64,000 nucleotides of DNA from Tieghemostelium lacteum (taxonomy: Eukaryota > Evosea > Eumycetozoa > Dictyosteliales > Raperosteliaceae). The notes under the pieces are model-generated. The model saw nothing but the letters and a program-made list of their open reading frames with translations. It did no database searches and was not told where the DNA came from. The stretch covers positions 496,001-560,000 of the forward strand of contig LODT01000041.1 in assembly GCA_001606155.1 (NCBI GenBank). Reading direction: 5' to 3'. The position numbers and the translations under genes were made by a program. Numbering within the stretch: the stretch's first letter is position 1; each line of letters begins with the position of its first letter. This document shows, piece after piece, positions 1-64,000 of this stretch.

Positions 1-453
1 GATGTATTTCAGATACAATGTAATGATCACAAAAAGTGTCATTCTGTCAGTTGGCCTATAGAGAATTTTTCAGTTATAAAATCACAAAAGCACATCAGTT
101 CGACATTTGAGATGTTTGGTCTGACATGGAGAATGTGGGCATATCCAGCAGGTGAAGCTAAACATGCTGACAGTTTCTCTGTCTATCTTGAAGCTGTGCG
201 TGTCAAAGAAAAGGAATCCTATGATTTCTTAAGAAATACCACATTCTTTTTTGCTCTTGTAAATCAAAAGAACAAAACACTCTCTAGACACTACCCATCA
301 TCACCCAATGTTTTATTCAATTACGAGAAATCTGTTTGGGGTAATGGTTTAATTGAATTAAAAACTCTCTATGATACTACACTTGGTTATTTAGATAATG
401 ATTGTGTTATAGTTCAATTACACATTCTTGAATGTATAGCTTTGGAAGGTTAA
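1..453 (+). CDS. MATH (TRAF-like) domain protein, 3' end only
   Basis: The frame is open from the first base of the window to a TAA at 451-453, so this is the C-terminal ~150 residues of a gene that starts outside. The translation has the MATH/meprin-TRAF pattern: a WPIENFS start strand, then FGLTWRMWAYPAGEA, a SVYL strand, TFFFALVNQKNK and a late GYLDNDCVIVQLHI strand. Dictyostelids carry many TRAF-like proteins with RING or zinc-finger N-termini and a C-terminal MATH domain, used for peptide binding and trimerisation. The N-terminal part here is unseen, so ligase activity cannot be judged. AT-rich sequence follows the stop. Confidence 0.8.
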   Translation, partial: DVFQIQCNDHKKCHSVSWPIENFSVIKSQKHISSTFEMFGLTWRMWAYPAGEAKHADSFSVYLEAVRVKEKESYDFLRNTTFFFALVNQKNKTLSRHYPSSPNVLFNYEKSVWGNGLIELKTLYDTTLGYLDNDCVIVQLHILECIALEG

Positions 454-668
454 TTTACAAAATTATAAAAAAAAAACAAGTTTGATTAATTAATCAAAAA
501 AAAATCTAATTAATTTCAGATAAAATGTGTCCATTCTATGAATTAATAGAATTACTATTTCATATAATATAGTAAATTAATAAACTCCCAAAATTAATTT
601 TATTTTAATAATATTATATATAAAAATAACTCTTGTTTATATACAAATACAATATAAATATTTATAAA

Positions 669-912
669 ATGAGTAGAAAATGGATGGGTAATAATAGTAA
701 AGGTTTTAGACGAAGGTCAAAAATTGGGATATTACCAACAAAGAGACTTTTTTAAAACCAATGATGAAGTAATACATGATAAAGCTCCATTATTAAACAA
801 ACAACCAACTACAAAAGAAACTTTAAGACAATATCAAAATTCAAGTTCAAAATTAAATCCATTTGACCAATCAATAGATCTTTTAAATTTATCCTTATCA
901 AATCAATTATAA
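669..912 (+). CDS. Small protein (~80 aa), frame broken by one base in an A-run
   Basis: An ATG at 669 opens a basic N-terminus (MSRKWMGNNSKGFRRRSK) that soon leaves frame. A second open frame starts at 724 without an ATG (GYYQQRDFFK...) and runs to TAA at 910-912. The two meet at the five-A run 719-723. With one A fewer they would read as a continuous ~80-residue protein, basic at the start and then polar with an NPFDQSIDLLNL stretch. No GT..AG intron of sensible length fits here. This could be a homopolymer error in the assembly, a recent pseudogene, or a programmed shift; the first is the simplest. I do not recognise the family. Confidence 0.45.
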
Positions 913-1101
913 TAGAACCTAAAAGGTAAATTATAAAATTGTCAGTTTGTTTAATTATTTAAGTGGTACTAATAAATATTATTTTTAAAGATTTTATTAT
1001 ATTTATACTGTAGTTTTATATTATTTTAAATGTTATATGATTCTAATTTAGGAGGGATTATATGATTGATAAATTGTAAATTTTGTATTTTTAAATAAAT
1101 T

Positions 1102-3148
1102 TTAAATATTTGTTGGGTTTAATTTAAATGGACATTGAATCGATAAAACTCCATTAAAGAAATAGTGAGCGCATTTAGTTAAATCAACATTCAATGGCAG
1201 TCTTATCTCTACTTCAAAAGGACCAAACCCTCTTTTTCCATATATAAGGTAAAAATTGGAAGGTTCTTTCATCTTCTCACCAGAGATTAAAAATTTACAT
1301 ACATCGTCCGTTTTTATATTTAGATTATCAACTGACATTCCAGGTAGATCTAATTTTATCCAATAGCTATCATTAGTCTTATATATTTCACCTTGCACCC
1401 AATCACCTTGACAATTTACAGAGATACTGGCTTCACTTGGTGGAGATGACAATGGTGAACTTGTAGAGCTTGATAAATTATAAGTACTACTACTTAAACT
1501 TCCTTGTGGTACTACAATACTCTGTGCACCTCTATTTGAATTTCCACTATTAAAAGGACTATTCAGTAAAGTCATATTAATCTCACCGTCAATACTTGGT
1601 GATGTCTTATTCTTTTTATGTGACTTTTTAGATTTCTTATCCTTATCCTTTTCCTTTGTTGATGTAGAACTTGTTGACGATGTTGTAGTGGGTGTAGATA
1701 CACTATTAGAAGACACAGAAACCACAGGAACGATTGGTATAGCACCATTAGATATAGCATTAGAACTACTATGGATACTATTAGGAATTGGAATCAAAGT
1801 TGATGACTGAGATATTGGTGATCCCATTATAGATGGAGGTGACATATAGTTAGTTGATGATGACAATGGACTTGCAGGTACAGAATTAGAAGGTGTAGAT
1901 GACGATGACTTCTTTTTTGAATTTGGTTTTGTTAATATATTTTGCATGATTCTCGATCTGTTATCTTTGAATATACCCAACAATTGAGAGAGTTCAAGTT
2001 CATTCCAACAGATTGAATTGTTCACACAATATTGTAATAGAGGGTGACTGTTATCCTTGGAGCTTGCATCGTCTATAAACTGTGGTGATACCAATTGGAC
2101 ATTGACATAGGCAGGGTGACTACCATTCTTGGAGTAGTTAGGTTTACGTTTCTTACTGTTCTCAGGTGGACTATTACCATCTTGACTACTTGATGAATCT
2201 TCAGATTTAATGTTATTTGTGATTCCTAATTGAGCTTCATGCTCCTTCATATCCTCTTCTATCCATTGATTAATCTTTCTACCCAAATGGTTATCCCTTA
2301 GATGATATTTAGATTGAATTTTACTGTAATATAATGACCACCATTTATCTTTGACAACTTTGTTTCCGGGTTTAATCACAATCCATGTTTTGTAGGCTAT
2401 TCTAGCGATATCTTCTTTCTCTTTCAAAGATATTTTATCATCTTGATATAATGGTTGAATTTGAATTCCACCATTACTGGTAGCCATAGGAATTGGTGAT
2501 TGCATTTGCATTTGTTGTTGATGGTTCATTATATAGGTAGACTCCTCCCATTCTTTGGTAGTTGGTAGATTACTACTATTATATGTGGAATTGATAAATG
2601 ATAGTGGTGTAGTAGATGTTGATGAATACATTGGTGATGATGGTGGTAAACTATTATATTGATTATTAAAATTTCCATTACTACTATTAATGTTTGAATT
2701 ATTCATCAGAGCACTAATGTCATCTGAACTATCCATTTTTGTGAGATTAGGAATTGCACTATTACTACTATTAATACTAACCATAGATATTTGACCTGAC
2801 AACAAAGATGATGCAGAAAGTTCACTCTTTAAAAATGGTTTACTTGTTTGTTGGTTTGTTGATTTTATTCCTTGTTGTTGTTGTTGTATTTGCTGTTGTT
2901 GTTGTATTTGTTGTTGTTGTAGTTGTTGGAAATTATTTACATTATTCATATGTTGTTGGGATGGCGATTGAATATAAGTGGGAATATTGTTTTGAAACAT
3001 TATGGGCTGGTTTGGTAATTGTTGTTGATTTTGAATGTGAAATGGTACATAAAATCTATTACCTCCCAAACCATTGGTACTATTTACATTATTTGGTTGT
3101 GGTTGACCAATTGATTCTTTCTTTAGTTGCATTTGTTGTTGCTGATGC

Positions 3149-3188
<40 letters not shown>

Positions 3189-3211
3189 GGAAATCATGAT
3201 ATTGTAAAATC

Positions 3212-3248
<37 letters not shown>

Positions 3249-3825
3249 GCTGCTGCTGTTGTTGAGATGGTAATTGTGGGTGATGATTTGGGTTGTAAAA
3301 CATTTGTCCTTGAATATTTTGCATTTGGTGATGTTGTAATTGCTGTGGTTGTTGTTGTTGTGGATGTTGTTGATGTTGTGATTGGTATATTTCATTAGGA
3401 AATTGTAATTCATTTTGGAAATTGGGAGTGTGAGGTTGTTGGTAGATATTTACAGTATTAGTTGTTGTATCCATATATGTATTGAATGTAATCGGATTTT
3501 GGAAATTTGGATCAAATTGATTAGATATCATTGATGCAGCTGAAGATGATGGAGTAGATGGTGTAGACTTATTATTTAGTACATCAGGGTTCATGTACAT
3601 TTGTGTTGGTGAAGATGTTGTTTGAATTAAATATTGTGGAGTATTTGGATTGGTATTGGAGTTTTGTGATTTTGATTGTTGTTGTAATGAATTAATTGGT
3701 TTATTAAATGTTTCAACATTTGTTGTAGTTGTGGGATTGATTGTTGTAGCGGTGGGTGTAGAGGCACCCAATGATGATGGAGGTGGAGGTGGAGGTGGTG
3801 ATATAACAGTACTTTGATTCATCAT
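1102..3825 (-). CDS. CudA-like putative transcriptional regulator with C-terminal Hsp20-like domain
   Basis: Single exon, 907 residues. The N-terminal half is low complexity: a proline run at 10-17, Ser/Thr/Asn-rich stretches and long glutamine tracts around 180-240 and 300-320. A conserved, tryptophan-rich core lies near 465-530 (KEKEDIARIAYKTWIVIKPG, KDKWWSLYYSKI, GRKINQWIEEDM). A second conserved block at ~590-630 holds NNSICWNELELSQLLGIFKD. The last ~105 residues look like an Hsp20/alpha-crystallin beta-sandwich (LDLPGMSVDNLNI, FGPFEVEIRLP). This layout matches my memory of Dictyostelium CudA, a nuclear DNA-binding protein needed for culmination. The family call is from memory, not a search. 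It is transcribed away from a 1.9 kb intergenic region shared with a bZIP gene, as expected for a developmentally regulated gene. Confidence 0.6.
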
Positions 3826-4333
3826 GTAAATTTACAAAAAATTAAATATTATTCTTTTAAATATTATAATATAAATTATTACAATAAAATATTTTTTTTG
3901 GTAATTATAAATTAAATAGATTTATAGATATATAGATATAAAATGATTAAATTAAAATAAATAGTCACACCAAATTGTAGTGCCAATATGTTGGAATTCT
4001 AGAGAAAATCTATAAGGGTGATTTTATAGATTTATTAGATTGTTGTTGATGATGTAACAGGTTTGGAGCTCCTATTAGAGAAACAAGCAACAGCAACAAT
4101 TTGATATTTTAAATTTAAATAAAAAGTAAAGTAAAAGTAGAAAATAAAAAAATTTTTAATAAATGTATAAATATAACAACTACAATAAAAATTTGAAATC
4201 TAAATTTAAAAACAAAGTATTTGGTGATGGCGATAGTTATAGAGTGCCACTCTCCCAAAGTTATAAATTATTAAAAAAAAAAAACAACACAACACCAATA
4301 AGGGTGTTATCAAAGTTAGTATAGTTTTTTTTA

Positions 4334-4352
4334 TGTGTGTGTGTGAGTGTGT
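4334..4352. repeat. (TG)n simple repeat
   Basis: Short GT-dinucleotide run within the divergent intergenic region. Confidence 0.8.
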
Positions 4353-4996
4353 TTGTTATAGATGGAATATGGAGTGGTGTATAAAATACTACAGTTGATT
4401 TCTATGTTGAAATCGGTTATCACAGCTAAGATATCTAATAATGTGATTGAAAAAAGTAAACTTAAACGAAAAACAACAAAATAGTTATAAATGACACTAT
4501 ATATATATATTGAATATAAAGATGAGTATTTTGAGGTTGAGGTCAATGGGGCAATTCAAAAATACTGTATATTTGGTAACAATTATTTCAACTCTTTTCC
4601 AACTGTTGGTTTGTTTAAGATTTATCTATCTATTTCAATTTATATTGTTGTTATATATTTAATTTTTAATTGATGTTATTACAATTTATATTCCATTACA
4701 ATTTCAAATCAAAAATGATTTTGCATATATAATGAAATGAAATAGTCTTTTTTCTAAAAGTGAATGAAAACTGGTGATAAGTAAAAGTGAAAAGCATTTT
4801 TAAAGAAGAGAGTTAAAGTTAAAGATTACCTTTTATATATTTTATATATATTTATACAAGAATAGAGTTTCTTCCTATTTATGTATTGGTATTACACAAA
4901 AACCAATATTACAGAACCTTGTGGAGAGAGTGAATGAATTAAAAAAAAAAGAAAATAGAATATTACAGAGAGAGCACTCTCTAATCAGATTACTAG

Positions 4997-5052
4997 AACA
5001 CCCCACACCTACCCACACACAAACACTTACAACCCCCAGCCATACCACACCC
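4997..5052. promoter_or_regulatory. CA-rich (G-box/CAE-like) cluster
   Basis: Repeated CACCC/CACAC units (ACACCCCACACC, ACCCACACACAAACAC, CCACACCC) stand out from AT-rich surroundings. In Dictyostelium such CA-/GT-rich elements are bound by G-box binding factor and drive cAMP-induced developmental transcription. The assignment is by pattern only. Confidence 0.35.
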
Positions 5053-5727
5053 TTGTTTTTTTAAATAAATTTTTTTATTCTATTCTTTTACACAACTGGA
5101 GCAATGAAATTTCATATCCTTTCATTTTATTTCGGGGCTACACACTCTTTTAGTTAACACTTAACATCTAATTGGTTATTCTTAGGATGAAATATTAAAA
5201 TTAAGAGTCTCTCCAGATTTAATCAACCAACATAAACAAATAAGAAATCGAATTGTCTATTATTAACATTACAAACTACTGAAATCCCATTTTGTTCCCT
5301 CTGTATCTTTTTACAAAAAAAAGTAAATCAGGATATTTAAAATCCATATATTCAAATAAATTCTATCATCATCATCGATCTGTTCTGACATATTCAAAAT
5401 TTTATCTGAAAAAAATTTCATAAAAAAAAACAAAGATATTGATAGGATATTTAATTTTTGTGGAGAAATTTACATTTATCTAGAGGTAAATATCGTAATT
5501 CGAAGTTAAATTCTCACATCATTATCCTTTTAAAAAACTAAACAAACCACATTTTAAAAAATTTTTTTTTTTTTTTTTTATCCTTTAATTTTATTTTCAT
5601 CTTTACCCTCTTTCAGAACTTTAAAACATTATTCCATTCTACTAAAAAAATAGATTTAGATTCTGTTTCCATTTAGACTTTGGTTAAATTTTTAATTTAA
5701 AAAAAAAATTTTAGGAGAGGATATTTA

Positions 5728-5781
5728 ATGAAAAAATGTATCAACAGTCTATATCACAGATACCAAATAATTTTCAAATGA
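5728..5781 (+). promoter_or_regulatory. Short overlapping upstream ORF before the bZIP start
   Basis: An ATG at 5728 lies 8 bases before the chosen bZIP start at 5736 and in another frame. It gives a 17-codon ORF ending at TGA 5779-5781, inside the bZIP coding region. If the transcript includes it, scanning ribosomes would have to bypass it, which could lower translation. Confidence 0.35.
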
Positions 5782-6331
5782 ATGGTGTCACTGATTATGA
5801 CCAATCAAATAATAATAGTTTTTATTACCAAGATCAAAGTAATGGAGACTTGATAATACAACAACAAAATCACATAGGTAGAGTATTGGAGAATTTCGGG
5901 TTTAAAAAAATCAAATTCCAAAAAATGATATTTTAAATATTTACAATTGAATTAATATCATGAAATATTACAATAGGACAACAAGGATTCAGTAGTGGTG
6001 AACCTGATTTTCATTCGTTGTTGATGTCTGCTTCTAATAATATTAGTAATAGACAACAAATACCTTCACCTCAACAAGTACAGGTACAACAACAGGCTCA
6101 ACCACAACCACCACAGCAACAACATCAACAGCAACAACAACAACAACAAATACAAAATTTTACAACACTTTTAAATAACAATAACAATAATGTGAACCTA
6201 AATAGTCAAATCAATAAGATGATTTTTAGCATGTATGGAGCTGATGAGCAATCAATGGGTTATTTACCTTTTTCTGATGAAAAAAAGTTAATTCTTCTGT
6301 CGGCCTTAGGTGCTGATGCAAATATCTTTTT

Positions 6332-6362
<31 letters not shown>

Positions 6363-8555
6363 GTTTTACAATCTCCACAACAACAGCAACAACAACAACA
6401 ACAAAACAATTTCCAAAATCAACAACAATTCCAACCACAGGTTTTACAACCTCCACAACAACCACAGGTTTTACAACCTCCACAGCAGCAGCAGCAAGTT
6501 AACTTTCAAAATATAAACCAACAGCCACAACAAAATACTGTAAATTCTGTATATAATCAAAATTTTAATTCAATTGTACAACAACCTCAACCCCAACCTC
6601 AACCTCAACAAATACTTAGACAACCTTTCCAAAATACTCGAGTTAATCAAGTACCAAATCAAGTTATTTATTCAAATGCCAATACGACAAATAATATTGT
6701 ACAGCAACAACAAGCACAAGCACAACAACAATCACAACAACAACAAGCACAAGCACAACAACAACAAACTTTACAGAATATAGTAACACAAAATATCATT
6801 CCACAACAACCTATAAAACCACCGACACCAACAATATCTAGTATACATCATCTACAGCAACAGCAACAACAGCAACAGCAACAACAAACACAAGCACAAA
6901 CACAAACACAACCTACTATATCCAGTATACATCATGCAAATGGTTTACAACAACAGCAGCAGCAGCAACAACAACAACAAACATCACATCAGATACCTCA
7001 ACAAACACATTATAGTTTATCACCACCAATGACACCAAATCATCAAAATCAAATGGATCCTTATTATGGATTAGATGACGATTCTCATTTGACTGATAAA
7101 CAAAAGAGTAGAAGAAGAGCAAGTCAGAATCTTGCATCTAGAAATTACAGACAAAGAAAGAAGCAGTACATGTCTGAGATTGAGAGTAAACTTGAAGTCA
7201 TTGTATTGGAAAATGAAAAATTAAAACAAGAACTTTATCAAGCAAAGAAACTGATTGATAAACTAATTCAAGAGAATAATATCCTTAAAGGTCCTCAGAA
7301 GAAGAAATCTGATATTCCAGGTTGCACTGGTGAGGAAGATGATGAAGATGATGATATCTTTGAAGGTATAAATGTAAATACTTCACAAGATGACATTCAA
7401 AATAGCTCTCAAATGGTCCACATTGGTAATGATGGTAATAACTTTACAAATTCACTTTTGGGTCCACAAGATGACAGTTTCATTAGTAATAATAATAATA
7501 TCAATAATAATATGAATAGTAGTATGATTAGTGGAAGTACTCAAGAGGTACCTCAGGATATAACAACTCTAATTGATAGATTAGAAGCTGGTATGAAGAT
7601 TACAGATGGAAATGGTGGTTCTGATTTGGTTAGTACCTTAAAATCATTCTATGGAACATTGAAAAACCGACAGAATATCTATGTTAAACAGATTAAGCAA
7701 ATTGTTAATCCATGCACACAGGCTAAATTGGCTTTATTGGATTTAGATATAAACTCAACTTATAATCCTGTATGTAACTTGAATTTTAAAGGTGCAGATC
7801 AACAAGGTAATTTACAAGAGACACCACCTAATCAAACACCTGTTGTTTCATCTCCTTTGTCTCATAATGATGTTCCATCGTCACCTGCAATCACTATTAC
7901 ACCTCTACATGAACTGTTCCCTACCATGTGGCTTTTGGAGTTTATTGAAGAGGCTCAAGTGTCAGCTGAACAAGAAATTAGAATAAGAACACTGAGACAA
8001 GAGTCAATGTTTAAACACAGTAAGATTCTGAAAGAAAGACAATCTTTAAATAGAGATATAAGAGAATACTATCAAACAAAGATCTTTAAACATTTAAAGA
8101 GATCACAAAGATCTCGTGATCGGTCACAGATATCTCATAGTGGTGGAATGAATCCTCCACCATCTTCTACAACTCATGGAGGTACATCTACAACTAGCAC
8201 AACATCAGATCATATGCATCACAATACCTCACCAACTAATAAGATGGACTATGAAACTAGTAGTCCTGCTATTGGAACCTCTTATATAACTGAACTCTCT
8301 GAGCTCTTGGACTCACTCAAAGATAACTTGGATCAGGAGAATGTATTACTATTGCAAACTTATGAGCAATTGGGATCTATATTATCACCTCATCAGGAGG
8401 CTCTGTTTATAACTAAGGTGTACAATAGTATATCATCAGAAGATGGTTTCTCAAATGTACAAATGCTTCATGGTATATGGGACTTTATTTCAACCTCTTA
8501 TGAAAGTAAATCATCTTCAACTCCCAATCTTCCCAATCAATCTTCTTCAAAATAG
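5736..8555 (+). CDS. bZIP transcription factor, glutamine-rich
   Basis: Two exons, 5736-5877 and 5977-8555; the 99-bp intron 5878-5976 has GTAGAG and AATAG ends and keeps frame (...NHIG|QQGFSSGE...). The product is 906 residues. Long Gln tracts fill residues ~60-390. The bZIP lies at about 420-486: basic region SRRRASQNLASRNYRQRKK with the invariant N-x7-R spacing, then leucine heptads (VIVLENEKLKQELYQAKKLI). An acidic/Asn-rich linker follows. The conserved C-terminal half (WLLEFIEEAQVSAEQEIRIR, TYEQLGSILSPHQEALFI) is probably helical and may be a regulatory domain. Dictyostelids have a named bzp family, but I cannot assign the member. It is divergent from the CudA-like gene. Confidence 0.85.
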
Positions 8556-8794
8556 ATTAGATGTTTCTTGTAAACCTAATAAACAAATAGATTTTTCTTT
8601 TATTATGACTATAGATATTTTCAATTGAATGTGCAAATATTCAAGTCTCACGTCACCACTTGATATTTTTCGAATAAATGTCTTTACAATCAGTGAAAGT
8701 TTAAATTATTACTTTTGCATTAGCAAATCTTAATTTTGTAATAGGAAAGATTTAAGAATTCCACCCACAAGATTTTTTTTCATTTTTCGATAAT

Positions 8795-10585
8795 ATGACC
8801 CTTTTCCCAAATTACATTTATTCACTTATTGTTGACTATCTACTTGATGATGTTAGATTATTTGTTTCGAATCCTAATTGTATAAAAGCAGATATAAATG
8901 ATGATGATTTATGTACAGTACTGATACATGAAGAGAATGAAGGTAATTTACTTTTATATCTCTGTTCATTGGTTACATCAATATCTAAAGAATGGAATGA
9001 AAAAGTCATTAGAAATATGAAATTAATGACTACAAATTTACGTAATTTTACAGACCCTGGTGCAGCTATTGATTTTATATCACTATTAGTAAATCAGAGA
9101 AATTGTAAAATTGGTATTGGTTGTACTCCTGGTGTTGAAACATATGTACCTTTGGATTTAATCTATGATGCTGATATCTTTAATGTCATTAATACTAATC
9201 GTGTACAAGATACTCTGGATTTACAAAATGAAATGCCAAATTTAAAAAATATAACATCTACTATAACTGAGGATAGTGACTCAAACTCTCAACAACAGAA
9301 TCGTATATATAATTATAGAGGTAAAATTGAAAAGGTAATTTTAAAGCCACATTTTTCAATTATAGAGCCAAAGACATTATCTCAGTTTTTAGATAGTTTA
9401 GATGTGGGTTCTAATGGTCTCGATTGTAGGGAATTGATATTACACTGGCCTTATAAGAATATTGAAATTAACAATTTTGAAGTGTCATCTCTCAAGAACT
9501 ATATGGCTGTTGAAAAGTTGACTTTTCATCAAGTTAACTTATCACCAAACAGTTTGTGTACTGTTATAGGGTACCTTGAAAAACTGGTTTATTTAAAAGT
9601 TATAGTTGATCCAATTAACCTAGGCTTTATTGATATGGATTTTGAAACTCTTCCTACTATTTACTATGACACTGTTCTTAATAGGCTTTCAACTCATAGA
9701 GGCATTAAAACATTTATTCTAAGGCCAGCATCTGGAGGTACACTACGAGAGACATCTATTGAAAATCTACTAACACAAAACTCAGTTCTTAAAAGACTTG
9801 AGTTATATGATTTCAAAAGAATTCATTTAAATCCTTATGATATTGTTATTAGTAATTCAACTATTGAATATCTACATTTAGGATCATTCTCCAATAGTGT
9901 TAGTTGGGATGGTAAACCACCATTATCTTATCTGTCTTTAGATATACTAGATACCAGAGTTCAAGCCATGTTAACTCATAACTTTATTCACTCGCTTGGT
10001 GAATTGAATATCAATGAAAATGTAGTAACTACTATTCTACCTCTACTTGAACAGTCTAAGGTATTTCATAGTCTAACTATAGCAATGAAATATGGACAAT
10101 CAGTAGTGGAAAAGATCAGATTTATAAAAGCAATTAAACAATGTAAGACATTAAGAAACTTAAAGATACTACAAACTCGTATTCCAATAGAATACATAGT
10201 TGACATTATAGAACTTGAACATCCATCACTAGTAAACCTTCAGTATATTGGTAGTAATAGTATATACTTTGAAAAATTAGGTACTGTAATTGCCAATAAC
10301 AAAAATATAAAAGTTCTTGATATCGAAGCCTATGGAGTCCCAGAACCATCTGTATATCAGATATACACAAACTTAACTCAGATTTTAGAATCCAACAAAT
10401 GTCTTGAACATTTAAAGTTCCCTACATTTTATAGATTTAATGAAAATATGAATCAGAATCTATATGAATTTTTAAAGAAAAATACCACTCTTTATTCAAT
10501 AGATTGGCCTGAATTCAGATGGAAACCATTAGATAATATATCATGTCATTATCTTAAGTTACCTAAAAGGCTTTTATCATTTTAA
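8795..10585 (+). CDS. Dictyostelid leucine-rich (F-box/LRR-like) protein
   Basis: Single exon, 596 residues. The start LFPNYIYSLIVDYLLDDVRLFV resembles the short helical, F-box-like start seen in many dictyostelid proteins of unknown function. It continues into irregular leucine-rich repeats (LKNYMAVEKLTFHQVNLSP, NSVLKRLELYDFKRIHL, CKTLRNLKILQTRIPIEYI). No membrane segment or catalytic motif is visible. The same type of protein occurs at 40243-41970. A substrate-adaptor role by analogy with F-box/LRR proteins is possible, but no clear F-box consensus is present. Confidence 0.6.
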   Translation: MTLFPNYIYSLIVDYLLDDVRLFVSNPNCIKADINDDDLCTVLIHEENEGNLLLYLCSLVTSISKEWNEKVIRNMKLMTTNLRNFTDPGAAIDFISLLVNQRNCKIGIGCTPGVETYVPLDLIYDADIFNVINTNRVQDTLDLQNEMPNLKNITSTITEDSDSNSQQQNRIYNYRGKIEKVILKPHFSIIEPKTLSQFLDSLDVGSNGLDCRELILHWPYKNIEINNFEVSSLKNYMAVEKLTFHQVNLSPNSLCTVIGYLEKLVYLKVIVDPINLGFIDMDFETLPTIYYDTVLNRLSTHRGIKTFILRPASGGTLRETSIENLLTQNSVLKRLELYDFKRIHLNPYDIVISNSTIEYLHLGSFSNSVSWDGKPPLSYLSLDILDTRVQAMLTHNFIHSLGELNINENVVTTILPLLEQSKVFHSLTIAMKYGQSVVEKIRFIKAIKQCKTLRNLKILQTRIPIEYIVDIIELEHPSLVNLQYIGSNSIYFEKLGTVIANNKNIKVLDIEAYGVPEPSVYQIYTNLTQILESNKCLEHLKFPTFYRFNENMNQNLYEFLKKNTTLYSIDWPEFRWKPLDNISCHYLKLPKRLLSF

Positions 10586-10625
10586 TATAATAAAACCCTA
10601 TATATTTAATCTCTAAATAATTTAT

Positions 10626-11231
10626 TTATAGATTCCATAAAAGTTGTAAAAGATCTATATTACAGCTACGGAATAGTTCTATTCCTGACTTGGTTTGTTG
10701 TATAAAATGTTTTGAAAATATTAAATCAGAACCTTGTTTAACTACTTTGGCTATATCCGAAGACGGCAGAGAACAAAATGAAACTGAACCATGTATATAA
10801 CATCCTACATGTTCTTCAAAGAATGTATTGGTAACTGATTGACAATCCACTAGTCCACCAGAATTTTGATCTAAAACATTCTTTGCTATACTCCTTTGTA
10901 TACAACCTCTTACATACTCAGACCATTCCTGTCCTTTTTTAGTGAGTGTATGTTGAATACCAGAGTACTCTATACATTTTTTATACATCATTTCTTTTAC
11001 TATAGGACATGAACTGGTTGAGGGTTCTAAACACTCTGAATACCACATACAATCCTCACCTTCTGGGTTTGAGCATTTTGATGTAAAAGATATATTTTGT
11101 GATGTTAAACTATTTAAACCTGTTTTTATTTTTTCATTTGTTTCTTTGTTCAACAAATCATATTTAAATGTTTTAAAATACAATATAAAAATTATTATAA
11201 GGAATAAATATACTAATAATCTCAATTTCAT
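10626..11231 (-). CDS. Secreted or signal-anchored Cys-rich protein (short paralogue)
   Basis: Single exon, 201 residues. A hydrophobic N-terminus (LLVYLFLIIIFILYF) works as signal peptide or anchor. The rest carries evenly spaced cysteines: CSNPEGEDCMWYSECLEP, CPIVKEMMYKKCIEY, GCIQRSIAKN, DCQSVTNTFFEEHVGCY and SFCSLPSSD. The same block makes up the middle of the protein at 36976-38163, so the two are paralogues. They lie on the same strand on opposite sides of the sacsin-like array. This copy lacks EGF-like modules. Function unknown; the Cys pattern suggests an extracellular helical domain held by disulfides. Confidence 0.7.
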   Translation of the reverse strand: MKLRLLVYLFLIIIFILYFKTFKYDLLNKETNEKIKTGLNSLTSQNISFTSKCSNPEGEDCMWYSECLEPSTSSCPIVKEMMYKKCIEYSGIQHTLTKKGQEWSEYVRGCIQRSIAKNVLDQNSGGLVDCQSVTNTFFEEHVGCYIHGSVSFCSLPSSDIAKVVKQGSDLIFSKHFIQQTKSGIELFRSCNIDLLQLLWNL

Positions 11232-11388
11232 TATATAACTTTTGAAAATTTTCGTCTCTAGAAAGATTTTTCTTCTTTGACTAATTTTTATTCAGATATT
11301 TTTTAAATTCAATTAAAATTAATTCGTCATATTCTACCTATAAAATTATATTTTTATTTATTGTAATAATTAATTAAATTATACAGAT

Positions 11389-11600
11389 CTATTTATTTAA
11401 ATTTCTATAACTAGTATTTTTTAAAACCACTACATTAATTACTCTTTTTGGGGTAATAGCATCGTGAAAGCCTCTAAGAAAGGTATTGGGTGTCGGGTTT
11501 GAACTGATATAGAATGTTATCAGTTTTTCCTGAAAAGGTTCTAATTTTTGATCTACACTTGCGGATCTAGACCATTGGTTATCTTTTATTTTTTTTTTTT
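11389..11600 (-). other. GC-elevated island, unidentified (coding relic or ncRNA)
   Basis: Within an otherwise very AT-rich gap, ~170 bp has clearly higher GC. On the minus strand it is open for over 60 codons to a TAG at 11389-11391 and reads protein-like (QWSRSASVDQKLEPFQEK, NTFLRGFHDAITPKRV), but no ATG or clear upstream exon is visible. On the plus strand it contains an 8-bp inverted repeat, AACTGATA...TATCAGTT (~11502-11525), and an AATTTTTG resembling an Sm site. tRNA, U1-U6 and SRP RNA signatures were not found. It may be an exon relic or an RNA gene. Confidence 0.3.
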
Positions 11601-11743
11601 ATTTTATATAATTTCGGTTACCATAAGCAAATATTTCTAAATCTATATTACAGATCAGATTGCACTAGTATAATAAAATGATGGTTAAATGGATCAATTT
11701 ATTGATAAACTTAATTTGTTTTCAGCCATTTGGTTAAATAACC

Positions 11744-14700
11744 ATGTCATCTAAATTTGATTTTAATTTCTCAGGTGGCAATGCAATAGAACCCTATTAC
11801 ATTCGTATAAAGGGTATTTTATCAAAATACCATGAATCAACAATATTAAAAGAGTTATTACAGGTAAGATTTTTAAATGAACACATTTTATCAAGGATAT
11901 ATACTAATAAATAAATTTACTTATAAAGAATGCTGATGATGCATTCTCAACCAAAGTTATCATTAAACATGATACAAAATCATACCCAACTGAAAGTCTA
12001 TTCAGTGATGAATGCAAAGTATTACAAGGACCTTCACTATTGGTTTACAGTAATTCCATTTTTCAAGAAAAAGATTGGGTTGGAATCAAAAAACTTGGAT
12101 CAGGTTCAAAAGAAAATGATCTGAAATCAGTTGGTAAATTTGGATTGGGTGTGAATTCAGTCTATCATGCAACTGATTATTTGACAATCGTATCTGATAG
12201 ATACTTGTTAATGCAAGATCCTCTTGGTAATATCAACAAAGATGGTATGTTCGTAAACTTTGTTGAACAAACAATATCTGAAAAGTATCCAGATCAAGTT
12301 GAACCATTCAAACAATTTGGATGTGATATGAGATCGTCTTTTAATGGTACTATCATAAGACTTGCAATTCGTTCTAAACCCAGCTTCATGAAACCACAAT
12401 ACATCCAAGATTATAAACCTATAATCAATGAATTCATTCAACAATTGAATGAACTTCTTCTATTCTTGAAAAACATCAATACTGTTGAAGTATATCATGA
12501 TGACACTCTTCAATTTAGAGTTTCTATCACCAACCCAGAATCAATTGGTAAAAAGCGAACCGTTGTACATGATTATATCAGTAAGATTGCAGATTCAATG
12601 GGTGAATATTCACTTTTAGATTTCATGAATATTATAAAAGGAAAAAGAGACCTACCACTGGAATCATTTATAATGGATCTTGAATATCAAACATCGAATG
12701 GAAAAGAGTTAAATTCATATTGTTTAACTCATGGTCTTATCACTAAAGGTTTGAGTACTATCCCAATTAATGAAGGTACCAAATTAATTCCATGGGGAGG
12801 TACTGCTGTTCCATTAAATCTTAATATTAACCAACTTAAAAAATTTGAAGGTATTCCATTCACATTTCTTCCAATTGGGTCACTTCGATACTCAATTCCA
12901 TTCCATTTCAATGGATTTTTTGTTTTATCAGATGCCAGAACTGATATATTGTTCAGTTCAACTAAACTTGAACACTCTCAAGAATATCAACATTCAAAAT
13001 GGAATGAAAATATTCTTTCGAATATCATTCCTGAACTCTATAATAGCAGTCTATTATTCATGGTTCAAAGAGGAATGTTTGATCAAGAATCCAATTTGAT
13101 TTATCACCATTTCCCTTATCACCAACACTCTTCAGAGAAAGATAAAATATTATCATCTCACATTGTAAAAAGACTCTCAACATCTCAATTATTTCAAGAT
13201 ATCAAGACTCTTCAATTCCATTATCTTCAAAGTTGTTATTGTGTAACTGAAAAAGAACCAATTGAAATTCGAAATATTCTTCATGAAAGATCAATTCCAA
13301 CAATTGAAATTCCAACAAAACTACTTCAATTTCTAATTAAACAAGGATGTGTAGTAAATATGGTCACACCTCAATACATTTGCTCTCTATTGAAAAGACA
13401 TCCAATCCGTGAATTCTGTGAAATAACTCTTAAATATTTGATTTCTGATTTCAACACCATCTCTCAAGGCTATCTTGAAGGTGTTAAAGTATTTCCAATT
13501 GCAAATGGTACTCTTGCTTCATTGAGAAGAAGAAGAAGAGGTTTAATGTTTACATCAGATTATTATTTACCAGATAAACATCAATTCACTTTGATGAAAA
13601 GTAGAAGTTCTCATAAACTATATGACATCACCAAGTCTAATTTAATTCATTACAATATCACATCACTGTTCCAATACTACACCGCATCACACTATCACCA
13701 GCAAACATTTATTATTGATTTTAAAAATTCATTCCCAGAATTGGTTGGTATACATAAGGTGTTGAAAGAATTGCCATCAGACTTTAATTTTCAAGTATTT
13801 TGGGATTATATGATAAACCAAGACAATACTAGTATTTTTGATTTTGTTTGTGTTCCTGCAACAACAAATGATGAAAGGTTTGTATATGTCTCACCAAACT
13901 ATCCAAAAATTCTACTTGATTCAATGTCAGAGTCAATAAGAAAGATTGGAGTTCTTTTTGGTTTTGTTGTTGTCCAAATAGATGGAAAACACTCTAAATC
14001 AATAATCAAGGTAAAATCTAATGAAAATTTTATCAATGGATTGACAAAAGAATCTGTTTCCACCTTAAATTCTGATGATAGAACCACACTTAGAAAGTAT
14101 CTTATATCTGAAAAAAGAACATCATCACAATCTGATATCATTTTCAGATTACCAATATTCAACAATTCCAATGGTACTTTCAGTAATATCACCAATTATT
14201 CTCTTTGCACCAATTGGACTGAAATGAAAAACTATTCACTTGGAAAAGAATATGTATTTTTTGAAGATTCACAATTAAATCTACAAAATTGGCCAACCAC
14301 AATTCACAACAAACATCAAACCATTGTAAAGTTTGTTCTTCCTCATATGGACCAATACAACATAGATAGCCAACTCTCTATTGCCAAATTAATCATTGTG
14401 TCTCCCGAAACATTTAAACCTCTAATTTCATCTGATTATAAATGGATTCCCAATCATTGTGGTACACTATCATCAATCAATGATGTTTATTTACTCAATC
14501 AAGACCAAGAAGATTTGTTAAAGTACACACCTCTTGGTGAATCTCAGATTATTTCACACCAACTGACATTTTTAAAATCTGATTCTTGGAAAACAATAGG
14601 AGTTAAATACAATTACTCACCAATAAATTTGGTGAAAGATTGCCTCACCAATCTACCAAATTTACCTGAACCCATCAATTCTGAAGGTATACCTAAAGTC

Positions 14701-17700
14701 CTAAACTATATGTTTAGAAATGAAATCACTCAATCAATAATTCTATCCATTCCATTCATTCCAGTCATAAAAGAACTTCAATTAAATGAAAATATGAATT
14801 ATCAAGATATTGTCTCAATTCAACAATGTTACCTTAAAGTTCATAAAGATCTTTGTTATAGTCAAGTTAGTATTGCTGACATTGATCCAAATATAATGAA
14901 AAACTTCAATAATAATCTTCCAATACCAACATGTGAAATGGTAATTGCTCATCTAAATTATCTCATTGATAATTGGACTGATTCAGAAGAATTTGATCAA
15001 ATGGAGGCCATTGAAAAGATTTATTCATTTTTGAATCAACATCAGATTGAACTCCCAAACAATATGAATTGGGTTTGGAATGGATATAAATTTGTTTCAC
15101 CAACCAAAACATTTGTCAATGGAACATCAATTGATCCATACATTTTTGAAATACCACAGAACCTCAAGAAATTCAACAAATTGTATGAAAAGTCACACAT
15201 TCCAACATCACCATCATTCAGACAATATGCACACATTCTAGAAACTATCTATAAAGAATCTAATGGAATGGTTTTAGATGATTCAAAATTCAAAATCACT
15301 CTAAAAATTGTTTCTGAAATTTCCAATATATCAGTACAAGATCGATGTGATTTGTATCTTCCAACCACCAAAATGACACTTGTAAAACAGAAAAATATCA
15401 TCTTTTCTGATATTGATGAACTACATCTATCATTAAAGTCGTTCTCAATTCTTCACAGAGACATTTCATTTAATGTTGCCAAATCACTCGGAATCCAATC
15501 CAGCTCAAGTGCCATTTTGAAAGGTAAACCAATTCCAGGTCATGATTTTGGACAATATGAAGAATTGGTCACTAGAATTAAGAATATCAATGAAGAATAC
15601 AAAGTTGAATCATTTCTCAAAGAAATGGTTCAGAATTCAGATGATAGTGGTGCTACAGTTCTTGAGATTATTTTGGATAAAAGAAAATATCATCTCAAAG
15701 ACCTAGATTCTGATCTTCCTACGAAATTTAAAGATTACCTTGAACCATCGTTGGTTATCTTTAATAATTCGAAATTCACAGATCAGGATATTCAGAATAT
15801 TCAGAGACTTGGATCATCTTATAAAAAAGAAGATGTTTCAAAAATTGGACAATATGGAATTGGATTCAATTCAGTTTATAATTTCACCAATGTACCATCC
15901 ATTATCACCAGAGATTCATTATACGTATTTGACCCTCTAAGATCTCATTTTTCAGTTGAAAAAAGTCCAGGAAGATCATTTGAATTCTCACTTCGAGATC
16001 AATTAATTGATATCTTTCAACCTCTAAACTATCCAAATTTAGGATTAACATTTGATTGCGAGTTTGAAAACACCATCATTCGTTTACCACTCAGAAAGCA
16101 TCTACATGAAAAAATATCTAACAACAAATGGAACATAGAATCCATAACTAAAACCATTGGGCAGTTTAAAGATTCAGCTGAACAATGTTTGTTATTTCAA
16201 AAACATCTCAACAAAATATCATTCTCAATAATTGAAGATGATGGAAGTAATCAATCCGTTGAAACATTTTCAATAGAGAAAACTATTCATAAAGGATTTA
16301 ATCCTTCTGAACTAAACCAGATATTATATAATTTCAATTGGAAACAACCATTTATGTATTTAACCCATCTTGAAATCTCTCAAAATAGAAATCAAGAAAT
16401 TGAATCAAACCAATGGATCATTGGTTGGTGTGTTGGTTCATCACAAAAAGGTATTCTCCATAGCATCTATCAAAATCTTTCAGAAAAGATTGTACCAATT
16501 GGTAGTGTTGCAATTTGTTTTACAAAAGAAATTAAAGGTATTCCATTCACCTTTCTTCCTCTTCCAAAATCAACAGAATTACCAATTCATGTCAATGGTA
16601 GTTTCATCTTGAATTCATCAAGACAAGATGTATTCAATTCACTTGGTAATGACATTGATATTTCAACATTACCAATATCCACTACCTCTGGTTCAGAACA
16701 AGAAAAATCAATTTGGAACATTTCAATTGTACAAGAGATTCTTTCTTCTCTCTATATTAATACATTGAATGACGAATCATTTAAACTTCATTATGAAGGT
16801 ATTAAAAGAGTAAATGACTTCTATAAAATATTCCCTCACAGTGACACCACATTATGGAACAGAATAACAAAGAACTTTTATGAAAACGCCAATGATAAAG
16901 AAATTTTTGCTAAACTAGAATTGGACAAAGAAGGAGAAATCACATTCAAATGGAGTAATCTCTCAGAATGCGACATGATTATTCACTCACTTGATAATCA
17001 TATTGAAATCATTAAAATATTACTTTTAGATGGTTGTAATATTTATTTGGTTCCTGAGAATATCTACAAGAAATTGAAAAACAATCAAATTCCAATTCTC
17101 AGTTCTACCCAAGTATCTAAATTCTATCAATCAAATCATTCATTTTACCTTACCGATCCACCAAAACCATCATTGAAATCCATTGATAATATTTTAACAT
17201 TGGTAAAGTTCGTCACTATCTCAGATGTTAAGAATTTATATGGAACTCCATTTATGTTACTCTACAATGAAACCAAATCAGAATTATTCTCTAAGTGGAA
17301 TAGATCACATTTGATTTTTAATCAAGAATATTATTCATTAAATCCAGATTCTGATATTTACCTCCACCCCAAACTCTGCTCTATAGTACCATGGCTAGAT
17401 GTGCGCACGTACGCCAAAAATCCCAATTTTCCAGAATTCTTTCAGAATTATTTAGTCTCAAAACTTCACAGTTTTAAATATCTCAAAGAATGTATTCCCA
17501 TTCTATCTTCTCTAAAATCACATTGGAATGAATTCAGTAATGAAAATATTAATTTACTCATTAATATTTCTATTGTACCAGTTTTGAATGAGGAAAATAA
17601 TGAAATTTTAAAATTCAACAAAGTATCTAAATACTATCATCCTGATGTATTGAAAATTGTTAAACCTAAATATCAACTTCCACCACCTCTAAATGATATA

Positions 17701-19842
17701 AGTTGGCTTCCAATCCTAATGAAACTCTCAATCAGATGTTCATTAACTACAAATAACATTTTAAAACAGTTGAAAAATCTAGAACTAAACCCAAACGAAA
17801 TTAAATTCAACAACCTCTATGAGTATCTTAAATTTCACCATCCTCATGAAGTATCCTCTGTTTTACAGTCACTGAAAAATTGTAAAATATTTCCTTGTGT
17901 TACTGAATCAGATCATATCGGATTCCTTAGTTCCTCATTCTCATCATTAACAAATTCAGTTGATTCATCTCTCTCTCATCTATGTTTTACAGTCATTCCA
18001 ACAAGAAAATTAAGATTAATTTTTCCTGAAACAGTTGAACAGGAACGTGTAGAAAAACATCTTCATAATCTCCTCAAAGAAGTTGAAAAATGGAAAAACC
18101 AAGATAAACTACACGAATTATCAACCATTTTAGAAAAAATAATGAAATATATAGATGAGAAAGATTGGATTGTTAATGAACTACCAAATAACTACCTTTT
18201 TCCAATTGATTCTCAGCTCTTCCCAGTTGGTGATATTGTAGTTGATGACTCTGATTCTTTAGATCCATTCTTTAAAGTGGTACCTAAGAATTTCTTGAAA
18301 TATCGACATACTATTTTGAAACTTGGATTTTCATCTCTAACTGATAAAAATATTATCTCTAAACTTTCTTCAATGAAAAATATGGTAATTGGGGAACACA
18401 GTAAAAACAAATTTGTCTATCTTTTAAATAAGATACAACACTCTCTACCACCAGTTTTATTAGATTCCAAATATCATCTGAGATCACATAATCAAGTTTA
18501 TCATGTACCCAAATCCTCTATAAATTTGATAAATAGAATTGATGTTACTGGTTTAATTTTTGAAGTTCACCGTGATTTGGTCATGAGTAGAGAAAAACTG
18601 AAGATTCAATCAATTCAAGATATGGTTATAGAGTTATTAGATGAAGAAAAATCGTCATATAAGGTTGAATCAACAATATTCATAGATTTCTCAGATAAGA
18701 ATATCATTTCAGGGGTTCATCGTCAATTGGAAAAAGTTAAAGATAAAAGAGATATTTTAAGTAGATTTCAAACTCTGAAGGTTTATTCAGGTAATATACT
18801 GAGTAAATTTACATTGATATCCCAAGATAAAGATGTTACCAAACAACCAAAAGGATCTTCATACATTTATAATTCTAAAACCAACTCAGTATACTTTTCT
18901 AAACTTGGTTATAATGAATTATCATTCTATTCATTTTTAACCAGTGCTTTTACTTTTAATGTCATGGATATCTATGAAGATATTCAAGCATTAAAGAGTT
19001 ATCAGATTGATGTGAACCCACTCCACAATTATTCCAATGGAGATATTGTCCTCTACTCTAAAGATGGTGTCAATATGATAAAAAGTAAAGTTGTTATGGT
19101 TTTAGAGAATCTAAAAGAATTCTTCTCTGAATTGAAGTTTTATCAAATACAAATTCAAGATGGTAAATTGAAATCAGTTTCATCAATTCATCTCTATAAA
19201 CAAAGTTCCGCAATCAATTACTCTGATATCTCTTTTGAACCACAATCCATTCAACAACTCTACAATGAGGTTTATCGTCAATATGGTGATGGATGGGAAT
19301 GTCAAAGAGTTTTACAATTTGCATCTCAGATAAAAGTTATCATAAAAACCAATTCTATTTCAAAGGTTGACAAAGCATCAAATAAACAATATAGAAGTTG
19401 GATTAAAACTATATATAAATCAGCTTACTCAGGAAACTACAATGAAGCAAAACCCAATCACCAATATTATAATATTTTTAAAGAACAAGCTAAATATGAT
19501 TTAGAAACTGCAGAATACCTTCATCAAGGTGGATTCTATGCACCATCATGTTTCTATTCACAACAAACTGTTGAGAAGATTTGTAAATCCTATTGCTACC
19601 TAAAAGGAATTTCATTTAATTTAAGCTCACACATGATATTTTACAATATGATTTCAGAAATCGATTGTAGTGAAGCACATAAATTGGAATCTCATTATAT
19701 ATCAACAAGGTATCCTCCATTACATGGATCAGGATCTACAGTTCCTTTCAAAAGCTACAATCAACCTGAATCTAGCAATTTCATTCAAATTGCCAGGGAT
19801 GTGTATAACAGTCTAATTACTGTAATGAATCCAAAAGAATAA
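11744..19842 (+). CDS. Sacsin-like giant ATPase/HEPN protein, copy A
   Basis: Two exons, 11744-11863 and 11929-19842; intron 65 bp (GTAAGA..AAAG); product 2,677 residues. Two sacsin-type SIRPT/GHKL (Bergerat-fold) modules are visible. In module 1, exon 1 ends in KELLQ and exon 2 starts with NADDA (41-45), followed by GPSLLVYS and the glycine loop GKFGLGVNSVYH (~109-120). In module 2, VESFLKEMVQNSDDSGA (~1267-1283) is followed by GQYGIGFNSVYNFTN (~1348). The C-terminus is a HEPN domain (~2556 to end: AKYDLETAEYLHQGGFYAPS, RYPPLH). Human sacsin has the same plan with three modules plus UBL and DnaJ domains, which I do not see here. Sacsins are Hsp90-like ATPases linked to protein quality control; HEPN binds nucleotides and in prokaryotes is often an RNase. 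First of three tandem copies. Confidence 0.85.
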
Positions 19843-19884
19843 AATATAAAAAAGATAAAAAACAATTCATTTAATTTAATATTT

Positions 19885-20156
19885 GATGCTTTTTCAACAA
19901 AAGTAATAAAATATGATACAAGGGTTTACTGTTATATTATTCAGTAAGGAAAGCAAATAATTGCAAGGACCATCATTACTGGTTAACAGTAATTCCATTA
20001 GGGAAGAAAAATAGATGTTTAACCTTAGTGGTTAATTTTATTATTTTTAATTTTAATGGTGTTGAAATCAGTTGGTAAATTTGGATTGGGTGAATTTCTC
20101 TATACTTTCAAATTGCAAAAGAGGTGAGTATCATTCTAATTACTGTAATGAATCCA
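19885..20156 (+). pseudogene. Decayed fragment of a sacsin-like gene between copies A and B
   Basis: Short blocks match the start of exon 2 of the neighbouring genes, in order: GATGCTTTTTCAACAAAAGTAAT (from 19885), the 'TTGCAAGGACCATCATTACTGG' equivalent near 19960, CAGTAATTCCATT, then GAAATCAGTTGGTAAATTTGG near 20065. Random AT-rich sequence separates them. The fragment ends with CTAATTACTGTAATGAATCCA (to 20156), which matches the 3' end of copy A. It is non-coding. It starts directly after the conserved 3' flank of copy A, which fits debris from unequal exchange in the tandem array. Confidence 0.75.
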
Positions 20157-20383
20157 TTCTAATACTATTTTATTTGTACCCCAAATATATAACAAATTTT
20201 TTATTTTACCCCTCGTTTTACCACATGAGGATTAAAATCATTGCAATTTATATAAATTATATAAACATATCACATGTATATACATATATGTTTGTAAAAT
20301 TAGCACTATTTATATTAAAAGTTAAGATGTTGCTAATTTTTTTTTTATTTATAATTTTTTTTTTAATTGATTTAGTATAAACT

Positions 20384-23300
20384 ATGAACTCTAAATTTAA
20401 TTTTGATTTCTCTGGTGGAAATGCAACGGAACCATATTACATTCGTATTAAGGGTATTTTATCTAAATACCATGAATCAACAATATTAAAAGAATTACTT
20501 CAGGTAAGATTTCAAAAAATTTCTGATTTTGTATTTTTAAATTTTTACTAAAATTTTTATTTAAATAGAATGCTGATGATGCTTTTTCAACAAAAGTAAT
20601 CATAAAATATGATACAAAGTCTTACCCAACTGAGATTTTATTCAGTAATGAGTGCAAAGTATTGCAAGGACCATCATTATTGGTTTACAGTAATTCCATT
20701 TTTCAAGAAAAAGATTGGGATGGAATCAAAAAACTTGGAACAGGTTCAAAACAACTTGATCTGAAATCAGTTGGTAAATTTGGATTGGGTGTGAATTCAG
20801 TCTATCATGCAACTGATTATTTGACAATCGTATCTGATAAGTACATGTTGATGCAAGATCCTCTTGGTAATATCAACAAAGATGGATTCTTCATAGACTT
20901 TGTTGATCAACAACTTTCAGAAAAGTACCCAGATCAAGTTGAACCATTCAAACATTTTGGATGTGATATGAAAACACCATTTAATGGTACTATCATAAGA
21001 CTTCCAATTCGATCAGAACCAAGTCCAATTAAACCACAAATCATAGAGGATTATGAACCCATAATCAATGAATTCATTCAACAATTGTATGAACTTCTTC
21101 TCTTCTTAAAGAATATAGAAATTGTTGAAGTCTACAATGATGATGATCTCAAATTTAAAGTTTCAATAACCAATTCAGAATCAATTGGTACCATGAGAAC
21201 CGTTGTACATGATTATATCAGTGAAATTGCAGATTCGATGGATGAATTCTCAGTTTTAGATTTCATTGATATTCTTGATAGAAAAGATGATCTTCCACTA
21301 GAATCATTTATAATGAATCTAGAATATGAAACCCTTTTTGGAAAAGATGTTCAGTCATATTGTTTAACTCATGGTCTTATCACTAAAGGTCTGAATAATA
21401 TTACAATCAACGAAGGAACCAAATTAATTCCATGGGGAGGTACTGCTGTTCCATTAAATCTTGAAATAGATCAACTTGAAAATTTTGAAGGTATTCCATT
21501 CACATTTCTTCCAATTGGATCACTTCGATACTCAATTCCATTCCATTTCAATGGTTTTTTTGTTTTATCTGATGCCAGAACTGATATATTGTTCAGTTCA
21601 ACTAAACTTGAACACTCTCAAGAATATCAACACTCAAAATGGAATGAAAATATTCTTTCGAATATCATTCCTGAACTCTATAATAGCAGTCTATTATTCA
21701 TGGTTCAAAGAGGAATGTTTGATCAAGAATCCAATTTGATTTATCACCATTTCCCTTATCACCAACACTCTTCAGAGAAAGATAAAATATTATCATCTCA
21801 CATTGTAAAAAGACTCTCAACATCTCAATTATTTCAAGATATCAAGACTCTTCAATTCCATTTTCTTCAAGATTGTTATTGTGTAACTGAAAATGAACCC
21901 ATTGAAATTCGAAATATTCTTCATGAAAGATCAATTCCAACAATTGAAATTCCAACAAAACTACTTCAATTTATGATTGAACAGGGGTGTGTAGTGGATA
22001 TGGTCTCAACTCAATACATTTGTTCTCTATTGAAAAATTATCCAATCAGTGAATTCTGTGAAATAACTCTTAAATATTTGATTTCTGATTCCGAAACCAT
22101 CTCTCGAGGTAAACTTGAAGGTGTTAAAGTATTTCCAATTGCAAATGGTACTCTTGTTTCATTGAACCAATATAGTTACATCAAGAGTTATATCAATTTA
22201 CCTGAATATTTTTTGCCTGATCATGATCAGTTTACCTTGATAAAAAGTAGAAGTTCAAATAGAATTTTTGACATCACCAAAACTAATCTAATTGATGACA
22301 ATATAAAGTTGTTGTCCAAATATTACAAAACCAATCAATACCAATATCTATATTTTATCACTGATTTAATTCAATCATTTCCAGAGTTGGTTGGAAGACA
22401 ACAAATAATACATCATTTACCATCAGACTTTCATATTGATGTATTTTGGAATTATATGAAGTATCAAGATAATGACACTATTCTTGATTTTGTTTGTGTT
22501 CCTGCAACAACAGAAAGCGGTAAATTAGTTTATGTCTCACCAAACTACCCAAAAATCCTACTTGATTCAATGCAAAAATCAATCAGAGATATTGGACTAC
22601 TTCTTGGCTTTGTTGTTGTCCAAGTTGATGGAAAACACTCTAAATCAATAACCAAGGTAAAATCTAATGATAATTTTATCAATGGATTGACAAAAGAATC
22701 TGTTTCCACTTTAAATTCTGATGATATAACCACACTAAGAAACTATCTTTTATCTGAAAAAAGAACATCATCACAATCTGATATCATTTTCAGATTACCA
22801 ATATTCAACAATTCCAATGGTACTTTCAGTAATATCACCAATTATTCTCTTTGCACCAATTGGACTGAAATGAAAAACTATTCACTTGGAAAAGAATATG
22901 TATTTTTTGAAGATTCACAATTAAATCTACAAAATTGGCCAACCACAATTCACAACCAACAACAAACTATTGTAAAGTTTTTACTTCCTCATATGGATCA
23001 ATACAACATAGATAGCCAACTCTCCATTGCCGAAATCATCATCAAGTTTCCCAAAATATTTAAACCTCTAATTTCATCTGATTATAAATGGATTCCCAAT
23101 CATTGTGGTACACTATCATCAATCAATGGTGTTTATTTACTCAATCAAGACCAAGAAAATTTGTTAAAATACACACCACTTGGTGAATCTCAGATTATTT
23201 CACACCAACTGACATTTTTAAAATCTGATTCTTGGAAAACAATAGGAGTTAAATACAACTACCCATCAATAAATTTGGTGAAAGATTGTCTCACCAATCT

Positions 23301-26300
23301 ACCAAATTTACCTGAACCCATCAATTCTGAAGGTATTTATCAAATTCTAAACTATATGTTTAGAAATGATATCACTCAATCAATAATTCTATCCATTCCA
23401 TTCATTCCAGTCATAAAAGAACTTCAATTAAATGAAAATATGAATTATCAAAATATTGTTTCAATTCAACAATGTTACCTTAAAGTTCATAAAGATCTTT
23501 GTTACAGTCAAGTTAGTATTGCTGACATTGATCCAAAGATAATGAAAAACTTCAATAATAATCTTCCAATACCAACATGTGAAATGGTAATTGCTCATCT
23601 AAATTATCTCATTGACAATTGGACTGATTCAGAAGAATCTGATCAAATGGAGGCCATTGAAAAGATTTATTCATTTTTGAATCAACATCAGATTGAACTC
23701 CCAAACAATATGAATTGGGTTTGGAATGGATATAAATTTGTTTCACCAACTAAAACATTTGTCAATGGAACATCAATTGATCCATACATTTTTGAAATAC
23801 CACAGAACCTCAAGAAATTCAACAAATTGTATGAAAAGTCACACATTCCAACATCACCATCATTCAGACAATATGCACACATTCTAGAAACTATCTATAA
23901 AGAATCTAATGGAATGATTTTAGATGATTCAAAATTCAAAATCACTCTGAAAATTGTTTCTGAAATTTCCAAAATATCAGCACAAGATAGATGTGATTTG
24001 TATCTTCCAACCACCAAAATGACACTTGTAAAACAGAAAAATATTATCTTTTCTGAAATTGATGAACTACATCTATCATTGCAGTCATTCTCAATTCTTC
24101 ACCGAGACATTTCATTTAATGTTGCCAAATCACTCGGAATCCAATCCAGCTTAGGTGCCATTTTGAAAGGTAAACCAATTCCAGGTCATGATTTTGGACA
24201 ATATGAAGAATTAGTCACTAGAATTAGGAATATCAATGAAGAATACAAAGTTGAATCATTTCTCAAAGAAATGGTTCAGAATTCAGATGATAGTGGTGCT
24301 ACAGTTCTTGAGATTATTTTGGATAAAAGAAAATATCATCTCAAAGACCTAGATTCTGAACTTCCTAAGAAATTTAAAGATTATCTTGAACCATCATTGG
24401 TAATCTTTAATAATTCGAAATTCACAGATCAGGATATTCAGAATATTCAGAGACTTGGATCATCTTATAAAAAAGAAGATGTTTCAAAAATTGGACAATA
24501 TGGAATTGGATTCAATTCAGTTTATAATTTCACCAATGTACCATCCATTATCACCAGAGATTCATTATACGTATTTGACCCACTAAGATCTCATTTTTCA
24601 GTTGAAAAAAGTCCAGGAAGATCTTTTGAATTCTCACTTCGAGATCAATTAATTGATATCTTTCAACCTCTAAACTATCCAAATTTAGGATTAACATTTG
24701 ATTGCGAGTTTGAAAACACCATCATTCGTTTACCACTCAGAAAGCATCTACATGAAGAAATTTCTAAGAACATTTGGAACATAGAATCCATAACTAAAAC
24801 CATTGAGAAGTTTAAAGATTCAGCTGAACAATGTTTGTTATTTCAAAAACATCTCAACAAAATATCATTCTCAATAATTGAAGATGATGGAAGTAATCAA
24901 TCCGTTGAAACATTTTCAATAGAGAAAACTATTCATAAAGGATTTAATCCTTCTGAACTAAACCAGATATTACATAATTTCAATTGGAAACAACCATTTA
25001 TGTATTTAACCTATCTTGATATCTCTCAAAATAGAAATCAAGAAATTGAATCAAACCAATGGATTGTTGGTTGGTGTGTTGGTTCATCAAAACAAGGTAT
25101 GCTCTATAACATCTATCAAAATCTTTCAGAAAAGATTGTACCAATTGGTAGTGTTGCAATTTGTTTTACAAAAGAAATTAAAGGTATTCCATTCACCTTT
25201 CTTCCTCTTCCAAAATCAACAGAATTACCAATTCATGTCAATGGTAGTTTCATCTTGAATTCATCAAGACAAGATGTATTCAATTCACTTCACAATAACA
25301 TTGATATTACAAAAATTCCAATATCCACTACCTCTGGTTCAGAACAAGAAAAATCAATTTGGAATATTTCAATTGTACAAGAGATTCTTTCTTCTCTCTA
25401 TATTAATACATTGAATGATGAATCATTTAAACTTCATTATGAAGGTATTAAAAGAGTAAATGACTTCTATAAAATATTCCCTCACAGTGACACCACATTA
25501 TGGAACAGAATAACAAAGAACTTTTATGAAAACGCCAATGATAAAGATATTTTTGCTAAACTAGAATTGAACAAAGAAGGAGAGATCATATTCAAATGGG
25601 GTAATCTCTCAAAATGCGACATGATTATTCACTCAATTGATAATCATATTGATATCATTAAAATATTACTTTTAGATGGTTGTAATATTAATATGATTCC
25701 TGAGAATATCTACAAGAAATTGACAAACAATCAAATTCCAATTCTCAGTTATACCCAAGTATCTAAATTCTATCAATCAAATCATTCAATTTACCTCTCC
25801 GATCCACCAAAACCATCATTGAAATCCATTGATAATATTTTAACATTGGTTAAGTTCGTCATTATCTCAGATGTTGACAATTTAAATGGAACTCCATTTA
25901 TGTTACTCTACAATGAAAACGAATCAGTATTATTCTCTAAAAACAATCCATCACATTTGATTTTTAATCAAGAATATTATTCACTAAATCCAGATTCTAA
26001 TCTTTATATCCACCCCAAACTCTGTTCAATAGTAAGATGGCTAGATATGCACATGTACGCCAAAAATCCCAATTTCCCAGAATTCTTTCTGAATTATTTA
26101 GTCCCAAAACTTCACAGTTTTAAATATCATAACGAATGTATTCCCATTCTATCTTCTCTAAAATCACATTGGAAAGAATTCAGCAATGAAACTATTAATT
26201 CACTGATTAAAATTTCTATTGTACCAGTTTTGGATGAGGAAAATAATGAAATTTTAAAATTCAACAAAGTATCTAAATACTATCATCCTGATCTATTGAA

Positions 26301-28473
26301 AATTGTTAAACCTAAATATCAACTTCCACCACCTCTAAATGATATAAGTTGGCTTCCAATCCTAATGAAACTCTCAATCAGATGTTCATTAACTGCAAAT
26401 AACATTTTAAAACAGTTGAAAAATCTAGAAGTTGACCCAAACGAAATTAAATTCAACAAGCTCTATGAGTATCTTAAACTTCACCATCCTCATGAAGTAT
26501 TCTCTGTTTTAATGTCACTGAAAAATTGCAAAATATTTCCTTGTGTTACTGAATCAGATCATATCGGATTCCTTAGTTCCTCATTCTCATCATTAACAAA
26601 TTCAGTTGATCCATCTCTCTCTCATCTATGTTTTACAGTTCTTCCAACTAGAAAAAATTACTTTGGATTAATGTTAAATTTTCTTGGAACAGTTGAACAG
26701 GAACATGTAGAAAAACATCTTCATAATCTCCTCAAAGAAGTTGAAAAATGGAAAAACCAAGATAAACTACACGAATTATCAACCATTTTAGAAAAAATAA
26801 TTAAATATATAGCGGAGAAAGAATGGATCGTCAATGTTAATGAACTACCAAATAACTACCTTTTTCCAATTGATTCTCATCTCTTCACAGTTAGTGATAT
26901 TGTAGTTGATGACTCTGATTCTTTAGATCCATTCTTTAAAGTGGTACCTAAGAATTTCTTGAAATATCGATATACGATGTTGAAACTTGGATTTTCAACT
27001 CTTACTGATGAAAACATTATCTCTAAACTTTCTTCAATGAAAAATATGGTAATTGGGGAATACTGTAAAAACAAATTTGAGTATCTTTTAAATAAGATAC
27101 AACACTCTCTACCACCAGTTTTATTAGATTCCAAATATCATCTGAGATCACATAATCAAGTTTATCATGTACCTGAATCTTCTATAAATTTGATGAATAG
27201 AATTGATGTTACTGGTTTAATTTTTGAAGTTCACCGTGATTTGGTCATGAGTAGAGAAAAACTTAAGATTCAATCAATTCAAGATATGGTTACAGAGTCA
27301 TTAGATGAAAAAAAATCGTCATATCAGGTTGAATCAACAATATTCATAGATTTCTCAGATTATCATATCATTTCAATGATTCATCGTCAATTGGAAAAAG
27401 TTAGAGATAAAAGAGATATTTTAGGTAGATTTCAATCTCTGAAGGTTTATTCAGGTAATATACTGAGTAAATTTACATTGATATCCCAAGATAAAGATGT
27501 TACCAAACAACCAAACGGATCTACCTATATTTATAATTCTAAAACCAACTCAGTATACTTTACTAAGCTTGGTTATAATGAATTATCATTCTATTCATTT
27601 TTAACCAGTGCTTTTACTTTTAATGTCATGGATATCTATGAAGATATTCAAGCATTAAAGAGTTATCAGATTGATGTGAACCCACTCCACAATTATTCCA
27701 ATGGAGATATTGTCCTCTACTCTAAAGATGGTGTCAATATGGTAACAGCTAAAGTTGTTATGATTTTAGAGAATCTAAAGGAATTCTCTGAATTGAAGTT
27801 TTATCAAATACAAATTCAAGATGGTGAATTGAAATCAGTGCCATCAATTCATCTCTATAAACAAAGTTCCACAATCAATTACTCTGATATCTCTTTTGAA
27901 CCACAATCCATTCAACAACTCTACAATGAGGTTTATCGTCAATATCGTGATAGATGGGAATGTCAAAGAGTATTACAATTTGCATCTCAGATAAAAGTTA
28001 TCATAAAAACCAATACTATTTCAAAGGTTGACAAAGCATCAGATAAACAATATAGTAGTTGGATTAACACTTTATTTAAATCAGCTTTCTCAGGAAACTA
28101 CAATGAATCAAAACCCAATCACCAATATTATAATATTTTTAAAGAACAAGCTAAATATGATTTAGAAACTGCAGAATACCTTCACCGAGGTGGATTCTAT
28201 GCACCATCATGTTTCTATTCACAACAAACTGTTGAGAAGATTTGTAAATCCTATTGCTACCTAAAAGGAATATCATTTAGTTACAATAATATATCAGAAG
28301 TAGATTGTAGTGAAGCACATAAATTGGAATCACACAATATATCAACAAGATATCCTCCATTACAAGGATTAGGATCTACAGTACCTTTCAAAAACTACAA
28401 TCAAACTCAATCTAGCAATTCCATTCAAATTGCCAGAGAATTGTATAGTAATGTAATGAATCAATTAGAATAA
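20384..28473 (+). CDS. Sacsin-like giant ATPase/HEPN protein, copy B
   Basis: Two exons, 20384-20503 and 20569-28473; intron 65 bp at the same position as in copy A; product 2,674 residues. Both GHKL modules are intact (NADDA, GKFGLGVNSVYH; QNSDDSGA, GQYGIGFNSVYN). Long stretches are nearly base-for-base identical to copy A (for example 21600-21880 against 12960-13240). Other patches differ strongly, notably around 22150-22490. The HEPN end is seven residues shorter than in A and C before the SE.DCSEAHKLES block, and RYPPLH is RYPPLQ here. Copy B resembles copy C in its first kilobase and A elsewhere, so the array looks mosaic. Confidence 0.85.
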
Positions 28474-28742
28474 ATTAAAAACCAATTCATTTAATATCAT
28501 AAATAAAATCTATTACACTAAATCCTTTATATCACAAAAATATATTTAAAGATTTTTGTTATACATCTAGTAAACTGAAATTACAGATGATATTTTATAG
28601 CTCAAATCTAGATTTATTTCACAGTAATTCCTTAAAAACTGAAAATAGGTTTTGTAAATTGGTATAAATCAAAATTAGCTTAGTTATGATATTTTATTTT
28701 AATAAAATTTTTTTTTTTTATTATTTTTAATATTAACAAACT

Positions 28743-31700
28743 ATGAACTCTAAATTTAATTTTGATTTCTCTGGTGGAAACGCAACGGAACCATATTACA
28801 TTCGAATCAAGGGAATTTTATCAAAATACCATGAATCAACAATATTAAAAGAATTACTTCAGGTAAGATTTTAAAATTTCTGATTTTTTATTTTTAAATT
28901 TTTACTAAAATTATTATTTAAATAGAATGCTGATGATGCTTTTTCAACAAAAGTAATCATAAAATATGATACAAAGTCTTACCCAACTGAGATTTTATTC
29001 AGTAATGAGTGCAAAGTATTGCAAGGACCATCATTATTGGTTTACAGTGATTCCATTTTTCAAGAAAAGGATTGGGTTGGAATCAAAAAACTTGGATCAG
29101 GCTCAAAAGAACTTGATCTGAAATCAGTTGGTAAATTTGGATTGGGTGTGAATTCAGTCTATCATGCAACTGATTATTTGACAATCGTATCTGATAAGTA
29201 CATGTTGATGCAAGATCCTCTTGGTAATATCAACAAAGATGGATTCTTCATAGACTTTGTTGATCAACAACTTTCAGAAAAGTATCCAGATCAAGTTGAA
29301 CCATTCAAACATTTTGGATGTGATATGAAAACACCATTTAATGGTACTATCATAAGACTTCCAATTCGATCAGAACCAAGTCCAATTAAATCACAAATCA
29401 TAGAGGATTATGAACCCATAATCAATGAATTCATTCAACAATTGTATGAACTTCTTCTCTTCTTAAAGAATATAGAAATTGTTGAAGTCTACAATGATGA
29501 TGATCTCAAATTTAAAGTTTCAATAACCAATTCAGAATCAATTGGTAACATGAGAACCGTTGTACATGATTATATCAGTGAAATCGCAGATTCAATGGAT
29601 GAATACTCAGTTTTAGATTTCATTGAAATTCTTGATAGAAAAGATGATCTTCCACTAGAATCATTTATCATGAATCTAGAATATGAAACCCTTTTTGGAA
29701 AAGATGTTCAGTCATATTGTTTAACTCATGGTCTTATCACTAAAGGTCTGAATAATATTACAATCAACGAAGGAACCAAATTAATTCCATGGGGAGGTAC
29801 TGCTGTTCCATTAAATCTTGAAATTGACCAACTTGAAAATTTTGAAGGTATTCCATTCACATTTCTTCCAATTGGATCACTTCGATACTCAATTCCATTC
29901 CATTTCAATGGATTTTTTGTTTTATCTGATGCCAGAACTGATATATTGTTCAGTTCAACTAAACTTGAACACTCTCAAGAATATCAACACTCAAAATGGA
30001 ATGAAAATATTCTTTCGAATATCATTCCTGAACTCTATAATAGAAGTCTATTATTCATGGTTCAAAGAGGAATGTTTGATCAAGAATCCAATTTGATTTA
30101 TCACCATTTCCCTTATCACCAACACTCTTCAGAGAAAGATAAAATATTATCATCTCACATTGTAAAAAGACTCTCAACATCTCAATTATTTCAAGATATC
30201 AAGACTCTTCAATTCCATTTTCTTCAAGATTGTTATTGTGTAACTGAAAAAGAACCAATTGAAATTCGAAATATTCTTCATGAAAGATCAATTCCAACAA
30301 TTGAAATTCCAACAAAACTACTTCAATTTATGATTGAACAAGGATGTGAAGTAGATATGATCACACCTCAATACATTTGTTCTCTATTGAAAAGTTATCC
30401 AATCAGTGAATTCTGTGAAATTACTCTTAAATATTTGATTTCTGATTCCGAAACCATCTCTCAAGGCTATCTTGAAGGTGTAAAAGTATTTCCAATTGCA
30501 AATGGTACTCTTGGTTCATTGACCCTAAAAAGATACATTAGGAATTATATCAATTTACCTGAATATTTTTTGCCTGATCATGATCAGTTTACCTTGATAA
30601 AAAGTAGAAGTTCAAATAGAATTTTTGACATCACCAAAACTAATCTAATTGATGACAATATAAAGTTGTTGTCGAATTATTACAAAACCAACCAATACCA
30701 AAATCTTAATTTTATCACTGATTTAATTCAATCATTTCCTGAGTTGGCTGGAAGACAAGAAATAATACATCATTTACCATCAGACTTTCACATTGATGTA
30801 TTTTGGGATTATATGAAGTATCAAGATAATGACACTATTCTTGATTTTGTTTGTGTTCCTGCAACAACACAAACCGGTAAATTAGTTTATGTCTCACCAA
30901 ACTATCCAAAAATTCTACTTGATTCAATGCAAAAATCAATCAGAGATATTGGACTACTTCTTGGCTTTGTTGTTGTCCAAGTTGATGGAAAACACTCTAA
31001 ATCAATAACCAAAGTAAAATCTCATGATAATTTTATAAATGGATTGACAAAAGAATCAGTTTCTACTTTAAATTCTGATGATATAACCACTCTAAGAAAG
31101 TATCTTTTATCTGAAAAAAGAACATCATCACAATCTGATATCATTTTCAGATTACCAATATTCAACAATTCCAATGGTACTTTCAGTAATATCACCTATT
31201 TTTCTCTTTGCACCAATTGGACTGAAATGAAAAACTATTCACTTGGAAAAGAATATGTATTTTTTGAAGATTCACAATTAAATCTACAAAATTGGCCAAC
31301 CACAATTCACAACCAACAACAAACTATTGTAAAGTTTTTACTTCCTCATATGGACAAATACAACATAGATAGCCAACTCTCTATTGCCAAAATCATCATC
31401 AAGTTTCCCGAAACATTTAAACCTCTAATTTCATCTTATTATAAATGGATTCCCAATCATTGTGGTACACTATCATCAATCAATGGTGTTTATTTACTCA
31501 ATCAAGACCAAGAAGATTTGTTAAAATACACACCTCTTGGTGAATCTCAGATTATTTCACACCAACTGACACTTTTGAAATCTGATTCTTGGAAAACAAT
31601 AGGAGTTAAATACAACTACCCATCAATAAATGGTAATTGCTCATCTAAATTATCTCATTGACAATTGGACTGATTCAGAAGAATCTGATCAAATGGAGGC

Positions 31701-34700
31701 CATTGAAAAGATTTATTCATTTTTGAATCAACATCAGATTGAACTCCCAAACAATATGAATTGGGTTTGGAATGGATATAAATTTGTTTCACCAACCAAA
31801 ACATTTGTCAATGGAACATCAATTGATCCATACATTTTTGAAATACCACAGAACCTCAAGAAATTCAAAGAATTGTATGAAAAGTCACACATTCCAACAT
31901 CACCATCATTCAGACAATATGCACACATTCTAGAAACTATCTATAAAGAATCGAATGGAATGGTTTTAAAAGACTCAAAATTCAAAATCACTCTGAAAAT
32001 TGTTTCTGAAATTTCTAAAATATCAGCACAAGATAGATGTGATTTGTATCTTCCAACCACCAAAATGACACTTGTAAAACAGAAAAATATTATCTTTTCT
32101 GAAATTGATGATTTACATCCATCATTAAAGTCATTTTCAATTCTTCACAGAGACATTTCATTTAATGTTGCCAAATCACTCGGAATCCAATCCAGCTCAA
32201 GTGCCATTAAGAAAGGTAAACCAATTCCAGGTCATGATTTTGGACAACATGAAGAACTAGTCACTAGAATTAAGAATATCAATGAAGAATACAAAGTTGA
32301 ATCATTTCTCAAAGAAATGGTTCAGAATTCAGATGATAGTGGTGCTACAGTTCTTGAGATTATTTTGGATAAAAGAAAATATCATCTCAAAGACCTAGAT
32401 TCTGATCTTCCTAAGAAATTTAAAGATTATCTTGAACCATCATTGGTTATCTTTAATAATTCGAAATTCACAGATCAAGATATTCAAAATATTCAGAAAC
32501 TTGGATTATCTTATAAAAAAGGAGATGTTTCAAAAATTGGACAATATGGAATTGGATTCAATTCAGTTTATAATTTCACCAATGTACCATCCATTATCAC
32601 CAGAGATTCATTATACATATTTGACCCACTAAGATCTCATTTTTCAGTTGAAAAAAGTCCAGGAAGATCTTTTGAATTCTCACTTCGAGATCAATTAATT
32701 GATATCTTTCAACCTCTAAACTATCCAAATTTAGGATTAACATTTGATTGCGAGTTTGAAAACACCATCATTCGTTTACCACTCAGAAAACAACTACATG
32801 AAAAAATATCTAACAACATTTGGAACATAGAATCTATAACTAAAACTATTGAGAAGTTTAAGGATTCAGCTGAACAATGTTTGTTATTTCAAAAACATCT
32901 CAACAAAATATCATTCTCAATAATTGAAGATGATGGAAGTAATCAATCCGTTGAAACATTTTCAATAGAGAAAACTATTCATAAAGGATTTAATCCTTCT
33001 GAACTAAACCAGATATTATACAATTTCAATTGGAAACAACCATTTATGTATTTAACCCATCTTGATATCTCTCAAAATAGTAATGAAGAAATTGAATCAA
33101 ACCAATGGATAGTTGGTTGGTGTGTTGGTTCATCAAATAAAGGTATGCTCCATAGCATCTATCAAAATCTTTCAGAAAAGATTGTACCAATTGGTAGTGT
33201 TGCAATTTGTTTTACAAAAGATATTAAAGGTATTCCATTCACCTTTCTTCCTCTTCCAAAATCAACAGAATTACCAATTCATGTCAATGGTAGCTTCATC
33301 TTGAATTCATCAAGACAAGATGTATTCAATTCACTTGACAATAACATTGATATTACAAAAATACCAATATCCACTACCTCTGGTTCAGAACAAGAAAAAT
33401 CAATTTGGAATATTTCAATTGTACAAGAGATTCTTTCTTCTCTCTATATTAATACATTGAATGATGAATCATTTAAACTTCATTATGAAGGTATTAAAGG
33501 AGTAAATGACTTCTATAAAATATTCCCTCACAGTTACACCACATTATGGAACAGAATAACAAAGAACTTTTATGAAAACGCCAATGATAAAGAAATTTTT
33601 GCTAAACTAGAATTGGACGAAGAAGGAGAGATCACATTCAAATGGAGTAATCTCTCAGAATGCGACATGATTATTCACTCACTTGATTATCATATTGAAA
33701 TCATTAAAATATTACTTTTAGATGGTTGTAACATTAATATGATTCCCGAGAATATCTACATGAAATTGACAAACATTCAAATTCCAATTCTCAATTCTAC
33801 CCAAGTATCTAAATTCTATCAATCAAATTATTCATTTTACCTTACCGATCCACCAAAACCATCATTGAAATCCATTGATAATATTTTAACATTGGTAAAG
33901 TTCTGCACTATAGAACTAGATGTTGACAATCTAAATGGAACTCCATTTATGTTACTCCACAATGAAAACGAATCATTATTATTCTCTGACAATAATCCCT
34001 CTCATTTGATTTTTAATCAAGAATATTATTCACTAAATCCAGATTCTAATCTTTACCTCCACCCCAAACTCTGTTCTATTGTAAGATGGCTAGATAACAT
34101 ATACGCCAAAAATCTCAATTTCCCAGAATTCTTTCTGAATTATTTAGTCTCAAAACTTCACAGTTTTAAATATCTTAACGAATGTATTCCAATTCTATCT
34201 TCTCTAGAATCTCATTGGTATAAATTCAGCAATGAAAATATTAAATCACTCATTAAAATTTCTATTGTACCAGTTTTGAATGAGGAAAATAATGAAATTT
34301 TAAAATTCAACAAAGTATCTAAATACTATCATCCTGATGTATTGAAAATTGTTAAACCTAAATATCAACTTCCACCACCTCTAAATGATATAAGTTGGCT
34401 TCCAATCCTAATGAAACTCTCAATCAGATGTTCATTAACTACAAATAACATTTTAAAACAGTTGAAAAATCTAGAAGTTGACCCAAACGAAATTAAATTC
34501 AACAAACTCTACGAGTATCTTAAATTTCACCATCCTCATGAAGTATCCTCTGTTTTACAGTCACTGAAAGATTGTAAAATATTTCCTTGTGTTACTGAAT
34601 CAGATCATATCGGATTCCTTAGTTCCTCATTCTCATCATTAACAAATTCAGTTGATTCATCTCTCTCTGATCTATGTTTTACAGTTATTCCTACCAGAAA

Positions 34701-36546
34701 GCATCACTTTGAATTAATTTTAAGTTTAATTTTTCCTGAAACAGTTGAACAGAAACATGTAGAACAACATCTTCATAATCTCCTCAAAGAAGTTGAAAAA
34801 TGGAAAAACCAAGATAAACTACACGAATTATCAATCATTTTAGAAAAAAATATGAAATATATAGAGGATAAAGATTGGATCGTCAATGAACTACCAAGTA
34901 ACTACCTTTTTCCAATTGATTCTCAACTCTTCCCAGTTAGAGAGATTGTAGTTGATGACTCTGATTCTTTAGATCCATTCTTTAAAGTGGTACCTAAGAA
35001 TTTCTTGAAATATCGATATACGATGTTGGAACTTGGATTTTCAACTCTTACTGATGAAAATATTATCTCTAAATTTTCTTCAATGAAAAATATGGTAATT
35101 GGGGAACACTGTATAAACAAATTTGAATACCTTTTAAATAAGATACAACACTCTCTACCACCAGTTTTATTAGATTCCAACTATTATCTTAGATCACATA
35201 ATCAAGTTTATCATGTACCCAAATCCTCTATAAATTTGATAAATAGAATTGATGTTACTGGTTTAATTTTTGAAGTTCACCGTGATTTGGTCATGAGTAG
35301 AGAAAAATTGGAAATTCTATCAATCCAAGATATGGTTACAGAGTCATTAGATGAAGAAAAATCGACATATCAGGTTGAATCAACAATATTCATAGATTTC
35401 TCAGATAAGAATATCATTTCTGTGGTTCTTCGTCAATTGGAAAAAGTTAGAGATAATAGAGATATTCTAAGTATATTTCAAACTCTGAAGGTTTATTCAG
35501 GTAATATACAGAGTAAATTTACATTGATATCTCAAGATAAAGACGTTACCAAACAACCAAACGGATCTACCTACATTTATAATTCTAAAACCAACTCAGT
35601 ATACTTTACTAAGCTTGGTTATAATGAATTATCATTCTATTCATTTTTAACCAGTGCTTTTAGTTTCAATGTCATGGATATCTATGAAGATATTCAAACA
35701 TTAAAGAGTTATCAGATTGATTTGAACCCACTCCATAATTATTCCAATGGAGATATTGTCCTCTACTCTAAAGATGGTGTCAATATGGTAACAGCTAAAG
35801 TTGTTATGATTTTAGAGAATCTAAAAGAATTCTTCTCTGAATTGAAGTTTTATCAAATACAAATTCAAGATGGTAAATTGAAATCAGTTTCATCAATTCA
35901 TCTCTATAAACAAAGTTCCACAATCAATTACTCTGATATCTCTTTTGAACCACAATCCATTCAACAACTCTACAATGAGGTTTATCGTCAATATGGTGAT
36001 GGATGGGAATGTCAAAGAGTTTTACAATTTGCATCTCAGATAAAAGTTATCATAAAAACCAATTATATTACATGGGTTGACAAAGCATCAGATACACAAA
36101 ATAGTAGTTGGATTACCACTTTATTTAAATCAGCTTACTCAGGAAACTACAATGAAGCAAAACCCAATCACCAATATTATAATATTTTTAAAGAACAAGC
36201 TAAATATGATTTAGAAACTGCAGAATACCTTCATCAAGGTGGATTCTATGCACCATCATGTTTCTATTCACAACAAACTGCTGAGAAGATTTGTAAATCC
36301 TATTGCTACCTAAAAGGAATTTCATTTAATTTAAGCTCTCACATGATATTTTACAATATGATTTCAGAAATCGATTGTAGTGAAGCACATAAATTGGAAT
36401 CCCACTATATATCTACAAGATATCCTCCATTACATGGATCAGGATCTACAGTTCCTTTCAAAAACTACAATCAAACTCAATCCAGTAATTCCATTAAAAT
36501 TGCCAGAGATTTGTATAACAATCTAATAACTGTAATGAACAATTAA
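28743..36546 (+). CDS. Sacsin-like protein, copy C, with internal 311-bp deletion
   Basis: Exon 1 is 28743-28862, intron 63 bp, and exon 2 starts at 28926. Reading is open from there to a stop at 31659-31661; another frame is open from about 31630 to 36546. Against copy B, 311 bases equivalent to 23275-23585 are missing at 31630/31631, between two AAAT copies, which shifts the frame. The rest of the coding sequence (second GHKL module QNSDDSGA and GQYGIGFNSVYN; HEPN end with RYPPLH) has no further break over 4.9 kb. A 46-base GTAATT..TTCAG segment, 31633-31678, could act as an intron. If removed, reading continues in phase with a net loss of 119 residues. The locus may thus be a very young pseudogene, two truncated genes, or a shortened but working gene. 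Confidence 0.65.
31633..31678 (+). other. Possible cryptic intron at the deletion junction of copy C
   Basis: GTAATT at 31633 and TTCAG ending at 31678 bound 46 bases. The first codon base before the segment (31632) and the two after it (31679-31680) make a full codon, and the downstream frame is the conserved one (EESDQMEAIEK). Against it: 46 bp is short, and ~67% AT is far below the true introns here. In copies A and B the same bases are coding. Confidence 0.3.
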
Positions 36547-36975
36547 AATAAAAAAAAGATAAAAATCAATCCATTTAATTTAATATTTCAATAAAATCTA
36601 TTACACTAAAATCAATTTATTGTTTTATCCCAGCAAAATATATAAATATAAGAAATATTAAAATTTTTGTATTTTTACAGTTCACAATAAATCCCTATCA
36701 TTAATGCACAAAACACATTTTAAAATATTTACAATAGAACAGATGCTAGAAATATTGTAGCAGTACTGAAATCCTGCAACAACTTCCATATCTTTGCAAA
36801 AAATTGTTCTTTGGTATGAGTATTTGATTGAACCTCAAAATTCTTTATTTCAAATAGTGAATTGTTCTTTTTAAATCATCTTTTAAAAAATAAAATGTAA
36901 AACTAAATATCTAAAAAGTAAATGAATAGGAATATCCTCAGAATTCATTTATTTTGATTATTTGTGTACATAAAA
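36547..36975. other. Gap with a possible orphan terminal exon (minus strand)
   Basis: The first ~100 bp matches the 3' flank of copy B (TAATTTAATATTT, AATAAAATCTATTACACTAAA), marking the duplication unit. Further on, the minus strand is open from about 36886 to TAA at 36729-36731 and reads coding-like: EVQSNTHTKEQFFAKIWKLL followed by a hydrophobic end FSTATIFLASVLL. No ATG is present and an acceptor-like AG precedes it. It could be a terminal exon of the adjacent Cys-rich gene or a relic. Confidence 0.3.
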
Positions 36976-38163
36976 TTATTCGTTTTTTGGGTTTTGGTAT
37001 ATACCATTGAAATACACTTGATAATTTGTATTATCACCAGCCCAACTTTCCATAACTGATTCCACTACATTTATAGCCAATGGAACATTGATTGGTTCCA
37101 TATCTGTGTAATTTGAGAGAATTATTAATGAGGTTGTATTTGATGATGAAACAGTTGGAACATCAATAAAAGTTAATTTCATTCCAAAAGATAATAAACT
37201 GTTATTCATTGCAGTTTGTAATGAACTAACTGATAAGTTTTCAGTTGGGAAGACACTACGTTCTTCAGTGTCTTCATAGCTTGTAACTACAGTCTCCCAA
37301 AAATCAACTTTACAATTTTGAACCAATTCGTAACCCATAGATAAAAGATTATACCAATAATCAAAAAAGATGATACCATTTCCTAGTGTTAGAATTTGAC
37401 CTTGATCTGAATGAGGTAATGAACAAAATGAAACTGGACCTTGTAAATAACAAATTGCAATGTCGTTGTAAAAACCTTCAGTAGCAGTTTCACAATCCAC
37501 TTCACCTGATGGTGCTGTAACTAATATAGTTTTAGCAAGAGATTGTTGTATACAGGCTCTAACATTTCCAACCCATTTTTGACCTAGTTCACTTAAGTGA
37601 GGTTCTAATTCTGTTTCCTTTATACATTGCTGGAACATTACATTTACCATAAATGGACAGGCACCGACAGTAGCAGGTTCCAAGCATTCAGAGTACCATA
37701 CACAACTAGCTCCTGATGGTTCTGCACAAGAAGCTGATATAGAACAATTACAATTTCCAGTCCAAGTACCACCACACCCATTACAGCATCCAGTGTTTTT
37801 ATTACATGTAGTACCAGAACTTGAACAATGAGTTGAGCATAGATTGGTGCAATTTGAACCCCAATAATATTCATTACAAGATGCACAAGCACCAGTTACA
37901 TTGTTACATGTATAGGTATCACATTCTTCTGAGCATCTGTATGTACATATTGAACCCCACCATCCATCTTCACAACCTGAAGTACATGCACCTGAAAGAC
38001 TATCGCAATTATCGTTTAAACAATTATCAGGACATGTATTTTGACAATTTTTACCCCACCACCCTTGCTCACAATTTTTAAGTGTGATTTCGGAAGTCTC
38101 TTCACTTCCACAGTTAATCACTGTGACCAAAAATAAAATCAATACTATAATTTTAATCTTCAT
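36976..38163 (-). CDS. Secreted EGF-like and Cys-rich protein (long paralogue)
   Basis: Single exon, 395 residues. Signal peptide at 1-18 (MKIKIIVLILFLVTVINC). Residues ~30-145 hold EGF/laminin-type modules in the multiple-EGF style (CEQGWWGKNCQNTC, CEDGWWGSICTYRC, NEYYWGSNCTNLC). Residues ~150-290 are the Cys-rich block shared with the protein at 10626-11231 (CVWYSECLEPATVGACP, VRACIQQSLAKT, FCSLPHSDQ). The last ~100 residues form a further domain without cysteines. No C-terminal membrane segment is evident, so it is probably secreted. It may be a matrix or surface-recognition protein; the function is not known. Confidence 0.75.
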   Translation of the reverse strand: MKIKIIVLILFLVTVINCGSEETSEITLKNCEQGWWGKNCQNTCPDNCLNDNCDSLSGACTSGCEDGWWGSICTYRCSEECDTYTCNNVTGACASCNEYYWGSNCTNLCSTHCSSSGTTCNKNTGCCNGCGGTWTGNCNCSISASCAEPSGASCVWYSECLEPATVGACPFMVNVMFQQCIKETELEPHLSELGQKWVGNVRACIQQSLAKTILVTAPSGEVDCETATEGFYNDIAICYLQGPVSFCSLPHSDQGQILTLGNGIIFFDYWYNLLSMGYELVQNCKVDFWETVVTSYEDTEERSVFPTENLSVSSLQTAMNNSLLSFGMKLTFIDVPTVSSSNTTSLIILSNYTDMEPINVPLAINVVESVMESWAGDNTNYQVYFNGIYQNPKNE

Positions 38164-38707
38164 TTAATCATGGGAATAAAAAAATAAATCAATTTTTGTC
38201 TAAAACATTTCCCTTGGTTTTGAAAAATCTGTAGATATTTATTATAACGGGTTTGACCACATCATCCTTTTACGAAATTTATAAATCCAAAGACTTTTCT
38301 GAATATTCATTACAAAGAATTATAATTATAAATTTTAAATTCTTGAATTTAATTTAATGATCAAAAGAATAAAAAAAAGTACCCCACTCCACATGTTCCT
38401 ATTTTTTTCCATGTTATTGGATACCACCCACCTCTCAATTGTAAAATGTGTTAAAATAGAGTGTTTCTTTAAATGTTTTTAACCCCAAAAGAGAATATTT
38501 TAGATGTGGTAGTGGTATGAGATTTCGATCTTGCCCTTCACCTTAAAGTTGAGCTATTTTTTATTGTAAAATGAACCTTATTGCCAAGGAAATTCAAGTA
38601 TAAAATGAATGAAATTAATTTCTAAATAATCATTCAAATCATCTTATTTCAATAACAATAACAATTAACAAATCAATTAAATCTCTATTATAAATATTAA
38701 ATTCAAA
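38164..38707. promoter_or_regulatory. Divergent promoter region
   Basis: No gene is seen between the Cys-rich gene (-) and the GPI-protein gene (+). A TATAAAA lies at 38599-38605, about 100 bases before the ATG at 38708, followed by a CAA/ACA-rich leader (AATAACAATAACAATTAACA) typical of strongly expressed dictyostelid genes. An ACCACCCACC stretch near 38425 is G-box-like. Confidence 0.45.
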
Positions 38708-39232
38708 ATGTTAAAATTATCTATCATCTTGGTTGTATTATTAATTTCACAAGTCTATGGTGCCAGTAAAGTTATGACTGTTAAACTTGATAGTGCTACA
38801 GTTGATGCTGTTAGTGATAAATGTACTTTTAATTTTAAATTCAATGTATCTGTAACTGCAGCTGGTGATGAAAAGGCACTTCAATTAAACCTTGTATCTG
38901 ATCCAGTCACTGGTTTACCAAAAGCTGATCAAAAGGTTTCAGATAAAAGTCCAATTAAAGTTACTGATACTCTCTATACCTTTGAATTATCAGCAAAGAC
39001 TGCAGTTGGCCAATTCACCAAATACCAATTATACAATAATAAAACTGTTATGGAATTGGATACTGGTCTTAAATTCCCAAATTTAACTTGTAATAAAGCT
39101 ACTCCAACTCCAACTAAACCAGCTGAAGTCTCTGAAACCCCAGAACCAACCAGTGGATCAGTATCTTCATTCAACCTATCACTATTTGTCTCAACTATGT
39201 TAGTTGGTATCTCTATGATCTTTGTACTCTAA
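38708..39232 (+). CDS. GPI-anchored cell-surface protein
   Basis: Single exon, 174 residues. Signal peptide MLKLSIILVVLLISQVYG at 1-18. A ~110-residue body has two cysteines (SDKCTFNFKF and NLTCNKA) and beta-strand-like alternation, and may be an Ig-like or ponticulin-like fold. A Thr/Pro/Glu stalk follows (TPTPTKPAEVSETPEPTSG). The end is hydrophobic (LSLFVSTMLVGISMIFVL) with no cytoplasmic residues, the classic GPI-attachment signal. Small GPI-anchored adhesion and ponticulin-type proteins are common in dictyostelids; I cannot place this one. Regular codon use and an A-rich leader suggest good expression. Confidence 0.75.
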   Translation: MLKLSIILVVLLISQVYGASKVMTVKLDSATVDAVSDKCTFNFKFNVSVTAAGDEKALQLNLVSDPVTGLPKADQKVSDKSPIKVTDTLYTFELSAKTAVGQFTKYQLYNNKTVMELDTGLKFPNLTCNKATPTPTKPAEVSETPEPTSGSVSSFNLSLFVSTMLVGISMIFVL

Positions 39233-39409
39233 ACCATCATTAAGTTAAAAACTTAAAGTCATGTATTCATAATCAATGTTAATTAATATAAAATCATTTT
39301 ATAAGTCCTATAAATAAATTCAAAAATAATGTATCAAAATGGATAAAAATATTTAGTGTAAAAAAATTATAAAGTTTTTTTTTTATTTTATTGAAGTTAA
39401 CTCCAATTT

Positions 39410-39787
39410 TTAACCTTTTACTACTGTGAGAATAAGATCACCTGAAGTGTATATAGTGACTCTAGCATCATGTGATAAAACAATACAACCATTGGAAGCA
39501 TTTCCAGGGTCCAAAATACTGTCACCATGTATTTGAAAATCACTACGTCCAAACATGTTATTATTGGGATTTGGTGTAAGGTCCATGACATATCTACCAG
39601 TTTTAACACTAACATGAGGTTTACCAATGGTATAGGTTCCTTGAGGAATTGGACCTTGATTCTTAACATATTGATATTCTGGTACATTCTTATAAATCCC
39701 TCTACCAGAATATCCCTGTGCAGTATAGGGTTTACCTTGAAATACACCACTAATTCTACCAGTTGTTTGACTATATGTCCAGGTCAT
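39410..39787 (-). CDS. Tlde1/DUF2778-type L,D-transpeptidase-like enzyme, bacterial origin likely
   Basis: Single exon, 125 residues, no signal peptide. The sequence follows the bacterial Tlde1 (DUF2778, L,D-transpeptidase/amidase-like) pattern: WTYSQTTGRISG, GYSGRGIYKNVPEYQ, QGPIPQGTYTIG, then FQIHGD followed 13 residues later by SNGCIVLS. The His in IHGD and the Cys in SNGC form the His/Cys catalytic pair of this fold. In bacteria these enzymes act on peptidoglycan and some are type VI secretion effectors. A eukaryotic copy with no introns suggests horizontal gain from bacteria. An amoeba feeding on bacteria could use it on bacterial walls, although a leader for export or phagosomes is not seen. 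Flanking genes are clearly dictyostelid, so contamination is unlikely. Confidence 0.75.
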   Translation of the reverse strand: MTWTYSQTTGRISGVFQGKPYTAQGYSGRGIYKNVPEYQYVKNQGPIPQGTYTIGKPHVSVKTGRYVMDLTPNPNNNMFGRSDFQIHGDSILDPGNASNGCIVLSHDARVTIYTSGDLILTVVKG

Positions 39788-40242
39788 TTTTAAAATATTA
39801 GTATTTCTATTAAAATATATATTTAAATTTTTTTAAATGTAATTTATAAATTTAGTTTTTTTTAATTGATACATATACCCTCTTAGTTTACAAAAAAAGG
39901 AATTTCAAAAATAGAAAAGGAAGGTTATTTTTTTTATTTTTAGATACAAAATAAAATCAATAGATTTGTTTTAAAGATCTTCAATGAAATATATGGAATA
40001 TAAAATAGATTAAAATTAATAGATTGCGAATCTAAGTTTATTATTGAATTGTTTGAAATTTATAAAGAGTTCTATGATAAATTGATTGTGCATTTTTTTT
40101 TTGAATTTAGAATAAACCTGATTGAATTGATGATACAGAAAGGTGGTTATATTTTTATTTGTATTCCACTAAAAATTAATAAAAATCTTTTTTATAAAAA
40201 ATCGATTATTCGTATTAAACATTTATATCAATAATCATTAGA
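39788..40242. other. AT-rich gap, no gene seen
   Basis: Contains only AT-rich sequence with homopolymer runs. A short open stretch (40049-40234) has low-complexity composition and no recognisable motif, so I do not call it a gene. Confidence 0.5.
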
Positions 40243-41970
40243 ATGTTGATACCCAAAATAGTGATAAAGAATATTTTTCAGTTATATTTAGAATCATTCC
40301 AAAATAAGAGTATTTCATTTTATAAATTTTTTGTTGGTTCCTTGTCGGTGTTGTCAAAAGAATGCTTTAGAGTAGTAAATGAGTTAACCTATAGCACATC
40401 AATAATGTTTGAAACAAAACACATTGATTATTATAATTATTTACTAGAGAGGGGTATTTCAATTCACTTACTCATTTCATTTCCATACCCCTACCAACAT
40501 TTATTCAAAGATTTTAAACCCATTATTATACCTAAACTAATTAAAATGGTAGAGTTGGTTTACTTCATTCAGAAAAGAGAATCTGTTGGGGTGATGGATA
40601 AAATAGATAACATAGTTATTGTTCCTAATGATACTATGCTGGTGGTTATGGAATCACTGTTAACCAACATTACAAGACCATTAATAATTAGACAATGTGA
40701 CACTAATTTTAACAATAGTATGGAGTTAGTAAAAAGGTATAATCTTCAGTGTAGAAATGAAAATTTTTGTAAATCAATTAAATATACACAATCAAAAGAA
40801 TGTTCATCAATGATAGATTCCATCTCACAGATTATTCAATTGGCAAATGAATACCAAGCTGAATATCTAACCTTTGATGACAGATTTAATAGACAGAGTA
40901 TTGTTAAACCTATGAATGAAAAGGACTATTTATCAATAACACCAATCAATTCACTAATAGAACTAACTATAAACAATAGAATACATGAGACTGATTACAA
41001 TGTATTAATTAAGCTATGTCCCCAGTTAGTTAAACTAGAGATTTTATTATACAATGACAATAGTAATACAAATTTGGTGGTACTAAGTGAACCAGTTACT
41101 GAACACAAGTCACTGGAAGAGTTGGTAGTGTTCATTGAGTTTGAATACCCTGGTATGGAACACAAAGAACTTGCTCAGTATCTGAATAGAAATCATGTAA
41201 TGAAGCATTTGACACTTCAAATTAGAGTAACTTATTTAGATGAATTTGTAATGTTCCCAATTACCAATACCTCATTGAAAAGTTTACAATCCTATGATAT
41301 TCGATCTGATAATATTGAACGTAATAACTTTAAGTATTTACAACTTTGGACTAGTCCATCAGGATTTAATTATTTGAATTTGTCTTATTTGGATTCTGAT
41401 GTTAATGAATCAATTATTGCTTATCATTTGTCCAACTTGACTCACCTTGCCTATTCAATCTCATACCAAGATATTGGTTATTTTTGTAAAATATTGGATA
41501 AATGTAAAACATTAGAGAAATTAGATATTTATGGTAACGACATAGATTATACCAAAATCCTTCCATCTCTCTTAAAGAGTAAAGTAATAGAATTATCAAC
41601 TAATGTTATTTTAATCAAGGAAATACTTGAAATTCAACACCCAACTGTAAAAACATTTAGATTTTTCCTATCAAAGGAATCCTATGAAACTGAACTACTC
41701 AACAATACCACCATTGAAAACCTAAATATAAGTTGGGTAGAACCAAACTTCGCTACCAATTCACTATTCTTTAAACTTCTAAAAAACAATTCTCATTTGA
41801 AATCATTGAAATTTACATTTAGTTTAAATAATCCAGAAATAACAGTTGTTAACAATTTTAAAAGAAACCTAATGAAATACTATCAAGACAACAAACAAAA
41901 TCCAAAAGTAATCTATCCAAGTAATCTACAATATGGAAATTTTGATCTTTGGTCAATGTACCCAAAATAA
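40243..41970 (+). CDS. Dictyostelid leucine-rich (F-box/LRR-like) protein
   Basis: Single exon, 575 residues. The start MLIPKIVIKNIFQLYLESF with the later VLSKECFRVVNEL matches the helical start of the protein at 8795-10585, and both go on into irregular LRR-like strands (SLIELTINNRIHETDYNVLI, LVKLEILLYND, LEKLDIYGNDIDYTKILPSL, NNSHLKSLKFTFSL). No membrane segment or enzyme motif is visible. It belongs to a large lineage-specific family, and its presence on both flanks of the sacsin array may be chance. Confidence 0.6.
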   Translation: MLIPKIVIKNIFQLYLESFQNKSISFYKFFVGSLSVLSKECFRVVNELTYSTSIMFETKHIDYYNYLLERGISIHLLISFPYPYQHLFKDFKPIIIPKLIKMVELVYFIQKRESVGVMDKIDNIVIVPNDTMLVVMESLLTNITRPLIIRQCDTNFNNSMELVKRYNLQCRNENFCKSIKYTQSKECSSMIDSISQIIQLANEYQAEYLTFDDRFNRQSIVKPMNEKDYLSITPINSLIELTINNRIHETDYNVLIKLCPQLVKLEILLYNDNSNTNLVVLSEPVTEHKSLEELVVFIEFEYPGMEHKELAQYLNRNHVMKHLTLQIRVTYLDEFVMFPITNTSLKSLQSYDIRSDNIERNNFKYLQLWTSPSGFNYLNLSYLDSDVNESIIAYHLSNLTHLAYSISYQDIGYFCKILDKCKTLEKLDIYGNDIDYTKILPSLLKSKVIELSTNVILIKEILEIQHPTVKTFRFFLSKESYETELLNNTTIENLNISWVEPNFATNSLFFKLLKNNSHLKSLKFTFSLNNPEITVVNNFKRNLMKYYQDNKQNPKVIYPSNLQYGNFDLWSMYPK

Positions 41971-42064
41971 AATCTTTTAAATACAAAACAAAGAATTATA
42001 TTTATTTTGTTTCAACATGTTGATAAGAATAAAATTTATATAAATGGTTTAAACCATCTCAAAA

Positions 42065-45000
42065 TTACTTTTCCTGTTGATCAGGTTTATCACTTTTCAT
42101 GTGTGATAAAATGTGTAGGGCAAATAGAATTTGAGTGGTTTTGGTTTTAAGTGATTTCTGAATGAGATCTGCAAAACTTGCAGCAGCCTCTTCGTCATTG
42201 AGATCCATGAGGAAAGCTTCTCTGAGATAATCAATATCCTCTTTGGTAGTCAGTTCAGGAATACCAGTGGATATCATTAGACTGAATAAGATAATAAATA
42301 GATTACGATGTTTACGAATAAATTTATAAGACAGACAGCAGAGATCAGAGAACCATTTAAAGTTTTGACTCTTTTCGCCACCCATTACATGTGCAAATTC
42401 AGGTGTCAATACAAATGGTGCCTTCTCACGTTTGTATCCATGGAATTTCATAATGTTACCAAGGAAATGTGCAAAGTCAATATGGAATAGATGACCACTG
42501 TTTGAGACCATAATGTTATCATTGTGTCTATCAGAGATACCCAAGACATAGGTTGCCACACAGTACCCTGCTAGAGAGTGTATAAAATTCTGAACTGCAA
42601 ATTCGTATTCCTGATCAGTTGTGTTTCTGTCATGAAGCCAGTTGGCAAGAGGTGTTTTGGTGAATGCTGCTGTCACACCTCCTGCTGCTTTTTGGATATT
42701 AGCAACGGTATCTGAATCTGTTACAACTTCAATAAACCCGGTGTCTTCGTTGATTGCAGTTACATTGTAAATTGACAAATGTAGATCCAGACCATTTTCT
42801 TTCCAGAAAGAGTCCATTAGAGTGATCATTTGAAGTGTTAGAATATCCTGACGAAGATCATCACCAGTTTTAAAGATTACAATAATTGGTTCACCTACTG
42901 GATCTACATTTTGGAATACTAGATACAAAGGTACTGTAAAAGAATCTAACCAACGACATTCACTAACTACAATACCACAACTCTCCATAGATGGGGATAT
43001 GGGTAGATGGAAGGTATTTGGCCAGCTTACTTTATTCAATTCCTCGTGGAGTAGTGCTTTTCTTTTATTTGGATTGGTATCTTTGATCAGTTTAGCAATG
43101 TAAGTTAGTTTAGTTACAACTTCCATTTCCTTTACAAATTCATGTCTCTGATCACCACAACCTTTCAAAAAGGTTTCTAAAACTAGTGAATAACGTTCTG
43201 AAATCTTTGGATTATGAATTTCAGCTTCCAAATGCCAGAATAATGGGTGTCCAATAACAGCACGATTATTAAGTGCACGTTGAATTAGGAATCTAGAAAG
43301 AGCACTATCATGATATGGTTCATGTTTAATTGACTGAACCAATTGTAATAGGTATAAATTCAGTTGACTATCATTGAGATCTCTAATACAATTGACTGCA
43401 TACTCTCTTACTAGTTCATCTGCAAATTTTACATCAAGTAATTCTAAAGCTTCAGTTGGTGACAATGGTGACCATATACTAAGTAGTCTATGTGCTTCTT
43501 TGACTTCTTGAGGGTTGTTCCAGTGTAGTGATTGCAAGACTTTTGGTAATGAATGTGGACTGTGTCTTAAATGCATACGATAAGTCCAAATGAATTTCTT
43601 ATCGGATTCAGTTAACTGATATAAGGGATCTTTAGCAATGATTTCATCAAGTCTTTGTGAATCCTCTTTTCTTGCATCTACATAATCACGAATTTCAGTT
43701 TTTTGCATCATTTCAGGTTTGGGGAACTGAACTGGGAATGGGAATTGTACAAATTCAATAACCAATGATGGAGTCTGAACTGAGAAATCTGGTGTAGAGG
43801 TTCTAGATCCTGGCCATAAATTAAGTGATATCACACCACTTAGTAATTGGCCACGGTAGTCTATAAGTTGTAAATCAACCCAACCTATAGATACTCTATT
43901 CTTTTGATCGGTTTGTGCATAGACTGTAAATGATAATTTAGTAGCTCTTGGTATATCTGACATTAACAATGCAGATCTCATCCATTCACACCATAATGGG
44001 TTGGAACTAGCCTTCAATGATGCATCCATGGTATCAGTAAGAAGTTCCTCACCATGACACAAACTAACACTGATAGACAATTTAATATCATTCAGTGGTG
44101 TTTCTGGTAGGAAATGAGTAAATATTTGATTATTTAAATTCTCTAGACATATAATTCTCAATTCAAAAGGTCTATTGATTTCATAGAGAAGAATTGATCT
44201 TCCAGGACTACTACCAGTATTTGAAGCTCCATTAGCTGCATTATTGCTATTTAGTAGTCTTGGTGAAAGTGGGTTACCTACACCTACATTTTGAGGTTGT
44301 TGATTGGTTGCTGACTGTTGTTGTGATTGTTGATAGGTTAGAGCTAATGATACTTGTCTGTGTGTTACCATAGGTTCAGAGAATCCGTCAATGTATATCG
44401 ATGGCAGAGAACTCTTGAGTACCAATGACAGGTTTATATCTTTCTTTCTCTGTAGACGGTATCTAACAAAAGTCAGATTAACAATAGGTACATTATCATC
44501 CAGACAATGGTCACTAGTACCTGTGATTCTAATTACATAATCACTAGCCTTATGATCACTTGACAGTAGTCTAGTTGAATTATTATGTTTTGTAATAACT
44601 CTTTCAATAATCTCTCCGATAGTATCTTGACCATTTACATTAATCATTGTGGAATGGTTATCAGGTGGCAAATAGAAACGAATACGAAACATGGATGGAA
44701 GTAAAGGATCTGCAGAAGCAGAAGTCATAGATGCCACGGTGACTTTACATCTATCACGTGAATCCAAATGATTAAAATCAAAAATCTGTTCAGCAAGATT
44801 TCTAAAGTATTTAATCTCATTTTCGGTATTTGTGGTGTACAATGGTTTACCAAGAAGAGAACTAATTTGAATCTGTGCCAATTTCTTTTTCTGTTGAAGT
44901 GCCTTTACATTGTGATCTCTTTGTTCTCCAAGTGAAATGGTTACATTTCTCATGAATCTAGAACCTCCACCAGCACCAGTGGAACTATTCAACCCACCTG

Positions 45001-47055
45001 AATTCGAAATAGCTTGTGATAGTAATGGATTGACAGCAACTGGTGACCCATTGATTTGATGTTGACCTTGTTGCTGTTGAACTAATTGTAATTGTGGTTG
45101 TTGAGCTTGTTGTGTAACAGGACTATCCAAACTAAGATTAGCCATCTTATTGAGATTCAAAGACGACTGTAAATTAACTTTTGGTGATCCTACATCTGAA
45201 GTATTCTTATAGAGTTCTTGTAGACCTGGTTTTAAAACAATCAGTGTAGGCAGAGGTTGAAGATCACCTCCAATACTAGTATTAAAAAGATCATTGATAA
45301 CAGTGTTACTGGAAATTGTTGAGAATTGTGATTCAACTTCAGTTGCGAAAGTACCAACTTTAACTGCCTGCATAATCTTTTCTAACTGATTCAAAATGCT
45401 ACTTTTGAATTCATTTGATGTGTAATTGGTTGAACATTTCATTACAATATCTAAATCCTTATTGACTTGTAATCTAACAGGTAAATAACCAATATCATTA
45501 TTAGCTGTTATTGGTTTCATTGTAAGATAATCAGTCCATGTATTTATAACATTTGGATCTCTAATTGGTTGATTTACATTCTGTTGCTGTTGTTGATTTG
45601 GAACTGATTGCATCTGTTGTTGTTGTTGTCTTGTTATTCTTGAGATTAAAAATTTATTTTGGTGACCCCCATTCAAAAGATCTCTAGATTTTCTATTGAC
45701 ATTCTGACTTCCTGGAACCAACAATGTAGATGATTTTGGTGATTTTGATGGTGATCTAGGTTTTTCTTTATCATCTACAACCAAACTAGCTACAGTTGCA
45801 TTATTACTAATAGCATCACTAACTTTTTCTTCTTCTTCTTCTTCCTCCTCATCCTCATCTTCTTCATCTAGTTCATCATCGCCATCAGTTTCAAGTAAAT
45901 CATCATTTTCAAATTCACTTCCAGAGGTATCAGTAACCAATAAATTAGTCTGATATTTAAGCTCCTCATCTTCCAACAATACCAATTGTTGTTGTAATTG
46001 TAATTTTATCATTTCAGTAGTTTCATCTTCCATCATTTCCAAATCAATACTATTACCCAACTGTGTAATCTGATTTGGTGAACTAGGTGACTGACTTGGA
46101 CTCTTTTGCTCACCACTACCTAAACTATTATTATTATTATTTCCATTATTACCAACAGTACCAGCTGAAGTATTACTATTACTATTAACAGCAGTACCAG
46201 TACTTAAAGACCCACTATCAATAGTTAAACTACTATTAACAGGTAAACTCATATGCTGTTGTGATGAATCTCTAAGATTTCCAGCACTACCTAAACTTAA
46301 AAGTGGTGGTGTTTTTCTTATATCTATATTACTTGATTTTCTAGATTGCACAGGTGAAGTCTTTCCACTACCAGCTCCACTGGCACCACTACCACCAGTA
46401 TTCAATTTTCTAAGTCCTGATTTTGCTTGTTCTGTTAAAAATCCATTACCTAAATTATATTTTTTTGAATATCTATTTTTATTATAGGTACCCAATTGTC
46501 TTTTAATTCTATCTGCCTCTGATTTTCTTTTTATTATTCTATAATAGGTCATATATAAAGTTATTAAATGAATATTTAACTAAATAAAAACACTTTGTAT
46601 CTTCTATTGTATATGCTAAACTTACTCTTTTGATTTTGGAACTAAAAATACATCTACAGAGTTTTTAGTTAAAAGAGATTTTTGTATATCTTCGTGTGCA
46701 AATATGAATCTAACAAATTCAATCTGTAATATCTCATTTTTGGCTAAAGATAAAAAGTAGTCATTGGATTTGTGGTTTGGTAGAAATTGTCTTACAATCT
46801 CTAATTTTACATGATCCACTGTTACTGAGCTAGAAAATGATATTTGATGGTTTAAATTTCCAATATTCACCTAATTTGATTATTTTATAGTTAGTATGAA
46901 AAGTTTAAACCTAAACACACCTTTTTTATTTTTGCAAAAGAAATCTCATTATCCACCCCCACTATAAACTAAAGATGTAATTGATGTTTGTGCATATTTA
47001 CATTAATATTGAAACCATCTTCAATAAATGATTTTGAATATCTATTTTGATCCAT
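42065..47055 (-). CDS. Class I phosphatidylinositol 3-kinase (PikA/B/C type)
   Basis: Three exons on the minus strand: 47055-47002, 46870-46626 and 46538-42065; introns 131 and 87 bp, all in phase; 1,590 residues. Exons 1-2 encode a ~100-residue start (FNIN|VNIGNLNHQISF, VKLEIVRQFLP) resembling a PI3K adaptor-binding domain. A long Ser/Asn/Gln-rich and acidic region follows. Then come a Ras-binding domain (~710-800), C2 domain (~880-1025), helical PIK domain (~1060-1235) and kinase domain (~1285-1575). Key residues: ATP lysine in IIVIFKTGDDLRQD, catalytic loop GISDRHNDNIM (~1432), metal-binding DFAHFLG (~1455). It makes PIP3 at the plasma membrane for chemotaxis and macropinocytosis. Which pik paralogue it is, I cannot say. 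Confidence 0.9.
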
Positions 47056-47430
47056 TCTAACCCCACTTAAGATATCTCGTCGTCTTTCTCACAAGTTTAT
47101 ATGTTTAAATAAATAAATAAATAAATATGTTCTAACTATCAATGAATTTAAATTAAATATAATACATGTATATAAACTATAGAAAAAGATATCTAAAATA
47201 GCCTGGACTAGATTTGATCAAAAAAATAAAAAATAAAAAAAAAATCTAGTAAGAAAAAATATCCAATTTGTGGTTCTCTAGAGCCGAATTCCTGATGGAA
47301 CATTTGTTGAAAAAGTTTGATCTTTATTGGATATTATGTACGATCAAGGTAAGAACTTTATATTTTTGATATTGTTTAAATGATTTATTACAGTGTTTGT
47401 TTATTTATATTTTTAAAAAAATAATTTAAT
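47056..47430. other. Intergenic gap with a possible small coding relic (plus strand)
   Basis: Mostly AT-rich. The stretch 47275-47350 has higher GC and ends in a good donor (CAAG|GTAAGA). On the plus strand it reads IPDGTFVEKV, then a stop, then SLLDIMYDQG, which looks like decayed coding sequence. No start or neighbouring exon is visible. Confidence 0.25.
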
Positions 47431-50400
47431 TTATTCTGAAGATAACTCTGAGGTATTTAGACTACCGGATTTAGAACTGTATGATGATTCTGAATCTGAA
47501 TGTGTTCCGCTTGATGTGGTGTAAGATGAGCTGTCACCAGAAGATGATGTATCTGAAGAATCACTGGTATGTGTATATGATGAATCACTTGTACTAGTAT
47601 ATGAAGATGAATCTTTATCATGTTCTTTATCATTGTGGTTATTGTTACCATTACCATTGTTTTGAGGTGTTTCAATTGGTAGAGCTACAACTGGTTCAGT
47701 TTCTTTATCCTTTTCCTCCTTTTCAATCACTTTTTCTTTTAGAAGCTCAGCTTCATTGTTTACAACCTCTACAGGTTTTGGTTGTTCGTCAACTGCTGAA
47801 TGTTCTTCTACTTGTTTTGGTTGTTCAACAACTACTTCTACTGGCTTTGGTTGTTCAACAACTACTTCTACTGGTTTTGGTTGTTCTTCTACTGGTTTTG
47901 GTTGTTCTTCTACAGGTTTTGGTTGTTCAATTTCAACTGGTTTTGGTTGTTCAATTTCTACTGGTTTTGGTTGTTCAACAACAACTACTTCTACTGGCTT
48001 TGGTTGTTCAATTTCTACTGGTTTAGGTTGCTCAACCTCTGTGTGTGTTGTTGGCTCTTCGTGATTCTTTTCATCGGAACCCACTATCAGGGAAGTTGGT
48101 TTTGGTTCGATAAATTCTGGTACCTTTAACTCCTCTAGAGATTTGTGTGGTGGAGGTAGAATAGTTGGTTGTTCAATCAAAATAGTGTTTACAATAGTTG
48201 GTTCTTGATTGATTTTAGATTCTTCATCTTTTTGTTCTTCAATAACCTTTTCGCTTGTAGTAGTTGTAGTTGTAGTTGTAGTAGTTTGTTCTGGTTGATT
48301 AATTGGGATAGAAGAAGATTCATCCAATTTCATATGAGTATTCATTGATGGCATTGAAGGACTAGTTTGAATTGGAATTGGATTATTTTGGAAACTACCT
48401 TCAGTGTATTGGTCACCATAGAGTTCTCTAATAGCAGCTTCATATTTCATAGTGATAATCTTTCTCTTTAGTTTTTTGGTTGGAGTAATTTCAGAATCTA
48501 CACCAGATTCTGAGAATTCAACTGGAAGTATTTTGAATCTCTTAATTGTCTGTGCACTAGTCAATTTTGAATTGATTTCAGCTAATTTTGAATTTATGTA
48601 AGCATCAAAATGTTTATCTGTTGCAGCCTCTTCCAAAGTCTTGGGTAATGGATGACCATAAGATGGAATAGTTTTAATAGCTAATAGAGATGGAGTAAAT
48701 AATGCAACAAGGTATTTCTGACGATCACCAATAACAACAGCTTGTTCTACACCTATAATCTGTCTGAGGAAACCTTCAATTAATGATGGTGGGATATTCT
48801 CACCACCTGCAGTGATAATCAATTCTTTCTTTCTGTCAGTGATGAACAGGTATCCAGATTCATCCATGCGACCTATATCACCAGTATGTACCCAACCATC
48901 GTTATCAATAGTCTCTTTAGTAGCTTCATCATTCTTCCAATACCCTTTGAAACAATTTGGACCTTTGATACAAATCTCACCATCTTCTGCAATCTTGATA
49001 TCTGAACCTGGAAGTGATTTACCAACTGATCCTGTTTTGTATTTTGGATAACCTAAAGTCTGAGGACCAGTCAATTCAGACATACCAAAAGCCTCAGTAA
49101 CAGTAATACCCAAAGACAAGAAGAAATTCAAGGTATCTTTGGAAATTGGTGCAGCAGCACTTGCCAATAATCTAGTGTATTGGAATCCAAGGTTCTTTAT
49201 AATAGTATCAAAAACTAGTTTCTTTGCCAACCCGTACCCACGTGGTTTTTTTTCACCTTTTTGTGATTTGTAACCACCGTCTAGACCTTTACCTTGTGCC
49301 CATCCAATGAGCTTCTTTTGCATTGAACTCTTACTGTTAATGATGGAGGTGATTTTAAGTTGAATCTTTTCCCAAACTCTTGGTACACCAAAGAAGATGG
49401 TTGGTTTGACTTCTAATAGGGTGTTTAGGAGTGAACCTTGAAGAGCATCTCTATCTGCAAAACAAACTAGAACACCAAACATCACAGGAGCGTGGAGTGT
49501 AACTACCTGTTCTGCAATGTGTGACAATGGTAGATAACTTACAAATCTCTCTCTTTCTGGTTTGATGTCGAATACCATCGCAGCTATAGTGTATACAGTC
49601 CAAACTACATTTTCTTGAGTCAAAACCACACCTTTTGGTAATGATGTAGTACCACTAGTGTAGATGAGAGTTAGTATATCATTTGAAGTTATAGATTTAC
49701 TTAGTTGTTCTACTCTTTCATCTGGAATCTCTCTACCCAATTGAAGGAAAGTCTCCCAGGTATATACACGTTCTGGATAGGTACTCTTTGTGAATACAAC
49801 TGGTTTGGAAGAGGAAGATGATGATCCTTCACCAGTAGATTTTGGTTCTTTACCATTCTGATCAGTGCTGCTAGATGCAGTACCTGCAGACTTGATATCT
49901 CTTGGGTTATCCTCAAGAGGAGTCATTACAATGATGGCTCTGACATTAGGTATCTTGTCACGAACTTGAATATATTTAGCCAATTGAAGTTCATCTTCGA
50001 CAAATATAACCTGTGCTTCACTGTTTAGAGTGAAATATTCACATTGACTAGGTGAACTGGTTGTATAGACACCAGTTGGTACACCACCTGCGTACATGGA
50101 ACCCAAGAAAGCAATATGCCATTCTGGTGAGTTGAAACCTATAATATTAGTTCCACCTTTAGGAGAAAGTCCTAAATGCAATAAACCCTTTGCAATTTGG
50201 AATACCTGTTGTCTGTATTGTGTCCAAGTCCAAGTTATCCAAGTACCATTTCTCTTTACCTTCATGGCAAATCTATTTGGATGTCTTCTTACTGTATCAT
50301 TAAATGCCTCAATCATTGTATTAGGAACTGGTACATTTGGAACCATCTTCCATACCTCAGGTATAGTTGAATTTGGATTTCCATTCTTTAAATTAATTGC

Positions 50401-50598
50401 CTCTGTTGGTTTTGTAGTTGCAGTTGTAGTTGGTGCAGTTGTAGATGTAGTAGATGTTGTTGTTGTTTGTTCAACAGGTTGACTTGTAGATGTTTGTTCT
50501 ACAGGTTGCTTATTTTCATCTACACTTAAATTAGAAGTTGTGGTAGTAGTTGTAGTAGTGGTTGTTGTATTATCTACAACTGGTTTATTTTCCTCCAT
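47431..50598 (-). CDS. Long-chain acyl-CoA synthetase, bubblegum (ACSBG) type, with repetitive tail
   Basis: Single exon, 1,055 residues. The enzyme core spans ~90-760: WTWTQYRQQVFQIAKGL and NIIGFNSPEWHIAFLGSMYA are typical of ACSBG, the AMP-binding loop is TLIYTSGTTSLPKGVV (~312), and the fatty-acyl signature is DGWVHTGDIGRMDESGYLF with DRKKELIITAGGENI (~571-600). It activates long-chain fatty acids to acyl-CoA using ATP. The first ~90 residues are Thr-rich. After the core come ~290 extra residues: a Thr run, ten copies of an EQPKPVE unit (~852-944, one reading EQPKQVE) and a Ser/Thr-rich end. Such a tail is not part of the normal enzyme (about 650-720 residues) and may tether it to lipid droplets, membranes or a partner. 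Confidence 0.88.
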   Translation of the reverse strand: MEENKPVVDNTTTTTTTTTTTSNLSVDENKQPVEQTSTSQPVEQTTTTSTTSTTAPTTTATTKPTEAINLKNGNPNSTIPEVWKMVPNVPVPNTMIEAFNDTVRRHPNRFAMKVKRNGTWITWTWTQYRQQVFQIAKGLLHLGLSPKGGTNIIGFNSPEWHIAFLGSMYAGGVPTGVYTTSSPSQCEYFTLNSEAQVIFVEDELQLAKYIQVRDKIPNVRAIIVMTPLEDNPRDIKSAGTASSSTDQNGKEPKSTGEGSSSSSSKPVVFTKSTYPERVYTWETFLQLGREIPDERVEQLSKSITSNDILTLIYTSGTTSLPKGVVLTQENVVWTVYTIAAMVFDIKPERERFVSYLPLSHIAEQVVTLHAPVMFGVLVCFADRDALQGSLLNTLLEVKPTIFFGVPRVWEKIQLKITSIINSKSSMQKKLIGWAQGKGLDGGYKSQKGEKKPRGYGLAKKLVFDTIIKNLGFQYTRLLASAAAPISKDTLNFFLSLGITVTEAFGMSELTGPQTLGYPKYKTGSVGKSLPGSDIKIAEDGEICIKGPNCFKGYWKNDEATKETIDNDGWVHTGDIGRMDESGYLFITDRKKELIITAGGENIPPSLIEGFLRQIIGVEQAVVIGDRQKYLVALFTPSLLAIKTIPSYGHPLPKTLEEAATDKHFDAYINSKLAEINSKLTSAQTIKRFKILPVEFSESGVDSEITPTKKLKRKIITMKYEAAIRELYGDQYTEGSFQNNPIPIQTSPSMPSMNTHMKLDESSSIPINQPEQTTTTTTTTTTSEKVIEEQKDEESKINQEPTIVNTILIEQPTILPPPHKSLEELKVPEFIEPKPTSLIVGSDEKNHEEPTTHTEVEQPKPVEIEQPKPVEVVVVEQPKPVEIEQPKPVEIEQPKPVEEQPKPVEEQPKPVEVVVEQPKPVEVVVEQPKQVEEHSAVDEQPKPVEVVNNEAELLKEKVIEKEEKDKETEPVVALPIETPQNNGNGNNNHNDKEHDKDSSSYTSTSDSSYTHTSDSSDTSSSGDSSSYTTSSGTHSDSESSYSSKSGSLNTSELSSE
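47765..48045 (-). repeat. In-frame EQPKPVE heptad repeat array
   Basis: About ten units coding for EQPKPVE, separated by I, VVV or nothing, within the tail of the acyl-CoA synthetase. The unequal spacing suggests expansion by slippage or unequal exchange. Confidence 0.85.
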
Positions 50599-51113
50599 TC
50601 TACAAAATGAATTTGAATAAAATAGTTAATGAAAAAAAAAAAAAAAAAAAAAAATTTTTTAATTTTACATGTTGAATTCTAACGGTCATATTAATTAATT
50701 GGATAAAATATAAATGATGATATGGTAAATCTTGTGGCCAATCTTTTTTATCCTTTATCTAATCGTTACCAAAAGTAACAATTGTAAAATGCCCATTCAT
50801 TCAATATAAATTAAATATTAAATATTTATAAAGATAATTATTATTTATTTAATCTATTATCGTTTAATAATAAATATTAATTAACATGGAATGAACTTGT
50901 ACAAAAATAAGAATAATTCATTAATGTTTCACAAATTAGAAGTAATATAGAAATTTAATTGGGCCTATGCCATCATCAAAATGTATTTTAATTTTTTTTT
51001 TCTTTTAATTTTTAGAAAAATCTTTTTTGTAATAGATATCTTATCTAAAAACCCACAAATTTCTCTTTTAAACTGGTGGTGTTTTGATCGCTTATCTCTC
51101 ATTCGTTGAGCAA
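50599..51113. promoter_or_regulatory. Divergent promoter region with A-tract
   Basis: Intergenic region between the acyl-CoA synthetase (-) and the ankyrin-myotubularin gene (+). It holds a 23-base A run (50632-50654) followed by T's, and otherwise AT-rich sequence. No gene is seen. Confidence 0.5.
50632..50654. repeat. Poly(A) homopolymer tract
   Basis: 23 consecutive A's upstream of the acyl-CoA synthetase start. Confidence 0.9.
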
Positions 51114-54100
51114 ATGAATAGTAACAATAGTAATAGTAATAATAATAGTGTTGATAATTTACTACTCTCCATATCCAAAAGTACAGACAAACTAGTGATC
51201 AAAGAGTATCTAAAGAGAAACCCAAATGTAAATAGTATAAAAAATTCATTTCAACAGACCTTATTGCATTTGGCTGCAATGAATGGTAACAGTTATGTTG
51301 TAAAATTACTGTTTAAGAAAAAGTATATAGTTTTTGATGACAGAAACATTCAAATTGACCTTAAAGACAAAGAGGGCTATACACCACTTTTATGTTCGAT
51401 TGCAGAGGGTCATTTCGATATCTCAGAGAAACTACTCAACAAGGGAGCTGATCCCAATGCCAGGACATCCTCTGGTAGCTCACCTCTACATTTACTCTCT
51501 ATACACAGCTATCAACCAAAAAGTTATAAAATTGCACAACAACTCATTGAATCTGGTGCTTATCTGAATCATAAAGACAGTAAATTTGATACACCACTTC
51601 ACAGAGCCATTGTGAGAAATTACAATAATGATCTCATTCGATTGCTACTCGAACATGGTGCCAATCCAAATATTGTAAATAAACGTGGAAGAACATGTCA
51701 ACACACTGCAATAGAAGAAGGAAAACTCGAGGCTTTAGAATTGTTTATTCAATTTGGTGCCTATTTCCATAAACTGCCATCACAAACCACTACATTACCT
51801 TCACCACTTGACTACGCACTTCAGAGTAAATGGGTTCACATTCAAAATTTTTTTAATGAACGTGTGGGCTATACTGGTGAGAATATAATTTATGTAGAGA
51901 AGTCAGTGTTGTATGGTAGATATACACCATTTCTATTTAGTACTGGTGACTCTATACAGACCTCCAATCACTTTTCTTTTCAATCTGGTCGGTTGATTAT
52001 AACCAATTATAGGGTAGTCTTTAAATTAGATACATCTCCAAACCAGAATAACAATACCAACATCTCAAAGAATTGGTTGTTTTCTGAAAATGAAGAATTA
52101 ATGATACCAATCAGTTCAATTGCAAATGTTTCAACTAATCTATTGGATATTAATAATCCACTTCAACAAACGTCACCTAAACAACAACAGCAACAACAAC
52201 AACAACAACAGCAAGATGATAGTAACAGCTCATCAGCACAAAATGGTATTATATATGACGATGATTACTCAATTGGAGTCAATACGTCATTTAATAGCAT
52301 TCAAATGCAAAATTTTAGTCAAACTACTAGTAATCAATCAACTAGTGGTAATTTAATAACATCTGTACAGAATAATAATAATATAGTCATCAACCATAAT
52401 ACTCTAATTAATAGTAATAACCACTTGAATATTGATACCAAGGATTTTAAATTGGGTATTAAATTCTTTTTTTCCTCTACCTCATCTAGAGATAAGATCT
52501 TTGAGATCTTGGAATTCCTCTATAAACTTAAAATTGAAAAATCTCTAAAGATGCAAAATACCAATCAGAATCTACAGAAAAAGATTGTAGATGAAAATAT
52601 AAAGTTGGCTGTGGAATACTCTCGTATTGAACATATAGATAGATATGAGAGTTATGGAATCTTTGAAGAATCTGTACCTATACTGTTTTCGTATTTCTAT
52701 AAACCAACTGAACCTATTACACCTGATATAGATGGTTGGAAGATTTACGATATCAAAAAAGAGTACAGTAGATTTGGTATCTTGGAAGACTCTGACTCTC
52801 TCTCTAATAACCTCTATTGGAGATTTACAACTATAAACAAGGACTACAAATTCTGTAGTACTTATCCAAGTACTTTTGTAGTCAGTAGAGTAATGTTAGA
52901 TAAGGATCTAGAGAAAATATTTTCATTTAGATCTAAAGGTAGAATACCTGTTTTATCATGGAAGGATCCTAACGGATATGCTAGTATAACTAGATGCTCA
53001 CAACCTCTGGTTGGTATTGAAAGAACTCGTTGTGTAGAAGATGAAACTTTATGTTCTAATCTTTCATCCAATGGAAAACCATTATATCTCCTTGATGCCC
53101 GTCCCAAACTCAATGCAATTGCAAATACAGCTAATGGTGCAGGTTTTGAAAATATAAGTAACTACAATAACTGTCGTTTGGTATTTATGAATATACCTAA
53201 TATTCATGTAATGAGAAAGAGTTTGGAGAAACTAGTTAGTGCATGCAATTCAATGGTTGGGTCAGGTGATGACTCAAAGTTTTGGGTATCTATTGAAGAA
53301 TCAGGTTGGTTAACACATATAAAGAGTGTATTAACTAGTGCTGTGTTTGCAGCTGATTTGATTATGAAAGGTACTTCTGTGCTGGTACATTGTTCTGATG
53401 GTTGGGATAGAACACCCCAAATGACAAGTCTTACTCAAATCCTTCTGGATCCATTCTATAGAACTATACTAGGTCTGGAGATTCTAATTGAGAAGGAATG
53501 GTTGAGTTTTGGTCATAAATTTGGTCAGAGAATTGGACATACTAGAGAGAACGAAGAAGAAGTTTCACCTATATTCCAACAGTTTCTAGATTGTGTATTC
53601 CAATTGATTAATCAATTTCCAGTATTTTTTGAATACAGTCCTAATATGCTACTATTTTTATCAGAGCACCAGTTTTCTTGTAAATATGGCACATTCTTAC
53701 ATAATTGTGATAAAGATAGAACAATTGAAAATGTGAAAACTAGAACTGTTAGTATATGGACAGAAATTAATCAAAATGTACAACATTTTGTGAATCCTTA
53801 TTATTCACCACCCAAAGAAATAATAAGCATTCGTCCAAATCTTCACACTCGTTCAATGGAACTCTGGAAATCTTGTTATATGAAGAGCGACATGAAATCT
53901 TCTATATTTTTCAATAATATGATAATTAATATTAATAATGTACAACAACAACAACCAGTACCCATTCAAAAACTTTCATTACCACCACCAATATTCTATT
54001 CACCTGATAATACAAATCAAAATTCTTCACCAATACCCATGTCACCAGTAGTTTCTCCAAGAAAATCAGTTTTGGTAAGAGGTAGTTCCCAGCCTAATAG

Positions 54101-54512
54101 TATGGGTTTAAATACACAACCAACATCACCACCTCCACCACCAGCACACAATATAAACAACTATTTAATACAAGATTATAAATCAGAGGCAAGCAGTTTT
54201 ACAACAAAATCTGAAAACTCAAGTCCAACCTCTTCATCCCTTTCAATCAACCAACATAACAAACAAAAAAGGAACTCACTTACACTTTCCTATTCATCTA
54301 ACATCTCAGGTGCTAGTATGAATGCGCAATTATCATTTTCAAATAACCATTTCAATCAGAAACTATTTGATAAGGATTCCTTTAAGTCTGAAAATCAGTC
54401 TATGATGTTAGCATCTCATAGACCTGGCCTAGCTTCAACAATGCCAAATCAATTTATTAATAATAGCACTAAACTTTCAAAATCATGTGACAGTTTAACC
54501 AACTCTATTTAA
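51114..54512 (+). CDS. Ankyrin-GRAM-myotubularin phosphoinositide 3-phosphatase
   Basis: Single exon, 1,132 residues from the first ATG in frame (51114). Residues ~45-230 form ankyrin repeats (QTLLHLAAMNGNSYVVKLLF, GYTPLLCSIAEGHFDISEKL, DTPLHRAIVRNYNNDLIRLL). A GRAM/PH-like region (~262-330) follows, interrupted by a poly-Gln insert (~355). The myotubularin phosphatase domain spans ~510-860 with the intact active site VHCSDGWDRTPQ (Cys-x5-Arg, ~757-766). The C-terminus is Ser/Pro/Asn-rich. Active myotubularins remove the 3-phosphate from PI3P and PI(3,5)P2 on endosomes. All catalytic residues are present, so it should be an active member, unlike the many dead ones. Ankyrin fusion is unusual outside amoebae. 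Confidence 0.9.
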   Translation: MNSNNSNSNNNSVDNLLLSISKSTDKLVIKEYLKRNPNVNSIKNSFQQTLLHLAAMNGNSYVVKLLFKKKYIVFDDRNIQIDLKDKEGYTPLLCSIAEGHFDISEKLLNKGADPNARTSSGSSPLHLLSIHSYQPKSYKIAQQLIESGAYLNHKDSKFDTPLHRAIVRNYNNDLIRLLLEHGANPNIVNKRGRTCQHTAIEEGKLEALELFIQFGAYFHKLPSQTTTLPSPLDYALQSKWVHIQNFFNERVGYTGENIIYVEKSVLYGRYTPFLFSTGDSIQTSNHFSFQSGRLIITNYRVVFKLDTSPNQNNNTNISKNWLFSENEELMIPISSIANVSTNLLDINNPLQQTSPKQQQQQQQQQQQDDSNSSSAQNGIIYDDDYSIGVNTSFNSIQMQNFSQTTSNQSTSGNLITSVQNNNNIVINHNTLINSNNHLNIDTKDFKLGIKFFFSSTSSRDKIFEILEFLYKLKIEKSLKMQNTNQNLQKKIVDENIKLAVEYSRIEHIDRYESYGIFEESVPILFSYFYKPTEPITPDIDGWKIYDIKKEYSRFGILEDSDSLSNNLYWRFTTINKDYKFCSTYPSTFVVSRVMLDKDLEKIFSFRSKGRIPVLSWKDPNGYASITRCSQPLVGIERTRCVEDETLCSNLSSNGKPLYLLDARPKLNAIANTANGAGFENISNYNNCRLVFMNIPNIHVMRKSLEKLVSACNSMVGSGDDSKFWVSIEESGWLTHIKSVLTSAVFAADLIMKGTSVLVHCSDGWDRTPQMTSLTQILLDPFYRTILGLEILIEKEWLSFGHKFGQRIGHTRENEEEVSPIFQQFLDCVFQLINQFPVFFEYSPNMLLFLSEHQFSCKYGTFLHNCDKDRTIENVKTRTVSIWTEINQNVQHFVNPYYSPPKEIISIRPNLHTRSMELWKSCYMKSDMKSSIFFNNMIININNVQQQQPVPIQKLSLPPPIFYSPDNTNQNSSPIPMSPVVSPRKSVLVRGSSQPNSMGLNTQPTSPPPPPAHNINNYLIQDYKSEASSFTTKSENSSPTSSSLSINQHNKQKRNSLTLSYSSNISGASMNAQLSFSNNHFNQKLFDKDSFKSENQSMMLASHRPGLASTMPNQFINNSTKLSKSCDSLTNSI

Positions 54513-54607
54513 AAATTTTCAAAATATAAAAAACACCATATTTATTGTTAAATTATAAATTTATTAAAAAGAATTTATAGGTTTTAGAAAAGGTTCGTTG
54601 CAGATAG

Positions 54608-54744
54608 TCAGGTTTTAGATATTTTGAAACCAAAAGTTACTTGTGTATAATTGAAAAAAAGAGGACCATTAATGTTGATAGATAAACTTTCGAAACTATT
54701 ACCTCTACCTCCTCCAGCAAAATCATCCACCACACCAAAACAAA
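54608..54744 (-). other. Orphan coding-like exon
   Basis: An acceptor-like TTTTTAG at 54745 is followed on the minus strand by an open stretch to TGA at 54608-54610: CFGVVDDFAGGGRGNSFESL, then SININGPLFFNYTQVTFGF. Composition and codon use are like real secreted-protein sequence. No ATG precedes it. It sits just 3' of the beta-helix gene and could be an alternative last exon of it (a GT donor in ACACAAG|GTGG at the end of that gene is in phase) or a relic. Confidence 0.35.
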
Positions 54745-54824
54745 CTAAAAAAGAAAATTAAAGGTTTAAAAAAACAGATATTTCCCTTTTGACTAGTGTA
54801 CGTTTTATTTTGGATTAAGAGTCA

Positions 54825-56456
54825 TTATTTGCCAAGGGACATCATTTTTTTAGTAAATGATATTCCACCTTGTGTGTATTTGTATTTGTTGTAAAGAGTG
54901 TATGAAACAACGATAGTAATGACAATAGCCGCACCAACAGATCCAATTACAATACCAGCAATTTGTGCTTTTGTCAAACCTTTACTTTCTTTTCCAGAAT
55001 CAGAAGAAGTCGATGAAGTACATTCGTCATTGAAATTTAATAATACTTCAAATTTTGAATTGGAATGTTCAGTTTGGTGGCAGTTCTTGGAGGGAGTTGA
55101 TTCCTCACCAGTTGTTGGATTATATGTAAATATTTTTATGGTAGGAGCTTTACCTTGTTTGTTGGCATGTGTAAGAATAGTTACATTTTGTTTTTCTTGA
55201 ATTTCCTGATTGATACGAATGGTAATATTACCACCTGAGAATGTTGCATTTTGGTCAATTTCTAATACCGAATAGGTACTGACATTGGCAATGGTGAATA
55301 ATATATTGGTTGCATTACTAAGTTCAGTGTAATTACCAGTAATGTGTAAATTTGATGTGGTGTTATGTGATCCTACTGTTGCTGAATTATCTAATGAATT
55401 GGAAACAGTTCCATTTCCATTAAATGTACCTCGACTGATACTAACAGCTTCAGTAGTTGACAATGTTTTGTTATCTGTAATCCACATGTTAAAACTACTA
55501 TCAATTTTACTTATAAATACATCCTGTTTAATGTGAAATTGGTTTTGATTTATAACAGGTACTGTAATATTTACTGGTGATCTTCCTTCAACGCTGAATA
55601 GACCCAAATTTAAAATCTGAGCTTGATTATCATCATCACCACCAACCAATTGAATATCATTTTGTAAAATTACATCACCATTCTCGTTATTTATAAATGA
55701 ACTTTCGGAGTCCAATGTTATTTGTGAATCCACAGTGTACAAAGGACCATTATTTTTTAATGTAGATTTGGTTAATACCAATGTTGATCCACTATCCAAA
55801 ACAGAATTTCCCTATATAATTTTAATATTAATATTAATATTTAATCAAACTTTTAATTTGATTCTAAATAGATGACATATACCCCTCCTGCTAACAATAG
55901 TTCTGATGAGATTAAATTCATGGTTTTTGAATTTACAGTACTTCCATAGATGGCAAATGTTGATTTCTCAATTTGAAAAGATCCTTGATTTTGAAGACCT
56001 TCACAACCACCTCTAACTAAATTTACACCTGAATATGAACCAGTATCACTTAAATGAAATACAGAGTCAGTTAAAAAATTATCTTGAGTATTTAGTGCTC
56101 CACCTATATACCATCCACCACCAGTATCAATTCTTGTGTCATTTGATAACAGAGTTGTGTCAACTGAGTTGTTTGAATAAATAGTAAAATTGGATTTAAT
56201 TGATAATCCAACTGAAATTTGTACATTTACATTAGTAACTGTAGGTGATCCTACAAATACATTATCTATAGCTATAGCACTATTCCATTTGTTAGTATGT
56301 TTTAATTATCCTATACCTATATTTAAATACAAACCCAGGAGAAAAAGTAAACGAACCAGGTACATCAAAAGTAAAATCTATAGCATAAATAAAATTAAAT
56401 ATAGAAAATAAAAGTAATAATACAATGAAAAAACTAGTATTGAGAATATTTGACAT
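54825..56456 (-). CDS. Type I membrane protein with beta-helix-like ectodomain
   Basis: Three exons: 56456-56317, 56279-55883 and 55811-54825; introns 37 and 71 bp, in phase; 507 residues. A signal peptide at ~1-28 (FFIVLLLLFSIFNFIYA) precedes a long ectodomain of short, repeated strands rich in Asn, Ser and Thr (NFTIYSNNSVDTTLLSNDTR, GSFQIEKSTFAIYGSTV, GNYTELSNATNILFTIANV). This resembles the right-handed parallel beta-helix/pectin-lyase-like surface proteins of dictyostelids. One membrane segment lies at ~464-486 (AGIVIGSVGAAIVITIVVSY) with a short basic tail. The first intron is only 37 bp but contains a TACTAAC branch-point match. No enzymatic residues are visible; adhesion or matrix binding is possible. 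Confidence 0.65.
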
Positions 56457-56998
56457 TCTCTTGGTGTGCAGGCAGAATATCTGGGAGAAATAAATAGAAT
56501 TTATAAAAAATTTTTTAAAAATAGTCTTGTTGGTATTGAGCCCTGCCTTTTTATAATTGATTAGTTTATTTGAATAAAAAAAAGGTGTTTTGAATTCTGT
56601 GAATAATTTTAATAAGTTTTGAACAGAATTTGTTGTGTAAAGTAAATATATTAGTGTTTTGAAAAGATAGTAGTTTTAGGTTATTCTCTCCTCTTCTGAA
56701 TTGAATCTTCAGACTCTACACGATTAGAATTAATTTTCCATTTTCTATTTTAACATTACAAGATTTTTCTACTCTTTTGTTAATCCTCGTTATCAACTTC
56801 ACCCTTCTCTATATCAATGCTATATTACAAATAAAACTTTTTGTTAACAGATCTAACATATTTCATATATTCCTAGATGTAAAGGAGTTTCTCTCGAGAC
56901 TGAGAAGTTAAAAAAGTATTTTTCCAGTATTAAACTCTTAAAATCTTATTTAGATTTACATTAACACAATTATGAAGTTAGTATTTTATTTTCTAATT
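56457..56998. other. Gene-free gap
   Basis: AT-rich sequence between the start of the beta-helix gene and the end of the cysteine-protease-like gene, both on the minus strand. It presumably holds the promoter of the former and the 3' flank of the latter. I see no further gene. Confidence 0.5.
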
Positions 56999-58768
56999 CT
57001 AACTAATATATGAGGCAGCAGTGGCAATACCACAATTGTTGTTAGCGTTCTTTGCCATATAAATTATACCTTGAATACCCCAATCTTTAGACCAACTGTT
57101 AGTGCATATCCAAAAGTTTACATTATTGGTAATTGAAATTGATGATTTTTGTGATTTGTGTTCTTTTAAATGTGGGTGTAAATTTCTAATTTGACCTTGG
57201 TCATTACCACTGCTGGAAGATGAGGATTGACCTGAAGTTGCTGAGGTTTCACCTGTTGAACTGCTACCAGCACTTGAGAAACCATCTGTACCTTCAGCAG
57301 CTCCACTTGAGCTGCCACTTGATGTGTCATTTGGTCCTGCAGTTGTACCTGTATCTGAAGTTTGTTGACCTGATGCTGAGGTTTGACCTGAAGTTTCTTG
57401 ACCTGTTGTTTGACCTGATGATGAAATTTGGCCTGATGTTTGTTGGCCTGATGCTGATGTTTGTTGACCTGATGCTGAGGTTTGTTGACCTGATGCTGAG
57501 GTTTGATGTCCTGTTACGGAAGTTTGTTGACCTGATGCTGAAGTCTGACCTGAAGTTTGATCAGTTTGACCAGATGCTGAAGTCTGACCTGAAGTTTGAG
57601 TAGTATCAGTTTCACCTGAGAAGTATGTGGTTGTAGAAGTACTATAATGTCCTGGTGATGATGAATGTCCACCAGTTGTAGAAGTTGTAGTTGTAGTTGA
57701 AGATGAACTAATTGGTTGACCAGAAGTACTGCTAGAACTGCTACTGCTAGTAGATCCTGGCATATAACTATAACCAACAAGCAAAAGTGGTGCAGTTAAA
57801 GCAGTACTTGAACAAGTAGCCTCATAATAGACACCACTTTGATACAATTGAAATGAAGTTGCAGAACCATCTACAATAACTGAAACTGGGCTTACCAAAA
57901 CTGCATTTTCCAAATCCTGTTCATTACCTTTAGATACATTGGTAACTGAACTAAAAGTTGCAACTATATTAGCCTTGTTGAATTCACATGTTGAATTTGC
58001 AGAGATATTATAAGGATAACTCAATTCAGAATCAATTCCACCTGCTTTAATTACATAGGCAAATGCCTGATTTGGTGTTCCACCATTACAATTCTTATTT
58101 CCAAAACTGGTACTACATGCAACAATTTGTTGAGCTGATAATGGAATTAAATTTCCAGATTTAATTTGATGTGATGCTGCCATTGCACCAACTGCTGAAA
58201 ATGCATATCCTGCATTACACTGTTTAAAAAGAGGTTTAGGTTAATATGTTTGGTTTTAATATACAATATGTGAATTGATAACTAGAATAGGTTTATACAA
58301 TACTTTTCCTTGATTTTGAATTGGTCCTACAGCACCTTTTGGAATCCAATTCCAAGAAGTGGGGTTAGGGGTTAATTGAGTTGTTTGTTTTTTTTTAAAG
58401 ATTTCATTCATATTGTTATTATCGTGAATGACACCTGGTTGCATATTGTAAATCTCACGGAATTCTTTGTTACTTAGATCTGCAAATCCATTGAGTCCCA
58501 AAACTGTTGGTGAACCTTTACTATTCCAATTACGAACAAAATCAAAATTATATCTAAAAATGGTATATCTCATTTGAAATTCATTGGATTGGTAGTGTTT
58601 AGATCTGATTTTCATCCATTCAATAAAATGGCTCTGAACTACTTTGTCTGTGACCTCTGGTACTGTTTGTTTGTTGATGATGTATTCAGTATCCTGTTGT
58701 GTAATTCCACATTGACACACAGCAATGATTAAACTGATAATCAATAAAATACAACTGGACTTTATCAT
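56999..58768 (-). CDS. Papain-family (C1A) cysteine protease-like protein, catalytic Cys and His lost
   Basis: Two exons, 58768-58304 and 58219-56999, intron 84 bp in phase; 561 residues from the ATG preceding the signal peptide (MIKSSCILLIISLIIAVCQC). A normal propeptide follows with an ERFNIN-type helix (EFQMRYTIFRYNFDFV) and GLNGFADLSNKEF. At the active site, where papains read QGxCGSCWAFS, this has NQGKCNAGYAFS: the catalytic Cys is Gly159. The His position is Ala298 (LTAPLLLVGYS for NHAVLLVGYG). The Asn (~529, TNSWSKDWG) remains. Between His loop and Asn sits a ~200-residue Ser/Thr/Gly/Gln-rich insert with many SGQ(T/Q) units, like the phosphoglycosylated inserts of Dictyostelium CP4/CP5. 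It is probably a lysosomal or secreted pseudoenzyme. Confidence 0.85.
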
Positions 58769-58978
58769 TATTATGTTATTCCAGGTGTAAACAGTAAAAA
58801 GAGTTGTATAATAATAAGAGTTGATCAAAAAAAAAAAATTTCTCAGTTAACTAAAAAACTAATTATTTTCAGAAGAAATTTCTCACGTCACTTAAGATTA
58901 GATATTTTTTTTGTGAAAAAACAATACCCCAAAAATATGTTTTGATTCAATTGTATATTATTTTCTTTGATTGTGAAT

Positions 58979-61120
58979 TTATTTTTCTAAATCCTCTTTG
59001 ATATCATTATTACTTATCTGATTATTGGAATTTAATGATTTTTCAAATTTCTTATATTGTTCCATTTTTCTACCGAAATTGTAACCATAAACAACTATTA
59101 ATATCGAGTGCACAATATAACTATTGTAGTAATAATAATATAGTAATAATAATATAGAGTTAGTGATGAATGAAAAATTAGAAAAAAAAAGGGTTACATA
59201 CATTCCTAGAAGGATACCTAAAGTTAACTCTTGTGAAATTGATCCTTTTCTACCAAGGGCTCTCATCATAAGTATATCCATATAAATGAAATTGGCACAA
59301 AATGCACCAGATAGGAAACCAGTAAACAAATTAAATGAATACTGGTAATGGTGAATTGTCATCAATGACAAAAAACTGAGAGCCAATATTTCAAAACAAT
59401 AGGTAGGGTCGACTAATGACACCAAAAACATTACCCACAAGTGAATTAACATCAATTGAAATGTAATGCTTGATGTTTGTCTATTGTTACTATTGCTCAT
59501 CAGTGAGCTATTATTTGAATGTTTCTTTCTGTAATAGTATCTATTTGTACTATCAATTTCATCAATTTCACTGGTTGTTGAATCATCATTTACACCAGCA
59601 CCAGTAAGCTTTTTATAAGTTTGTTGTTCTTCATCTCTAACACCACCTACACCATTATTATTATTTAGATGGTGACTATTATTGCTATTATGTACACGTT
59701 TAAAGCTTTTTTTTCTCTTTTGATTTAATTGACTATAGTAATCAATGGTCTCCCATTTTTTAATCAAATCTTTGTAATGTTGATATGATGTCAAATATCT
59801 ATAAAAAAAGTATTAGCCGATGTTCTAGGTTATATAACCAAATAAAAATTATACATACATTAATAATAAAATAAATGTTGAAAATAAAATTAAATCAAAG
59901 TAACCAAAGCATATCGGACCAACTATTAGGTATTGTTTGTTACCAGAGAATATAGTTTCAATTGTGGATTTCATAAATTGATAGAAAAGTCTTTTTAGTG
60001 GATTTTTAATGGTTCCTTGACTATCTATCAGAGATGTGTTTAGAGAGTATACTGATTGATCTGTACTGGTTGAGACTAAAAACTGTGTTAAAATAAGTGA
60101 GAAATCTTTTACCAAATCACTATCCAAGTTTTTAGGTTGATCTGTAATCTTGTGATAATCTACATTACGACCATAGAACAAATCCAAATCTGTTAATAGT
60201 AGAGAATCTACACCTGACCATGTAAATGGTCCATCATCAGAGAGAAAACGTATAGATAACAAATGGTGTTTCTGAGCTTGAAATGCTAGAGATGTAGTTA
60301 ATCTTGAAGTTCCAACAGTGATTCCATCATAACGAATATGATAGCTAGCCTGAACCATTGCATCTACCAACCAACGTGGTGAAAACAATGTCTGATGATT
60401 ATGTTCGTATGGGTATGTAACTATAAGTGGTTGTGAATCTTTATATCCCATAGAATCGACATCTATAAAATAAGCATATTTATGCTTGTTTTTGGCTACT
60501 TTGTAATGGTCTACAAAGGATTTTGACCCAAGTGCACCTGGCTCCTCTTGATCAAAAAACACAAATAGATATGGTACTTGTTGATCTAAATGTCGTTGAT
60601 ATCTATACATACTAATACAAGTCTCTATAAGTAAACCTGTACCCGAAAGATTATCATGTGCTCCCGATGTTCTGTTTTCACCCCAATGTACTGTATCATA
60701 ATGAGCACCAATGACACGAATACGATCGGAAGTTTGCGAGGTTGTATTTATCCAAACCATTATATTTATACCTGTCCATGTTGTAGTTGTTATATTTCTT
60801 CCAACTGACTTCCTTTCGGTCCATTCAAACCGATTATATATAATCTGTTCATTAGGCACACCATTTGCAATCAAATAATCTTTAATATATTCTCTGGCGA
60901 GAGATCTACTCTCTTCATAGATAAACTTTGAATTTCCAATATCAATTAGTTTCTCTGTATGTCGAATAATCTGGTTGGCATTGATATTCAGTATTTCAAT
61001 ATCATTTACTGCATGTGGTGTGTTAATTGAATATCTATTATACTGATAAAATCTAGAAATTCCAAATAAACCTATAGACACTATGATTAATATTACTAAT
61101 CTAATATTAATTTTCGACAT
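58979..61120 (-). CDS. M28 zinc metallopeptidase with C-terminal membrane domain (ERMP1-like)
   Basis: Three exons: 61120-59859, 59798-59202 and 59120-58979; introns 60 and 81 bp, in phase; 666 residues. The first donor (AT|GTATGTATAA) and acceptor (TTATAG|ATATTTG) join the peptidase part to the membrane part (LLLI|YLTSYQHY). The second intron has a length divisible by three and could be misread as coding. An N-terminal anchor (~7-24) precedes a lumenal M28 domain with all metal ligands: His140 (GAHYDT), Asp156 (AHDNLSG), Glu192/193 (DQEEPGALGS), Asp222 (DVDSMGY), His323 (YHKITDQ). Several membrane segments follow (~395-420 and ~500-600) with a polar loop. The plan is that of ER metallopeptidase 1/Felix-ina. 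Predicted active. Confidence 0.8.
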
Positions 61121-61329
61121 TGGAATAACTAAAACTGAAATAAAAAAAATACAAAAAATTGAAGTTGGTGGGTTTTTTGAAAAGAAATCAAATAATATTT
61201 TGTTTTTTATTTCTTTTTGCGAATACTGTATTATCAGGGGGTATTGGTTTATTGTGAAGAATTAAAAGTAACTAATTAGGTTATTATTATTATTTTACAA
61301 GAAAAAAAAACTATTGTTATATCAGTGTG

Positions 61330-62764
61330 CTATTGATTCAATTTTGGGTGGTGGAATTTGTAAGATCTTCTATTTCCGTTATTAGGAGATGAAACTAAGC
61401 TATCAGATTGTGGATTTTGAAATAGTGATGAAGTAGGTGTAGACATACTAGTAGGAGAATCAAAGGAAGAGTTATTACTATTATAATTGTTATTGTAATT
61501 TGGTGATGACGACATCAATGGTGAAGAAGTAGGTGATGCAATATTAAGTATCGATGAAAAACTAGCTAGTGGTGGTGTAAAAGATGTATTGTTATTTAAA
61601 CTAATATTATTATTACTATTACTATTATTATTGTGAAATGAAGGCGATGATAAATAAGATGACAGAGAAGGAGCTGAAGAAGATGATGTAGATGTTGGTA
61701 TCTCATGTGAAAGTATAGTTGAGATGCTGTCCCTCTGTCTCTTTTGTTGTTGTTGATGATGTGTTTGTTTTAACATTGATGGTGAATGTGGTGATCCCCC
61801 TGGATTATAAAGTGAAAATGTTGATGGTTGTTGTATACTATTACTATTATTATTACTATTATTGATTTCAGAGGTTGCTAAAATCAGACTAGTTAAATTA
61901 TTACCGTTTTGTGAACCACCACTACTGTTCATTACAGTATCGCTGTGATTACTATTTGTACTACTGCTACTACTATTCATTTTATCTATTAAATCTATAT
62001 TATTATTATTATTACTACTATTATGTACATTTTGAGTGGATGGTGTATGGTTATCAAATGATGAGATGGGATTGAGAATATTTCTATTCTCACCAATATT
62101 GAATCTGGATTTACGCTGTGAAGGTGATTGTGAGAGTTGTTGTTGATAGGAAGATGGTTGAAAATCCATAGACATTGGTGTAATTGAAAGTGGTGATGGT
62201 GATATTGATGTTGGTGTTGATGAAGATGATGATGGACCACTAACATCCAATGACTGTTGTTTAGTCAACATTGACAACTGGTTTTTTAAATCTTTATTCT
62301 CCATTAATGCAGCTTCAATTTGTTTCTCTAAAAAACTAATTTTTACAGTATTTTCAGATTGCATGACATTCAGTTGTTTTGTCTGTTGTAACAAATGATT
62401 TCTATCATTTTCTAAATTATCTACAATAGATTCAAGTTTTTCAAGATATTCTTTCTTTCTCTCCCTATATTGTGCTGCAGATTGTCTGTTTTGCATTTGT
62501 CTATCATTGTATGGGAAAATATTAGAACCAAAGTATGAATATGATAATCAAAGTATGTGAAATTAGAACTTACCTAATTTTCTTTTTTTTAATTTCATCG
62601 TCATCTAGTGCCATGGAATTTGAGTTATTTATACCACTGCTGGTAGTACTATTACTGTTACTACTCATGCTGATGCTACTGAGACTACCATAACTACTCA
62701 TTGAACTACTATTGCTGATATTACTATCACCACTACTTGTAAGGCTTCTTCCTGACATGTTCAT
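61330..62764 (-). CDS. bZIP transcription factor, Ser/Asn-rich
   Basis: Two exons, 62764-62574 and 62500-61330, intron 73 bp (GTAAGT..GATAG) in phase; 453 residues. Exon 1 gives a Ser/Asn-rich start ending in DDDEIKKKKIR. The intron cuts inside the basic region, which continues QMQNRQSAAQYRERKKEYLE with the invariant Asn68 and Arg76 at N-x7-R spacing. Leucine heptads follow to ~residue 130 (LESIVDNLENDRNHLLQQ). The C-terminal two thirds is Ser/Asn/Pro-rich and probably disordered activation sequence. Upstream lie GT-rich elements and a palindromic TTACGTAA bZIP site. The exact bzp member cannot be named. Confidence 0.85.
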
Positions 62765-62800
62765 TTTGTGGTATCTGATGTATGTATGTATGTATATATA

Positions 62801-62873
62801 TTTGTGTGTTGTGGGGTGCTTATAATGGAGTTGTTTTTAAAATTACGTAATAATGTGTGGGGTGGTGAGGGTT
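62801..62873 (-). promoter_or_regulatory. GT-rich G-box-like elements and a TTACGTAA bZIP palindrome
   Basis: About 40-110 bases upstream of the bZIP ATG. TGTGTGTTGTGGGGTG and TGTGTGGGGTGGTGAGGG match the GT-rich G-box style bound by GBF in Dictyostelium. Between them ATTACGTAAT (62842-62851) contains TTACGTAA, a perfect symmetric bZIP half-site dimer, so the gene may regulate itself. Confidence 0.4.
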
Positions 62874-63318
62874 TTACAAGAATTTGGGAAAAAAAATAAA
62901 ATTGGATTCTGATGATGATAAATTATGATAAATAAACAAATAATATTTAAAAAAGGAGTTTAAACCAAATAATAATAAACTAATTAAATATAAAATATAT
63001 TTTGTATAAATATATCTAAAATGGTGTTTGTGTAAATTTGTGATTGATGTGAGTGGAAAAAAAATTTGGGTGGGTTGTGTTGTGTTTAAAAATGTATTTG
63101 ATAATGTATATAAATATATTGTATATATCCTACTATTCTATTATTATTGCTATTAATATGCTCTTGGAATAATTATCTATAAACGGATTATGGTTTCATT
63201 AAAAACACAAACAACAGAGTATAGATCTTTAATTTATGATGTGATATCTAATCTGTGGTTATTTGAGGGTACTAATCTAAATAACTGACATACCACACCT
63301 ATGTATATTATTTATAAT

Positions 63319-63325
<7 letters not shown>

Positions 63326-63349
<24 letters not shown>
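63326..63349. repeat. Poly(A) homopolymer tract
   Basis: 24 consecutive A's in the upstream region of the second bZIP gene. Confidence 0.9.
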
Positions 63350-63749
63350 CAATAATGCTGTAAGATGACGGAATTTGATAGAGATATCTCGGTGTTTTGT
63401 TTCTGAAAATATAATGACAGATATAATCAATAATAGAAAAAAAAAATTATAAAAAATTAAAAATTAAAAAAACTCTACAACTGATGATGGTGATTTTTGT
63501 AAACTTAAATTTCTTCTTTATATTGGATTATGACATCACAATACTACAGAGTTGGAGACTAAATTAAAAAAAAAGGTGGAAAATTTTCCACTTCTATCAG
63601 TGGAGGAATTTTTAAAAAGATTCTCTAAAGAATTTTTGATGATGTCACAAAGATCTAGTCAAGTTTATATTGAAATTTCCAAAAACAATTTACCTTTGCA
63701 AAGTGGTTTATTTTTATTTCTTGGTGATTTCTTGCATTTCTAGACTTCA

Positions 63750-64000
63750 TTAATCTTTATTCCCGCCAGGTGAATTGAGTTTTGATTTTAGGTCATCTAG
63801 GTCTTTGACTACTGAGGCAAATTGTTGCTCAAATTTTGTAATCTTTTCTAAAATGCTCTCAAGCATCTCAGAATTAGTTTGTAATGCTGCCCTAAAAGTT
63901 ACCCTCTTTTTCTTTGGTTTTAAGGGAACAGTTAAGGCCTCTATTTCACTATTTCCAACTAATTTCTCTTGTGTTTTTAGTATTGGTGATTGAGGAATTT
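63750..64000 (-). CDS. C-terminal end of an unidentified coiled-coil ORF, cut by the window edge
   Basis: On the minus strand the frame is open from the window end to TAA at 63750-63752, giving the last 82 residues of a protein. It has a basic stretch (VPLKPKKKRVTFRAALQTN) and then a likely coiled coil (MLESILEKITKFEQQF, VVKDLDDLKSKL), ending SPGGNKD. Codon use is less AT-biased than the neighbours (GCC, CCC, GGC, GGG). It may be a structural protein of a mobile element or an ordinary nuclear protein with an NLS; the window does not show enough to decide. Confidence 0.4.
   Translation of the reverse strand, partial: IPQSPILKTQEKLVGNSEIEALTVPLKPKKKRVTFRAALQTNSEMLESILEKITKFEQQFASVVKDLDDLKSKLNSPGGNKD

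Follow-up and report, generated by a model that had tools for sequence, protein, structure and literature searches.

The locus analyzed here raises the question of what three adjacent and very long genes of Tieghemostelium lacteum are, and of how copies that are nearly identical in one stretch can differ so much in the next. The window, a stretch of 64,000 nucleotides of contig LODT01000041.1 (from an assembly of 23.3 Mb in 43 contigs), carries three direct sacsin-HEPN copies, A, B and C, each of about 8 kb, and the head-to-tail trio described in the initial annotation was borne out by the gene models (Table 1). In each copy exon 1 comprises 40 codons and is followed by a single short intron (65, 65 and 63 nt in A, B and C, respectively), whose position had already been described as shared and whose position and phase are identical. 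The 3′ flank, also said to be shared, is common to the copies, but only over 26-51 bp in pairwise matches. Each copy matched PF25794 twice and PF05168 once, at the C-terminus, in agreement with the two GHKL modules and the HEPN end previously assigned to it. When the genome was searched with SACS, HEPN and the copy A protein (six frames, exon by exon, in an assembly that is possibly incomplete), only A, B and C were matched, and all six candidates over the PF25794 cut-off were modules of the array, two per copy. The same assembly gave 15 matches to the Dictyostelium Class I RNA, 14 of them over the gathering score, which marks it as dictyostelid. Sacsin-HEPN proteins of slime moulds are already published, those of Dictyostelium and Polysphondylium being named in PMC3710099; among its differences from known sacsins, the array is triplicated in tandem and has one mosaic copy.

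Table 1. Features of the sacsin-HEPN array (positions in the window)
Feature	Position	Strand	Description
Copy A	11744..19842	+	ATG to last stop; 2677 aa, uninterrupted frame, mosaic copy
Copy A, parts	exon 1 11744-11863; intron 11864-11928; exon 2 11929-19842	+	
Copy B	20384..28473	+	ATG to last stop; 2674 aa, uninterrupted frame, HEPN damaged
Copy B, parts	exon 1 20384-20503; intron 20504-20568; exon 2 20569-28473	+	
Copy C	28743..36546	+	ATG to last stop; frame broken at about 31627
Copy C, parts	exon 1 28743-28862; intron 28863-28925	+	
Copy C, ORFs	first ends at stop 31661; second 31630-36546	+	second ORF 1638 aa
SACS module 1, copy A	11929..12501	+	PF25794; first part of the domain in exon 1
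SACS module 2, copy A	15559..16257	+	PF25794, 4.0e-62
SACS module 1, copy B	20569..21138	+	PF25794
SACS module 2, copy B	24205..24903	+	PF25794
SACS module 1, copy C	28926..29495	+	PF25794
SACS module 2, copy C	32248..32949	+	PF25794
HEPN, copy A	19477..19809	+	PF05168; RYPPLH, Rx4H spacing
HEPN, copy B	28138..28449	+	PF05168; 7-aa in-frame deletion, RYPPLQ for RYPPLH
HEPN, copy C	36187..36519	+	PF05168; RYPPLH
Foreign tract 1, copy A	11744..12845	+	166 of 1100 columns A-only (15.1%); spans exon 1 and intron
Near-identity island, copy A	12846..13525	+	17 of 680 columns A-only (2.5%); between the tracts
Foreign tract 2, copy A	13526..13965	+	114 of 440 columns A-only (25.9%)
Remainder of copy A	13966-19842	+	133 of 5519 columns A-only (2.4%)
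Copy C deletion junction	31624..31630	+	4-nt microhomology (AAAT) shared by the two breakpoints, taken from the A and B sequences
Fourth copy, exon-2 start remnant	19884..20092	+	82% identity with B across 136 columns, and a further 30 of 30 bases
Fourth copy, 3′ coding end remnant	20107..20156	+	84% to A over 50 bases

The sacsin-type, Hsp90-like identity proposed for these genes was supported by the PF25794 matches and by the similarity of module 2 of copy A to the structures of sacsin SRR1 (E-values of 4e-31 to 1.6e-29). Table 1 of PMC9880540 gives ten residues that are invariant between Hsp90 and sacsin; as mapped by eye on the alignment, nine of these ten ATP-site residues were kept in module 1 and eight in module 2. 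Module 1 deviates by a Ser at the adenine-site Asn of sacsin and by a Val for the G-box Phe, and the motifs surrounding the ATP site of either module do not differ between A, B and C. In addition, a middle-region Arg (R366), present in both modules of every copy, was invariant in 13 of 13 aligned modules; it is a candidate counterpart of the catalytic Arg 474 of human SIRPT1, which lies in a human stretch outside the alignment. The AlphaFold2 model of module 2 had a mean pLDDT of 41.4 (13 sequences). Animal sacsin (SACS), like the array genes, combines Hsp90-like SRR modules with a C-terminal HEPN; however, human sacsin has three SRR modules (PMC3629688, PMC3710099) versus two per array gene, and the human-type protein carries ubiquitin-like and DnaJ domains, for which no Pfam match was obtained at an E-value of 0.1 with the array ORFs (taken without exon 1 and the first exon-2 codons). 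The sole HPD tripeptide of copy A lies in YYHPDVLK, at aa 1944.

The divergence of copy A from its neighbors is not uniform. In 200-bp windows A was 65-100% identical to B and C, and B versus C was mostly >90% identical outside the flanks, with values of 86% or less only at the 3′ end. Hence, the alternation of near-identical blocks with divergent patches reported earlier was recovered, with windows down to 65% and an identical run between A and B of 229 bp (from 12994 and 21634, respectively). No two copies are identical over a longer run, and pS between B and C is 0.067, so that the description of the array as young needs caution. We then fitted private sites piecewise along the aligned gene, intron included, in ten-column steps. 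The A-only sites fell into four segments, versus one segment in 20 of 20 shuffles of the same sites, and the B-only (n=145) and C-only (n=149) sites formed one segment each. Copy A is a mosaic, in which two divergent tracts flank a near-identical island; outside the tracts each copy has about 2% of private sites and the three are nearly equidistant. Window identity and segmentation concur that B and C agree at their 5′ ends against A, as had been claimed. The 5′ flank and the intron of A are also unlike those of B and C, so that tract 1 may mark the edge of an old duplication or crossover. To account for the island that separates the two tracts, one more double exchange is needed, of the type that gene conversion produces. 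The comparison comprises only A, B and C, and either direction of exchange fits.

Synonymous sites bear on whether exchange has to be invoked at all. Across 60-codon windows pS ranged from 0 to 0.53 between A and B and from 0 to 0.58 between A and C, the peaks (0.53-0.58) lying in tracts 1 and 2 versus about 0.05 elsewhere. Synonymous differences were spread unevenly along the gene between A and B (variance of 14.5) and between A and C (16.8), where permutations reached at most 5.7 for either pair, but not between B and C (2.8, with permutations reaching up to 3.9). A synonymous divergence that goes from 0 to more than 0.5 from one window to another requires recombination between paralogues. 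The lengths of the identical runs were less telling: the longest synonymously identical codon run was 95 for A-B (permutation mean of 81) and 180 for A-C (permutation maximum of 200), neither of them unusual, and therefore the case for conversion rests on the contrast in rates. The longest three-way identity was 175 columns; uniform placement, repeated 2000 times, gave at most 131, but this control leaves uneven constraint out of account.

The alternative that no exchange took place, and that the divergent patches of A reflect local positive or relaxed selection in a gene that otherwise diverges uniformly, is unlikely as a general account. It finds its best ground in codons 1050-2600, where amino-acid changes are clustered and synonymous changes are not, and in the codon models, in which M1a places 45-47% of the codons at an omega of 1, with the remainder near 0, and M2a is nominally better. 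Nevertheless, selection alone was rejected for tracts 1 and 2, because synonymous sites diverge there too, and the differences of A extend to its 5′ flank and intron. For the smaller patches of the 3′ two thirds the clustering of amino-acid but not of synonymous changes points the other way, and uneven constraint is probably the better account for codons 1050-2600. The gene conversion pattern attributed to the whole array thus holds as exchange that left tracts in A, but not for B and C, which are uniform, nor for these patches.

The description of the family as fast-evolving is fair, with an omega of about 0.5 for the array genes taken by themselves. The improvement of M2a over M1a (2 delta lnL of 8.5 for codons 780-2643 and of 10.0 for codons 1050-2600) came with a single codon with a posterior above 0.9, at a Trp/Asn/Asn column where the replacement requires several nucleotide substitutions, so that positive selection on the array appears weak. 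In codons 780-2643 the private nonsynonymous and synonymous changes numbered 79 and 34 in A (2.32), 74 and 27 in B (2.74), and 77 and 41 in C (1.88). The variability of modules 1 and 2 was also compared. In a short alignment (375 pairs) the correlation was 0.14, and the observed value was reached by 20 of 67 shifts with B-C and by 3 of 67 with A-B-C; in a longer one (982 pairs) it was reached by 3 of 169 shifts when all three copies represented each module, and by 18 of 169 when module 1 was represented by B-C only. These values are only suggestive of amino-acid variability that peaks at roughly corresponding places past the middle region in both modules.

At the 3′ end the mosaic is less clear. 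The initial annotation had grouped A and C against B at the HEPN end; in the last alignment block there were 9 private sites in A, 17 in B and 5 in C, and the A=C sites had a p of 0.006 in a runs test, but the private sites of B and of C each form one homogeneous segment along the whole gene, and the grouping may be regarded as weak. The HEPN of B has lost seven residues by a 21-nt deletion and has a His to Gln change in the Rx4H, and these lesions, found in B only, could equally yield the excess of B sites. RYPPLH, as found in A and C, fits the Rx4-6H spacing of HEPN RNases and is a candidate for that motif. Against the PDB (E-values up to 10) the HEPN of copy A matched only the prokaryotic HEPN structures 1wol, 1o3u and 1ufb (1.7e-10 to 2.3e-5), and the human sacsin HEPN chain was absent among these matches; the AlphaFold2 model of the C-terminal 325 aa had a mean pLDDT of 33.8 (3 sequences). 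PF05168, the HEPN-T family, is a stand-alone prokaryotic family, and in the array its HEPN is fused to a giant chaperone-like protein.

Copy C could be ruled out as an intact gene, its frame being broken by the deletion of 311 nt that are present in A and B. The break may be an assembly error, but the AAAT microhomology at the junction points to a real deletion, and it looks recent, since the nonsynonymous share of C is not raised. Furthermore, both remnants of a fourth copy sit in the spacer between A and B, and they indicate that at least four copies existed at the locus; the B-C spacer and the sequence upstream of A gave no such match. A weak 38-bp match downstream of C (E-value of 0.004) was left out of the remnant count. 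The broken C, the damaged HEPN of B and the remnants were absent from the initial annotation, whose observations largely hold for the anatomy and the 5′ mosaic, are weak at the 3′ end and overlooked decay; its interpretation stands for the sacsin-HEPN identity, the tandem array and the exchange between copies, with the mosaic limited to copy A.

Taken together, the locus is probably a tandem array of a dictyostelid sacsin-HEPN gene, of a known protein family, that undergoes birth-and-death turnover. The gene would have been duplicated in tandem, with copies gained and lost at this single locus. Copy A would owe its own, older 5′ end to an unequal crossover or to a duplication boundary, and its island to gene conversion within module 1, in the form of one or more double exchanges; the remaining sequence would have been homogenised and would then have gathered about 2% of private change per copy. 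In its present state the array consists of one remnant, a frameshifted C, a B with a damaged HEPN, and an A that is open with its motifs intact. As judged from the family, the intact protein would be a giant, ATP-driven Hsp90-like scaffold, in which the middle regions would move on clients as ATP is bound and hydrolysed at the two modules, and whose HEPN tail may bind or cut RNA. The product of B would retain its ATPase portion but have a HEPN that is not catalytic, and that of C would be a one-module fragment at most.

It has been suggested for HEPN-sacsins, in PMC3710099, that they act in stress-linked RNA control and in suicide responses, and it was of interest whether the array is an immune one, in which HEPN-sacsins are effectors of the TmtA type and a variable tandem set is kept by viral or bacterial conflict. 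P0001 matched the TmtA profiles of PADLOC (Tiamat anti-phage system) at 1.6e-65. However, against the same profile human sacsin SRR1 scored higher (1e-40, 137.7 bits) than the amoeba module (6.6e-34, 115.1 bits), and the match was rejected as specific evidence of defence: TmtA shares its ATPase module with both the array genes and human sacsin, and the match marks the ATPase family and not a common job. The C-terminal 325 aa, which include the HEPN, gave no PADLOC match, unlike the ATPase region. No paper that joins sacsin with Tiamat, or that names both Tiamat and TmtA, was found in a literature search thin on subscription journals. Within the sacsin family, a coral sacsin-like gene with two ancient haplogroups and a response to poly(I:C) (PMC8626496) offers a parallel case of unusual diversity, and PMC8195603 places sacsin among the domains fused to animal immune adaptors.

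Query A2 returned no related loci in the bacterial and archaeal genome contigs or in the viral contigs; query A3 returned none in the viral contigs and six in bacterial and archaeal genomes. Four of the latter encode bacterial giants of 2515-2600 aa with two modules each, the second detected by Pfam in three and by a PADLOC profile in the fourth, and they resemble copy A in length, in the N-terminal SACS module and in the placement of the second module in mid-protein. The similarity is mostly in the ATPase region, with best pieces of 28-36% over 96-153 aa, and none of the six proteins matched a HEPN at an E-value of 0.01. In one phylum SACS was matched in 40 of 294 genomes at an E-value of 0.001, and over the cut-off in 15. 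All four two-module loci had at least one PADLOC match within 8 kb, a raw count for these loci from 7 of the 13 other ORFs with a length of 150 aa or more. The neighbors were a BrxHI-like helicase at one locus, a PglX-like methylase at one, type IIG methylase pieces and a GmrSD-like protein at one and, at the fourth, a methylase together with a restriction-enzyme-like ATPase. A defence role of the array would be extrapolated from its family, and an immune array is quite improbable, given that positive selection is weak and that damage to two of the three copies is contrary to the prediction of a maintained repertoire.

A further reading, very unlikely in our view, is that the array is a recombining immune repertoire, in which modules akin to TmtA would sense a client, conversion would vary module 1 and with it recognition, and the HEPN, once activated, would cut RNA. 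The HEPN would then be active in A and C and inactive in B, with a client that is viral or bacterial, and the variability peaks past the middle region would be the surface that recognizes it. Least probable of all is an array of pseudogenes in which every copy decays once the need for it was lost, since the frameshift of C, the lost HEPN residues of B, the fourth-copy remnant and the omega of about 0.5 are outweighed by the open frames of A and B (2677 and 2674 codons), by about half of the codons having an omega near 0 and by ATP-site motifs that are identical in the three copies.

Birth-and-death turnover would make this array a well-resolved case for very long tandem genes of dictyostelids, with its stages side by side: a copy that is mosaic, one cut by a deletion at a microhomology, one whose effector domain is damaged, and one reduced to a remnant. 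No sacsin-family gene was detected in the genome outside the array, which makes copy A the natural single target for a test, and it would offer an amoeba in which the roles of the sacsin ATPase modules and of the HEPN may be addressed, with relevance to the human ataxia protein. Finally, the TmtA profile match common to human and amoeba sacsins makes a defence ancestry of the family worth testing.

The head-to-tail array of sacsin-HEPN copies is flanked immediately on either side by genes that are paralogues of each other (38% identity over 154 aa, E 3.8e-40), and both are oriented opposite to the array. The sacsin genes thus lie within an older duplicated gene pair. Elsewhere in the window, one ORF encodes the body of a papain-family protease and its neighbour an I29 propeptide; the two probably represent a single intron-bearing gene.

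Coordinates of the features described
Feature	Location	Strand or content
Flanking gene, directly upstream of array	window 10626-11231	(-)
Flanking gene, directly downstream of array	window 36976-38163	(-)
Protease ORF pair	window 56999-58183 and 58256-58828	both (-)
Locus of a sacsin-like giant	L016 331-10955	giant has two modules
Locus of a sacsin-like giant	L017 32-15710	giant has two modules
Locus of a sacsin-like giant	L018 43-15401	giant has two modules
Locus of a sacsin-like giant	L019 21-15386	giant has two modules

The profile of the anti-phage protein TmtA (PADLOC PDLC03965) matched the Hsp90-like module SRR1 of human sacsin (PDB 5v44) at 1e-40, and no statement of this link was found in the literature searched, which covered few subscription papers. 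At the bacterial locus L014, sacsin-like ORFs of 1034 and 1420 aa lie side by side (7950-11054 and 11009-15271), as if two modules had been separated into two genes. The bacterial giants of L016-L019 are 2515-2600 aa long, and at all four loci at least one gene resembling BrxHI, PglX, a type IIG methylase or a restriction enzyme was observed within 8 kb of the giant. These neighbourhoods may constitute a methylase/helicase/sacsin defence cluster.
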